DNA of 64,000 nucleotides, from NCBI GenBank assembly GCA_015956445.1, contig WIUZ02000003.1, positions 1,178,001-1,242,000 on the forward strand. The letters are read 5' to 3'. The stretch is from Thelephora terrestris. Taxonomy: Eukaryota; Basidiomycota; Agaricomycetes; Thelephorales; Thelephoraceae. The notes beneath the pieces were generated by a model, which worked only from the letters and a program-made list of their open reading frames with translations, made no database searches and was not told the DNA's origin. Both the position numbers and the translations under genes were made by a program. Shown here piece after piece: positions 1 through 64,000 of this stretch (positions are counted from its first letter, which is position 1; every line of letters starts with the position of its first letter).

Positions 1-2607
1 TGGTAAGCTTTTTTCCAGTTCGTTGTCTCTGCGGTTTCTCATGATCCTTGGTGTGCAGACACAGGATTCTCGTCACTGACAGAGGGAGATTCGCGTTATG
101 ATTTTCCACCAGACACCAACATCCGGGATGCGTTACCCTGTCACACAGGCGAACACGCAGCCTTCGACATTGCGTCTCACGCCAGCCCCCAAACTGGGGG
201 GGTCCTGTGACCAGGATTAATTCCGGCAGAGCCAACCGTCATGTGCCCTATGTAGTTCATCTGTATTCCAATCATTCCCGAACCGAGGGTCAATCTTAAC
301 TTGTTTGAGAGGATGGGCTAAAACCCGTAAGCCACTTCCAACGCTTCGAGTGGCTTGTCCCGCGTGGCGATGTTCTTTGGTACTGAAGGCACGGCCCCAG
401 CTACCCCTCTGGCCGCCTCCCTCGATGACTGCAGGGGACTTCGATCAACGATCTTACAGGTATCCAAACCTTCCTTCTCGGTGCCTGTATCTTGGGCGTA
501 TCACGGTGCTGGAGTCAAGCTGGAGTAGACGCGTATATGACTTGGCGAAGAGGCTTGGTTCCAGCAACGGGTCTCGAAAGTCTCCGGTGGTATCGGTAGC
601 GCTTTCGTGGCGACCTTCGGTGCAACATTGAACACCCTCTTGAGTGATGTACCCGCCAGGTGGTGATGCGCTTGGGCGCCGATAGGATTGGTGTGTACCA
701 TTTGAAACGACGCACGCCCGCATAGAGCAAGCTAAGTCGCACACAACTGACGGTGCACGAAGAGCTGCGTCGGGGGATGGGATTTTTGATATTGGCAATG
801 CATGCTGGAACATGACGCGAGATCGGAGGCTTTGGACACACTTTTTAGAGGCTTGGGGTAGCGAAGGATGTGGGGGACTGCGGACGCCTTCTCCCTCCCA
901 TCCCCACTAACCCGTCCCCTCTTAGTGCGTAGCGTTCATCCTGTCTTTCAGCGACGCTCTCCCCCTTACCAGACGACGTCTCATAAAAATCACTATTCGC
1001 CATCGTGCTAGCGTTCGTCATTGATACGCATCATCTGGAAGCACTCTGCCGGGCGAAGGTAGGGAGCGAGAACAAGACGGGGTGCCCTGGACAAGTATGT
1101 GTAGCAAGCAGGACAAGCAGGTCGAGAGGCTAAAAGGGCGGCTGCCATCATAACCGTAGTAACGCAATCCAGAGTTCGGGTTGGGGTCCAAGTTGCACAC
1201 GTGGGTGCTGTCACGGCATATCACGGGTGAATCGAGCATCGATGAGAATGAAAATGTTCGAAACGGATTCATCAACGTTATTACCGGCCGTGACCTCGAT
1301 GAGCTGGAATCTTAGGCTCCCGGCAAACCACCCATTACCCGCAAGAGTAACAGAGCGACCCGGACCTCCAGATACTAAATTCGACGGTGGATCGCCCCCT
1401 TTCGAGTTCAGTGGTCGCCGGGATGTGGCAGGGATCTACACTAAAATTCAAGGTAGGGTAAATGACAGTCTATCGATCAGCTCCTGGCCGCGTGGTAACG
1501 AAACAAGCTCAAAGGTTTCCTGTTTCTGCTTCGCCAAACCGAGGTCAAATCTGTCGACGTGTTCGCATCTTTCCGAAAAGAACATCGAACATCTACCAGC
1601 AACACCAGAATCCTGCTCCAGATTTAGAATCAGTGTGCGGATAACATGATGCGGCCGACGACACATACTCTTCTTTATAGGCGCGTCCGGTTGTTCGATC
1701 ACAACAGGGGTGGTTGGGGTCTGTGCTGTGGAGGCGTAGATAGCAAAAGGAATGGAATCAGAGAGAGGTCGAGGTCGCGAGACGCATATCAAGAACTAGA
1801 AGCGCCCCAGGTTGCATATCCATTCATCCTGGAGAGCTCCTTTTTGTAGGTTGCCCCGAAGGGAACCTCCCCCAATATGCACAGAGACGGAATGAGGCGT
1901 GCTCTTGCCCGTATTGTGCAGATTTGGTGGTGCGGATTAGCGGTCATTTCCTCGATGATCCAACTCACAAGAATATTTTTCACTGGCCCCACTTCTTGTC
2001 CGGTTCCTATTCCCAAGAGCGTTCTGGATCTCGGTATGAGACTTTCCAACCCCACCGGTATGACGATGGGTTTTGTCAACCTGGCCTTTCGAGGGATTAT
2101 TTCAGGTTGAGCTCAAGGCGGTGAAGGATGAAATACACACGAGAAGCATTCCCGTTTGCATGGCCGTTTGTCCTGGAGGGTTCATTTTTATTTTTTGAAG
2201 GTTGCCTCGAAAGGGGCCCTCCGCCCGTGCTCGCAAGTTCGAGACGAGAAGTGCTCTTGCTCATATTGTGCGGATTGGTTTCTGTGGATCGATGGTCGTT
2301 TCCCAGTTATTCGGGCACAGCGCGAAAGAGACCCACCTGATCGTGCGAAATGGTCTCGAGATGCGTTCTTCGGCAAATCCGTGCCTAACAGAGAGGCGAT
2401 AAGCCTCCGGGTACTTAAAACGAGGTCGAGGTACGCACGTGAGGAATTTATACTTGCGCCACCTCCGTTGGACCGATCACCTAACTTGAGAGTCGATCCT
2501 CCATCCACGTTAGCCAGAGCAGATGGAGAAGAAAAAGCAGAACATACGAGAGGTGCTGCGATTGTCTCGCCTTCCTTCAGACAAATATTTTCCTTCATCC
2601 TTGTCAT
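1..2607. other. Region without recognisable gene
   Basis: Several open frames of 60 to 150 codons overlap on both strands, but none shows a known motif, a convincing splice pattern or a paralogue elsewhere in the window. The only structure seen is a diverged direct repeat at 1810-1952 and 2154-2304, listed separately. The right edge is the 3' end of the minus-strand kinase K-A1. Confidence 0.5.
1810..2304 (+). repeat. Diverged direct repeat, two copies about 344 bp apart
   Basis: Copies at about 1810-1952 and 2154-2304 align over about 145 bp. Both run from GTTGCAT or GTTTGCAT, through TCCTGGAG and GTTGCC.CGAA, to GTGCTCTTGC and TTGTGC. They are too diverged to be recent. No open frame is shared between the copies, so this looks like a decayed tandem duplication, not coding DNA. 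Confidence 0.55.
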
Positions 2608-4611
2608 CTAAATTGATGTGGTTGGGGTCAACGCCTGCGCAAGTTTCAGCAGCGGTAAAGTCGGGTCTGCGGGCAACGGCTCACCGGAACCTTGGCCGCC
2701 GACGTCTCTTTCCGGCGCGTTTCTAGTCCCGGGGGTATCCCGCAAAATGGTACGAGAGTTTCCAACTCCGCCAGTGCGACCGTCGAGTTGGACAACTTGA
2801 CCCTGCTCGTTTGGGTCGGGGGCACCGGGGTCTGCAAGTACTGGAGAGGCTTCCGACGCTTCCGTGTCCTGGCGCGATTGAATCCGATTGACAGCTCCAT
2901 TAGGCTTGCCCCGCTGTTCAGCAGAACGGGGGTAATCTGCGCCAGGTAACGGAGCCTGCGACGTTGTCTGGGGGGTCCCATTCGATCCTGCTCTTTGGCT
3001 CCCTTGCATCTCCAGTCCACCGACATGATCCACTGAGGAGGCTGGACTGTTGTGGTCCGACCACTGGGAAGAGATTTGGGGCATGGGGCGGGAGATTGTC
3101 GAAATCGTGTTGTGGGGTGATGGAGAACGTTGTGCTGATGCTCTCGGAAGCCCCGCGAACATTGCTCGTTGCCCAATTGTCAGGGTCGAACTGGTGCCGA
3201 TTTTATTGAAGTAGAAATTGGTTGGAGGGGGTTTGCTTCAAACGAAAGCGGATAACTTAACGGGTGTATGACACCGGAACAAAAAAAGATAGGGGACTTA
3301 CGCGATGCCCAGATCGTTCAATATGCTCGGAACCTCCGGACGTGAGTGAGGGTTTTGGTCCCAGCAGTGCTGCATCAATCTCCACAGATCGCTCGTGAAC
3401 CTTGGGTGCGTTGGACGCGGAGGGCGCGTGCCCTTCATAATGGCTAAAACAACCGCTGTTGCATTGCTTTGATGGAAAGGAGCAACACCGGTGTACACCT
3501 GTGATGATCCGCGACGGTAGTGAGGTCAAGCCCGATGAGAACACCCATCTGTGACGCACCTCGATCATGACCATCGCAAATGAGAAAACATCTGCCTCTT
3601 TGCTATACGTCCCCTCTTCGTTCAGGATCTCTGGTGCAGTCCACCGCGCAGTGTAACCTTGTTCGCCAGAGGCGGTTCGAATCGACTCGAGGTTCTGGGT
3701 GACCGTGGCGAGGCCGAAATCCGTGATCCGGGCTTGGCCGGTGTGATCCACAAGGATATTCGGCTGAACACGTCTGAGCAGTGTAGTGAGGCAGGGCTTG
3801 ATCAATCACATACCCCTTTAAGATCACCGTGAATTATGTTGCGGTGGTGAAGATAGGAAAGTCCTTCAGCGGTATCACACACCTGGGGCGGGAGTGAGAG
3901 TAGCATCAGACATGTGGAGGTAGATACCCACGAGACCAAGCAAGTCTGCATTTGGATTATTTCCAATGTATTCCGTGAGGGTTCCACCCGGTATCCACTC
4001 TGAAATGAGCTGGAGAGGACTTGTGGTGATACCGAGGAGGGGGACGATGTTCTTATGTTCCAAGCGTTTCCACATCACGGCCTCTTTGTAGAGGGTCTAT
4101 GGGTCACGTCATAAACAGGAGAGAAGAAAGCGGTGGGTGTTAAGCACCTTTGTAGCCTTATCGGGTCCATCCTTAGAGTACACCCTAACCTGTTTTACGC
4201 AGGCCTTACAACCGTTGAGTGTCCCTTCATACACATCGCCTGAACCTCCTGATGCGACGGGTCGATTACCGATGGCCAAAACTTGAGAGGGAAACGTGTA
4301 CGATGTCGGTAGTGTCATTCTTTCGCCGCATGTTTTCCTGAGCACTCGCATACATCTCCGGAAACCGGAACCAGTAGGGTCAAGAGCATCAAGAGCCTAC
4401 GGGGGCTTGAGCGGGAAGCAAATAATGAGGCACAGCGACGTACCCTGTCCAGAAAATTGACAAGCTCCACCACATCAGGACCATTCATAAGTTTTGCCCA
4501 TTCCTTATACTCCGCTCCTTCAAGGATATTGCTGACTTGATCGTTAAAGTCGAGGGAGGAGCTTTTGAGACGAAGCAGTTGTTCCAAGGGATTTAGACGA
4601 GGGGAGGTCAT
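2608..4611 (-). CDS. TKL-type protein kinase, A subfamily (K-A1)
   Basis: Multi-exon gene starting at the ATG at 4611. The N-terminal part (about 55 aa, NPLEQLLRL...LVNFLDR) is helical and shared with K-A2, K-A3 and K-C2. A linker with CGER follows, then a kinase domain: glycine loop VASGGSGDVYEG, ATP lysine in ACVKQV, catalytic loop IIHGDLKG, metal-binding ITDFGLA, APE-like TAPEIL, and the C-lobe end HCWDQNPHSRPEV. All catalytic residues are present, so it is probably active. Introns are short and fall where they do in K-A2, including inside the HGDLKG/PNIL junction. The last exon (about 3060-2608) is a Ser/Pro/Gly-rich tail similar to that of K-A2. Unlike K-A2, no B-type kinase follows it. 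It is divergent from K-B1. The substrate is unknown. Confidence 0.8.
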
Positions 4612-5399
4612 AGCGAGCGCTCCCTGTGGTGGTTGTCGACGGAATACCCTATGTGTGCCAGCTAACATCATTGATCCACGAGGCACACGGGAAGTCGATG
4701 CGCGTTGTCACAACCCACATGCCCATTCACCTGGTAGTAGTACGGCGTGGGCCTGCCACACGTGAGCAGAGGTTTGATGCAAACAATAACTGGGCATTCC
4801 CATCTGCACACTGCCAAGTTAACCCTGGTACTGACATCGACACGCGAGATATCGACGCTTAAAGTCCGATGGAAAATCCAGGCCAAACAGTCCCAGAACT
4901 CGGTTGACCCAGGGCCGAACGCAGTGGTTGGTGGAGGAAAGCGATCAAGGAAAGGTAAAGTGAAATGAAGGAATGGGAAAGCCAGCTTTCCAGAGCACGT
5001 GCCGCGGGTTGGCGGCCCGACGCATCCCTCGCAGTCCGCAGCAGCACCTCATTCCTAGGCTCTAGGTCGAACGCGACGATTCGTGACGATGCGTCGCGCT
5101 GCTCGTCGATTCCCGCTCCCACCCGGTATTCCTAAGAATCGAATCCTCTGTCTGGGTATGCTCTCTACCGTGTGATCCAAGATTCCTTCTGTTTGGCGTT
5201 AGCACGCATCAGCGAAACCGTTGTGTTGCTGCGGTGCTGTGACTTCATTTTTAGTCTCTCACAGCGTCACAGCCACATCCTGTTTTGCCGATGCGATATA
5301 TGCGTCCTGTTCAGGGAGCTAACTTTCCACATACCCGCCCTCTCCCTTCATCCCCACCTCCTCAGTCCCCCTTCTCGCACGCCCCACGATTAGCCGGAG
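4612..5399. promoter_or_regulatory. Shared upstream region of divergent K-A1 and K-B1
   Basis: This gap of about 790 bp separates the start codons of two divergently transcribed kinase genes and must hold both promoters. The K-B1 side is C/T-rich just before its ATG (about 5330-5395), as is usual for basidiomycete leaders. I see no clear TATA box or operator. Confidence 0.4.
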
Positions 5400-7957
5400 A
5401 TGATGACAAGGAGACTGCCCAACGCCCGCAGAGCAAAAGCATCAGTTCTGGAGGACAGAATGAACATCCTCAACAGGAGCGAGGTCGAATTCCCATTTGC
5501 GTGGCAGGTCTTTGGCCCAGTTAGCAACATCCTTGCTCTGGTTAAGGTGCATCATTATTTCCTGCTTCCGTTTGTAGACCCTAATTTGCCCGCGAATAGA
5601 ACAGGTTGATTGACAACGAAGACGCCATGCAACTATCAGAATATTGTTTCGACACATGTGATGGGCTGAAGACCGCGATCTTAGGTCAGAATACATTGAA
5701 TGATCTCGACGAACCCTTAAAGATCGCGCTTGAGGACCTGGAAAGGTATCTCCATCAGCCACAGTTCTACATACCAACAAAATTGAGCGGCTCTAGGGTT
5801 ATGGGAGAAATCGAGCGGACCATCAGAAGGACAACGAGTACGCCGCACTCCAAGTATAAGAGGGAGGCATTCGAGGGTTACAAACTGGAGATCCAACAAA
5901 CTCTTACCACCCTCGGTGCAACGGTCACCCTCCCCTCTGACGATGATTCAGCGGAAAGTGCCGTCCCCGTGGCGCAGGAGAGGTTCGACAGCGCCACCGG
6001 TACCTCGTTTGCTGAACGTGGTACGCCCTCCGTCCTATTTCGTCGATCCAGCGCCGCGAGTTGATGGTCAATGCCTTTCCAATCCCGACAACTGAGCAGT
6101 TCGGTGTCTGTTCGAGCATACCTTCGCGGAGCCCAAATTCTCCTCCCTGATTGACGCTCTACTTTCGGGTAACGACGGAAGAAACGCGGTCCAGGGCCTC
6201 GAGGGGGGGGATGCGCAGTCCTTTGTTGATCTACTAGACAGAGTACGTCGCACAACTACCCGTCACGGTCGAATCATCACAGCTTACGCCTCTGTATCAC
6301 ACTATACAGGCTCTGCTCGATGTTCCCGATCTCTCGCCGCCCATCCGAAAGAGATGCCTCAAATTGTTGTACAAGGTTTGTGGCCGCCACGCCATTATTC
6401 CAGGAGCCCTGCGGGTCACTGTCAAGTATGACCGGATGGGCTGCGCGCTGTATAAGGGCGGGTTTGCGGATGTATGGAAGGGGGAACATTCTGGCAGACA
6501 CGTTGCCGTAAAGGTCCTGAGAACATATTCCACCAGTGACCTACAAAAGATAATCGGCGTGAGTTGCCGGTTATACTCTGGTCCCTTGCCAACTTTCTGA
6601 CGGAGCCTTGCGCAGAAATTCTGCAAGGAGGTCGTCACGTGGAGGTCACTCAACCACCCAAACATACTGCCTCTGGTAGGGGTGACAATGTCCGAGACCC
6701 AGTTTGCAATCGTCTCAGACTGGATGGAGAACGGGAACATCAATGAATACGTGAAGGAAAATCCTGATGCGGAAAGATTACCACTTGTATGATCTCCGTT
6801 GGAATCTCACTCCCTTCACATCACGCTCATATATCGAACTGGACAACCGTTTTAGCTGGCAGGTGTTGCCAGGGGATTGATCTACATCCATGATCAGGGC
6901 ATGATCCACGGCGACCTCAAGGGAGTAAGTTTTTAGCCGAACCTGTGTGTTTTCACCGCACTGAATTCGGTGACTGCGAAGGCCAACGTATTGATCGACC
7001 AAGTTGGCAACGCCCTCCTCGCAGACTTCGGCCTGCTCACGATCGTCTCGGATCCCGCAAACCTTTTGTCTTCTAGTTCATACACACAGGGTGGCACTGC
7101 TCGATGGATGAGCCCAGAGCTCATCGCTCCCCAGAAGTTTGGGTTAGAGACCAGCCAACCAACGATACCTTCAGACTGCTACGCCCTTGGAATGGTCATA
7201 TATGAGACTATCAGTGGGCACCTACCATTTCACCAGCACGCGGACCTCACTGTTTTCGTCAAGGTCTTGGAGGGTGAGCACCCTCCTCGAGAAGCCGAGT
7301 TCACAGATCGTTTGTGGGAGACGCTGGAGCTGTGTTGGATACCTGAGCCAAATCTACGCCTAGACATTGAGGATGTTCTACGGTATTTGGAAAAGGCTTC
7401 ACAGCCTTTGGAGCCATCTTACCTCGAAATTGAGGAGGTGGATGAAGGTTTCGAGTCAGATTCATCGGGCGATTACTCCGGTAGGTCACCTTGATTTGTC
7501 CCCTCTTCTAAGAATTCTTGTGGTCTCAGTGCATTTCGTTCACCCACGCCCTTTTTTACCCTCAGGAACCTTATTTGATCACGAGCTTCTGCGCACCCCC
7601 GACGGTGTGGAACCCCTCGATTGGTCTTCCGACTCTAACCCAGAAAAAGGTCTGTGTTACCTCACTTTGTATTGACGTCATCATCTCATTCGTTCAGAAT
7701 GCATGGAAGGCTATGATAGTGGCGGCGTAGAGCCGAGTGATCTACTTCAGGACCTCGGCAGTGTAATGCACTCTCGGTGCGCCGGACCTTTCATTGGTGT
7801 AGGGGGGGCTTACTCCCTGAAAGAGTACTTAAAGGCATGTGCAATGGTCCTAGTGTACGATGTGCACCTTTATACTAACAGGTCATGTGATGGGTTGCAG
7901 CTGCACAAGTCAATGGGCGGTGGTGACCTTGACAAAGTATGGGAACAGATCTCATGA
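5400..7957 (+). CDS. TKL-type kinase with MLKL-like helical N-terminus, B subfamily (K-B1)
   Basis: Exon 1 is 5400-5546 and exon 2 starts at 5600; the join gives FGPVSNILALVK followed by NRLIDNEDAMQLSEYCF. About 150 N-terminal residues look like a four-helix bundle (QLSEYCFDTCDGLKTAI, LEDLERYL, VMGEIERTIRR), as in fungal TKL kinases whose N-termini resemble the MLKL N-terminal domain. A conserved linker follows (GGDAQSFVDLLDR, RKRCLKLLYKVCGRH). The kinase domain then has YKGGFADVWKGEH, HVAVKVL, MIHGDLKG, LADFGLL and RWMSPEL, all canonical. The acidic tail after 7400 is carried on small exons joined in phase 1. The gene looks whole. A role in signalling or regulated cell death is only an inference from the domain pair. 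Confidence 0.75.
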
Positions 7958-8870
7958 TACTAGATAACCGCCCTTGCAATTGTTCTATTTGATGTATGCG
8001 CGCTTCGGATGTGAGCCGGCGCTGGACGGTCTTTTCCACGTGCATGTCAAGTACGTGACCACTTAATGATGGTGATACTTGGTGATACCATGGCCCAGTG
8101 TCAGGGATATACGGAGATAGTGCTCCGTGGACGTAATCATATCAAATGTTCTGCGGACATGAAGCTGAGCGTGCGCTTTCGTCCAGGTCCTATTGGTTTC
8201 ACCTACTAAATTTCGTCGAGTCGCCATTCTTGCCCTCCGCACGAGGATATAGGGTTCAGTCCTAGACGCGTTTGTTTGTTGGGAATCTCGGTGGCTCTCG
8301 TGGCTCCCTTGTTTCCGGGCCCAGTGACATGCGTGGCTGCACGTCTTCTCGCTGAGTTGAGAGGAGACTTTCGTGACCTTTGAGGCGCTTCTCACTCCCA
8401 GGGGAATATTTCACGGCCCTGCCGGGGCTGGTCACTTTCGAGGACTTTCCTCCTATCGCACCTTCCATACACGATCCTGAGGTCCGTCGGGAGTCATTGT
8501 TTGGGGACTGGAACGAGACCGAACTTATGGCGAGCTAGCGAACCTGAAGCGCTCTACTTGACTACAATAGGTATGTTCATTTCTAACTTAAGTCGGCCAC
8601 GACCTGAGATCGGCGCCCCGCCTCGCTGGGAATCACTCATGGTGTTGTAGAACGTAAACTAGGCACGCTTAGTTCCGCCCCTTAGCTCCTCCCTGGGTTC
8701 GTATCTGTCATTTATATGCACCGAGTGATTGATTTGAGGGCACACGCTTTCCGTGTGCTTACTCGGAATCAGGCCTACTTGCTGTGCTGGCTGCATAAAA
8801 GCCGTTCAGCTTACTACACCTTCCGCATCGCTCCCATCTCCCTCCTTCTCGACTCCGCTTTCCCAGTCAG
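7958..8870. other. Intergenic region, no gene seen
   Basis: The stretch lies between the K-B1 stop and the first sequence alignable to K-B1 in K-B2. Overlapping frames show no motif. The end (about 8810-8880) is C/T-rich and probably holds the K-B2 leader. Confidence 0.4.
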
Positions 8871-8880
8871 AATAACGGCC

Positions 8881-11689
8881 CCCACACGCAAGGCCAAGGC
8901 GTCAGATCTCAGTATCGAAATCGGCTTCCTCAACAGCAGTGTCCCCCCGCCCAACAGCTCTTTGAGGCAGCAAGTAATATCCTGGCTCTCGTTCAGGTGG
9001 GTGCCCTCATTCCACTTCTATTTGTGGTTCCTCATCTCGCTGCAACAAGGACAAATTGTCCGAGAACGACGATGCCGTGCAATTGTCGGAGTTTTGTTTC
9101 AACGCATCTGAGGTACTGAGGACTGTGATTACAGGGACGAACGTGGTCATTTCCAACGAAACCACGAAGATGACCCTCGGGGCGCTGAACAAGTATGTTG
9201 ATTGGCTAGAGCACAGCCTTTTCTATGGGTCATCTAAAGTGATCCTAGGGCCATGCGGATGATTGAGCGGATCCTTGGAATGGCGGCGAGCTCGCCACAC
9301 ACAAAGTTTAACAAGGGAGAGGTCGAGGATCACGTCGGAGAGATCTACAAACTCCTCCACTCTCTTACGACGCCGAGTTTACACCCTGGTGAGAACGGTG
9401 TAAACTACGGACCCGTCTCCGGTGTGACTGCGAGTCAATCCGGCGACCCCGTCCCACCCCTTTCCGCAGACACTGGTATGTCGTCAGCCTCCTAGCCTCA
9501 TACTGAGCACTCATCGTTCTCACATCAACTGGACCCTTGCAACTCTAACGCTTCAGCCTGCGCCCATTTGATTGAGCGTACTTACACGATGCACGAGCTT
9601 CCCTCGTTAATCGAGGCAGTCCTTTCGAGCGACGATGCAGGCGACATGCTCCACAATCTCAGCGGAGATGATGCTCAGAACTTTGCCGATGTGATGGATG
9701 AGGTGCGTCCCCCAATGCGTGTTGCCACAAGGTGCTATTCTCTCACGACTGATCTGCTCATCAGGCTTTAGAAACCCTCCACCTTTCGCCACAGACGAGG
9801 AAGAGAGGCCTAAAGGCTCTGTACAGGACGTGTGGTCGGAACGTGATCCTTCCCAAATCGCTCCACGTCCCTCCTTGTTATGACCGACAAAGATACAACG
9901 GGCATTTTGGGGATGTGTGGAAGGGGGAGCATTGCGGCAAGGAAGTTGCAGTGAAGGTGATACGGACTGCTTCATACAAGCACCTGGAAAAATTGGTTGG
10001 CGTAGGTCACCAGCTGAACTTCTTCTGCGCTTCGATAAGCTGACAGCCGTGTACGCGGCCAGGGCTTCTGTAAGGAGGTTGTAACGTGGAAATCTCTCCG
10101 CCATCCGAACATTTTGCCGTTGTTAGGTGTAAATATGGATGGGCTTCACTTCTCAATGGTGTCGGAGTGGATGAAGAATGGAAACATTGACGAGTTCCTA
10201 ACAGAGAATCCTGGCGCCAACCGGCTAGGGCTCGTACGTCCCACATTCGAACGCTTGCCATCTTCGGTATATCTTCATAGACGTTTGAAAAACTTCTCTA
10301 GCTTGTGGACGCCGCCATGGGGTTAGCCTACATCCACGGCCAGGGGATGGTCCATGGTGACCTTAAGGGGGTACGTTTTAAGTATTGAATCTCCGTTCTA
10401 GCTTGCTGATTTAACTTCTCAAGGCAAACATCCTGATCGACCAAAATCATCGTGCCCGAGTTGCAGATTTTAGCCTCCTTACGATGGTCTCCGATCCCGG
10501 AAGCCAGCTTTCGTCGAGCTCTCAATTACACGGTGGAACTACTCGATGGATGAGCCCGGAGCTCATTGATCCGGGAATTTTTGGGCTAAAGAAGGGCCAT
10601 CGAACAAAACCATCGGATTGCTATGCATTCGGAATGGTGATGTATGAGACTATCAGTGGCCGGGAGCCATTCCACGGAACCTCCCACCTACGCGCCATGT
10701 TGATGGCCTTGAATAGCGAGCGGCCTTCCAGAGAAGAAGAATTCGCAGATGGTTTGTGGGAGGTGATGGAACGGTGTTGGGCTCGTCAACCAGACAATCG
10801 TCCTGACATTGAAAATGTTCTTCGATATCTGGAAAGCGTCTCACAACCGCGAGAACCACCTTCGGAGATGCCTCCTCCTGTGACCGGCGGAGAAGCCGAC
10901 AAGTCCCCTGGTACTTCTTGTCATTTCATCCACTGTGCGGTGTTTCACGTATTCTGCTTGTCAAGTGTACACGGAAGCAGACACCGATCCAGACATCGAA
11001 GGTGTTTTTCGCCACTCAGCAAGCGTCTCAAAGACTCCGGGACCGCCTTCGGCTTCGGGGGCGGCTTTCACTGTGGCTGGCGGAGATGCCAACAACTCTC
11101 CAGGTAAGGTTTTTTTACCTCGTCTCCTGCACAGACTCTCAAGGATTTTTTTCGCCAAGTGCGCACAGAACCAGACACCCACCCATATGTTGACCACGAT
11201 TTTTGCTACCTGGAGAGCGTCCCACAAACTCCTTCGGGGACGCCTTCTCCTGTGTCTGGCATAGAAGCCGATGTTTCTGAAGGTACCTTTCGTCATTTTG
11301 TCTTCGGTGAAGAGTTTCACAGATTCTGCTCGTTAAGTGCCAGCAGAACTAGAAGCTCACCCATATGTCAAAGATGTTTTTGGCCACTTGGAAAGCGCCT
11401 CGCAGACACGAGAGCCGCATCTGAGGTTTCCTCCCACTGTGGTCGAGGGAGAAGCAGACAAACTTCTCGGTGTGTTTTGCCATTGCATCCCCTGTGCAAA
11501 CTCTCATGGCTTCTGTCTACAGGAGTACTGCCACTCGTTGGGTGGGATATGTGCCGTTCTGGGTCTTGGAGCTACCTTGATCTCTGTGCCTCAGACGAAT
11601 GCTTGATTTGCGGCTTATACGGTCATGCTCGTAGGATACCCATGACCCATAACCTATCCGCCTCTCTGACGGTCTTCATCCCCACTTAG
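8881..11689 (+). CDS. TKL-type kinase with damaged MLKL-like N-terminus, B subfamily (K-B2)
   Basis: Paralogue of K-B1 in the same orientation. The N-terminal helical module is recognisable (KAKAS, ASNILALVQ, DDAVQLSEFCFNASEVL, MRMIERILG). Compared with K-B1 it carries a length difference of 10 nt in exon 1 (about 8935-8985) and a one-base frameshift near 9235-9250, so a full-length product is doubtful. The linker LSGDDAQNFADVMDE and the kinase domain read cleanly: YNGHFGDVWKGEH, EVAVKVI, MVHGDLKG, RWMSPELIDPG, RPDIENVLRYLE. The DFG motif is changed to DFS (VADFSLL). The tail consists of four tandem phase-1 exon units and a last exon ending at 11689. The true start codon is not resolved. It may be a kinase starting downstream or a pseudogene with an intact 3' part. 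Confidence 0.6.
10792..11525 (+). repeat. Four tandem exon-plus-intron units in the K-B2 tail
   Basis: Four units with a period of about 180 to 190 bp start near 10792, 10966, 11157 and 11335. Each holds an exon of about 120 to 135 bp and an intron of about 55 bp. Each exon encodes a diverged version of the block from unit 1, e.g. NVLRYLESVSQ, GVFRHSASVSK, HDFCYLESVPQ and DVFGHLESASQ, followed by a Pro-rich stretch and an EAD or GDA motif. Every intron interrupts the first base of a Gly or Val codon (phase 1), so each duplicated exon keeps the frame. The introns are alike too, ending in TTTCACAGATTCTGCTCGTTAAG-type sequence. Confidence 0.75.
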
Positions 11690-12035
11690 ACCGGCAACGC
11701 TGTCCGAAGCATGTAGCTTCCATTTCGTCATCACAATCCGCTGTCTCCAATGTGGAGACTGTGTACAGCGACCCCTTTCAACCACGTCAAATCGTACATC
11801 ACTCGTGGACCTACTATTCATAACGGGAAGCTGGATGATCGTCCCTGTTTGGAAGTGACTTTTGGGGTTACATAGTTGTACTATACCATGGCGGAGAAGG
11901 TTTACACCTTGCCCTATCTGGTGGACTAAGTGTATCCAGGGTTTCTGGCGTTGTTATACTATGGATCACGTAGAGACGGTCCACCTCAGAAATTCCAGCA
12001 GTTGACAAGCATTTTGCATTGCCGCCCACACACAG

Positions 12036-12149
12036 TTCAAGCTCTTTCCCGCGACGGAATACCACCGCCTCGCCTTCCTCTATTCCAAGTATCGCAAAGA
12101 GACCGAAGCCATATGCTCGCCGGGCGCACTCCCCTACCGGAACAATTAA
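12036..12149 (+). pseudogene. Fragment of a BTB-domain gene
   Basis: A short open stretch encodes FKLFPATEYHRLAFLYSKYR and continues to a stop. It matches the post-BTB segment DEFKLIPATEYHRLILLHSR of the intact BTB genes nearby. No BTB domain lies upstream in any frame, so this is a remnant of another tandem copy. Confidence 0.65.
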
Positions 12150-12438
12150 GCGCCCACCATCACTTATCTCGCGTCCCACCACAACAGGCCTCACCGTTTC
12201 ACTGTACACGCATTTTCGGACTGTTCTTTTCCGTCACCATTCCTCTATTGGATCGCAAGTTCCTACGCGTCGGATTCGCCTCAGCGGGGATGGCGGCGCC
12301 GTAAACCAAAGTCCGATCCAGCACCGGTGACCGGTGTGCACATTTCTCACGTAAGTGACAGTCGTGCCCGTACTGTGTCTAGGGCCATGTTCCGGCGCTG
12401 GCGCTTCCACGACGTCGACACCCCCCTACAACGCCATC

Positions 12439-13272
12439 ATGAACTTCAACGAGGTATTCAACTTCCCTGACGGGGACGTTGTCCTGCGTGCCATCTATGG
12501 AACCGGAAGCCGCGATTTTCGCGTCCACAAATCCTTCTTATCCTTCTCATCCCCCGTCCTCAGGGGCATATTAGCGGCCCTACCACCTAAAGCAGCCCTG
12601 GACAGCATTGACGTTGTCGATGTCGAATGTGCGCCCGAGCCGCTGCAGATCATCTTACGATACATCTACCCCGCCCTCCCTCCACCCGTAATCGACAACT
12701 TGTCCATATTATCGGAGGCTTTGGTCCTCTCCGATAAGTACGATATCGATGTGGCAAGATCGCGATTGCGGTCGTCGTTCGGAGGGTTCATTAGGGCCGA
12801 TCCCCTTAGAGCATATGCGATCGCTTGCCGATTCGGATTAGAGGACGAGATAAAGATCGCCTCATCTTACACCAGATCGATTCACCTGCCTGACCTCGCC
12901 GAGCTACCTGACGAGTTCAAGCTTATCCCTGCGACGGAGTACCATCGCCTGATCCTCCTCCACTCTCGGTATCATAGAGAGGTCGACGTCATCGCCAGTC
13001 ACACTCCGTTTCCGAGACCCATCTTCGCCACTGTACTCGACTTCTTTGCGAGCCTGCGCCCGGGGAAGGGTGGGGGTGGGAGGATGATTGGGATGGAAGT
13101 TGCGAGGGAACATTTCCAGGACAGCATTAGGGAAGGCGTGCCGTTGGACGAGGAATCTCTTTTTCGTGCTTTGAAAGCGGAAGGTATTTCCGCGACGGTC
13201 TCGGACGCTGATATCCAATCCTATATCTCTTCGATTCTTAGCCAAGCCGACGACTTGAACTTGACCGTTTAG
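12439..13272 (+). CDS. BTB/POZ-domain protein, copy 1 (277 aa)
   Basis: Single-exon gene. The ATG at 12439 was chosen because it aligns with the start of copy 2 and because the sequence upstream is also shared with copy 2. Residues about 14 to 120 form a BTB/POZ fold: DVVLRAIYGTGSRDFRVHKS, FLSFSSPVLRGIL, then PLQIILRYIYP and LVLSDKYDID. A family-specific half follows (ADPLRAYAIACRFGL, TEYHRLILLHSRYHREVD) and ends in QSYISSILSQADDLNLTV. BTB domains mediate protein-protein contacts, often in Cullin-3 ubiquitin ligases; no partner domain such as Kelch or MATH is present. Large BTB-only families of this type occur in Agaricomycetes. The function here is unknown. Confidence 0.85.
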   Translation: MNFNEVFNFPDGDVVLRAIYGTGSRDFRVHKSFLSFSSPVLRGILAALPPKAALDSIDVVDVECAPEPLQIILRYIYPALPPPVIDNLSILSEALVLSDKYDIDVARSRLRSSFGGFIRADPLRAYAIACRFGLEDEIKIASSYTRSIHLPDLAELPDEFKLIPATEYHRLILLHSRYHREVDVIASHTPFPRPIFATVLDFFASLRPGKGGGGRMIGMEVAREHFQDSIREGVPLDEESLFRALKAEGISATVSDADIQSYISSILSQADDLNLTV

Positions 13273-14129
13273 CATCTCGTTACAGTGCGAGGCGTTCATA
13301 TCCTGAACACTTCTTGTTTGCGCGATTGCGCTGTTTTGTAACGAACACGATAGGGTTGCGGAGGCAATGCAAGTCCCATATGATGTAGCACGTAGTCCAA
13401 GATCCGCAGCCACTCCCTGCTGCCCTGAAGTTTCGAGCCTTAGAATGGAACCACCAAAAACTGATCCCGATTGAACACAGAACCAGAACTTCCGCCGCAG
13501 TCTGTTGCAGTATCGCCATGGAGACCATACAGTAGTATGATACACGCGCAAATCCTGGCCACGTGCATCCAAGCACTGAGAAACATATTTCCTGATGTCA
13601 TCATATCGAGCTTGACCCCCAACCTTTGGAGGTGGACGCGCTTTCGAGCTGAACTTTGCATTCCCCCCCCCCCCCCTGCTCATGCTCCTATCGCAATTGT
13701 TCCCTGCTCAGGTCAATCGTGGTCGTAAACCTTGTTTCAATTCCATGCTGATTTCGACTTAGACGGATTATGCTGCTGTACCACTCACTCGCTAAAGGCC
13801 AGAGATTGGGCTGAAGACGGCTTTTAGGGGCGAGCACATGCCCGGGTGCCACGTGCGAATTCGGGACCCATGGCCTAGCAGCATATCTGGTGGATATCGA
13901 CCGCTTTCCTATATCGCGGCATCTCCGCACATTGGGCCCATCTCAATGGGATCGCGGCGGTCATGATGGATTCAATTGAACCATTGTACCTCTCTTTCAT
14001 TCCCGTAGTCTCCGAGTTCCAGCCCGTTTCGTCAGTTTCTCACGCTAATGACACTCGTGCCCGAGTGTTATATTTTCAGACTCGTGTTTCGGCGCTTTTA
14101 CAGACTCTTACCCCCCCTCAAAATCCACC
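13273..14129. other. Intergenic region between BTB copies 1 and 2
   Basis: No gene was recognised. The last 100 bp upstream of the copy 2 ATG are collinear with the region upstream of copy 1 (CTCACG.TAATGACA, GTGCCCG and TTTCGGCGCT motifs), showing that the duplication included the promoter. A C homopolymer lies near 13664-13677. Confidence 0.5.
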
Positions 14130-14978
14130 ATGAACCTGGGCAAGATGTTCGACTGGCCTGACGCGGATGTTATCCTGCGTGCTACCCATGACGCACAAAC
14201 TCGCGACTTTCGAGTCCACAAAACCTTCCTATCCTTTTCATCTCCCGTTTTCAAGCACATGTTTGACACCCAACAACCCCAAAGCACGTCTCTGGACGGC
14301 GTCGACATCTTTCAAGTCGGTGATCCACCCCGAGCGTTGGAACTCATCCTGCGATTCATCTATCCCTCTCCGTCTCCACCAATAATCGACGACTTGACCG
14401 TCCTATCGGAGGCTTTGGTCCTCGCAGACGAGTACAATATCGAAGCGGCACGGGTGCAACTACGGTCATCGTTCCTGGAGTTCGCCAGGATCGAACCCCT
14501 GAGAGCGTACGCGATCGCTTGTCGACTCGGATTGACCGATGAGATGAGGATCGCTTCCTCGCACACCACGTCGATCCATTTACCGAGCATCGATGATCTA
14601 CCCGACGAGTTCAGGTTTATCCCTGCGACGGAGTACCATCGTCTCGTCCTCCTCCACGCTAGGTATCGCAAAGAGGTCGAGGCCATCGCCAGTCGTACTC
14701 CCTTGCCGGGGTTCAGCCTCATAGACACCCTCCTCGCCCTCCCTGCGTTCCTTAACAATGACCGGGTGAAGAGGGCGAAAGAGAAGGTGAGGGCGAGGGA
14801 GTTCGCGAAGGAGCATTTCAGGGGCAGGATCAGGGATAGTGTCGCGTTGGACCCCGAAACTCTTGCGAATGTATTGAAGGCGGAGGGCAACTTCATCACT
14901 GCGATCTCGAACAACGACATTCAATCTCATGTCGGCACGATTCTTGGCCAGGCCAGTGATTTGAACCTGACAGTTTAG
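14130..14978 (+). CDS. BTB/POZ-domain protein, copy 2 (282 aa)
   Basis: Intact single-exon tandem paralogue of copy 1. The BTB fold runs from DADVILRATHDAQTRDFRVHK through FLSFSSPVFKHMF, LELILRFIYP and LVLADEYNIE. The family-specific half has EPLRAYAIACRLGL and ATEYHRLVLLHARYRKEVE. A Lys/Arg-rich stretch at about residues 205 to 235 (DRVKRAKEKVRAREFAKEHF) may be helical. It ends IQSHVGTILGQASDLNLTV, almost the same as copy 1. It lies about 860 bp downstream of copy 1 in the same orientation, and its upstream region resembles that of copy 1, so the two are probably regulated alike. Confidence 0.85.
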   Translation: MNLGKMFDWPDADVILRATHDAQTRDFRVHKTFLSFSSPVFKHMFDTQQPQSTSLDGVDIFQVGDPPRALELILRFIYPSPSPPIIDDLTVLSEALVLADEYNIEAARVQLRSSFLEFARIEPLRAYAIACRLGLTDEMRIASSHTTSIHLPSIDDLPDEFRFIPATEYHRLVLLHARYRKEVEAIASRTPLPGFSLIDTLLALPAFLNNDRVKRAKEKVRAREFAKEHFRGRIRDSVALDPETLANVLKAEGNFITAISNNDIQSHVGTILGQASDLNLTV

Positions 14979-15784
14979 CATATTTCTTACCACACGAATC
15001 ATTTCTTGCATTTATAATTTTCTGCTGGGTGCTGCTGCGTTTTTTGATTGCAGCGGCGCCGATACTTGTACTACTAGCATCTTGGACTGTACATACATTT
15101 CCTCCTTCGATAGCAATGTCACGGTCTCCTACTCAGCTCTCTCCGCAATACCGTCAGTTACCCTTCCTGCGGTGACCCTGAGATATGCTGCCGTGATTGC
15201 CACGGTACAAATATCGATATCGTTGCGTGGCCGCAATCCACGACCAATTCCCGTTGGCCCGAAGCTTCGAGCTTGTCAGTTGCCGAGACGATGGCCACAG
15301 GCAATGAATACAAGACAAATGTGTCACGAAAGTCAGCGGAGATATTTCCTTTCGGAACGCGGGCTTCAAAATCCCACGCCAAAGCACTCATCGTCAGGTT
15401 GCGCCGTGAAGAGGAGTTCCACCCAACTTTCACAGGTACATATGCCGTCGATATCGTGTCGAGTCTATCGCCAGGCGGTGCGTGTTGGCAAGCTGGATTC
15501 ATACGATGAATAGACTGGGGGAGCATGATGGATGTTGACTCGCTGAGGTGAAACACAGCGGCCAACCTTGCTTCCTCGCTAGTTCTCCACAGCTCGGAGG
15601 TGAAGATACCCAACCTTTGGATTCTTCGTAAAGGCACACCAAGTTGGTTCCTTTTACAAAGGGTCTGTACTCGAAGGCGAGAGCAATTCCAAAGAATTCT
15701 GGCCATAGGGGGGTCTTCTCTGAATAACGAGCCCGGTATTGCCCCTCATAAGCGGCAAGTTGATGATCTGATATCATCGTGGAG
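14979..15784. other. Region without recognisable gene
   Basis: Open frames occur on both strands (for example about 15158-15706 minus), but they overlap each other, have no paralogue in the window and show no motif. I see no RNA gene or repeat. Confidence 0.4.
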
Positions 15785-16010
15785 GGAGTCGCACTGAAAT
15801 TGAGCGCCCGTAGGTTTCTCCTTCCCCCCTCGTCGCTCTATCGCACCAAGCTCCAATCTTTGGACTGGACTTGTTTTCGAGTCGAAAATGCACTATACAC
15901 CATGCCTCCAGTCACTTCCGTTGCGAATTTTCTTCACACAGGCCAACCGCGATCAACAAGTCTACCTCCACGCCGAATCCAGCCGAAAGACATACATGAC
16001 CCATGACCAA
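15785..16010 (+). repeat. Third copy of the kinase-downstream segmental duplication (partial)
   Basis: The stretch from about 15800 (GCGCCCGT) through TCGCTCTATCGCACCAAGCTCCAATCTTTGGACTGGAC to AGCCGAAAG aligns with 18385-18590 and 48430-48608. It has lost the part before the CT-rich block. It is diverged and non-coding. Confidence 0.6.
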
Positions 16011-16084
16011 GGTGGTCACTGCTTGTTCCCGCGCATCCCCATCCTCGTCCGTCAAACTTCCGTTCCACTTCGTCTCCCCTTCTT

Positions 16085-16290
16085 AAGGCACCCCTGAGCC
16101 AATGGGCAAAACATGTCGAACACGTCAATCATGGCGATGTGGTGAAACTCATCGACTTTCTGGACAGGGTACGTCGCCATGTCTCATTCTTCGCCCCCCC
16201 CCCCCCCCCCCCCCCAGTTCTAACTCTCGCAGGCTCTCGATACTTTAGATCCCACCGGTTTCGGCATGGTGTGTCACTCGGTAATCGCGT
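16085..16290 (+). pseudogene. Remnant of an A-type kinase N-terminus (K-A4)
   Basis: The stretch encodes QWAKHVEHVNHGDVVKLIDF then LDR, followed by an intron that begins GTACGTCGCC and contains a run of C (about 16194-16215), and then ALDTLDPTGFG. This matches the N-terminal exon pair of K-A1 and K-A2 (VRLVEFLDR, then ALDVLDPAGPG). No A-type kinase domain follows, and B-type sequence of K-B3 starts within about 150 bp. It fits an internal deletion in an ancestral A-plus-B gene. Confidence 0.65.
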
Positions 16291-16399
16291 CGGTGGATTT
16301 GTCCCCAAATAGGTTCCAGGAAGAGAGTGGTTAGTCTTTCCTTCGCCCCTCTCTCTTGTAGCTCTCGTAGAGAGTACTCACCACCTTTTACTATCGATG

Positions 16400-18080
16400 T
16401 TTCTACATGAAAATATTTGTGGGCATCACAGCTGATCATCGCTCAGTCTCCTCAACACCTCTTCATCTCGGTATCGAAACGTCGGCTTGCAAACGCTTGA
16501 TTGCCGGCTCCTCCCAAACCGAAGTCCTCCATCGGATTGAGAAAATATTTACTAGCCAAAACGAAGTCAATATGATTGGTTACCTTTGTGGGGCTGAAAC
16601 CCAGACTTTCACCGACATTATAGACGAGGTATGGCTCTACGATCGCCTGTTCCTTAGCTTCCCTCTGATCATGCTCCTCGTCTCCTTCACTGCGATTTTA
16701 TCGGTCATCATCTGTTTGCTAGGCTTTGGATAGCACCGATCTCCCACCACGGCTTCGGAGGAAGTGTTTGAGCGCCCTATGCGAGATATGCTGCCGCCAC
16801 GCTTTAGCTGGTGAGGCTTTATTTACAAGGTTGATGGAACCATCGCTCACGAGCATTTTCTCGTAGCTCAAAGATGTTGCTAACGGGTTAATATATATGC
16901 ACAGTCAGGCGATGATACACGGAGACTCGAAGGGGGTACGGCCTTTAGCGTTCGTCCCTGCCCTCCCAGCTGACTTGCATTCCTCTGCCAGGCTAATATT
17001 TTGATCGATCAAGATGGCCATGCTTGCCTGGCGGATTTCGGACTTGTCACCATCGTCTCAGACCCCGCTAACCCTACAACCTTCAGTTCCTCCGTCAAAG
17101 GTGGGACAACGCGATGGATGAGCCCGGAGCTCCTCGATCCAGATAAGTTCGGCATCGAGAATAGTCGACCTACAAAAGAGTCAGATTCCTATGCATTGGG
17201 GATGGTGATACTCGAGGTGCTTAGCGGACGTTCTCCGTTCAACCAACTCAGCGATGTTTTTGTAATGTGGGTGGTTCTTGAGGGGAAACAGCCAGAGAGG
17301 CCAACTGGGCCGGAGGGAGCATGGTTTATGGATGACTTATGGCAGATGCTGACCTTGTGCTGGAAATCTCAACGAGAGAGCCGGCCTAGTATCGCGGCCA
17401 TATTGGAGTGTCTGGAGAAGGTTTAGGGTGCTTGGAAATCGCCCCCTCTGCGAATGGACCAAGCTGTGGAGATGGAAGAAGGAGGTTGGGATCTCACGAG
17501 AGCCAGTGTATCCTTCCGTGATTCGAACCCTTCAACTGTTCACTACGGCCCCGGGGGCGTTCACGTGGATTGCTCGCTTGGTCTCTTGTCAGAATCGGCG
17601 TCGCCTGACCTTCAACCACATTTGGCTGATATCCAAGAGGAAGGCGCACCGGGAGGACTTACGACAATGAAGGCTTCGCCGAGAGTATCAAGATACCGCC
17701 CGGTCGAGCGGTCTGGTGAAATCGCCTCACACGATGAGAGTGTTCTGCGATCAACGAACAGAGATCTAGCAGACGGTACGCACTTTGATCACGATCGCGT
17801 CCTACTATGAGTTTTCCGACTTTGAGTGATTTTCGCAGGTGCAAGGTGGTTAATGGGTGCACCGGGACTGAGCCGTGGACGGTCTAACCCTTCAACACAA
17901 CCGACCTTGCCCGACGCTGATCATCGAAGTAGCACAGAGGGCGAAGAAGGTGGAGGGCTTGAAATGTCGGATGTACTACACCTACCACTGCCACAAAACG
18001 GCGGGGCCAAGCAAGAATCCAGATGGCGGGGGTGGGTTCGTAGCGTGGCCAGGGCTGCAGGAATTGATAACTGGGTTTAA
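16400..18080 (+). pseudogene. B-type TKL kinase lacking its N-lobe (K-B3)
   Basis: The first part (ETSACKRLIAGSSQTEV, FTSQNEVNMIGYLCGAETQT) aligns with the linker of K-B4. After the exon that would read RRKCLSALCEICCRHALAG, the sequence jumps to the LKDVANGLIYMHSQAMIHG segment. The glycine loop, ATP lysine and helix C present in K-B4 are therefore deleted (about 0.5 kb). The catalytic loop reads HGDSKG, not HGDLKG. The C-lobe (CLADFGLVTIVSD, TRWMSPELLDPDKFG) and the tail are otherwise open. The tail ends RWRGWVRSVARAAG, an amphipathic basic stretch, with the stop at 18080. It cannot be a working kinase, but a truncated C-lobe protein may still be made. Confidence 0.7.
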
Positions 18081-18160
18081 CCCTCATCCTAATTCATTGG
18101 TTTTGAGTATTAAGAAGCGGATGCAGCCCCCTTCGAATTCTTGAAGTTCTTCTGTCTTCG

Positions 18161-18630
18161 TGTGTGATGCAACTCAAGTTCAAGTCAAACGCTCCGTATT
18201 CCCCCGAATATGTTGATGGCCTGCGCTCAGCCGGGAATTCATGAGAACTGGAGCATGAAGGTTGCATTGGGAGAGATACTACACCTTGAAATGGATGAAT
18301 CTCGAATCAAATTACAAGCTCAGTTGTTACAGTATTTGAACCAATGCACTTGAGCTCTCGATCTCCTCGGGTACTGTCAATCCCTCGAGCGCCCGTCAGC
18401 ACCATCAGTGTCGCTTGCTTCTCCCTTCACCACCATATCGCACCGAACTCCAATGTTTGTACTGGACCCGTCTTCGAGTCGAGATTTTTTTGCAATGCAC
18501 CTCTACTCTCGACGTGACTGTTCCTCACAAAGCTCAACCCCGGTCACCAGGTCTACTTCCACCGCGAGTTCAGCCGAAAGGCACGCGTGGTCCAAGGTAA
18601 CAACGTTGCTTCCGCTTCCCAAAGGTAAAC
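18161..18630 (+). repeat. Segmental duplication downstream of K-B3
   Basis: About 470 bp aligns closely with 48205-48645 downstream of K-A3, including the blocks CAAACGCTCCGTATTCCCCC, TGTTACAGTATTTGAACCAA and CTTCCGCTTCCCAAAG. Partial copies lie at 15785-16010 and about 43862-43940. It appears non-coding. Its constant position downstream of B-type kinase tails shows that the unit duplicated together with kinase genes. Confidence 0.8.
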
Positions 18631-19406
18631 ATCATCCATTTTCCCTCATGATGGAGTTTCCGTATGTTAAATTCATCTCAGCAAAGGCGATACACGCGAT
18701 GAGTGGCATCGTACCACGAACCTACCATTTACCAGAGTTTGGTGAAAAACGCGACGCGTTTCTTAACCACGATATGTACATGTTGCCCTCATTCAAAGAC
18801 CGTGCGCTTATTCCGTTAAATCCTGTGTTGCAGTTAAACTTTGCAATCGTTGATACCCTTGGTTCTTCGAGCGATGCCGGAAGTGTTAGATGAGCGTCTG
18901 CCAGCCCGGTTTACACTCAACCCTTCATAGGGCAAATAAAAATGGGCCGCCCCTTGTGTGGATTCCGTGTATCATGTAGATGGTGAGTTCACCTTGCCCG
19001 ACTACTCGCTTTTATTCGACAGCACAGTCAATTAGAGAGGGATCAAGAAAGTAGAGGAGTCTGGATTGAACTACACACGGTAATATATGATGCAATGGCC
19101 TGCACTGTTCAGTGTGGAAGATCACCACTGCCGACCAAGTCCGGGACGCGTCTTCGGGTGAGGCTTGAGTGTGTGTAGAGTAGAGACCCAAGCTTTGGGA
19201 AATCGTGCCAAATGGTCCAGTCCTCAGCAACTTAACGCCCAACCTCCAGGGATGTCGATGAGCGTTGAGTTCGGAAGGGGGAACGTTCACTGGGCGATAT
19301 CGGTACCAGAGGATCATAGGGCGTTCTATGGAATCGCGAGCGGCCCCCGTCCAAGTTCACGATCTTTTCGACGCGAAAATTGAAACCCGCGCATGAGGCC
19401 TTGAGG
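18631..19406. other. Region without recognisable gene
   Basis: Nothing supported as coding. The 3' limit is the left end of the CACTA element; the bases CTTGAGG at 19400-19406 recur right after its other end. Confidence 0.4.
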
Positions 19407-19714
19407 CCCAGTGAAAAACCAGGCGAGCGTCAGCGAGTCTGGTGTGTCACTGGCGAACCGTCTGTTCCTGGCGAACCCGGTCGACAACCTACGACACTCC
19501 ACCAAGCGCGGATCTAGCCCCGTCGACACGGGACGATCCGATCCGCGTGATCTTAATTAACATAGATCTAGTGGGGCTACGCCCATCCGCAATATTTGAG
19601 TGAATTAAACTGTATTTTTGTAGTTTTTGTACACAAATAGAATTCTACTTTTTTCCTAAGTCTCTCACCCAGTCCCGGCGTACGACACGTCCCCTCCTCC
19701 TAACGCCTGTTTGG

Positions 19715-22700
19715 ATGCCTCCAGCAAAAAAAGACCACTACTGCCGTTGCACTAAACATTGTAACGGCGGGCAGGCTGTTGCAAAATCCACGTTCTATAA
19801 TCACGGAGGCCGCCTCAAGAGGAAGCTCTCGCAACGAACCCGGGATAGGATCCTCAGCCTACCTGAGATCACTCCTCCCATCCGAAGACGTCGAACCCGG
19901 CATCAAAACGGAAGACATCAAGGAGCTTCCACCGACAGAGTTCCGCCTCCATCTAACCGAGCGTCTCGATCAGCCTCGGTACGTGTGAGATTAGATAGCT
20001 GGATATATGCGTCGAATATCAGACAAATCTCACTAAATTTTTGCTCAGAACACTGGGTCTGGTGCGGGACGTTCTCAGAACGATGAAACGTCCCCGGAAA
20101 TGCCTCAAATTTCTCCTCCGCAGGCCTCACTTGACCAGGAACCCGGCTTGGATCCTCCTCCGCCCCCCCCTCTTGAAAGCATCGATTGCGACGACGAAGA
20201 TCCTCCTCCACTCAACCCACTTGAAGCTATTAATCAAGGGTGCTTTTCCCTTGATCATCTGGACGAATCTGGGAACGACGCCGTGGAAGAAGTACCCCCT
20301 TTGCCCGACGATCTGCCGCCGGTTTCCAACGATCCAGTTGTTCACCCAAAAATTATTGAGTCCCTCCAGTTTGTCGAGATGCTCGAAAACACCACTCTCG
20401 AGTCTCAGCTCGATCCCGAAGAGCTTCATGCGCTCAGAAACCCTACCCCCCACACGTCCACCCCATCTGATGACCCGGACTTGCGCCTATCTATCTCGTG
20501 TTTCATCAATTTTATCAACAGCTCTCAGGACGCGTATGAGGATATGTGCGACTCGATTCGGGAGAGGTTCCCCGAAGCCGAGATGTTATCTTATCATCGC
20601 GTCAAACGGGCGGTTCAGAACCTCTCTGGAATTATCACGCTTAAGGCCGACATGTGTATCGACACTTGTGCGGCGTTCACAGGACCTTTTGCCGACCTCG
20701 AGTCTTGCCCTCGCTGCCAGAAACCTCGCTACGACCCCGCCCGGCTTGAGGATCTTGAGAGAACAGCCAAAATCCCTCAGAGGCAGTTCTCTACATTTCT
20801 CGCTGGGCTGCAAATTCAGGCTCGCTGGAAACACCCGGAGACGGCCGAGAAGATGCTCTATAGGCAGCGACGGACAGCCGCGGGCGACACTGGCGGCTAT
20901 GATGACATCCTCAGTGGATCGGCTTACCTCGATCGTGTTGAAGAGGGTGAAATTAATGGGTACGATACTCTGCTCATGTTTTCTATCGACGGTGCACAGC
21001 TTTACCGAGACAAGAAGTCCGAGTGCTGGATATACGTCTGGATTTTACTGGAGATGGGTCCTGATGAACGCTACAAGGTTCGCAATATCCTCCCTGGAGG
21101 TATCATACCCGGTCCAAAGGCTCCGGAACATCTTGAGTCCTTTATCTTCCCTGGCCTCGCACATGTTTCCGCACTTCAAAGGGAAGGCCTGCGAATTTAC
21201 GACTCGTACACTCGGACATTTCAGCTCAGTCTCCTCCTTCTATTTTTGGTCTTAGCGGATGCTGTCGCTATGGCCAAACTTACCGGATCCGTGGGCCATC
21301 ACGGTAGGAAGGGATGCCGGCTCCTTTGTAATCTACCCGGACACAATAAACTTGGTGGACCGCATTTCTACCCCGCGATGTTACGGCCCATAGACGCAAA
21401 TCACCCGTCCGCTTGTCACGCCGACATTGACATCAATAACCTCCCTTCCCCATGTCGCGAAAGGTACCGACGAAATCTAAACTACGTTCTTACTTCAGCA
21501 ACCGAAACCGAATACAAGAAGCGCCGTCTTCAGACTGGCATCACGAAACCGAGTATCTTTGATGGGCTGCCTCGAGTTCTCGAGCTTCCAGGCTGTTTCC
21601 CGGGTGATCTCATGCATCAGCCGGTTATAAACCTTCCGGGACTTCTATTTGATCTCTGGTGTCAACATCGTGATCTTCGGAAGCACGACAAGAACAGTGA
21701 CTGGCCGTGGGCGGTGCTTACTGGAGATGTCTGGGTGGAACATGGGAAGACTGTCGCCGAGGCTGGTCGCTTCCTTCCCCGCTCGTTTGACCGCGTCCCT
21801 CGCAACCCTCAGGAGAAAATCTCAAGTGGTTACAAAGCTTGGGAATTTCTCGTCTACGTCTATATCCTAGGACCCGGCCTATTCTACAACATCCTACCAG
21901 AAATATATTACCTCCATTTTTGCAAGCTCGTCCGAGGGATCCGGCTGATCTACCAGCGATCTATTACCCAGGAGCAACTTAGAAGCGCCCATAAATCGCT
22001 CCTTGAATATTCCCTCGAGTTTGAGCACATCTATTATCAACGGAAGTCAAGACGCCTTCACTTCGTACGCCAAAGCATCCACTCGCTTACGCATCTCGGA
22101 CCTGAAACTGATCGCCTGGGACTGCTCTCGCTCTCGGCTCAATGGACGATGGAACGTATCATCGGCGTCCTCGGATCACTCGTCAAACAACCGTCGAACG
22201 CATTCGCAAATCTTACCGAGCAAACAAAGAAGATGGCCTCTATCAACGCCCTCCTTGCTATGTGGCCGGAAATCGGAAAAAAACCTCGCAACCCGAGAGG
22301 CTCGATTGATTTAGGTGACGGCTATATTTTATTAGGGCCCAAAGACGACGGAGCGCATCGGCTATCTGCTGATGAAGCAGACGCGATCAATCGTTTCCTG
22401 GACGACGGGGCGCGCACCGTGCCTGTGAGATCTCTTCACCGATGGGGAAGGTTACTTATCTCCAACGGCCAAACCGCACGGTCTCGTTGGAAGGAGATTG
22501 ACCGTTCCAAGAAGCTGGCACGGACAGACAGAATTCTTAAGGTCAGCTTAATTCTGTTCGAGTCTGGGCTTCTCTATGACACACATTGTAGGTCCTCCAT
22601 CAAGGCACTACGCGCTTTGCAGAAGCCCAGTTCTATTTCCGCCACCCAGACGGCGTTGGAACTGCTCTTGCGCTCGTCTCCTTCTTCTCGGTGCCAGACG

Positions 22701-22921
22701 AAGCCATCCTCCAACGAACTCATGGCGTTCTCACCGTTTGCGAATACATAGGTGCCGCAAGACTCGATGTCATAAAAATTGATTCAATCAAGGCCGTTGT
22801 GGGAATGGTCCCATTCTGCGAGCAAGCTGGGAGTCGGGGACCTCTGTATTTCTTAGCAGAAAAGTTAGGATTAGATGTATATGAACCTACTGGAGACGAC
22901 AATAATAATAATGACAATTAA
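19715..22921 (+). CDS. Tnp2-family CACTA transposase (1028 aa)
   Basis: Three exons, 19715-19978, 20049-22541 and 22592-22921, joined in phase 0. The N-terminus has a Cys/His cluster (DHYCRCTKHCNGG) typical of basidiomycete tnp2-like proteins. A Pro/Asp/Glu-rich linker follows. The core then carries FSIDGAQLYRDKKSECWIYV, with the presumed first catalytic Asp, VRNILPGGIIPGPKAPEHL, LVLADAVAMAKLTGSVGHHG, with the presumed second Asp, GCRLLCNLPG, LPRVLELPGCFPGDLMHQP and LTHLGPETDRLG. The last exon reads VLHQGTTRFAEAQFYFRHPD, the usual C-terminal block of the family. There is no break, and length and order fit a whole, possibly active enzyme that excises and inserts the element via its terminal repeats. 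Confidence 0.88.
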
Positions 22922-23064
22922 GATATGTTATATTATGTCATTGATCTGGATCAGTGTGGATCGAAGTACATCGACACGAATCGACGTGTGCCGACACACT
23001 TCGATAAGATAACAAGTTTTTCTTCCCCGGCACTCCTTTTCTCTTGACCGCCATCATACTCGCT

Positions 23065-26000
23065 ATGTCGTCGTCCCCCTCTATGTTTTCCAGTGATTCC
23101 GGGCCTCAGAACAGTTCCGACGGCCTCAGCTACACGTCTCGCACTGATTGTGACACTGGCTTTCTCTCTGGTGCAGGTATCTCGCCTACACTTGGTCCTC
23201 TGGATTTCAGCAGACGCGCTCAGGCATCTGATGCCGGTTTTGGTACGCGTCCTCAAGATACTGGGGCCATGTTCTTGTCTAGTTCCATGGTATGTCAATT
23301 GGTTCTCTAAGTCTATCTATCTGGATCTCGCAAAGGGGTACGGCCATTCCCAACCTGGGCCGTTTTTTTCTGGTCCCACATACGACCCTTCTGTCCAGTA
23401 TTTCCGTGAGGAATGCGTCCGACTTCGGCAAGATAAGGAACAACTCACTGCTCTCACGCAGTCATTAAGGCACGTATCTTATTTTTTTGTTCGTGCATAT
23501 ATGCTACTGTAAGTACTAAAAACACGCTCCTAACGGCACATACAGGGACTACAACTGCAAGAGGCTCGACAAGTTAAGCGAGCAAGTTCTTGCCCTGGCA
23601 TCAAACTTCGCAACGTTCTCGAAGGACGTGACTTCGGCTCTCAAAGACATCAAAATGAATTCTTCCACATCGCCCGACTCTATTTTTACATTCACGACTC
23701 ATCTTCCTTCCCTCGAACGTGGGCCTGCATTTCTAGCTCTCAAACACTGGTTCCGGGAAACTTGGTCCAAACTCAAGAGCGGCGAGACCACTGCCGAGTC
23801 CGAGGACCCCATTCTGGTTCAATTTCTTGAAGATAAGAATGGTCTTATCTTGCCAAAAAGCGAGATGCAGGCCGTTCGTAACTCGGTAAAGGCCTACTTC
23901 GAGTTTCTCTGGGATAAGAAGAGGGCCCCGCCATGCTGGGGTGAGGCTCCTCGGGATCTCCGCATCGACTTCGTTCGAAAAATGGAGGAGGAGTTCGAGT
24001 GGCTCCGTTATTGTGACCGACATTGGAAAGCCGAGCAGCTTTTCATGAATTATTACCCACAGTGGTACCGATCGAAAACCCAGCCTCGTAAGTCTTTGAA
24101 ACGGAAGGAACGCCTTGACAACGACAGAGACGGCAACGAGAACCCTGGTGCACCCAAGCACCCGCGTGTTGCGGAGCCCGAGCCCAGTCCCGCTCCTCCT
24201 CCTCCCGCTCCTCCTCCTCCCGCTCCTCCTCCTACTCAGCCGGCCTCAACCAGTGTCAGCACGACACGAAGAAGGGTACGTTCACTACGTCTCCTTCTTT
24301 CTGCATGACTAACAATTTGCAGAATCCATTGTAATAGGGCCGCAAATTTACACGTCCCAAACTTACTGACTTCGTCACAGGGCGGGACTTCGCGTGCAAT
24401 TGGACGTTCCCGCTATCACTGCGGTTTGTTTTTACCTTTTCCAGGGTCGTCTACTAATATCCTTTGATTCCTGTTCCTTCATAGGCCAACAATTTGGCCC
24501 CCGGAGGTGAGGGCTCCTCTTCTACCTCGAGCACTGGGACATCCCAGTCGTCCTCTCCGCATCCCGCTGTCTCCAGGGTCTGTACTTGTGTTTTCCGTGG
24601 TCGTCTACTTATCTTATTTGATTCTACTTTCTTCCCAGGCCACCGGTTCGGCTCTCCGAGTTGAAGGTGCTTCGTCATCTGGCTCGACCACCGGCACGTC
24701 CACTACAAGACCTGCTACTTCCAGGGTTTGTATTATGTTTTTTTGTCGTCGTCTAATCATTTCCTTCAATCTCTCTTCATTCTTAGGCTACTGACTCGGC
24801 TCCCGGAGTTGAAGGAGCTCCGACTCCTGCCTTGACGGCTGGGACACCCCCTTCCTCCACCACCAGCTCAAGGGTCTGTATTCAGATTCTTTAGGGTCGT
24901 TTACTTACATTTGTTGGTATCTCCTCCTCCACAGGTCACTGACTCGGCTCCTGGCGCCAGGGACTCTGCGCCTTCCACTGCAATCACCGGGACCACTCCT
25001 CCATCCCCCTCTTCTGGAACTCGTTCTGCACGTCCTCGGGCTCATCGCATCATTCCAACATCCGCCGCTGCACCTGGCTCTGCACCAGCTCAGTCATCCC
25101 CGCTTGTTACTGCGCCTGTGCTTACCTCGGATCCTGCTCGTACTTGTGCCTCTCTCGACGACAACGACGGGTCTCAGACTGACAACGACAGGTCTCAAAG
25201 TGATCACGACGGTTCTCTTGCTTCTGACGACGGTCCTCGTGATGAGGACAACAACTCTCTTGATGACCTCGACGAGGTTGAACCCCCTGCCCCTGTAGAT
25301 GTCCCTCCTCGCCCTCCGGTCGCATTGACCAAAACTACGACTCTGGGTCCTCAAAACGACGACGAAATCAATCAGCTTGATGAGTCCTCCACGGACGCAG
25401 CACCCCCCCCTACTTCTGACCAACCACATCAGCAAACCGTGGAAAGTCTGGTGATCGGGGTACTTCCCCGACAAGGGCTTATAACCCATTATAACGCGTT
25501 ATAACTCGCTATAACTCCTTCCGGCGACCCTTAGCGCCCACGCATATAACGGGATACAACGCATTATAACGTCGTGAGCCGTTCTCACGGAGTTATAACT
25601 AATTATCAGACTTTCCACAATTTGCTGATGCAGGAACTTCTCAAATGTCTGGTTCCGCGAGGAAGGCTACTAGCGCCAAACCAGCAAAGAAGCTTGCCGG
25701 AAAGTATGTTGCCTTGATTTATCAAGTCTACTCTATTCTGACATAGCCTAGGGACATATACTACAAAGATTGGAGGAAGGAAAACCCGAAGAAACCCAAG
25801 AAAACCTTCCATGACGAGTGGAAAGGCTTAACGAAGGATCAGAAAAAGGTACGTTCTGTGCTACCCTCACCGTGTGTTATCACAGGGTTCAGCTATCTTT
25901 TCTCCATGGGTCATGGACCATACATCGTGACAATTCTCCATGGGTCATGGGCCATGCAACGTTGTACAACGCGTTGTACAACCCATGACCCATGGGTAAT

Positions 26001-29000
26001 GGAATAGTATCCGTCGCCCATGCCCCATGGGTTGTACAATGGTATCTGTTGCCCATGCCCCATGGGTTGTACAACACTATCCCTTCCCCATGCCTCATGG
26101 GTTGTACAATGCTATCCTTTCCCCATGGGGCATGGGTTGTACAACGCTATCTGATTCCCATGCCCCATGGGTTGTACAACACTATCCATTCTCCATGGGG
26201 CATGGGTTGTACAACACTATCCAATTCCCATGCCCCATGGGTTGTACAACACTATCCGTTCCCCATGGGTCATGGGTTGTACAATGCTATCCTTTCTCCA
26301 TGGGGCATGGGTTGTACAACAATATCCATTTCCCATGGGTCATGGGTTGTACAACACTATCTATTTCCAATGCCCCATGGGTTGTACAATGCTATCCAAT
26401 TCCCATGCCCCATGGGTTGTACAATGCTATCTGATTCCCATGCCCCATGGGTTGTACAATGCTATCTGTTCCCCATCGGTCATGGGTTGTACAATGCTAT
26501 CCTTTCTCCATGGGGCATGGGTTGTACAACGCTATCCATTCTCCATGGGGCATGGGTTGTACAACACTATCCAATTCCCATGCCCCATGGGTTGTACAAC
26601 ACTATCCGTTCCCCATGGGGCATGGGTTGTACAACGCTATCTGTTCCCCATGCCTCATGGGTTGTACAACACTATCCGTTTCCCATGCCCCATGGGTTGT
26701 ACAACACTATCTGTTCCCCATGGGTCATGGGTTGTACAACACTATCCATTCTCCATGGGGCATGGGTTGTACAACGCTATCCGTTACCCATGCCTCATGG
26801 GTTGTACAACGCTATCCATTCCCCATGGGTCATGGGTTGTACAACGCTATCCATTCCCCATGGGGCATGGGTTGTACAACGCTATCTGTTCCCCATGGGT
26901 CATGGGTTGTACAACGCTATCTGTTCCCCATGGGTCATGGGTTGTACAACACTATCCATTTCCCATGCCCCATGGGTTGTACAACACTATCCATTTCCCA
27001 TGGGGCATGGGTTGTACAACACTATCCTTTCCCCACGGGGCATGGGTTGTACAACACTACCCATTCTCCATGCCCCATGGGTTGTACAACACTATCTGTT
27101 CCCCATGGGTCATGGGTTGTACAATGCTATCCAATTCCCATGCCCCATGGGTTGTACATCACTATCCAATTCCCATGCACCATGGGTTGTACAACAGCAT
27201 CTTGTGCCCATGGGGCATCAGTTGCAGAATGGTCTCCTTTCTCCATGTCCCATGGATTATATCACTATTCCAGGAAAGGAGATACTTTATAAATCAACCA
27301 TTAGCTGTGTGAATTTGAAAAAATTAGACTCTGTTTGTATGCATGATAGACCATATATCAGTTTGTGGCTCTAACCTAATGGAAACTAAACTTAACCTGA
27401 TAATAGCCACAACCCAATCCTCAATCTAACCTGAGCCAATGTAAACTTGACCCATGAACATAAGCCTAACCTAATCCTAAACCTGGTCTAATCCCAAATC
27501 TAACCCTAACCTGACCTAACCTAACCTAACCTAACCTAACCTAACCTAACCTAACCTAACCTAACCTAACCTAACCTAACCTAACCTTATCTGACCTGAA
27601 CCTACACCTAACCTAACCTAACCTAACCTAGCCTATACCTAAACTAACCTATACCTATACTAACCTATACCTAACCTAACCTGGTATGGGCAAACCTAAC
27701 TTACCTATCATGACCTGTTTCAGCCTAATGTCATGTATGCCAGCCAAGACTAACTTCACCCAGTTGCAAACATATGACTTGGGTCACAGGACCATAAAGC
27801 AAACTGCAGTCCCCTCACTCTGTGCCCAACCATTCCATAAGCCCACAGACGCACATATATATCATCAGCAACCCAGCATCATGCTTATCACCCATGTTCA
27901 ACCACAAACCACACTCACCCTTTGTTCTGTGCCATCTCACAGACAAACCACAACTCAAGTTCATCCACCTCCTTGGGCCCACAAGCAAGTGGCCTACAAA
28001 CATATGGTTTATAGACTTATAACATATTCCACACAAGGATTAATATGGGTGGGTGAACTAGAGTTATGGTTAGGCTTTGAGATAGCACAGAACAAAGGGT
28101 GAGAGTGGTTTTAGGTTAGGTTAGGTGTAGGTTCAGGTCAGATAAGGTTAGGTTAGGTTAGGTTAGGTTAGGTTAGGTTAGGTCAGGTTAGGGTTAGATT
28201 TGGGATTAGACCAGGTTTAGGATTAGGTTAGGCTTATGTTCATGGGTCAAGTTTACATTGGCTCAGGTTAGATTGAGGATTGGGTTGTGGCTATTATCAG
28301 GTTAAGTTTAGTTTCCATTAGGTTAGAGCCACAAACTGATATATGGTCTATCATGCATACAAACAGAGTCTAATTTTTTCAAATTCACACAGCTAATGGT
28401 TGATTTATAAAGTATCTCCTTTCCTGGAATAGTGATATAATCCATGGGACATGGAGAAAGGAGACCATTCTGCAACTGATGCCCCATGGGCACAAGATGC
28501 TGCTGTACAACCCATGGTGCATGGGAATTGGATAGTGATGTACAACCCATGGGGCATGGGAATTGGATAGCATTGTACAACCCATGGGGCATGGAAAATA
28601 GATAGTGTTGTACAACCCATGCACCATGGAGAATGGATAGTGTTGTACAACCCATGGGGCATGGAGAATGGGTAGTGTTGTACAACCCATGCCCCATGGG
28701 GAAAGGATAGTGTTGTACAACCCATGCCCCATGGGGAAAGGATAGTGTTGTACAACCCATGCCCCATGGGGAACGGATAGTGTTGTACAACCCATGGGGC
28801 ATGGGAATCAGATAGTGTTGTACAACCCATGGGGCATGGAGAATGGATAGCGTTGTACAACCCATGACCCATGGGAAACAGATAGCGTTGTACAACCCAT
28901 GGGGCATGGGAATTGGATAGCATTGTACAACCCATGGGGCATGGGAATTGGTAGTGTTGTACAACCCATGGGGCATGGGAAATGGATAGTGTTGTACAAC

Positions 29001-29587
29001 CCATGACCCATGGGAAATGGATAGTGTTGTACAACCCATGGGGCATGGGAATTGGTAGCGTTGTACACCCATGCCCCATGGAGAAAGGATAGTGTTGTAC
29101 AACCCATGACCCATGGGGAATGGATAGTGTTGTACAACCCATGGGGCATGGGAATCAGATAGCGTTGTACAACCCATGCCCCATGGGGAAAGGATAGCAT
29201 TGTACAACCCATGAGGCATGGGGAAGGGATAGTGTTGTACAACCCATGGGGCATGGGCAACAGATACCATTGTACAACCCATGGGGCATGGGCGACGGAT
29301 ACTATTCCATTACCCATGGGTCATGGGTTGTACAATGGTATCTTTTCTCCATGGGTCATGGGTTGTACAACGCGTTGTACAACGTTGCATGGCCCATGAC
29401 CCATGGAGAATTGTCACGATGTATGGTCCATGACCCATGGAGAAAAGATAGCTGAAGGGGCTCGTGTTATCCGATCTTGACTTTACTTTCACAAGCCGTA
29501 CTTCGAACGCGCGAAGGCTCTCGTAAGTTAATTCCATTTCTGATCGCCGACGTCCTCTCACATGACATATTCTAGGCTTCTAATTAG
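23065..29587 (+). CDS. CACTA accessory protein with C-terminal HMG-like box
   Basis: Multi-exon gene downstream of the transposase and inside the same element. Exon 1 is Ser-rich (23065-23289). Exon 2 starts at 23336 and has a possible coiled coil (YFREECVRLRQDKEQLTAL). The central part (about 23546-24270) is charged and has FLALKHWFRETWSKLKSG and Pro/Ala repeats. Four similar small exons follow (24484-24965), then an Asp/Ser-rich stretch (about 25150-25290). The end reads RDIYYKDWRKENPKKPKKTF, HDEWKGLTKDQKK, PYFERAKALASN, stop: an HMG-box-like pattern suggesting DNA binding. The exon before PYFERAKAL is separated from it by an intron (25849-29495) swollen by the foldback element. The intron after 23469 seems to use a GC donor. 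Exon borders between 24270 and 24484 and near 25440-25630 are uncertain. Confidence 0.6.
24484..24965 (+). repeat. Four tandem exon-plus-intron units in the CACTA accessory gene
   Basis: Units start near 24484, 24640, 24787 and 24935, with a period of about 150 bp. The exons encode ANNLAPGGEGSSS, ATGSALRVEGASSSG, ATDSAPGVEGAPTP and VTDSAPGARDSAPS, ending in Ser-Arg before a GTCTGT or GTTTGT donor. The introns also match each other (GGTCGTCTACTTA-like cores). All joins are phase 0, so the copies add frame-preserving Ser/Thr/Pro-rich segments. Confidence 0.7.
25439..25618. mobile_element. Candidate MITE, 180 bp
   Basis: It starts GTGGAAAGTCTGGTGAT and ends ATTATCAGACTTTCCAC, an imperfect 17-bp terminal inverted repeat. 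The interior is rich in TTATAAC and GTTATAA words in both orientations. No clear target duplication is seen, so the boundaries and the element class are uncertain. It lies between the Asp-rich part and the HMG-like part of the CACTA accessory gene, probably inside an intron. Confidence 0.45.
26010..27200 (+). repeat. 35-bp minisatellite, left arm
   Basis: About 34 copies of a 35-bp unit whose core is CATGGGTTGTACAAC followed by a variable CTATCC..TTCCCATG part. The unit contains small palindromes (CCATGG, TTGTACAA). All three forward frames are open because the unit has no stop, giving artificial long open frames with a 35-residue period. Confidence 0.9.
27503..27670 (+). repeat. CCTAA pentanucleotide array, left arm
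   Basis: A nearly perfect run of CCTAA from about 27511 to 27590 is followed by a degenerate run to about 27670. The same sequence appears inverted in the right arm. The period is 5, not the 6 of the TTAGGG telomere repeat used by most fungi. Confidence 0.85.
27671..28110. other. Loop of the foldback element
   Basis: About 440 bp of unique, A/C-rich sequence between the arms. One open frame (27686-28102) is present, but it lacks motifs and is rich in His, Thr and Gln; I do not consider it a gene. Confidence 0.5.
28111..28200 (+). repeat. TTAGG pentanucleotide array, right arm
   Basis: Inverted counterpart of the left CCTAA array, with fewer units. Flanking words TGTAGGTTCAGGTCAGATAA and GATTTGGGATTAGACCAGG are the reverse complement of the left arm. 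Confidence 0.85.
28480..29320 (-). repeat. 35-bp minisatellite, right arm
   Basis: About 23 copies of the same 35-bp unit in inverse orientation. There are fewer units than in the left arm, and an extra unit follows the outermost 105 bp, so array length changes after the arms formed. Confidence 0.9.
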
Positions 29588-29971
29588 GTTCCAACGGGTC
29601 GTCTGGGGATTGGAGGCTGTAAGATTCCGGGAGGGGAGAACGGGAGGCCTATAGGCGGTGTGCTGGCGGGAATATGGGCGGTATTGGTGGGGAGGGGTGG
29701 TAGTATACGCACTAGACCAGCCTCGATACGTACCGACAGAAATAGATGATTTTCGCATTCCCTCAATGAAACTAGATGCGTGAACGAGCCAGATTATATC
29801 GATATCTAGTACAATCTAGTACCTACGAATAGCGTACATAATTCGTTCGACAGGACTAGTTTTATCTCTACAAAGTCCACATTTTCTACTGTCACCGTTG
29901 CTCATCTGTCCCCAGCGATCACCGCCCCTGCTAGACCACTCGCCCTCCGGAATCGTCCCTATGCGCCTCGG
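29588..29971. other. 3' flank of the CACTA accessory gene
   Basis: This lies between the accessory gene stop and the right terminal inverted repeat and is the subterminal region of the element. No open frame with a recognisable product was seen. Confidence 0.5.
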
Positions 29972-30035
29972 CTCGCTGACGCTCGCCTGGTTTTTCACTG
30001 GGCTTGAGGGGTCGCAGTGGAAGGTCTGAAGTGAG

Positions 30036-30110
30036 CGTCCCCCCAACAGCAGTCACCCCCCTCGAATCCTCCTCCGAATTCGCTCTGAAATCGAGGCTGG
30101 ATTCCAGCCT
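30036..30110 (+). repeat. Dispersed repeat, copy 1
   Basis: About 75 bp (TCCCCCCAACAGCAGTC...GAGGCTGGATTCCAGCCT) recurs at 44645-44720 with few differences. Neither copy is inside a recognised gene. It may be part of an uncharacterised interspersed repeat that lies at the border of the CACTA element. Confidence 0.65.
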
Positions 30111-30253
30111 ATCGGAAGCGACACAAAGGTCGGAGATGGCCGACAAGTGCAACCCCGAGCGCCGAACAAGTGACAATGATGTCACTACGATCATGGCCAC
30201 CGCATGTCCAGTACTGTCCGCCGAATTTCTTCGCTCCTTCCTGACAGGCACTA

Positions 30254-32728
30254 CAGTCGAAATTGTTATAATACATATGGTCAAAATGCATATTTTCAAA
30301 ATTGCATACGGTTCGGGCGGGAACGGTGCTCGTCCGGTGTGTTTTCCCATCGATATTGCATAGCCACCGGGGTGACCTCTCCCCGCAAATTATGCGTTTT
30401 CAGCCTCGGCAAATGCGAGGCTAATTTGTAATTTTGTGGGAATATTTGCCACCCGGGCAGTGGATACCGACGAAAAAAAATCGAGCACGTTTTCCCTGCA
30501 ATTTCCCTTGCTATGGACCCCCCTCCCACTGAGAAAACCTGTAAGCCACGGACCATAAAGCCCTATGCGAGCAAACCAGGCCCAAAAGGCAAAAACTCAA
30601 AAAATCTTCCGGCGACCTCGGCTCAACCTTTGAAAAAAGTCAAAGAACGACTGACAAACAACGATTGGATTCAGGTTTACCGTTGGATCGACGACCATCC
30701 TCATTCAACACAAGCAGATGCTGTGAAGCACTTTGCAACGCGGCAAAACGGCGGCGCTCTCGTCTTTGATCAAGGCTCGCTATCCCGTAATCTCAAAAAA
30801 CGGAGCCAGAGGGAAGCTGAGGTGGCAGAGAATCCAGCTGCACTCTCTTCAAAACGAGCCCGTATCGTCACCCGCCCAGATGTCGATCGCGCGCTATGGA
30901 TGTGGGTCCAGGATCGTATGTCAAAAAGCCGAACAGTATCTGGTCCGGAGTTGAGCGAGAAGCGAAAGATCTTTGAAGCAAAATTTCAAGTGCCAGAAAC
31001 AGAGCGGCTTTCTGACACTGGTTGGCAACAGGCTTTTTACCGAAGGTTGTTCTCATCTGATCCTACCACCCAAACAATAACTCACCTCCCAACAGATATG
31101 GTTTGAGGGAAATGAAGCGACATGGAGAGGCCGCATCTGCAGATCCGAAGGACATTGAAGAGGAACGTGTTCGACAACGGGAAATTCTTGCAAGATATCT
31201 CCTTTCCGACTGCTTCAATATTGATGAAGCTGCCCTCCTCGGTTTCAATATCCCAGATCGGGGAATGGCCACCATCATGCTCAGCGGAGTGAAGAAGAGT
31301 AAAGAGCGGGTGACGATTCTCTTCGGATGCAACGCAGATGGGAGCGAGAAGCTTCCTCTGTTCTTCATTGGCAAATCAAAGCAGCCACGGTGTTTTGGAA
31401 AGAAGACAGGAAAGGAACACGGCCTCTACTACAGAAACAACAAGAAGGCATGGATGACCGCAGTCTTGTTCGAAGAGTGAGCACATCTGACTTGTCTGCT
31501 TCATAAAAGGTGACATAAACATTCAACAGATGGATCCGTGACTTTGACAAGAAGATGCAGCGGCAGAACCGCCACATCTGTCTCCTCCTCGACAATTTCT
31601 CTGGCCACTACATTGACTACGAACCAAAAAACATCAAAATGGTCTACTTTGCTCCAAACCTCACACCGTGGGTCCAACCGCTGGACGCCGGAATAATTCG
31701 CTGCTTCAAAGCTCGCTACCGCAGTCATTTCTGCAAAGACGCTCTTGAGCATGATGAGCTTGGTGAGGAAAACATCTACAAGATCAACTTACTCCAGGTT
31801 TTTCGAATGGCCACAGCAGCATGGAACGAGATCTCCGCCGAGACAATCAGGAACTGTTGGAAGCATGCTGGCATTCAACGCGACCCGATCACCATACGTT
31901 TACCGGCGCCGACACTCGTCCAACAAGGGTGGTCCATTATCCTCAAGTTTGCGTCCCGGTCAGATATGTCGTTGCCCGAGGCGGAAGCCCAGCTCCAAGC
32001 GTTGTTTAAGGACCAGTACAGCGACGATGATTGGCGGCCAGCGCTAAAAGTCGTGACCGAATGCGAGCCCGACGACAACCCGATCGAAGCGATTTCGAAG
32101 CTGCGAGAATCAATGTCAGCAACACCCCCTGCCCCCCTGTCTATCTCTGAGGAATCTGATACTCACCTCCTTGAGTACAACGAGGCTCTCGTGGACCTGG
32201 GTCACTCCATCGGAGCTTTGAAGAAGCGCAATTGGCTCTTCAAAGGTGTCCTCACGGCTGAGGAATTTGTTGAGTTGGAAGTGGACGAAGAAGAGGAAGA
32301 GGAGGTGAAGTTGAGGACTGATGAGGAGATTGTTGAAGAGGTAACGAGGGAGGCGATGGGGCCTAGCAGGGAGATCGTCGACGAAGCGGAAGAAAACGAG
32401 AGCGATGACGACGACCCAATCAGCCTGGCAGAGATGATGGATGCCGCCATGAAGCTGGAGAATGGGGCACCAGTGGTTGGCGGCTGTGGTATTGAGCTAT
32501 CGGCACTCTGCCGTAGGTTCAGAATAGAGCTGAGGAGGGTGATGGACCAGGAGGCGCGACAGACGACTCTCGATAGGTTCTTTGTGCGTGACCAATAATA
32601 GCCCTGTCACGCTTTTGGCCTAGTGTCACATGTCGTAACAATTTGTCACACTTTTGATTATGCATAATGCCGAAAATGCATTAGGATTTCGAGGGGACGG
32701 ACGATATGCATTATAACAATTTCGACTG
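30254..32728 (+). mobile_element. pogo-type (Tc1/mariner superfamily) transposon, 2475 bp
   Basis: Terminal inverted repeats begin CAGTCGAAATTGTTATAAT at 30254 and end with its near complement ATTATAACAATTTCGACTG at 32728. TA dinucleotides flank both ends (30252-30253 and 32729-32730), the expected target duplication. The inside carries one whole three-exon transposase gene. The two repeats differ by a few bases beyond the first 19. The element looks intact and fairly young. Confidence 0.9.
30513..32598 (+). CDS. pogo-type transposase with CENP-B-like HTH and DDE_1 domain (660 aa)
   Basis: Exons 30513-31045, 31096-31476 and 31530-32598 join in frame. The N-terminal part (about residues 40 to 190) is a pair of helix-turn-helix modules as in CENP-B and pogo (DWIQVYRWIDDHPHSTQADA, WQQAFYRR then YGLREMKRHGEAASAD). 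The catalytic domain has FNIDEAALLGF (first Asp), HICLLLDNFSGH (second Asp) and TPWVQPLDAGIIRCFKARY (third Asp), i.e. a DDD triad as in pogo. The C-terminus is Glu/Asp-rich and ends DRFFVRDQ. It sits alone between the inverted repeats it would bind. No defect is seen, so it is probably a competent transposase. Confidence 0.9.
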
Positions 32729-32733
32729 TACTA

Positions 32734-32905
32734 GTGGGTGACTATCCACAATTCTAGACATAATTATGTCCGTCGTAGAAGGGTGCCAGTTGCCGAGTTT
32801 CGCGGTGTTCCTGACCCTACAGAGCGGTCGGGGTCCCATCATCTCCCTTAAAAGGCTCGAAAAATATGTCTAGAACCATGTAGAGTCGTGTGGATAGTCA
32901 CCCAG
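32734..32905. mobile_element. MITE of Tc1/mariner type, 172 bp
   Basis: Inverted ends GTGGGTGACTATCCACA and TGTGGATAGTCACCCAG lie at 32734 and 32905, with TA on both sides (32732-32733 and 32906-32907). It has no coding capacity. Its ends differ from those of the adjacent pogo element, so it belongs to another family and would need a transposase from elsewhere. Its left TA lies 2 bp beyond the right TA of pogo. Confidence 0.7.
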
Positions 32906-33211
32906 TAGTTGCTCGTGCACGCGTGTTCTCTACCGTCTTCCAGGCTGTCCGTGATAACAAGCTGGCCCGGTCCTTATGCAGCGCGTTCAATTCAGCGAAC
33001 ACGCGGTTGCATCCATACCACCCTTAGTACTTACCACTCTTGGTTAAGCGTAGTAGGGTTGGCAACGTTTAGTACAACCCACGTTCACGTCCTCAGCTCC
33101 ACGCACCTCGCGGATCAAGGGAGGCAGCTGGACGTATAAGCACGATGTTCCATCCACGACATGGATCCCTTTCGCCCTCCGACGAAACAGCTACCCTAAG
33201 GAGAATTCACA

Positions 33212-35247
33212 ATGACCCCCCGTCCCAGTCCCTTGGATCAACTCCTCCGCCTCGAAAGCTCTTCTTCCGAGTTTGACGATCAGGTCAGCAGCATCCTTTC
33301 AGGAGATGTGTATAGAAGATGGGTAAACCGCATCAACGGTGATGATGCTGTGAGACTCGTCGAGTTTCTGGACAGGGTACGTCGCTGTGCCCCATTCTTT
33401 GCTTCCCGCTCAAGCCCGCGTAGGCTCTTGATGTTCTTGACCCTGCTGGGCCCGGTTACCGGAGATGTTTGCGACAGCTCAGGAGCACATGCGGCGAAAG
33501 AAGGACACTACCCAAATCGTACACGTTTCCCTCTCAAGTTTTGGCCGTCGGTGATCGACCCGTCGCATCCGGAGGTTGCGGTGATGTATATCAAGGGACA
33601 CTCGACGATTTGATTGTTTGCGTCAAACGGGTTAGGGTGTACTCAATAATGGGTCCCGAGGAGGATACAAAGGTCCTTGATACTCATCTTTCTCTTGTTC
33701 CCTGTTGCTGATGAAACCCATAGATCTTCTACCAAGAGGCTATCATGTGGAAACGTTTGGAACACAAAAACATTGTTCCTCTCCTCGGCGTGACCACGAC
33801 CCCCCTGCAACTTATTTCGGAATGGATACTGGGTGGAAACGTAAGGGAGTACATCGGCAAGTACCCAAATGCAAATCGTCGGGATCTCGTGGGTATTCCT
33901 CCCTCGGTGCTCGCTTTGATTCTCACCGCCGCCCTAGGCATGTGATATAGCCGAAGGCCTCTACTATCTTCACTCCCGGAACGTAGTTCATTGTAACCTT
34001 AAAGGAGTGCGTGATTACTGAAGCCTTTTCTATCAAATCGCTCACGCGTACACAGCCGAATATCCTTGTGGGTGCCACCGGCCGCGCCCGGATCACGGAT
34101 TTCGGCCTTGCCGCGGTCACTCAGAACTTAGATTCATTGCTATACACATCGGGAGAGCCAGCCCATAATCACCAATGGACCGCACCAGAGATCCTGATCG
34201 GGGAGGGGTCATACAGCAAAGAGGCGGATGTTTTCTCATTTGCCATGGTCATGATCGAAGTGCGTCACTGATGAGCGTCCTCGTCGGGCTTCAGCTTATT
34301 CCCGACTTGGATTGTCACAGTTATTCACCGGTTCCATCCCTTTCCATGGTCGCCCGTCTTTCCAGGCTATGGTCATCATACTGAGGGGCGAGCGCCCTCC
34401 ACGACCAACCCACCAGGAGCTCACGAACGACTTGTGGAAAATAATCCAGCGATGCTGGAAACGGGACCCCCCCTTGCGTCCGGAGGTTTCAGAGATATTG
34501 AATGTTCTGGGCGTTACGTGAGTCCCCTCCCCTTTCTTGGTCCAGGTAGTAAATTGGGATCGGATCACAGCAATCCCAACGCCACAGTGAATCACGTTGG
34601 GTTGGTAGTGCACGAGAGCCAGAGAACGGAACCGTACGGGGTTTCTCGGGAACCTTCGTGTGTCCCGTCATCTTGGGCAGATCACCACCATCCTGGTGAA
34701 CAGCGAGGCAACTCCAACGGAAATGCCCTTCCGATACAAGGCCAGAATACGGAAGTATCAGAAACATCTCCTGTGCTTAAAGATCCTAGTGCACCTGGCC
34801 AGATGGAACCATCACAACCCTTCGGTCGCACTGGCGGAGCTGGAAAGCCTCGTACCAATCTACAGAATGCTGACGCGGATGCAGGTTCGGCTCTTAACTC
34901 AGGTGATGGCCACAACCGAGGCGACACAATCCGGGATTCTTCTTGTGCGTATCTCTCTCACGTCTTGCTCAGGCTCATCACATCCGGATAGGCACGGATC
35001 TGCTGGGGAAAGAATCTCGAGATCATCTCGGACAACCAGGTGCGCCTTTTTCACATTGCAATTTGTCACCGAGGAATCATGGAGTACTTATCATCTTTCT
35101 CTACTATTGTTTCTAAACAACAATGCTCGTAGATCACGTAACTACTGATCGCTCAGTCCTCTCGACAGCCCAGATACCATCACATCCAAACTTCGACGTG
35201 TCGGCTTGCAAGCGCCTAATCGCCCATGACCTCTCCCAGACTGAAGT
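33212..35247 (+). CDS. A-type TKL kinase domain, probable pseudokinase half of a tandem kinase gene (K-A2)
   Basis: Starts at ATG 33212. The order matches K-A1: helical N-terminus (SPLDQLLRLESSSSEFDDQ, VRLVEFLDR), linker CLRQLRSTCGER, glycine loop VASGGCGDVYQG, lysine in VCVKRVRVY, then VVHCNLKG, ITDFGLAAV, APEILIGEG and RCWKRDPPLRPEV. The catalytic-loop Asp (HGDLKG in relatives) is Asn here, and Gly is Cys, so phosphotransfer is unlikely. A Pro/Ser/Asn-rich tail (RTGGAGKPRT) follows. Suggested exons 34579-34955, 35009-35050 and 35134 onward link in frame to DHVTTDRSVLSTAQIPSHP and SACKRLIAHDLSQTEV, the start of B-type kinase K-B4. The frame is cut at 35247 by the Plavaka element. Splice sites in the tail are inferred from K-A1. 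Confidence 0.65.
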
Positions 35248-35317
35248 ACATCAGCAAAATCGCCTCGGCGTCTACTCGGGTACCGTTGGGTACCAGCTCT
35301 GTGAGACTGGTTTTGAG

Positions 35318-35445
35318 ACGAATGCAGGCGATCGCGTATTTTTGAGATGGATGCAAGTGATCGCGTACTTTTGAGACGAATGCAGGCGGTCGCGTACTTT
35401 TGAGACAGATGCAAGCAATCGCGTACTTTTAAGAATGCAGTTCAA
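35318..35445 (+). repeat. Left subterminal tandem repeats of the Plavaka element
   Basis: Four copies of a unit of about 29 to 31 bp (ATCGCGTACTTTTGAGA followed by a GATGCAAG-like part). The word TCGCGTAC also recurs in the right subterminal array. Such repeats are often transposase binding sites in CACTA-like elements; that is inference here. Confidence 0.7.
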
Positions 35446-35977
35446 CAACTCGTAGCGCCTCACATCTCCCGTCTCCCAAGACGACCACCATTCTTTGCGA
35501 GCGCGAAAATGTTTCGCAGTTTAATCACACCACCATCTCAAGAAAGCCGGAATCGTGTATTGTTGTGGAGATTACAAAGTCGTGACTAGATAACTAGACT
35601 ATCTCTAAAATAGAAATAATCCTCCTTGTCAAAATAATGGTTGAGGTAGAAGTCTCGAGAGGCGTCAAAACTTGTTTGGGAAGTGAGAGTGGGGTCCGCT
35701 TTCTCCCCAAACTTAGGGACCAGCTGAACAGGTTGACGAAGATGATATAAAGGGACGACAGCGCCCATTGGGGATCCATCACTCCTGCATGCTCGGCGTA
35801 GGACATACATTCCCCAAATAAGGTCGGGGGCCAACCTTTGGCCTCGAGGGAGATCAGTTTGAGGGATGATGTCAAAGCGTTCGACATAGGCGAGGTAGAG
35901 CGGCAGCTTTGTTTGGAGGTCCCAGAGGGGGTGGAAGATCGTGCGAATCTGACCTACAAAGAATCCTAGCTACGAGA

Positions 35978-38641
35978 TCAGCAGCACTCTAGCTGATTAT
36001 ACCGGGGATGCCTACTGTTTAATCCGGGGGGAGGCTGCAGCGCCCCAGCAGTGGCGTCTTGCGAAAATATCGCTGTATCGCACCGTCCGTTTGGCCAATC
36101 TTCACCTGGTGGTATGGCGAACAATTTCTGCGGAGGTGCGACACCAGGCGAAAGCTGACTGTATGTTTGGACGCGAACAGAATGCCATACCCGAACTTCT
36201 TTGAAGGGTATGGCGATGTCCCAGGCGGTGCCATGCCTTCCAGCGATTGTGCGAGTGTTCTGGTCGTGGAAGAAGTGGGAGAAGAAGTCATGCGTTGCTT
36301 GAAGGAGATCAGGGATGTCGTATGCGATGGAGACCTGCTCCAGCGTCGAGCGCGAAAGGTGTGCACGGTTATTCATGTGGAACACGGTTGTAGGGGTGGC
36401 AAACGTTCGCGGAAAGGGGGGGAGGTTGTGCTGGGATTGTGTGTCGGCTGCAAATGCGAAGAGATCAGTAACTGTTCTAGGTGGATCAAAAGCCTCGGCG
36501 ATATCAGGGAAGTCGGTTTTCCAGTCACTGTCGTCATCAACCGGGTTGAATACCGAATCGGGGTCGTCTACTCCATTTGCCGTGCCAGGCCCTGCAGAAA
36601 TTGCCTCTTCGAGTCTAGTCGCGAGGTCAAAGTACCGGCACTTTTCCTGACGATCGAGGTTCCGGCAGATCTGTGGGGGATAGTCGCGGCCGTTGGTGTT
36701 CTCACGGGGTATTTTGATGAAGACAATATGCAGGCGTTCCGTGGTATCGGCTGACCACTGAGGGAGAGTTCCTGACCATTGGATGCACGAAGCGATGGAT
36801 TGGAGCAGTTCGAGCTTCGGGATCTGGAAGTGATCCATAGGCCCCCCTTTGCCAACGCGGAGACCGAGGTCGATGATGACCTGCTTGTAGGTGTGGAATA
36901 GTTGTAATGCATCAGAGATGGCGTGGAGGTCGCGTTGGGTTACTTGCTGGAGTTGGGAAAGGTAGCGCAGGTCGAGGAGAGCACGAATGCAGAGGACAAA
37001 CCTCTCGTCGGTATCGGTGGGAATCAGCGTGAGGAGGTACCTTTGGATGTCCCGGTGTTCGCGGCCGGTAACTTGCTTCAGTGATGAGATTCCGGAGGAG
37101 AAGTGCCGGTAGCCGTTGCGTGACTGGATGAGTGAAAAACGGAGGTCCAGTTCGAGGTCCCCAACAGCTCGGATGACCCATTTTGCATCGTGATCCCAAA
37201 ATGACTTGTGAAGGTGATGGAGAATTTCGATGGGGAAGATTTGATGCAGGTTGGGGAGGGTTCCGTCGGGGAGGTACCAGTCGCGCCAAAATGGGAGATT
37301 GACTCCGTTCAAGCGAAACAAGGCCTTCGCGTTGCTGGTGTAAATGTGCACCTGAGATGGGTCGAACTGGGAGGCAAGGGTTTTGAGTGATGTGAGGATG
37401 CTCTCAGCGGTTCGGGGTTGATGTTGAACAGGATCGCCGAATTCCCTAAATGTAGCCATCGTTAGGTGAGACGTCTTCCCGGCGATGCCAGTGAGCGCTG
37501 TTGCTTCTGGGGTATCGACGATGTAAGCGACCAATGGTGTGAAACAGTAGCGTATGTTGCCGGCATAGTCAGAGACCCAGACCCCGTGTTGTGATGCGAT
37601 CTTGAGGGGGTGCGTGATAAAGTCGAGACACGAGTGTGCCAGCCGGTTTTCGAGAACTCCCTCGATATTTTTCTTGACGCCGACGAATTTTGGGACAGGA
37701 AACAATGCCAGTAATGAAAAGGCGTGCGAGGAGGTTGATGACCGGACGGAAGAATCAATGTTTGCGAGTGTGATAAGTAGAGGATGAGCGACACGATCTC
37801 CGGTCATGGCGCTGAGCCTGGTCTTGTCCGATGATAAGGTGACACCGAGGAGAGTAGCATGTGATGGAAGGCGGCTCTAGAACCATCTAAATGAGGCAGG
37901 CTTGCGATGAAGTACATAAAGATACGTACCTGATAGTCCCATGCCCCATCACTTGTAATCCAATCCCCATACGTACGATTACCGTATGAGTCAAAGTCTT
38001 GGCGAGGCTGGTATTGAATCTTCCCGGAAAAGAGGGGGTTCTTCATGATGAATTCGATGCAATTCATTGGGTCCCAGTAATATAGCACGAGGGGGTCCTT
38101 GGTGGCGTATCCAGGCAGCGAGACCACTGTAGACTTCCATGGCGGCCCACTTGGGAGGAGTTCGACCTTCCCCCGGAGGGTTCGCGCACAATGGAAAGAA
38201 AGACCAAGGCCGGCAATCTGGAACATAGTTAGCAATGCCATGCAGCTGGAAAAGAGAGAAAAGACGCACCAGACCGAGTGATAAGAACTCATCGATCAGC
38301 TTCATCGATACCCCGCTACGCATGAAAAACCCAGCAATCTCCCATTCACCTTTGGAAAGGAACGGGTAGTATGGATGGCTGGATCGACGGTCGGAATCTT
38401 CGTCGTTGTGAAACCAGCCCAGGAATCCTGGGCCCGAGTCGAACACATGGCCGGCGTTGGGGAAGTGGTAGGAGCGTGGGGAAGGGTGGGTTTCCGGTGG
38501 AGATTGAGGGCGAGGGGGAGACTGCTCGGGAACACGGGCAAACCAGAGGTGACAAGAGGAGAAACGGTGGTTCATGTGCTTGAGAACGGCAGAGCTGTCC
38601 TTGAAGGTAGAGTGGCAGTTGGGGCAGGCGGCAGGTGGCAT
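35978..38641 (-). CDS. Plavaka-family transposase
   Basis: Starts at ATG 38641 with a C2H2-like finger (ACPNCHSTFKDSSAVLKHMN followed by His). The family block follows: HPYYPFLSKGEWEIAGFFMR, SVSMKLIDEFLSLGL, intron, IAGLGLSFHCARTLRGKVEL, LYYWDPMNCIEFIMKNPLF, YGDWITSDGAWDYQ. After a second short intron come SRLPSHATLLGVTLSSDKT, with the presumed catalytic Asp in SSDKT, GDRVAHPLLITLANI, FVGVKKNIEGVLENRLAH and CFTPLVAYIVDTPEATALTG. Later blocks are FWDHDAKWVIRAVG, DLRYLSQLQQVT and WSADTTERLHI. The remaining C-terminal part is Asp/Pro-rich and ends at 35978. Introns near 38268-38218 and 37932-37876 are inferred from the frame changes. The gene looks whole and should mobilise the surrounding element. 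Confidence 0.85.
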
Positions 38642-38726
38642 GATCGTTAAATTTTGAAACGTCGAAGGCCTGAAAGCTCAAGTGGTGGGTGTTTCCGGCA
38701 ACTTCCACGACCACTTACGCTCTCCT

Positions 38727-39262
38727 ATGTCACAACCCACTGAACAAGAGCCCCTCACCCGCTTTACTGAGCTCATGAATGAGCTATTACCAGTAAGCCG
38801 TCATTCATTTCTATCCATTCATAGTTTATTTATTTTATTTTGTCAGAAGTACGAGGGTTCTGGGGATCCAGAACCCCCCACTGAGGCTCGTCAGAAGTTA
38901 CTGCGTGACATCCGCGCTGCTCGCGACATCTACGCACAAGACAGGACCAGGGCCGAAAACCAACTTCTGGCTGCTCAACAACTCGTCAATGCCTTAGCAA
39001 GACAACTTCGACTTGCCAATGAAAAGTTGATTTCTCTTGAAGACCTGATTGCGGAGGTGAGGGTCAGGATGCGAACGCGTGGTCTTTCAACACTCCCCCA
39101 ACGGTCACCCTCCAACCGTTTCGCCGTTGTCGGCAACAAGGGTCAAATCGACTGCTCACCAACGTGTAAGTCGCACGTTTCTGAAACCATTGATGAATGG
39201 AATCTGACATATTACCTCACAGTGTTGCAGCCTGTGTTGCAGCCTGGGGAACAGGGTCATTA
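38727..39262 (+). CDS. Small coiled-coil protein carried by the Plavaka element
   Basis: Divergent from the transposase; the start codons are about 85 bp apart. Starts MSQPTEQEPLTRFTELMNEL. One intron follows LLP (GTAAGCC to TGTCAG), then KYEGSGDPEPPTEARQKLL and a long charged helix (RDIYAQDRTRAENQLLAAQQ, NALARQLRLANEKLISLEDL) with heptad-like spacing. A second intron comes after SPT, and the last exon ends LLQPVLQPGEQGH. About 140 aa. No known domain is recognised. Its position inside the element and the shared promoter region suggest a role in transposition or its control. Confidence 0.55.
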
Positions 39263-39396
39263 GGTGTAATACGGCGTGCTGCTTCCACCCTTCCAATTAC
39301 CTACAATGATGTATTTTCGTATATAAGCCCTACCGTATACATCTCTTCCCCCTTTGCCACTCTCGTCCGTCCTCTTCATTTTTTATTATCTAAGTG

Positions 39397-41463
39397 ATGG
39401 CAGGTCCTGGGAAGGCGCGCGGTGGAAGAGCAGCCAGCAACTCTGCTCGTTCCACCAGACCCCAACCCACTCCCGTCACTTCTGGTCACCCACCTGCTTC
39501 CAACCACAATTCCTCGCGCACCACTCGTGCCACCACTGCTCGCAAGAGACAGGGCGCCGACGACGAAGAGCCTCTCCCTCCAAAACCAGCTAAAAACGCC
39601 CGAAAAGTCCGTGATTTTTTTATGTGCGCTAGAGGCCTGCCTAATCGCTCGGCCAGAATGCAGAAACTGTTGATACCGCTCCTTTGATTTCTAATGCGGC
39701 TCCCAGCCATAATACGACCAATTCCCCTGCTACATATCTCTCTTCTGGATTGTCTTCAGGTCACGGCGCTTTCCCCGCTCACACTAATGTCCATATCGAT
39801 TCGTCTAGACTTCTTGCTCAACCTGGTTTCCCGGCGTCGCATCATCTTCAAGTTCCTGGCCAATACCCTCAGCACATGCTTGGTCCATCCCCTGCAACGT
39901 CGCACCACCTTTCTGGTCTATCCCCGGTAATGTCGCACCACCATCCTGGTCCGCAGTTTGCAACTTCATATCACCTTCCTGGCCAGTCTCACGCCCAATA
40001 TGCCTATCCTCAACACTGGTCTGGCGCACAATCCGGTCCCCACCCCACGGTCCTGTCCCCTCATCCCCCTCAGCCTCCGCCATACCAATCTCCACCACCC
40101 GACGTCGTCATCATCGATAACGAGTTTTCCGACGGCGAAGATCCCGAAGTGGAGTTTGCAGAGCGTTTTTGCGGCGAAGTGGAAGAGTCCACTGGTGTCC
40201 AGGTAAGTAGAATCCACACATGAGAGCACCCTGCTTACACCCCCTGCAGTTCCTTCCTTCGCAGGATGTCCTCCACGACCACTGGCAGAGGAACGGTCAG
40301 CCAGTCCCTCCTCGATTGGCCCCTCGCAACGTCCACGCACAATTCAACGAACCGGCCCGCGGTCACCAGCCAGCCCCTCCAGCCCTAGTACCACCCCCTT
40401 CCCAGCCAGCCCCTGTCCAGCAGATGCCTGTGGCGCCAATCATCCCAGCCGTTGTTGAGGAACCCTACCAAGAACCACGTCCCCTGACCCTCCCGACACC
40501 CAACCCTGATGATCCTCCCCTTCCGCGCAGCTGGTACCCGAAGCCTTGGCAACAGCTCATCGACCACGCTCAAGGTTACACGCTCCATTACATGGCCTTC
40601 TTCGATCCCTTCCCCAACGGCACGTCCAGCCATATCCGGGCCCGCGAGGATATCACCATGGCATTCAGCACGTACAACATGGTCTACGATGATCTTCTCG
40701 ATGTGACCTCCTGTAAGTTGTACCCCCACAACTGCCAAGATCTCCTTCTCACCCCATTCTAGTCAACGAGCACCGGCAGAATTTTGCAACCCTGGTACGC
40801 CCACCCCCTCCACACTCACCCCCTCACTCACCATCCCTATTAGGCCATGAAGGGCGCACGGAGCCATCGAGGAAGATACCGAACAGCTGTTCTGAAGGCG
40901 CTCTATGATACGAAAGAATTCGGCCTTACCCAAAAGACCCCCGCTGCGAGTATCGTGAATCAAGTCGAATCACTATTGCACGACAACTGCTACCTCGATG
41001 TCACATTTCCTGTGAGTTTGGGCAACCGTTTCGTTGCCGTGTCAATCTAAGACATTTACAGAGCCCCTGTTCGCGTACACCTGGCTCTTCAATGTACAAG
41101 TCCCCCATCTTGAAGAAGGCGATCCATATCCTCTACACCACTGAACTGTGGCTCGTGGACGTTGAAGATTACGATGGAGCCTTCAGGGCCTTCCCTCCAG
41201 TCGGGTTTGTTGCCTTTGCAGCCTGCGCAGTAAGTGAAACTGCTTTCTTGTCGTGCACGACTGATCCCCATGATTTCTAGTTCCGCAATATACTCAACTC
41301 TCTTGTTTCTGGTATGGAGGAGAACATCCCGTTCAGCGAAGCCGGTTATTCACCCACCTACGAATTCCTTGTTGACCTGGTCAAATTTGATTTGGACGAG
41401 CCCGACACCGGGTTGCTCGTTGGCTACAACCTGCAGGCTATCATAGCGGGTGTTACCATCTGA
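39397..41463 (+). CDS. Plavaka cargo protein, DUF6532-like C-terminal domain
   Basis: Multi-exon gene from ATG 39397. The N-terminus is basic and disordered (MAGPGKARGGRAASNSARST). The middle is His/Pro/Ser-rich with a loose repeat of about 13 residues (GPSPATSHHLSGLSP, GPQFATSYHLPG) and an acidic motif (EFSDGEDPEVEF). The globular C-terminal part runs over exons that I join as REDITMAFSTYNMVYDDLL, AMKGARSHRGRYRTAVLKAL, SPILKKAIHILYTTELW, FPPVGFVAFAACA, FRNILNSLVSGMEENIPFSE and YSPTYEFLVDLVKFDLD. This pattern resembles the DUF6532 proteins common in basidiomycetes. The function is unknown. The assignment is from memory of the family pattern. Confidence 0.6.
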
Positions 41464-41689
41464 TCTTCCGTGCCCCGTCCATCCTGTGTTTCGTGCTTGC
41501 TTGTCCTCCATCCGTCCCGTGTTCCGTTCTTGCTTGTCCCCCGTCTCGTTTTCGTTTGCCCTGAGGGCCCTTTTGTCACGAGTATTACTTTGTTTACCAA
41601 GTTATACTTGTTTTTGATCAATACACTGGTTTGTTCCCCAAGTACTGGTAGTGATATGATCTCGTGGGCACCCTCGAAGATCACAAGCG

Positions 41690-41925
41690 AGCGACCATTG
41701 TGCCGCCATCATATGTCGCGTACCAGAACTACCATCACGTGCCACATCAACCATCGCGTACCGCTTCGACCATCGCGTACCACATCGACCATCGCGTACC
41801 ACATCGACCATCGTGTACCGCCGTCAACCACTGCGTACCACCGTCAACCGCCGCATACCACCGGGTACCATGAAGGTACCCGAATCAGCCGGGTACCCCC
41901 GGGTGTCATCGCGTACTGACTGACG
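41690..41925 (+). repeat. Right subterminal tandem repeats of the Plavaka element
   Basis: A degenerate array of a 19- to 20-bp unit (CATCGCGTACCACATCGAC type) from about 41735 to 41830, then shorter CGCATACCACC and GGGTACC words. TCGCGTAC is shared with the left subterminal array. Confidence 0.65.
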
Positions 41926-41941
41926 ATTTTGCTGATGTAGT

Positions 41942-43815
41942 CCCTCTAATGGAGGAAATATTCACTAGTCAAGGCGAAATAAGTATGGCCAGTCACCTCT
42001 GCGGAGACGATGCTCAGACCTTTATCGATGTCATAGACAAGGCATGGCTCTTCCCTCAGTCATCTCTCAGATTCACTCTGACCATGCCTTTCGTTTCGTT
42101 CGTTTTTATCGGTTTATCGGTTCCTATCTGTTGGCTAGGCCTTGGATCGCGCTGATATACCGCCACGGCTTCGGAGGAAGTGTTTGAGAGCCTTGTGCAA
42201 GATGTGTAGCCACCACGCTTTGCTTCCAAGATCGTTGAAAATTCCACTTTGTTACGATCGATCAGGTACCCCGTTATATAACGGTGGGTATGCTGATGTC
42301 TGGAAGGCCGAACACGAAGGCCGCCAGGTTGCAGTCAAAGCCTTGAGGGTTTACTTGAAGGACGACTTTGAGAAGATAACCAGTGTGCGTTCCCGAGGCT
42401 TGACATGAAGTGCGCACCAGGCGGCTGATTCATCCCATCCCAGGGGTTTTGCAAGGAGGTTGTAGTTTGGAAGCGTCTTCTCCATCCAAATGTGCTCCCA
42501 TTGTTAGGGGTGACAATGGTTAACACCCCCGAGTCTCCTCTTTTCGCAATGGCATCGAAGTGGATGGAGAATGGGAACATCAATGACTTCATCAGGCGCC
42601 GTCAAGATGTGAATCGTTTTGAGCTTGTGGGGTTTGATCTCAAACGTCGATGGCAAATTATCACTCATGATCATTTTGTTGTAGCTCAAAGATGTTGCTA
42701 AGGGGTTGATATATATGCACAGTCAAGATGTGATACACGGAGACCTGAAGGGGGTATGATTACGAATACTCTTTGCTGCTCTGCCATCTGATTTGCTCGT
42801 TTGCAAGGCTAATATCGTGATTGATCAATATTTCCACGCTTGCCTGGCAGATTTCGGACTCGCTACCATTGCCTCAGATTCTGCAAACCCTACAACATTC
42901 GGTTCTTCGGTAAAAGGTGGGACCACGCGATGGATGAGCCCAGAGCTCCTCGATCCAGAACCGTTCAACATCGAGTGTAGTCGACCGACAAAAGAATCAG
43001 ATTCCTATGCGTTAGGGATGGTGATACTTGAGGTGCTCAGCGGTCATCCTCCGTTCAAGCAATGTAAGGACACTGTCGTAATGCTGAGGGTGCTTGAAGG
43101 AGGGAAGCCAGAAAGGCCCGAAGGGCCGGAGGGGGAGTGGTTCACAGATGACTTATGGGAGGTGTTGGCCTTGTGTTGGGAATCTCAACGAGAAAGCCGG
43201 CCTAGTATTGCGGCCATATTGGAGTTTCTGGAGAAGATTTCGGGTGCCTGGAATCCACCCCCTCCGCGAATGGACCAAGCTGTGGAGATGGAAGAAGAGG
43301 ATTGGGATCTCACGAGAGCCAGTGTATCCTTCCGTGATTCGGACCCTACAACTGTTCGCTACGGCCCCGGGGGCGTTCATGCGGATTTCTCCCTCAGTCT
43401 CTTGTCAGAATCGGCGTTGCCTGACCTTCAACCACATTTGGCCGATTACCCAGAGGAAGGCGCGCCAGGAGGACTTACGGCAAAGAAGGCTTCACCGACA
43501 GTATTGAGGCACTGCCCAGGCGAGCAGTCTAGTGAAATCGCCTTACGCGATGAGAGTGTTCCGCGATTAACGAACGGAGATCCAACAGATGGTACGCACT
43601 TTGATCACGATCGCGTCCTGTGAGTTTTCCGACTTAAAGTAATTTTCACAGGTGCAGGGTGGTTAGTGGATGCACCGGGACTGAGGCGTGGACGGTCTAA
43701 CCCTTCGACACAACCGCAAAACATCGGCGGGGCCAATAACAAATCCGGATGGTGGGGGTGGGTCTGTAGCGTGACCAGGGCTGTCATTCATCGCTGTTTC
43801 AATCCCTGTTCCTAA
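41942..43815 (+). CDS. B-type TKL kinase domain, second half of the tandem kinase gene (K-B4)
   Basis: Continues the frame cut by Plavaka: PLMEEIFTSQGEISMASHLC, GDDAQTFIDVIDK, intron, RRKCLRALCKMCSHHALLP. The kinase domain then reads YNGGYADVWKAEHEGRQVAV, with the ATP lysine in AVKALRVY, FCKEVVVWKRLLHPN, WMENGNINDFI, VIHGDLKG, ANIVIDQ, LADFGLATIASD, TRWMSPELLDPEPF and RPSIAAILEFLEK. All catalytic motifs are present. The tail (about 140 aa) is acidic, then a last exon starting with GAGWLVDAPGLRRGRSNP ends GWWGWVCSVTRAVIHRC, a Trp-rich basic segment, with the stop at 43815. The last intron is phase 1. With K-A2 it would form a pseudokinase-kinase protein if Plavaka were absent; at present the gene is interrupted. 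Confidence 0.7.
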
Positions 43816-45130
43816 TTCACTCATTCCGTCGAGAAGCCAATGCAGCCCCTTTTTTCTTCTTCCGTGTGTGATGCAACTCAAGATCAAGTCAAACGCTCCG
43901 TGTCCCCTTTAAATAGTGTGGAAGGCCTGCGTTCAGCTGGCAATTTTGGGGCCGAACCAATCACATGAGCGCTCGATCTCATTGACTCCCTGTCGGGTAC
44001 TCTCAATCGCTGGGGTGTGATTTAGCAGCCTTGAATAATGTTCTTCCCGTCTGGTTGGGTGAGTAAAGGCGAGACCTGGCGCCTGTGTAGTTCAACGAAG
44101 GACCGTTTTCTGCACCACAAGATGACCCATGCTAGAAATATCATTCGAGACAAAGCCCTCCATGGAACGAAAACTGAAGTGCGTCTTGATACCGGTCCCA
44201 TTGCACGGGACCCAGAGGTTACTCAATCTAACTGTGACAAATGTTGAGAGGACGACAGAAATCGGTGGGGATAATCGCAGACCCGGTGTTGGGGGCGACA
44301 TCAGACTGCAGTCGGAAGGAGGCTGTGAAAAGTGAGCCAGCAGAGGTAAAACATGAGTGAGCTTGAAGACTGTGGGTGAGCCGCAAAAGGCAGATGTACT
44401 ATCTAAAGGAACGACGCGACCCTGCCTATGGCCTCCTCCGGAGTCCAGAAGAGTCCACCGCTAGGCTGGCCGTCAATGTGAATGCACCTCCCAGAGCCAC
44501 TGGCACCTATGGAAGGAAGTTGGGGTTAGCGACACGCACTCGGAGGCAAGGTACACTGTCAAGTTGAGGAGAGGATCCTGGGAGACTTGAGGAATCTTCT
44601 GCGGCTTGAGTCTAGCGACCTCTGGTGACAAGAGGGCTTTGTATCCCCCCAACAGCAGTCCCCCCCCCTCAAATCCTCCTCCGAATTCGCTCTGAAATTC
44701 GAGGCTGGATTCCAGCCTAGGCTTTGTCGCTCTTACCTTTTCGGCAAGGATTTGGCAACGATCGTACTTTTACACGCTGAGTTTGCCTACATCTTCTCTC
44801 TATACAGCTGGTTTTCACACTTTGGCCAACTTCTCCAATCTGCCACAAATCTTGTTTTGCTGATGCTGCGGAATCGGGGAACTATGCTTTTGAGCAGGTG
44901 TAATTCATGATTGGCGAAGAGTCGACGTGGTCGGCTTGGTGCAGGCAGCTTTTCAATGAAGTCAATTCCATCTTGATTCGATCGACCATCCTTACTCTTT
45001 GCCCTCAACCAGGCCACGTTCCGAGGACCACATGACACGCGATTCAATCACATATATGTATTGGGGAGGGTGGGCGCCTTTCTCCATCTGCACCTTATCG
45101 ATATCATCTATCTCACAATCAGAACGCCCC
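43816..45130. other. Intergenic region, no gene seen
   Basis: It contains a short partial copy of the kinase-downstream duplication (about 43862-43940, ATGCAACTCAAGATCAAGTC) and copy 2 of the dispersed repeat (44645-44720). Other open frames are short and overlap on both strands. Confidence 0.45.
44645..44720 (+). repeat. Dispersed repeat, copy 2
   Basis: Nearly identical to 30036-30110. The similarity ends at CCAGCCT on the 3' side in both copies, so the repeat has a defined edge there. Confidence 0.65.
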
Positions 45131-46781
45131 ATGGCACCAAAAATCCAACCAGCATGGCAGCTATACGAGGAGTGAGCCTCCGAATTCGCTGTTCACACAT
45201 CGTGCCTACCTCTTCACTTTATGTGTTTCCTTCCCCAGACAAATGGAATGCCATGGTAACGGCCATGCTCTGTGGTAGCATTTCCCTTTTCAACAGCCGC
45301 AGATGGTATCTGAGAAGGTTGAATCTCTAGGGAACCTGCACCCACGAAAAAATACACCCGTATCAGCATAGGAGACGTGGGCTACATCCGTCAAGGTCGA
45401 TTTCATCTGCTGTTTTCTGCGGGTATCCCTTTGGGAGAGCGCCAACGGGGAGTCCACGTTCCCTACACGTTCGAGCCATTGGTATGCGCCGACGAAACAA
45501 CGGAGGAGGTACAGCCCCGAGGCCCTTGCTGTGTTGCCGCAAGGACTTCCCGAACAGTTGGAGCTAGTCTTGATGCCACGGTGCCTACTCTCGAGTGCGT
45601 TCTACATCTTATACAGTCCGACGCTATGTACAAGCGAGTGTCATGCAGGACCCTGGAACCTGGCGAGAACTTCTCTTTCGAGCTCGTCGGAGATCGTGGC
45701 GCAGCACTGACAACAAGGCACCCAACATACAACGAAGATTCTCAACTCGACACCGCATTTAAAAAATACACCATACGCCATTACAAGTCTTGGGTCAAGT
45801 TCGCCCGTGACAAGGAGTACGGCGAAAACTTGCGGCCTGTCCTCGTGTCCGGTTTTGACATGACCAAAGATTTTGCAATAATGGCATATTCCTGCGATCG
45901 TACTTCTGTTCAATCCGACAAGACTTCTTCTACTCCAATGTTCGGTTCCGCTCCTGCTTCCCCTTCGTGGATGTGGCGCACAGCTTGCAGCCGCAACTTT
46001 AAACATGGGCCACAGCAACTCAGACCCCCTTCGTCCTCGCAACCGAGTGCCGCAGGAAACCCTGCCAACGAGTTTAATCAATGTGTCTTCATTCGATATT
46101 ATACTATGCGCTTTGAGCTAGGGCTGTTCCCCAGAGTAATCCGGGCTGGGGCCGGACCACACGATCTCGGTTCGGGGGAAAACAGAGGAGAAACCTTTCC
46201 CGAGTTGCATGTGCAGTCCGATGCTGGACCTATGGGTTTCGATGAGGGCCACGGAGAACAATGGGATCCTACAACCAACGAGGCTGACTCTGAGCTGGAT
46301 ATGGTTATCCGCAACGTGCCATACGTCGGTTCTTTTCAAGTTCTTTTGTTTCTTCTCTGATGTTTACTCCAGGACACAGAACGTGACAACTGGGATATCA
46401 TCGCAGAATACGTGTTCCAGGTAACTCCCCTTCCCCGTGTTACCGCAAGACCACCTAACCCCATAATGGAAGAACTCAAGGGCCAAATCTGTCTTGATGC
46501 ACCATAAGGATCTAGCGGGGCTCCGTGCGGTAGGCCACAATGATTGCAATTCTCAAATCCTCACACCTTGGCAGATGGGGGGTGAGAGCAACATCTCGTC
46601 CCTATTGGCAAAACATACACCATGTATCGCCGTGGACGAAAACGGAGGTGACCTTCTGATAATTCTGCCATTTGGTGGATTGTGCCTCATTATTCCCAGT
46701 GGGAGAGATCATTTGCGGGGAAGGCGTGTCTTCATCGCGGGCTGCCACGATGGGCTCACCGCGACATGGGTCCCGTGGTAA
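45131..46781 (+). CDS. Conserved basidiomycete protein of unknown function (475 aa)
   Basis: Five exons, 45131-45171, 45239-45274, 45331-46324, 46373-46420 and 46473-46781, all joining in frame. The short first exons give MAPKIQPAWQLYEEQ and a GHALWEPAPTK join, which I recognise as the usual start of a large basidiomycete family. The core has ISIGDVGYIRQGRFHLLFSA, PLGERQRG, FSFELVGDRGAALTTRHPTY, YKSWVKFARDKEYG and VSGFDMTKDFAIMAYS. The C-terminal part has DTERDNWDIIAEYVFQ and KSVLMHHKDLAGLR. No catalytic motif, signal peptide or membrane segment is seen. It is a cytosolic or nuclear protein of unknown role. Relatives usually occur in many copies per genome. It looks whole. Confidence 0.75.
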
Positions 46782-46942
46782 GAACGGTATGCGATTTTTT
46801 TTACCTGCCTCTCGTCGCAATAGTGAGGATTGCTGACTATTTTTGTTATGCTTTCGATTGAAGTCGTTGACGTGTCAAAACCGTAAGGATCTCTATTGTT
46901 GTTCTTCGAAAAAATCGACCCTCAACACTTTCATACGGGTAT

Positions 46943-48126
46943 GTGACGTCTCTCAATAACCCTCTTGCCGATGAAACCAGGAGCACCCGAAAGTTGGTGG
47001 GGTCGACCCACAAACCTGCGCTGAGCGACACGACTCCTCTGAATAGCCCTTACGAGAGGCCAGCGTACGAGAGTGCAAGGCAATCCCATTTCAATTCCTT
47101 GGAACGACTCCTTTGCCTCGAGGAATATTCTTCCGAGTTTAATGATCAAGTCAGCAACATCCTTCGTGGACAGGAGTATCAGAAATGGGCGGAAAATATC
47201 AACGAAGCTGACGCTGTGCAACTCATCGAGTTTCTGGACAGGGTATGTCACGTGCCTCATCTTCTCTCCCTAGTACTCAAGCCCCCGTAGGCTCTTGATA
47301 TTCTTGACCCTACTGGCCCCGGTTTCTGGAGATGTATGCGAGAGCTCAGGCACACATGCGGTGCAAGAATGATACTACCCAAATGTAAGCGAAGCGTCAC
47401 GCGCCACCCCGGGAGTGGTAACCGGTCCGTAGTAGTTTAGCCAGAAAGATTATCACCATTTTGTTTGAGACAACATGTCGCGTAACTATACCCAAAAGGT
47501 CTTGTATTATATAATCTAGCAGGCAGTATATAAGATGTCTAGGTAGATTAGAAACGAGGACGCTTTCGACCAGTTCTGACCCGTGTGTTTACCTCTTAGA
47601 CTCGACTCGACTCGCGTGATTCGGAACTCCCGAAATCACTCCCGAGTCTGAGTCACAGCTAGAGCCCAAGGGTTCACACCAAGGAGTCGTACACGCGCGT
47701 TTCCCTCTCAGCTTTTGGCCGTCGGTGGTCACCCCGTTGCATCAGGAGGTCCTGGTGATGTGTATGCTGGGATACTCTATGGTTCGAGGGTTTGCGTCAA
47801 ACGAGTCAGCCGGGTGCACTCAGCGGATGGTCCTGAGGAAGCTACAACGGTCCTTGATACTCATCGTCTTCTTGTCTCCTGTTGCTGACGAGACCCACAG
47901 ACCCTCTACCGAGAGGTCATCACCTGGAAACGCTTGGGGCACAAAAATATTGTTCAACGGCGGCGCCGCACGACAGACCTTGCGCGACGCCGATCATCGA
48001 AGTACACACAAAGGCCCGTGGAGGGCATGAAATATTGGGTGTGCACCCACAACCGCAAAACACCGGCGGGGCCAAGCAAGAAACCAGAATGCGGGGGTGG
48101 GTTCGTCGCGCGGGCAGGGCTGTAGG
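46943..48126 (+). pseudogene. Chimeric remnant: A-type kinase N-terminus fused to a B-type tail (K-A3)
   Basis: The first exon encodes an extended N-terminus, then RLLCLEEYSSEFNDQVSN, QKWAENINEADAVQLIEFLD, an intron, and LDILDPTGPGF with a linker like K-A2. A solo-LTR-like insert lies at 47384-47678. After it, the glycine-loop exon can be followed by similarity (47700-47870), then TWKRLGHKNIV at about 47925-47956. There the sequence switches abruptly to B-type tail (GACCTTGCGCGACGCCGATC, as at about 17905), continuing to GGAKQETRMRGWVRRAGRAV. The A-type C-lobe and the whole B-type kinase are missing. It cannot encode a kinase. Confidence 0.7.
47384..47678. mobile_element. Candidate solo LTR (fossil), 295 bp
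   Basis: The insert absent from the paralogous exons of K-A2 and K-A1 starts TGTAAGCGAAGCG and ends GGTTCACA. It contains a TATA-like GTATATAAG. CCAAA before and CCAAG after could be a 5-bp target duplication with one mismatch. The family (Copia or Gypsy) cannot be told. No internal retrotransposon sequence is present. It is treated as an old remnant. Confidence 0.45.
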
Positions 48127-48204
48127 AATTATTAAGCGTGTTTTCAACTCCATAACATTGATTCTAGTGAGAAGCAGAAGCAACCCCTTTCTTTTTTTTC
48201 ATGT

Positions 48205-48645
48205 GTGGATACAACTCAAGATCTGGTCAAACGCTCCGTATTCCCCCCGAATATGTGGATGGCCTTCGTTCAGCTGGAAATTCATGAGAGCTACAGCATG
48301 AAGGTTGAATTGGGAGAGATACTGCGCCTTAGAATCGGTGAATTTCGACTTGAATCACAAGCTCAGTTGTTACAGTATTTGAACCAATGCACTTGAGCTC
48401 TCGATCCCATCGGATATCGTCAATCACTCCAGCGCCCGTCAGTACAACCAGTGTCGCTTTCTTCTCCCTTCACCGCCGTATCGCACCGAGCTCCAATCTT
48501 TGGACTGGACCCGTCTTCGAGTCGAGTCTTTTCTGCAATGCGCTCTCTACTCTCGATGTGACTGTTCCTCACACAGCTCGACTCCACCGCGAGTACAGCC
48601 GAAAGGCAAGGTAACAACGCTGCTTCCGCTTCCCAAAGATAGCGA
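48205..48645 (+). repeat. Segmental duplication downstream of K-A3
   Basis: Aligns over its whole length with 18161-18630, with small indels. The homology extends upstream through the B-type tail to about 47960, so one duplicated block of roughly 0.7 kb includes tail and 3' flank. It seems non-coding. Confidence 0.8.
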
Positions 48646-49237
48646 TTGGTGCAAGAACAGCTTCCTACGGAGCGACATCACCCTGTCTACGAAAAACGCC
48701 GAATCATCTGAACGGTGTACGCACGGGTTTGGGACCCGTGGGCCGAACTGCTGCGTCTTGGCGCCGGAATGCCGTCGATTTTCCCCACTTGCAACGTTCC
48801 CACGGGTCCAAATTCATCGCAGCGGAGATGGCACCCACAATCGAGCCATGAACCTCGCTTTTTGTGCCCACTGACTCCAAGATCCAGCCTACGTAAGGTA
48901 GGGGGGTCAATGATGTCGCCTACTTTCCGCAGTCGGGCGTGACGAAAAGTGACAAGAAACCCTCAAATTCATTAAAAAACTCGTAGCTCACTCGATACTT
49001 ATTGTACAGACGTGCGGAAAGTTTGAGCATAGAGCAGAGTATTAGTAGAAACCCCTGTGTATTTCCCCACCCTGTCCATTGCAGTAAACTTTAGGGACGA
49101 TGAAACCAAGGTTTCCCGTGTTCGTTGACTCATGCCGGCCGAACAAATCTTCATTAAAATTACTTAGTAATAATAGCACTGCGGAAAGAGCTCGAAACCT
49201 AGGTTATCATAAATCGCTATTTTTCCTGCAAACCACC
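48646..49237. other. Intergenic region upstream of the Tc1/IS630-like transposase
   Basis: No gene was recognised. A terminal inverted repeat of the downstream transposon should lie here; I could not pair any stretch longer than about 10 bp with the region after 51365. Confidence 0.4.
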
Positions 49238-51365
49238 ATGCCAAAAGTACAGAGCATCACCTCGTTATCAAACTTGAGGCAGAGCCCAACAATCGGTGCA
49301 AGGAATGTAAGTGACATCACCCTGGCACGATCATCCAATGGGGTTGAGTTAACCGTGATCAGGTTTCGGCCATAGTTTTGGCTGTTCAATCGTTTCCCAC
49401 CGGCCCTGCGGACGTTCCGATAATCCGTATTCAAGGCAGCCGGTCATCCATTCAGTCTGCCATCAACGCTTCCACCCCAATCCCACTAAAGTTGTCCACC
49501 ACGACAGCCAATATCTCGCCCATCCTCTTCCCACACACGAACATCGACAATGGCCAGAAAACTTGCTGGCCCCCATCAGTTTATTATGCCACTCTGGCGT
49601 TGGCTGACCTTCGCACACTCCTCAAGTCACGCAACGGCACACTTCGCTCGGATGTCATCCTTAGAACTCGATTAGATCACCTCGATCGGTTCCTTGCCAT
49701 TTACATCACCGGCAAAGAATGGATTAAAGCCGCCGATTATACTGCTGCCATTCTTGGGCAGGGTATCAGCTGTAGTCGACGGCTTCGAGCTTGGGGCAAG
49801 GATTTCATTCGTGACCGGTCCGCACTCCCATATCACAACCACGCAAGATCTGGCCGCGGTTCCCTCCTTGACAACATTGATTTCGTTGAGGAGCTGGTGG
49901 CTTATATTGCCGGGATTGGGTTGTATGTCTCCGCCCAGGCGATCACCGATTTCATGAAAAAACCCGAACTCATTGAACGCTATCACATCCTCGAACCCGT
50001 TGCGCTCAGCACCGCCCGTGAGTGGATGTCGAAACTCAACTTCGCGTGGCGGCAGACACCAAAAGGAACTTATCTCGATGGACACGAGCGTCCGGACGTT
50101 GTGCATTACCGTCAGAACGTCTTTCTTCCCGCACTCGCTCAACGTGAGCCAACTATCCGGGCTTGGGACAAGGATAACCTCACCCATCTCGTTGACCCTT
50201 CTTCCCCTTCGCCGACCCGTCACACTGTCCTCTGGTTTCACGATCAGTGCATATTCTATCAGAACGATCGGAGAAAGTGTCGTTGGGTTCACGTCAGCGA
50301 GAAGCCTGTCCCCCTGCCGAAGGGTGAAGGTGTCTCATTGATGGTTTCGGACTTCGTCTCCGCTGACTACGGTTGGTTGTGTTCCCCAGACGGAACAGAG
50401 TCAGCTCGAGTGCTCTTCCGTCCCGGAGCGAACCGGGAAGGGTACTTTACCAATGAGGATATCCTACGCCAGGTCGATAACGCTATCGATATCCTCCAAA
50501 ATTACTATCCCAATGACAACCATATCTTTATCTTTGACAATGCCACCATCCACACAAAACGACCACCGGGGTCTCTTTCTGCCCGACACATGCCCAAGAA
50601 GACATCAAAGCCAGATCCGAAGGAACCAGGGAAGGAGGTGAACTGGCTCGTGGAAATTGACGCGACCGGTGAACTCGGCCGCCCTGTTTACGGCCCTGAT
50701 CGAAAGAAATTAAAGAAGCGGGTTCGGATGGCTGATGGCATACTTCCGAATGGCCAACCACAGCCTCTCTACTTCGAAAAAGGGCACCCGCAGGCCGGTC
50801 TCTTCAAGGGTATGGCCGTGATCCTCACAGAACGAGGGTATCCCAAGGAGGCAAGCCTCAATGCGCAATGCAAGGACTTCAAGTGTCCCAAGGACCGGAT
50901 CGATTGCTGTATCCGCCGCTTCCTCTTCAACCAACCCGATTTCGCCGCTGTCAAGTCCACGCTCGAAACGCGCTGCGAGGAGCGTGGTTCTCCTGCTCTG
51001 TTCCTTCCCAAGTTTCACCCCGAACTCAATCCGATCGAACAATGCTGGTGCTACGCGAAGCTGATGTATCGCGAGTTTCCGCTGTCACCCAAAGAAGCAG
51101 TGATGCACTCGTACGTCGTCAACGTGTTGAACGCTATTTCACCCAGACACGTCCGACAGTAAGCTTCGTTTTATTGTTCGCTAAACACTTGATAGGCTAA
51201 CATTGACTCAGGTATTTGAACAGGACTCTCCGTTTTATGGATAGTTATCGAAACGGGTTGGATGCCGTGCAAGCAGCATGGGCGGGTAGGAAATACCACG
51301 GTCATCGTACACTTCCTCCCGGTTGGAAGTCAGATCTCAGGTCTTCGGGTATAGGTCCTTTGTAG
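49238..51365 (+). CDS. Tc1/IS630-superfamily transposase, DDE_3-type (672 aa)
   Basis: Exons 49238-49306, 49363-51158 and 51212-51365 join in frame; the start is the ATG of a short first exon (MPKVQSITSLSNLRQSPTIG). An HTH-like N-terminal half includes AWGKDFIRDRSALPYHN, VEELVAYIAGIGLYVSAQAI and TAREWMSKLNFAWRQTPKG. The catalytic domain, of the kind widespread in Agaricomycetes, follows: VLWFHDQCIFYQNDRRKCRW (first acidic residue in HDQ), VSLMVSDFVSADYGWLCSPD, HIFIFDNATIHTKR (second Asp in FDNA) and LPKFHPELNPIEQCWCYAK (third acidic residue in PELNPIEQ). A long insert lies between the second and third motifs. The C-terminus is FMDSYRNGLDAVQAAWAGRK. The gene looks whole. Relatives are often host-wide multicopy. 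Confidence 0.85.
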
Positions 51366-51663
51366 TATTTTAATTCCGTAGGTACGACGTCCACAACATG
51401 TACTCTGGCCACCACGTTTATCTGTCTACAGTATATATTGTTGTTTCTACTATTTCGTGCGAACTATGTCCCGATTTGAGTTATCCGTCGAAACAATAAT
51501 ATGTATGAGTCAAGTCACACCCGGTCACCGTCATGTGATACGGACGACATCATTGACCCCCCTACCTTATCTTTTCGAGCTCTCAGGCTACTATAAGCGC
51601 ACGAAGGACGCTGGCTCTCAAACGCCGATCCGGCGCCTCTGCGACCTCCCCTCGACCATCATC

Positions 51664-52518
51664 ATGAACTCGGACGAGATGTTTAACTGGCCCGATGCGG
51701 ACGTTGTTCTATGCGCGACCCACGGCAAAGACAGTCGCGAGTTTCGAGTCCACAAATCGTTCCTATCCTTCTCATCCCCCATCTTCAAGGACATGTTCAC
51801 GATTCCACAGCCTCCGTCGACCGACTCAAACCAGGTCGACGTTGTCGCCGTCGCGGATCCACCACAAGCGTTGGAGCTCATCCTACGATTCATATATCCC
51901 TCCCGGGCTTCACCCGTGGTTGACGACTTGACCGTCTTGTCGGAGGCTATGATCCTCGCCGATAAGTACGATATCGACGTAGCGCGGGCGCGATTGCGGT
52001 CGTTGCTCGCGGGGTTCGTTGACACTGAGCCCCTCAGAGTGTATGCGATCGCTTATCGGTTTGGATTGAAGGATGTGATGAAGACCGCTTCATGGCACAC
52101 GACGTCGATCCACTTTCCCAGCATCAGTGATCTGCCTGAGGAGTTCAAGCTAATCCCTGCCACGGAGTACCATCGCCTCATCCTCCTCCACTCTAGGTAT
52201 CGCGAAAAGGTCGATTCCATCGCCCGGCGCACTCACTTTCCGTGGCCCCTCGCCCACACTGAGGACTCGTCGCCCGCTACGGAACAAGAGATGAAGAAGA
52301 TGAGAAAAGAGGTGAGGGAGATGAAGAAGGAGAAGGCGACGGTTGGGAAAGAGCGTTTCTGGGATAGGATCAAGGAGAGCACGATGTTGAACCACGAGTC
52401 GCTCGTCCTTGCGTTGAAAGCGGACAAGGCGATTGCCGAAGCAGCCTCCGAGGCCCAAATTCAATCTTACGTCTCCTCGATTCTTAGCGAGGCCAATGCC
52501 TTGAAACTGACAGTTTAG
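51664..52518 (+). CDS. BTB/POZ-domain protein, copy 3 (284 aa)
   Basis: Single exon; the ATG at 51664 aligns with the starts of the two BTB genes near 12.4 and 14.1 kb. Motifs: MFNWPDADVVLCATHGKDSR, EFRVHKSFLSFSSPIFKDMF, ALELILRFIYPSR, AMILADKYDIDVARARLRS, PLRVYAIAYRFGLKD and ATEYHRLILLHSRYREKVD. A Lys/Glu-rich helix (KKMRKEVREMKKEKATVGKE) is inserted before the C-terminal end SYVSSILSEANALKLTV. It is about 37 kb from its relatives, in the same orientation, so it moved by segmental duplication or is a relic of a larger array. No fused domain. Partner unknown. Confidence 0.85.
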   Translation: MNSDEMFNWPDADVVLCATHGKDSREFRVHKSFLSFSSPIFKDMFTIPQPPSTDSNQVDVVAVADPPQALELILRFIYPSRASPVVDDLTVLSEAMILADKYDIDVARARLRSLLAGFVDTEPLRVYAIAYRFGLKDVMKTASWHTTSIHFPSISDLPEEFKLIPATEYHRLILLHSRYREKVDSIARRTHFPWPLAHTEDSSPATEQEMKKMRKEVREMKKEKATVGKERFWDRIKESTMLNHESLVLALKADKAIAEAASEAQIQSYVSSILSEANALKLTV

Positions 52519-53137
52519 CGTTTGTTGCCGTAGGGATTACATTTGTTGTTCATCGCGTTTGGGACTTTTTGTAGTGTTACGTTTATTGTTGTTTTGATTT
52601 GCGGTATGTGCTGTCAGGTTCTGGGAGCGAATAGAAGCGTGATACCGGCTTGGTTTGACGAGTGTTCGGAGGCTTGAGCAGAACACGCCTTTGACTGCGA
52701 TTGAGTTTGGGAAAGACCAAAGCAACCGGGGTTTCCCGGATGCCATTTCAATGCACCGCCGGAAGATAATCGACTACCGAATTTGGAAGTCGACAACGGT
52801 CACGTTTGATCCGCTTCGCGTCACTTGCCGACGAGAAACTACTTAGACGCCCGGGCGCTCGATGTCTGCATTGTGCGACCAAGCGCGGGGATGTTATATC
52901 AAGGTGCCAGCGACGTGATTTGGTCTCCATTACCTCTCTCTTTCTACCCCCTCTCTTCTTCCTTCTTTTTTCATTCAACTCTTCGACTGCGTCGATTCTT
53001 TTGCGAGGCAAACTCTAGAGACCTACCAACCCACCCAAGGTTGACCCGGTTCTCAGCTCTCCCCCGAAGAGAAACCTTGTTTTTCACCGCCACCGCTTGA
53101 AGCGTTTAACAATCCATTCCTTTTACTTCCCCGAACA
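52519..53137. other. Intergenic region with C/T-rich leader
   Basis: No gene was recognised. The stretch 52925-53000 is strongly C/T-rich and lies 140 to 210 bp before the ATG of the secreted-protein gene, as in many highly expressed basidiomycete promoters. Confidence 0.45.
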
Positions 53138-54159
53138 ATGAAGTTGGCAACCCTAGTCTCGCTCGCCACTCTCCTCTCATCCGTTCTATCCGCGCCGTTG
53201 GTGGCCCAGAGACAGAACGGGGCCCCGGACGCTGCGACTATCACTCAACTCGCACCTCCACTGGGATTCCATTCTGGAGTGAACCCGACCGGAACGGGCG
53301 ATTGTGATGGTGCGATCGACGGTGCGGATGGGAAGCCTATCAAGATCCCCTGTTCCTGCCCACCTGCTCAAGATGTGTACATCTCTGTGCGTTTGATGCA
53401 GAACAATCCAGGCTTGTACTGATAGATTCTTCTGTTAGCAACTGATCGCAAACGTTCAAGCTGGGAAAGCTCTCAATAACCCGACCGTGTCTGTGACGTT
53501 CCCGACTACTGATTCCAAGGCCGACAAGTCCGCTAGGCTGAACGCTGCTTCGGTCACCCTTCAAAACTTGAACGGTCCTGGTAAGGGATGCCCCGTCGTT
53601 TCGACCACCTTCCCTCTACAACAGAAGGCAATCGATGCTGGAACCGATGTGGTTTCCACCCAATCCAACCTTGCGGTCAACCAACCCGCGCCTGCTGACG
53701 CACAGGGGAACAGCACCGGGGTTTTGGATGTCGGTACGATTGAGAGTCTTGCTCCTGCGCTGGGATTCCAATCTGGGATCAACCCGACTGGAACTGGGGA
53801 CTGCGACGGTGCGGTGAATGGCGCGGATGGAAAGCCTATCAAGATTCCATGTGCTTGTCCGCCTCCGCAAGACGTCTACATCAACGTACGTTACAAATTT
53901 ACTCCAATTTCAGGGTTGAATGGCGCGTTTTGATATTTGGGTTCTCCCTCTGCAGGCACTGGTTAAGAACGTCCAGGCAGGAATCGCAGTCAACAACCCT
54001 TCCGTCAAAGTTACGTTCCCGACTGACAACTCGAACCAAAGCCAGAGTGCTCGGATAACCGCCGCGTTGATTACGTTGCAGAACTTGAATGGGTCCGGGA
54101 AAGGGTGTCCTGCTGTGAGCACGACGTTGTTGGCGAGGCAGAAGGCTTTGGGTGCTTGA
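53138..54159 (+). CDS. Secreted protein with two tandem homologous domains (299 aa)
   Basis: Exons 53138-53386, 53439-53885 and 53956-54159, all joined in phase 0. The N-terminus is a signal peptide (MKLATLVSLATLLSSVLSAP). Two repeats of about 120 aa follow, each with LAP.LGF.SG.NPTGTGDCDGA, NGADGKPIKIPC.CPP.QDVYI, an intron at the same place after QDVYI plus Ser or Asn, NVQAG.A.NNP.V.VTFPT, ARI or ARL.AA..TLQNLNG, and GKGCP.VSTT. The conserved pairs of Cys suggest disulfides. This family is common among basidiomycete secretomes and has no assigned function to my knowledge. The shared intron position shows that the two domains arose by internal gene duplication. Confidence 0.8.
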
Positions 54160-55189
54160 ATGCGCGAACAATCGCCTTTCCCACACCGACGTACCGGCTC
54201 TTGGGCTCCAGTTGTTTGTTAACGCTCGAAGCGTGCTTGGCAAACGCGTCTGACATCATCCTACCCCTAGATCCTCGGCATTTGTTGTATACCTCCTGTC
54301 TGTCTGTCTAAATATGTGTCTATCGCGCTTAGAGTCGCCACTTCTTTGTCTGCTGTATCACACTCACTTGCTCTGCCTTTTGCCAAGTTTGCCACTCTCA
54401 CGGAGGGAAAGAAGAGCTCAGCCTCCCTTGGAGCGTGCATTGAGGGTCAAAAGACCGAAACGGACGATCCGATACGAGGTCTCGCGCACTCTCATCTACT
54501 TGGCTTCCGTTTCTAAACTGACCGAAAGGTTCTCGACAGAGTCTTCGGAATACGTCTGGATGGAATTTGTTCCACCGTACGTCTCTGGCCCAGAGATGCT
54601 ATCTCTCATGCTCGAAACTTTTCAGCTCCTCCAGTCGTGGTAACCAATGCTGTATGCTCCAAGCGATCAAGCCAAGGCGTGTGAAAAGAAAGTCACGACT
54701 GATCCCAGCAATCCGCGCGCGCGGTGATCAAGCTGGAAATGCTGGCTCAAAGCACGGGTGGAAATTGGGCATCCCTTGCTCAATTTTCGTCCGTTCGAGG
54801 CCGCAATTAGCGGGATGAACCGTCCAGTAGAGTATTTTTCGGGGGTACCGGAAAGTACAATGGGTCGGAATCATTGAACTGCACAATTGAGTATAGTTAC
54901 GCGAGCGGTATCACAGTGTATGACTGGCCGGACGTGAATTCTCCGACAATTGAGATCATGCGGAATCCCGATCGGCTAGATTTGATCGGTGCGGGTGGCA
55001 GCGATCAACCGTTTCTTCCAACACGATCGCCGAGTTTTTCTCTCGGTCACTGCCAAGGTTCTCAACATCCCGCAACAGATCGGGAAGGATGTTAAAAATG
55101 TAACGTGAAATATAAGTTCACCTGCTCGTGGTTGCTCGAATGCCTCAGGACCTCTCTTCTCCTCCCCCCATCTCCTTCTATCCATCGCG
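54160..55189. other. Intergenic region, no gene seen
   Basis: Short overlapping open frames only; none has a motif or paralogue in the window. Confidence 0.4.
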
Positions 55190-56494
55190 ATGTTGACTCT
55201 CGTTCGCCTGTGTCTCTTCCTCGCCGCATTTTCTACCTTGGTGTCAACCGAGCGCAATCCATCTTCCGACCATCCTAACGTCTACAATGATTGTTCGGGC
55301 AGCGACCCTGTCGCTCTTCCCGACAGCGTCGACTCTACCCCCTTGTTCAAGCCCCAGATCCGCATCAACCCCCTCGATATCATGAAGAACGGTTCCGGCT
55401 GGGAAGAGTGGATGTTCTTCGGGCACAACCACTCTCCTGACGGGTCGGACCTAGCGTACAGCTACAAGTGGGCGTTGGGAGACCCGACCTCTGCCAACGT
55501 TTCTCACATCACGTTTGTTGCTCTGGCGTATTTCCCGAACGGGACGTTTCATCGCGAGATCGTGCACGGTGCCTTTGAGTATGAGGATCATGAGGATGGA
55601 GGGTTCATGCTCGCGATTGGGACCAACACTCTCACCTGGAGCCCCGTGCAGAAGGTCTGGAAGACTTCTATCAACGCCAATGGGTTTGTAATTGAGGCCA
55701 CTACCGAGATGTGAGCGTCCCACTCTCGTTGTATCTCCGTTCCCCATGACTTATCGACGTCCGTGGCTTTCCCTTGCAGCGTCGATCCTGACATTCCCTT
55801 CGTACCGAACTACAAATCGAAGCCAGGGCAGATCTCTGAGGGCTTCTTCAGCAGGGTTGACGTTCCTCGTGGCCATACCGACGGGTACATGTCCTTCCCC
55901 TGGGGTCTCAACGTCACCCTGAAAGCCGTCGGAAACTTGAAGCATACTTGGAGCAACGAAATGATGGCGAACGCTATCTCTGCCTATGTTCGTGGTTCAA
56001 CGTACCTTCCCGCGATCCCCCCGCTTCCCATTGCTACGGTCAATTGGTTCCAAGCCTGGGACTCTGAGGGCAAAGGTCAGCTTCTGAGTAATGTTTCGCG
56101 GCGCATATACTGAACTTTGGTTGCAGAGATCGATTCTATGCAATACTTTATCCAATCTGAAGACGGAGGCGAAGATCAAGAGTTCAGGCTCCAGATCACC
56201 GACGCGCCGGATGTCCTCAGCATCGTTACCACTCCACAGCCCGTGTCGCTCCCGCTTTCATACGAGAACACCGCGTTGACCCTCCCGATGTGCGGACCTG
56301 GAGCGGATTTCGAGAACGGTGACCAGATGATGGTTTGGAAGGCGCATAATGTTCGCAACCTGATCAATTTTATTGATTTTGCGGGGGGGTCGACGTTGTA
56401 TCAGGAGGTGAACATGACTGGAGTAGTGTGGGTTGACGGGGCGGCGAGGGAGTTTGCGGGTGGTATTGGTGTTGTTGAGGTCTATCACCGTTGA
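55190..56494 (+). CDS. Secreted glycoprotein-like protein of unknown function (394 aa)
   Basis: Exons 55190-55710, 55780-56075 and 56127-56494 join in frame (phases 2 and 1). A signal peptide (MLTLVRLCLFLAAFSTLVST) is followed by a mature protein rich in aromatic residues and beta-strand patterns: GSGWEEWMFFGHNHSPDGSD, YSYKWALGDPTSANVSHITF, PNGTFHREIVHGAFEYED and DVPRGHTDGYMSFPWGLNVT. Asn-X-Thr/Ser sites such as NGS, NVS, NGT and NMT suggest N-glycosylation. The alternating strands could fit a lipocalin-like or hydroxyneurosporene-synthase-like barrel, but I cannot show it. A decayed paralogue lies just downstream in the same orientation. Confidence 0.75.
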
Positions 56495-56949
56495 TCCGGT
56501 GGGTAGGCTCTGAGGCCTGAGGTCTGAGGAGGTGGAGGACGCATTACTATCTCTTCTTCATCGGCTGGATGATACATCGCGCGTTATATTCCTGTCATTT
56601 CGCCGCCAGTTTAGCATCGCTAACTTTCTCGCAATGTGCCCATATTCCCCTTTTGTTCAACGTCTTCCGTGGAGCTCTATATGTACGATGCGCTTGATCA
56701 TATCATAGTACTCCTCGATTCGATAGACTTCGATAGACTGTCACACCGTAGTACACCCACATCCTGTAGTAATTTTCATACCAGATTTTTGAGCGGACTT
56801 TTGAACTCTTGAATATAATCCCTACGCGGTTCGTGGATTGCGGTATGGGGCGTGAACCATAGTGTCTTGAATGACGATGGAATCATCATGTGCAAGCACG
56901 ACCACCAGCTGACCAAGGTTCTAACGTTTCGTCGGTTTCCGTCGGGGCT

Positions 56950-57720
56950 TGTTAGAGGAGGGTCCGAGGATTCGATTGGGAATGATTCACATGGGATACT
57001 GTGCAGAAGCTCTGGAAGACTTCCGTCAACGCTGATGGGCTTATCGTTGAAGCGGCTAGCGAGATGCGACCGTTCGAACGTTCACCTCCTTTTGTGACTT
57101 GAGTCGTTCTTCGTAACTCATCGACGTTCACTTCTATGCAGTGCAGCGACCGGAGCCCGATCTTCCCTTCGCACAGAACTACAAATCGGGACCAGGGCAG
57201 ATACTTATCTCTCGGCCTCTTCAACAGGGTCGACGTTCCTTGTGGTCATAGCGACGAATACGCGTACTTCCCTCGGGGTCTCAATGACACCCTTGGAGCA
57301 TCTGTTGGAAGTTTGGAGCATAGGTGACTTTGAGCAACGAAATGATCGCTGATGCCATCCCTGCCCATGTTCACGTTTGGACGTACCTTTCCGCAATGCC
57401 ACCTTCTCTTATCGCTTGGTCCAAAGCCGGGGACTCTGACGACAAAGTGTACGCCTTTTTCAGTAGGCTTCCGAGGCATGTTTCGCAGCGCACATACTAA
57501 CCTTTTGTTACAGAAGTCGATGCCATGCAATACTCGATTCAATCTGACGGCTGAGCTGACGACCAGGTCTTCAAACTTCAAGCTCCAAATCACTGACGCG
57601 CCAGGGACTGGATCGAAAAATAGGGGATCAATAATGACCCAGCGACATACGAAAGGTTTCACCGGCGGTTCAACGCAGTCAATGTTCAGAACATAGATTG
57701 AAAACAACCGTGAGGGAAAG
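56950..57720 (+). pseudogene. Decayed tandem paralogue of the upstream secreted-protein gene
   Basis: Segments match the intact gene in order: CTCTGGAAGACTTCCGTCAA (as at 55658), AGAACTACAAATCGGGACCA (as at 55808), a match to the VDVPRGH exon, and GATGCCATGCAATACTCGAT (as at 56130). They lie in different frames with several interruptions, and the 5' part with the signal peptide is missing. It is a pseudogene from a tandem duplication of about 1.5 kb. Confidence 0.75.
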
Positions 57721-58386
57721 CGAGGCACAGTCAGGTTGACCTCGTGATTTGCGCGGGCGGAAACATAGTATTTGTCCATCAGGGAAGGTTCCGGCACGAT
57801 CCATCAACCCGTCCGTCATTCGCAATCCACCACCATACCTGCCAAACGGAATGCACTACTGCGGTCCGACTTACGCACCAACAAGCTTCACCACCCCAAT
57901 AGCACAAATTCCCACAGGGTGTCTGGGTTGGGAACGCTCGAAGCGAATTGCCGCGAACGAACAGGATGAGAGAGTGGCAAACGCATGTAGTCATTTGCTA
58001 GCTTCCTCAACCCTGACGGCCGAAGTACGTCCTAGGTAGGACGGCTCTCTTGAGTTCATTTCCAAGGCTTCGCCACAGTACTTTACTTGCGGACGCGTGG
58101 TTCCTCAAGAGTCTACATCGAAGGGCTGTTGGGACGGCGGAAACATGGTGCGATCAATCGCTCTGTAGTTTTTCATGACGATAACGAACAATTCATGACA
58201 GACCAAGCACCCTCAACAAGCTGTTCCTAAAACGTGTTAGATATAATCACTTGCGCCACGCATAAAACATCTTTACGCCTCGCGACGTCCATGCGGAACT
58301 CAGGATATATCCCCATCGTCTTGATTTTTATGTCACATACTCCCCCGCTTGGACATCCGCCTTCAGCCCCGGCCAACGTCAATTCA
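57721..58386. other. Upstream region of K-C1, no gene seen
   Basis: The last part (about 58230-58386) resembles the region upstream of K-C2 (62395-62539): both have CGCCACGCATAAA or CGCCATACATAAA, then CTCGCGAC, TATAT and GTCACA..CTCCCGC. The C-type kinase copies thus share promoter sequence. Confidence 0.5.
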
Positions 58387-60418
58387 ATGGCGCCTCGGGA
58401 ATCTTTTGACCCCCAACACGCGTCTTCCAGTATTATTCGCAGGGGCAATGATTGTATTAGGAAATTTTCGGTCCCCAGCAGTGATAGGAAAAGGGCACAA
58501 CAGGTACCACATCCCGCAACCTCCTGCTGCTGAAGTCACTATTTACTGACAAGTTTTAAAGCTGTTCTCCAAGGGGGCTGGGGAGTGGAGTCGCCTCAAA
58601 CACCCAAACGTTGTCCCTTTGAAAAGTGTCACATTGGCCCCCCTTCAACTTGTCTCGCAATCGATGCCGGGTGGCGAGTTGCGGGAGTATATCGAGGAGA
58701 ATCCGAGCGCGAATCTCATCAGCCTAGTAGGTTGGTTCCTATTCTATTCCGTGCAACCCCTCACCCCCTCTCCAGTTGCTAGGCGTCGCAAACGGTCTTG
58801 CGTATCTCCACTCAAAAAGAGTCATACATGGGGATTTAAAAGGGGTACGCATCATGTTTAATCCTGTACGACCTTTTTGACCGCAATGAGCTCAGCCAAA
58901 TATCCTCATCGACGAATCTGGAAATGCGCGAATCACGAACTTTGGCCTCAGGGACATCATCTGGGGTCCCAGCCCAGATGCGGGCGCTTTCAACGAGCAT
59001 GATCGCACCCCGCGATGGACTGCGCCTGAACTTCTTCGGGGTGGTTTCATTGCCGATGAAAAATCTGATACGTTTTCATTTGGGATGATTGTATTTGAGG
59101 TATGGAGGTGATCGATCCTCTAGATATTAACCACCTTACCTGTTAACTCAGGTTTTCTCTGGGAATGTTCCGTTCCATGAGATTCAAGTTTCTGAGGTCC
59201 CGAGAGCCATTATGAACAAAGAACGCCCGAAACGACCCACTCATCTCGGTTTGACTGAGTCTTTGTGGGGCCTGGTACAGAAATGTTGGAATGATGCAGC
59301 GGAGGGTCGTCCGGAGATGAAAGATGTGATCGAGTTGTTGGAGCAAACGTTGGTTTATTTGCTACCTATGAGACAAGCTTCTTGCTTACACTCCTACAAA
59401 GTGCCAGAGAATACATCACGTCCTCGGACAAACCACTGGAAGAGTCGCGCGTGGCAACAGAAGGTCCCTCAATGATAGCTATTCCGGGCAAACAAACCAC
59501 CCGCGAGGCACCCAGATTAGATGTTGATGGACGTGGAGTAATCCCCTCGGACACAGAGTCACCTTTACCAGGACCGGCGTTGCCCCCACAGGAAGCAGAA
59601 GGGGAGGGCCCTCCCATCACCAATGAGCCTAACATTGTCGGTAAGGTAATTGTAAATAAACCTAGACAGCCCACTATCAACAGTACGTTCCTTCCTCACT
59701 CACCGGTCAGGGGCTAATTTATAGACGTAGACGAATATTTACCTAAAAATGATTCCGAATTCGGGGACGAGGAAGGACACAAACGCCGCACACCTCCGAA
59801 GGAGATGAGGGAGGATAAGGATCGCAAGGATCTCAGGGTAGGGTTTGAACTTTTTTTCCGACAATATGTTTTCTTACTTTATCATAGCGTGAAAAGAGCC
59901 GGAAGGACCTTGAGCATGAGAGGGGGAAAAAGCGCGCTGAAGAGGTTGCGAAGGAGGTGAAGGCTACCCTCGAGGAGAGACCCCCTGGCCCTTCTGGAAG
60001 TACAACCGTAGTGCCTTCTCAGATCAATGCCCCTTCACCCTCCCGCCCAGCAACTCCGAGGCCATCTACGCAGCCCCCATCAAAAATAATAAGGGGAACG
60101 GTTCCTCCTATCCTGAAGGATATTGGTGAGGGAATGGTAAATAAACCTGTGCCGAGACACCCGCCCACCGTTAGCAGTACGTTCCCCCACGTCCCATATC
60201 CGTTGGTTGAAAACTCGTTTATTCATAGACAGTGATTCTCCTGCGAGCGGCTCGGAGGTTATAGCTGAGGTGGACAAAGGTCACCAGGAGCTTGGGGTAG
60301 GATTCGAATTTTTCCCTTCCGGCAGGATGATCTTCTCACTCTACCATAGCGTAAAAAGAGCCAGAAGGACTCTGAACACTGGAGGAAACCGAAGCACGTT
60401 GAGGCGTTCGGAAAGGAA
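58387..60418 (+). CDS. C-type TKL pseudokinase with duplicated linker exons (K-C1)
   Basis: Starts at ATG 58387. Compared with K-C2, most of the N-terminal helical region and the glycine loop are missing. Where K-C2 has VCIKKL, it reads DCIRKF (ATP lysine to Arg). Then come LFSKGAGEWSRLKHPNVVPL, MPGGELREYIEENPSANLI, VIHGDLKG, PNILIDESGNARITNFGL (DFG changed to NFG), RWTAPELLRGG, NVPFHEIQ and KCWNDAAEGRPEM. It is a likely pseudokinase. Near 59350-59390 one base is missing relative to K-C2, shifting the frame. The disordered linker is then open: two similar exon pairs (about 59640-59960 and 60130-60425) encode EEGHKRRTPPKEMREDKDRK, REKSRKDLEHERGKKRAEE, and RKKSQKDSEHWRKPK. The last of these runs in frame into K-B5. 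Confidence 0.55.
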
Positions 60419-60425
60419 GTGAAGG
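59640..60425 (+). repeat. Tandem duplication of linker exons between K-C1 and K-B5
   Basis: Copies at about 59640-59960 and 60130-60425, about 490 bp apart, share GTAAATAAACCT, AGTACGTTCC, TTCATAG or TTTATAGAC, AGGTAGGGTTTGAA or GGGTAGGATTCGAA, and TACCATAGCGTAAAAAGAGCC. Exon and intron borders are kept in both copies. Confidence 0.65.
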
Positions 60426-62102
60426 TCACAGCTCCCGGATTCTCATTGCATCGTGATAAACAGACGATCGCTCCTCCTGCCACCCCAGTATCAACATCAT
60501 ATCAGTGGCAAGATCTCTTGAACTCTCCCACGAATTTTGACGCTGTGTTGTTGGGTGTGTTACAATCTGCGACAGAGATAAAGAGGATCAAGGGGTTAAA
60601 CGGAGAGGAGCTTCAACATGTGGTCGACGTTCTTGGTCAAGTCAGGGCACTCTTTAACTCGGAAACCACGGTTCTCCATTCGCTAACAACCCGTCCTCCA
60701 GTATTTTGGAAACAGCGGTGGGATGAATGAGCTCCTGAAGAGATGCTTCAATTCCCTTTGTGATATTTGTGCCACCCGCGGGGTGTTACCAAAAATATGC
60801 AGGCTGGATCGAGGTAAACTACAATGGCCAGAAAAGCAGACCTATACTGGGGGGTTTGGCATTGTATGGGAAGGGACATACCGTGGAAAGGCCGTCGCAA
60901 TCAAGCAGTTGAATGTCACTCATTCGACATCAAAAAAGGTTCGTTGCTCAATTGAAATGATGTGTAAAGGTGTCTGATATTCATGTCAGATATTCTGCTG
61001 TGAGGTAATCATGTGGAAACGGCTTTCAGACCAGAACGCTCTACCTCTCCTCGGCGCATACATACATGACTCGGAGCTGGTCATGGTCTCTCCGTGGATG
61101 AAAAATGGGAATATCAGGCAGTACCTCCACAACAACAAACGGGCAAATAAGCTCTCTTTGGTAGGCCACTCCTGGATTTTGCCTCGCCCTTGTCGTTTAT
61201 TGACTTTCCTGATAGCTGGTGGACGTTGCACGCGGCGTTAAATACTTGCACGATATCCACGTCGTTCACGGAGATCTAAAAGGGGTACAAAACACCTTCC
61301 GATTGGAGATAGTGGCACTGAAAATTGGTTTTCTTCAGGCGAACATCCTTGTGAAAGATGATGGGAGCGCTTGCCTCGCGGACTTCGGCCTTACATCAAT
61401 CGCCCTAGACCTAGAAACCACAGATATTGCCTCTACTTCGGGGGGGAAGGCTGATGGGACGTATCGATGGATGAGTCCCGAGCTTTTCAACCCGGAGCTG
61501 TTCGGTGGACGCAAAGTTAAGCTGACCAAAATGTCTGACTGCTATGCCCTTGGAATGGTTATCTATGAGGTGCGTGGCTCATGTGTGGGGGATAGTTGCC
61601 TCCCTCGGTCTCACCGATGTGGGGTAGGTTATCTCGGGAAAGGTCCCCTTCGAAGAGCTCAAAGTGTCGTTAACGGTGCCGGCCAGCGTACTCAAGGGAG
61701 AACGCCCCATCGTTCCAGAAAATATTGTTCCGAGGATGGTGGGACTTTGGGAGCTCGCACGGGAATGTTGGAGTCACCACCCTCAGGATCGACCGTCCTC
61801 GACAACCATTCTGGAGAGACTCAACGCCTTCGAACATGGACCACCGCAGGTGGGAGGTGAGCACCCTGGTCTTTGTTCTCGACCCTCGTGTTGAGCACCA
61901 AAGCGATGACCGCCCAGCTGCCCCGCAATTACAACCATCAAACATCCCTCCGACCGTACATGAGATGCAAGAAGTGATACACGAAACGCCAAATGAGCCT
62001 CTGAAAGACCCTCCAAAAAAGCCATGGTGGAAACGCTGGTGCTGGTGGTGGTGCTGCTGCCGATCCGACCAAACGGATGATGACCAGAATGTCCCACGAT
62101 GA
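60419..62102 (+). CDS. B-type TKL kinase with Trp/Cys-rich C-terminus (K-B5)
   Basis: The frame is open upstream into the K-C1 linker, so this may not be a separate gene. Motifs: LNGEELQHVVDVLGQ, intron, YFGNSGGMNELLKRCFNSL, glycine loop YTGGFGIVWEGTY, KAVAIKQLN with the ATP lysine, EVIMWKRLSDQNALPLLGAY, WMKNGNIRQYL, VVHGDLKG, ANILVKD, LADFGLTSIALD, YRWMSPELFNPELF, SDCYALGMVIYE and ECWSHHPQDRPSS. All catalytic motifs are intact. A last intron (about 61851-61890, Q then HQSDDRPAAPQLQ) leads to the end PPKKPWWKRWCWWWCCCRSD and an acidic last dozen residues. The Trp/Cys/Lys cluster looks like a palmitoylated membrane anchor. Confidence 0.7.
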
Positions 62103-62539
62103 CGACTGCTCCCAAAAAAGCAGTGGTGGAAATACTATTCAATGTAGAATTTCCGTTGGGGTACATGTGCTGTTTCACGCCGCACTATGCACCTTTCATC
62201 ATTCTGTTTTGATTGCAGGAACTGGGGGCATGGTATCCCTCGACCTTTTCTTGCAGCGCAACAAGGTGTCAGATGGAGGTGACAGTTGTGGAACCTACGA
62301 GTTCCCCGAATGCCATCATGTATACCACCGATTGGATTTACGTGTATTCACATTGTATTAATTCATTACAGAGCGAGCACCCTCGATGGCCTGTGTCTCA
62401 AACGTGTTAGATACACTCGCGCACGCCATACATAAACCGCCTTCCCACCTCGCGACATCCGTGCGGTATTCAGTATATATACCAATTCCGAATTTTCCGT
62501 CACACTCCCGCTCGAGCCTCCGGCTTTAGTACTTCCCAA
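62103..62539. other. Intergenic region between K-B5 and K-C2
   Basis: No gene was recognised. The last 150 bp are similar to the region upstream of K-C1. Confidence 0.45.
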
Positions 62540-64000
62540 ATGGTTGTTCAGACTACGCCGCTGGAACGTTTTCACACCCTGGATAGAACATTCGGTGGGG
62601 AGTTGGACAGCCTCCTTCACGATGAGACATATATAGGCCAACTTATGGGACTTCAAGGAAACGAGCTGATTCAGGTTTTAGACTACCTCAGCGATGTACG
62701 TTCATCCCCTACCAGATAAATGTAGTTAATCGCCCCCATAGACCACCCGCCGTCTCATCCGCGCTGGCGGGTCACCTAGGAAGTGCCTCGATGTTTTGCG
62801 GAAGATATCTAGGACCCGAAAAGTTGTCCCCTCCACCTACGAAGTATCTGGGACACTTTTAGCTCTGCCCAACAGCTCAATTGCGTATGGGGGATCTGGT
62901 AACTTTCTACGGGGAAATCTCACTCGCAAGGAAGATGTTTGCATCAAAAAACTTCGGCTATACGCCAATGACAACCGAGAAAAGATCAACGAGGTTCGCT
63001 TGCGCGGCCTCTCTGCTAAAGTCCCTGTTTCCTGACAAATTTTGAAGGTGTTCCGCAAAGGAGCGATCGTGTGGAAACATCTGGATCACCCGAATATTGT
63101 TCCCTTCAAGGGTGTCACGTTGGATCCTCCTCAACTTGTCTCGGAGTGGATGCCCGGTGGCGAGTTGCGGGAGTACATCAAGAAGAATCCGAGCACGAAT
63201 CTCATCAACCTGGTTGGCCCGTTCATATTATATGCCGTGCAACCCCTTACCCCTTCCTCAGTTGCTCGGCGTCGCCGGCGGCCTTGCATATCTCCACTCA
63301 CACGACATCATACATGGAGACCTGAAAGGGGTGCGTGTCACGGTTAATCCTGCCTGACATTTTTGATCAGGGTGAACGCAGTCAAATATCTTCGTCGACG
63401 GGTCTGGAAATGCACGAATCACGGACTTCGGTCTTACAAACATCATCCGGGATCCCAGCTCAGCTGCGAGCAGTTCCGATGAGTATGGTTTCACTCCCCG
63501 ATGGACTGCACCGGAAATTTTCCGGGGTGAGGCCACTGCCAATAAGAAATCTGATATATTCTCGTTTGGGATGGTTGCGTTTGAGGTACGAGGACGATCG
63601 GCCCTCGAGATTTTAGTCGCCTCACCTGTTAACTCAGGCTTTCTCTGGGACGGTTCCGTTCCCTGAGATTAGATCTCCTGCGGTTCCGGTGGCCATTATG
63701 AAGGGAAACCGCCCAAACCGACCTGTTCATCCCGGTTTGACTGAGCCTTTGTGGAGACTGGTCCAGGAATGCTGGAAGGATACGGCGGGGGATCGTCCGG
63801 AGATTGCAGATGTAATTAAGGAGTTAAAGCGAACGTCAGTTTATTCTTTGGTCTTTGAGACAAACGCCTTGCTTACACTCTTCCGAAATGTCAGGGAACG
63901 TATTCCGCCCACGAAAAAAACGTCAGAAGATTCACGCGTGGCAATACAAGGACGCTCAACGAAAGGTGCTCCAGGCAAACAACCCATTCCTGAACCACCC
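62540..64000 (+). CDS. C-type TKL kinase, runs off the window (K-C2)
   Basis: Starts at ATG 62540. N-terminal helical region TTPLERFHTLDRTFGGELDS, ELIQVLDYLSD, intron, then TRRLIRAGGSPRKCLDVLRK. Kinase motifs: glycine loop YGGSGNFLRG, VCIKKLRLY with the ATP lysine, FRKGAIVWKHLDHPNIVPFK, MPGGELREYIKKN, IIHGDLKG, SNIFVDGSGNARITDFGL, PRWTAPEIFRGE, SDIFSFGMVAFE, TVPFPEI and ECWKDTAGDRPEI. Catalytic residues are present, so unlike K-C1 it may be active. The tail (TNALLTLFRNVRERI, GAPGKQPIPEP) is open to the end of the window and matches the start of the linker in K-C1. Confidence 0.75.

Follow-up and report, generated by a model that had tools for sequence, protein, structure and literature searches.

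The window, a 64,000-nucleotide stretch of Thelephora terrestris DNA, contains an A-type TKL module (K-A2) directly upstream of a B-type TKL kinase (K-B4) that is split by a Plavaka-type transposon, together with further A-, B- and C-type TKL genes and gene pieces (Table 1). The initial annotation described four copies of an A- or C-type domain preceding a B-type domain or its tail. Two of these, A2/B4 and C1/B5, hold up, while A4/B3 and A3 with its B-type tail are debris and not tandem kinases.

Table 1. Features of the window, with positions counted from its first letter
Feature	Position	Strand	Basis or remark
K-A4: A-type N-terminal module alone, without kinase	16100..16280	+	by eye
K-B3 pseudogene (HGDSKG)	16458..17423	+	spliced alignment
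K-A2: N-terminal helical module and TKL kinase domain, six exons	33212..34515	+	spliced alignment; Pfam PF07714, E 2.3e-45
A2 C-terminal tail exons	34572..35040	+	borders inferred
B4 old intron 1	35041..35170	+	aligns with the first intron of three standalone B genes (C23:443k, 868k, 864k)
B4 second exon, 5' part (QIPSHPNFDVSACKRLIAHDLSQTE)	35171..35247	+	interrupted by transposon
TSD AGT, left copy	35245..35247		no strand
Plavaka-type transposon	35248..41938	-	15-nt perfect TIR
Plavaka transposase frame	35978-37876	-	
TSD AGT, right copy	41939..41941		no strand
Remainder of K-B4: N-terminal module, TKL kinase, C-tail	41942..43623	+	open frame; PF07714, E 1.1e-36
K-A3: A-type N-module and N-lobe only	47099..47954	+	interrupted at ~47383-47680
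Remnant resembling a B-type C-terminal tail	47955..48125	+	by eye; joined to A3 at 47955
K-C1: short N-terminus that lacks the helical module and the Gly loop (CIRKF)	58387..59340	+	
C1-B5 linker	59349..60640	+	first intron 59349-59407; exons include two similar charged sets
K-B5: canonical TKL kinase (VAIK, HGDLKG, DFG)	60557..61822	+	
K-C2: TKL kinase, alpha-C Glu replaced (FRKGAIVW)	62540..63826	+	spliced alignment, motifs
Open frame from the C2 C-lobe via a short linker toward a B5-like kinase	63617..64000	+	continues past the window (L085)

Motif alignment indicates that K-A2 has lost the catalytic Asp (HCNLKG) and retained VCVKR and DFG; the kinase of K-B4 is canonical (VAVK, HGDLKG, DFG). 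The A2 tail resembles the tails of A1 and of the A gene at C23:1173k, downstream of neither of which a B module was found, and its last exon adjoins the old intron 1 of B4. The short first exon of B4, which would carry its ATG, is missing from the locus; a possible alternative ATG lies at 35123. A 3-bp TSD is the rule for Plavaka (CACTA-type) elements, and the element between A2 and B4 combines such a TSD with TIRs and a transposase, matching PF18759 in a Pfam profile search (E 1.2e-55). When both flanks of the element are rejoined, the frame from A2 to B4 is open, as had been claimed, and the gene model scores 13.7 higher when fused than when split. Judging from the rejoined flanks, the two-kinase frame was open before Plavaka split B4. 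In trees, the A2 and B4 domains group with standalone A and B genes, which rules out membership in the main A-B gene family; A2/B4 is thus most likely a recent fusion that arose independently.

The loss of key residues in the first domain also extends to C1, as initially noted: besides CIRKF, its C-lobe carries NFG, together with HGDLKG. The last linker exon (60350-60640) contains no Met and is in frame with B5, in agreement with the claim that the linker runs into the B domain. With a fused-minus-split score of +12.1, C1/B5 is a weaker link, though open. K-C2 retains K72, D166 and D184, and the open frame beginning in its C-lobe extends to the equivalent of 64210, entering in one exon a B5-like, canonical kinase that lies past the end of the window (C23:1242127-1243100 and on). 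The score for this junction is +15.0, and a possible in-frame ATG lies at 64100. The pair, missed initially because the window ends there, is a duplicate of C1/B5, both representing one duplicated C-B fusion, and constitutes a further tandem kinase gene model besides the eleven models described below.

The statement that the B domain is canonical is true of B4 and B5 and fails for the other two of the four copies. In K-B3, most of the N-lobe is missing and an in-frame stop closely follows the kinase, and A3 is followed by what looks like a B-type tail alone. By eye, the K-A4 piece is fused to the 5' region of the B3 gene, whose start is GTG where its relative at C23:443k has ATG.

TKL genes are clustered in this genome, and 10 of the 11 TKL pieces in the window lie on the plus strand; for this reason, A-then-B order alone is weak evidence, and junctions outside the window provide the stronger evidence for tandem kinases. 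Elsewhere in the genome, 11 gene models carry two or three kinase domains, and none of the stitched proteins (714-1089 aa) has an internal stop. The tandem kinase layout proposed initially, which fails for two of the four window copies, is supported in this fungus by these models and by the C2/B5-like pair. The six B-B junctions are all continuous open frames in one exon (gaps 12-237 nt), and at each of the eight A-B junctions a single frame-keeping intron directly after the A kinase, chosen as the best of up to three options, can connect the two domains. Fused models outscored split ones by 14.8 to 37.5 at all 14 junctions, compared with -6.7 to +8.3 at eight neighbour controls, the gene models and scores coming from scripts of our own whose training set was the very same kinase exons, and the tandem loci, all from one genome, having been picked for their tandem look. 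On this scale, A2/B4 and C1/B5 rank above the controls and below most of the clear fusions. An initial ab initio model predicted too many introns and gave way to one trained on homology-derived introns; introns in the kinase models measure 48-73 nt (5th to 95th percentile), and only those of 43-90 nt were admitted. The first exon lacks an in-frame ATG in 4 of the 11 models, two of which are cut by the locus edge. At the curated cut-off, the five proteins scanned, all with whole-protein scores above 23.1 bits, contain three (885k), two (1139k), two (C7:240k), one and one PF07714 stretches. At the gene-model level, the tandem genes have two or more kinase domains within one open reading frame, as plant-type tandem kinases do.

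A domain was called a pseudokinase if it had lost K72, D166 or D184. In all eight A-B genes, exactly one of the pair is a pseudokinase, either the first domain (five class II genes, in which it directly precedes the kinase) or the second (three class I genes, with the reverse order). Because the second domain is degenerate in these three, "pseudokinase first" is not a general rule, and the JAK-like order suggested in the initial annotation applies to five of the eight A-B genes and to none of the B-B genes. K72 is replaced by R in all five class II A domains; VxAQ together with GF[ND] is shared by all three complete B domains of class I and by the partial copy at C16. In full genes of both classes, the partner of the degenerate domain stays intact. 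No K/D-loss pseudokinase was found in the three B-B genes, and C2 retains all three residues, so a pseudokinase partner is not general either. Loss of K72, D166 or D184 affects 9 of 19 domains in A-B(-B) genes versus 1 of 32 single domains, the latter figure being valid for full-length singles only, since some of the rows left out are degenerate (C23:739k, L056 A, C16 A and C16 B). Left out were domains with gaps at key residues (L033 B, L056 A, w_B3, w_C1), partial or fragmentary ones (C23:739k B, C23:441k B, C16 A, C16 B), other window rows and domains scoring below 490 (e.g., L036). Since the paralogues are not independent, the losses in the A-B family count as about two ancient events, one in each class. 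All eight second-position B domains fall in one clade (100/97). The pseudokinase domains are under purifying selection: their dN/dS is 0.17-0.28 in seven pairs, near catalytic values.

In our opinion, the repeatedly joined TKL genes encode multi-kinase proteins in which, in the A-B genes, a conserved pseudokinase partner acts in cis; we assign this reading a probability of about 0.8. Neighbouring genes of an expanded TKL family would have been joined repeatedly, each module contributing a helical N-terminal part of ~90 aa and a PF07714 kinase. The last exon of the upstream gene most likely splices into the second exon of the B gene, the B first exon being replaced, whereas in B-B genes the units would continue within one exon. 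Each fused gene would then yield one transcript and one protein, in which one catalytic domain or more is predicted to remain intact. The conserved and presumably inactive pseudokinase of the A-B genes most likely serves the active domain as regulator, scaffold or sensor; we therefore read the fused genes as kinase-pseudokinase signalling proteins acting in cis. Plavaka has since broken the A2/B4 fusion.

B modules also stand behind NACHT NTPases, at three loci only. At C59:304-302k, a putative intron of 34 nt appears to connect the NACHT NTPase (NPHP3_N E 1.3e-25) in frame with the B module; in the C59:314k paralogue the NLR part ends in the same way and the intron has 35 nt, and the third pair is known by coordinates only. 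The NACHT-associated B modules fall in the clade of the A-B genes' B domains. These loci, together with the plant kinase-pseudokinase resistance proteins described in the available text of PMC11153570, are consistent with a sensor similar to NLRs or plant tandem kinases, in which the degenerate partner or the NACHT domain would sense or switch and the intact kinase serve as output in self/non-self or pathogen recognition. We regard this as possible but rather unlikely: the domain-wide dN/dS gives no sign of diversifying selection, and the putative NACHT-B intron is shorter than the range for kinase-model introns. A receptor role for the fused kinases is a guess. More doubtful is a fungal receptor family whose TKL output module would sit interchangeably behind a NACHT NTPase, a pseudokinase or a kinase, as a counterpart of plant tandem kinase immune receptors, built up as exon 1 was replaced again and again, the "dead" partner having emerged independently on either side.

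Gaps of 12-92 nt at 12 of the 14 junctions leave little space for a 3' end, a promoter and a start, which makes it improbable that A and B are separate, close genes of a compact tandem array, linked by chance or read-through. The clustering of TKL genes fits such an array, as do the many A and B genes without a kinase in the upstream stretch examined, the failure of the control neighbours, 411-2139 nt apart, to score as fused, and possible in-frame ATGs close to four second domains (in three A-B genes, 901k, 1025k and C19, just upstream of it). However, the six B-B junctions and the passage from C2 to the B5-like kinase are each a single open frame, five of the eight A-B genes have no in-frame Met upstream of the second domain, and the A-B intron lies at matching positions in paralogues whose amino-acid identity is 55-74%. 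Unequal crossing-over between paralogues, producing fused pseudogenes whose residue losses reflect decay, would suit A4/B3, A3 and the transposon-broken A2/B4, but is hardly credible for the 11 stop-free models, given the low dN/dS of the pseudokinase domains and the similar substitutions kept across paralogues beside an intact partner.

Animals and plants both have proteins with paired kinase units, in JAKs and in immune kinases respectively. Kinase-pseudokinase fusions are known in animals as allosteric switches and in plants as resistance genes. In JAK kinases, which contain FERM and SH2 domains, the pseudokinase lies directly N-terminal to the kinase; in plant tandem kinase proteins, the order can vary. 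Class II genes have the pseudokinase directly before the kinase, class I genes the reverse order, and the three fusion proteins scanned gave no Pfam match to FERM or SH2 at E 0.01. According to the text available, plant tandem kinase proteins such as Pm57 and Lr9 arose by duplication or fusion and have two kinase domains per chain, one of them a pseudokinase (PMC11153570). The A-B genes share this composition (8/8) and the B-B genes do not (0/3); the proteins also differ in consisting of fungal TKL modules, in having up to three domains and in the helical N-part of each module, and the dN/dS of their pseudokinases contrasts with the Ka/Ks of 0.77 given there for Pm57/Lr9.

Fungal TKL/FslK kinases, with which the present expanded family may be compared, form large lineage-specific families expanded in Agaricomycetes, mostly without other domains. 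Of 241 members, 16 are reported to have additional domains, and the main text of that study, as available, does not use "two kinase", "tandem" or "pseudokinase" (Zhao et al. 2014, PMC3937382). Combinations of NACHT NTPases and kinases occur in fungal NLRs, where the accessible text lists kinase among the N-terminal effector annotations (PMC4986451, PMC9815663, PMC10197012); here, by contrast, the kinase is C-terminal to NACHT, and at three loci only. Among the literature matches listed, which cover few subscription journals, none describes a tandem TKL kinase/pseudokinase protein from a fungus. If our main reading is correct, these genes would offer a third, independent set for asking how kinase-pseudokinase pairs form and why one domain dies, in a large, recently active family that includes triple-kinase forms, relatives joining NACHT to a kinase, and pseudokinases in either position; they would also hint at the function of unexplained kinase expansions in mushroom-forming fungi.

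Two other loci are not counted among the tandem genes, since L047 (A then A-like, gap 367) has no single-intron link and L056 (A then B-like, gap 290) only poor ones. C16:73k, in which A is followed after 89 nt by a B exon and then after ~750 nt by the B kinase (far start +3.4), is probably a tandem gene and was left out of the 11. The 885k A-B junction, modelled with an intron in the stitched protein, also reads through directly. The K-B4 gene model ends at 43623, where the initial annotation gave 43815. By eye, a GERP-type motif is visible in several kinase domains.

The tandem TKL kinase genes of T. terrestris combine fused open frames, losses of key kinase residues and purifying selection. 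The survey covered one eukaryotic genome (40.6 Mb, 60 contigs), in which PF07714 has at least 171 exon-level matches. Gene models were self-built from genomic DNA, and the modelled tandem loci, named by contig (C23 carries the window, at 1178001–1242000) and coordinate, are a selected set. The N-terminal exon of the type B kinase module gives 65 matches in the genome; a kinase C-lobe lies closely upstream of 15 (six B-B and nine A-B, including the C16 locus), a count judged by coordinates, with the upstream DNA read for part of the 65.

At the junctions between modules, all six B-B cases form a single open frame (e.g., ...RPTVRTVLDCLERVSVATTVDCQQRLIDRSFSQGELPYLLETV... at C23:903.4–903.6k). The eight A-B junctions have gaps of 59–92 nt, and in each of them a frame-keeping intron links the A C-terminus to a B start like IPAWK, VPAWK, RPTWR or DPSWK. 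The best-ranked introns are 56–67 nt long in seven of these; at the eighth, C23:885k, the model uses the intron and direct reading is also open. The second domain lacks an upstream in-frame Met in five of the eight A-B genes. The stitched tandem proteins are stop-free in 11 of 11 cases, and in seven the first exon carries an in-frame ATG. The gene-model score of one joined gene minus that of two (fused minus split) ranges from +14.8 to +37.5 at 14 of 14 junctions, versus −6.7 to +8.3 at eight neighbour controls; C16, with its far start, scores +3.4. At C7:235701–243100 lie two adjacent B-B genes, whose domains are 84% and 76% identical; these neighbours look like a tandem duplication of the entire two-kinase gene.

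Locations of tandem modules and associated features (bare coordinates are window positions)
Feature	Location	Strand	Remarks
A4	16100–16280		N-terminal part of A gene only; leads into 5' region of B gene; by eye
A3	~47383–47680; 47955		A N-lobe broken at the former; joined at the latter to apparent B C-terminal tail
Plavaka element	35248–41938		perfect 15-nt TIR, TSD AGT, Plavaka transposase
Modelled A-B loci	C23:741k, C23:775k, C23:1025k, C23:1139k, C1:4206k
Modelled A-B-B loci	C23:885k, C23:901k, C19:94k
Modelled B-B loci	C6:170k, C7:236k, C7:240k
NACHT upstream of B-type TKL module	L028+L084, C59:304600–302200	−	apparently in-frame joined
NACHT upstream of B-type TKL module	L025, C59:313759+		apparently in-frame joined
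NACHT upstream of B-type TKL module	C59:319310–322299		by coordinates

The window itself was scanned with a purpose-written spliced protein-to-DNA aligner, which returned A1 (−), B1, B2, B3, A2, B4, A3, C1, B5 and C2, and by reading of the DNA, in which the A4 remnant was spotted. Two pairs that the initial annotation took for tandem kinases do not qualify: A4 is a partial gene, the start codon position of the B gene behind it reads GTG (by eye), and B3, with most of its N-lobe missing, meets a stop just past the kinase; A3 is an interrupted N-lobe with only an apparent B tail. The A2/B4 pair scores +13.7 fused minus split. The intron ahead of the B4 exon is similar to the first intron of three standalone B genes, the short ATG-bearing first exon of which is missing at B4, its place being occupied by the A2 tail exon. 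An alternative B4 ATG lies at 35123, and the frame from 35174 reaches a stop at 35372 in the present sequence. The Plavaka transposon that splits B4 shows, by eye, short degenerate repeats immediately within each of its ends (35280–35420, 41700–41900).

The annotated continuity of the C1/B5 linker with the B domain is borne out: the final linker exon has no Met and is in frame with B5 (fused minus split +12.1). C1 begins MAPRESFDPQHASSSIIRRGNDCIRKF, with neither helical module nor Gly loop, and carries NFG; its linker comprises two similar charged exon sets. The B5 query revealed a B5-like kinase, canonical over the portion read, just past the window end (L085, C23:1242001–1243100) and directly behind C2, which retains K72, D166 and D184 and has lost the αC Glu. 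The C2 C-lobe exon and the B5-like N-terminal exon form a single open frame from 63617 to the equivalent of 64210 (1,100 extra bases read), and a 60-nt intron at 63835–63894 likewise keeps the frame; the score is +15.0. In C1, the corresponding site holds a 59-nt intron, and the tail behind it is similar (EYITSSDKPLEESRVATEG versus ERIPPTKKTSEDSRVAIQG). Thus, the C1/B5 and C2/B5-like pairs appear to be two copies of one C-B unit, with a longer linker in C1. By eye, C1 and C2 resemble each other in their 5' flanks (58228–58390, 62395–62540), which suggests duplicated promoters.

The claim that the first domain is degenerate and the B domain canonical holds for class II genes (775k, 885k, 901k, C19 and C1) and fails for class I (741k, 1025k, 1139k and, in part, C16), where A is canonical and B degenerate. 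In class II A domains, K72 is replaced by R (four read VRIRR and one VYVRR), E91 is lost and the Gly loop is missing or damaged. Class I B domains read VAAQ or VSAQ, with GFD or GFN replacing DFG and E91 lost in two of three; the portion of the C16 A domain seen reads HGRLKG. B-B genes retain K72, D166 and D184 throughout; the first B of C6 lacks E91, and the second B of C7:240k reads DFV. The third domain of C19 reads HGN. With singles limited to full-length domains and some rows left out, K72, D166 or D184 is lost in 9/19 domains of A-B(-B) genes, 0/6 of B-B genes and 1/32 singles (Fisher p 2.4e-4 for A-B(-B) domains versus singles, a value that is no true probability, given the relatedness of paralogues). 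Just one of the 32 full-length singles is a pseudokinase: a standalone B gene at C23:864233–862892 (−), with VAVE and AGFSL. Among 29 NG86 pairs, for which dS exceeds 1 in several and is undefined in two, dN/dS is 0.17–0.28 for seven pseudokinase pairs, 0.19–0.49 for other tandem-domain pairs where computable, and 0.16–0.37 for nine single-domain pairs, the value of 0.37 including the C23:864k pseudokinase.

In trees, one clade (100/97) unites the second-position B of all eight A-B genes with the C6 first B and the NACHT-linked B domains of L025 and L028, and another (100/98) comprises the three third domains and the C6 second B; the C7 B-B domains fall outside both. A2 clusters with the standalone C23:1174k A and A1, and B4 with the standalone C23:443k, 868k and 864k. 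These groupings imply at least three fusion events (A-B, B-B' and C7 B-B); A2/B4 and C-B make a fourth and a fifth. All five A domains of class II cluster (100/99), as do the three class I B domains (100/100); a single origin of A-B is likely, not proven, because class I A domains do not group clearly.

A NACHT domain lies ~1.2–1.4 kb upstream of three of the 65 B N-terminal exon matches. The open frame upstream of the L028 B module matches NPHP3_N (E 1.3e-25; at least 150 matches in the genome) and NACHT (27.3 bits, cut-off 26.7), and a putative 34-nt intron connects it in frame to the exon running into the kinase (frames by eye). In the paralogue L025, the corresponding putative intron is 35 nt, the length difference falling within the intron.

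One intact kinase domain per protein would supply activity, and its partner (pseudokinase, second kinase or NACHT) may regulate or sense in cis. A Pfam scan of five proteins gave no name for the N-terminal module. FslK expansion in Agaricomycetes and kinase-pseudokinase proteins of plants are among the subjects of PMC3937382 and PMC11153570, respectively; the literature searched yielded no report of fungal tandem kinase/pseudokinase proteins.

The window also holds a BTB/POZ domain protein at 51382–52518 (+; E 5.8e-11) and open frames at 20037–22751 (+) and 49348–51162 (+), whose transposase matches (tnp2-like PF02992; DDE_3 PF13358) are weak and below the cut-off. Elsewhere, C39:28096–28896 and C58:1781332–1782132 have identical match scores and are probably a duplicated or alternative-haplotype assembly piece.
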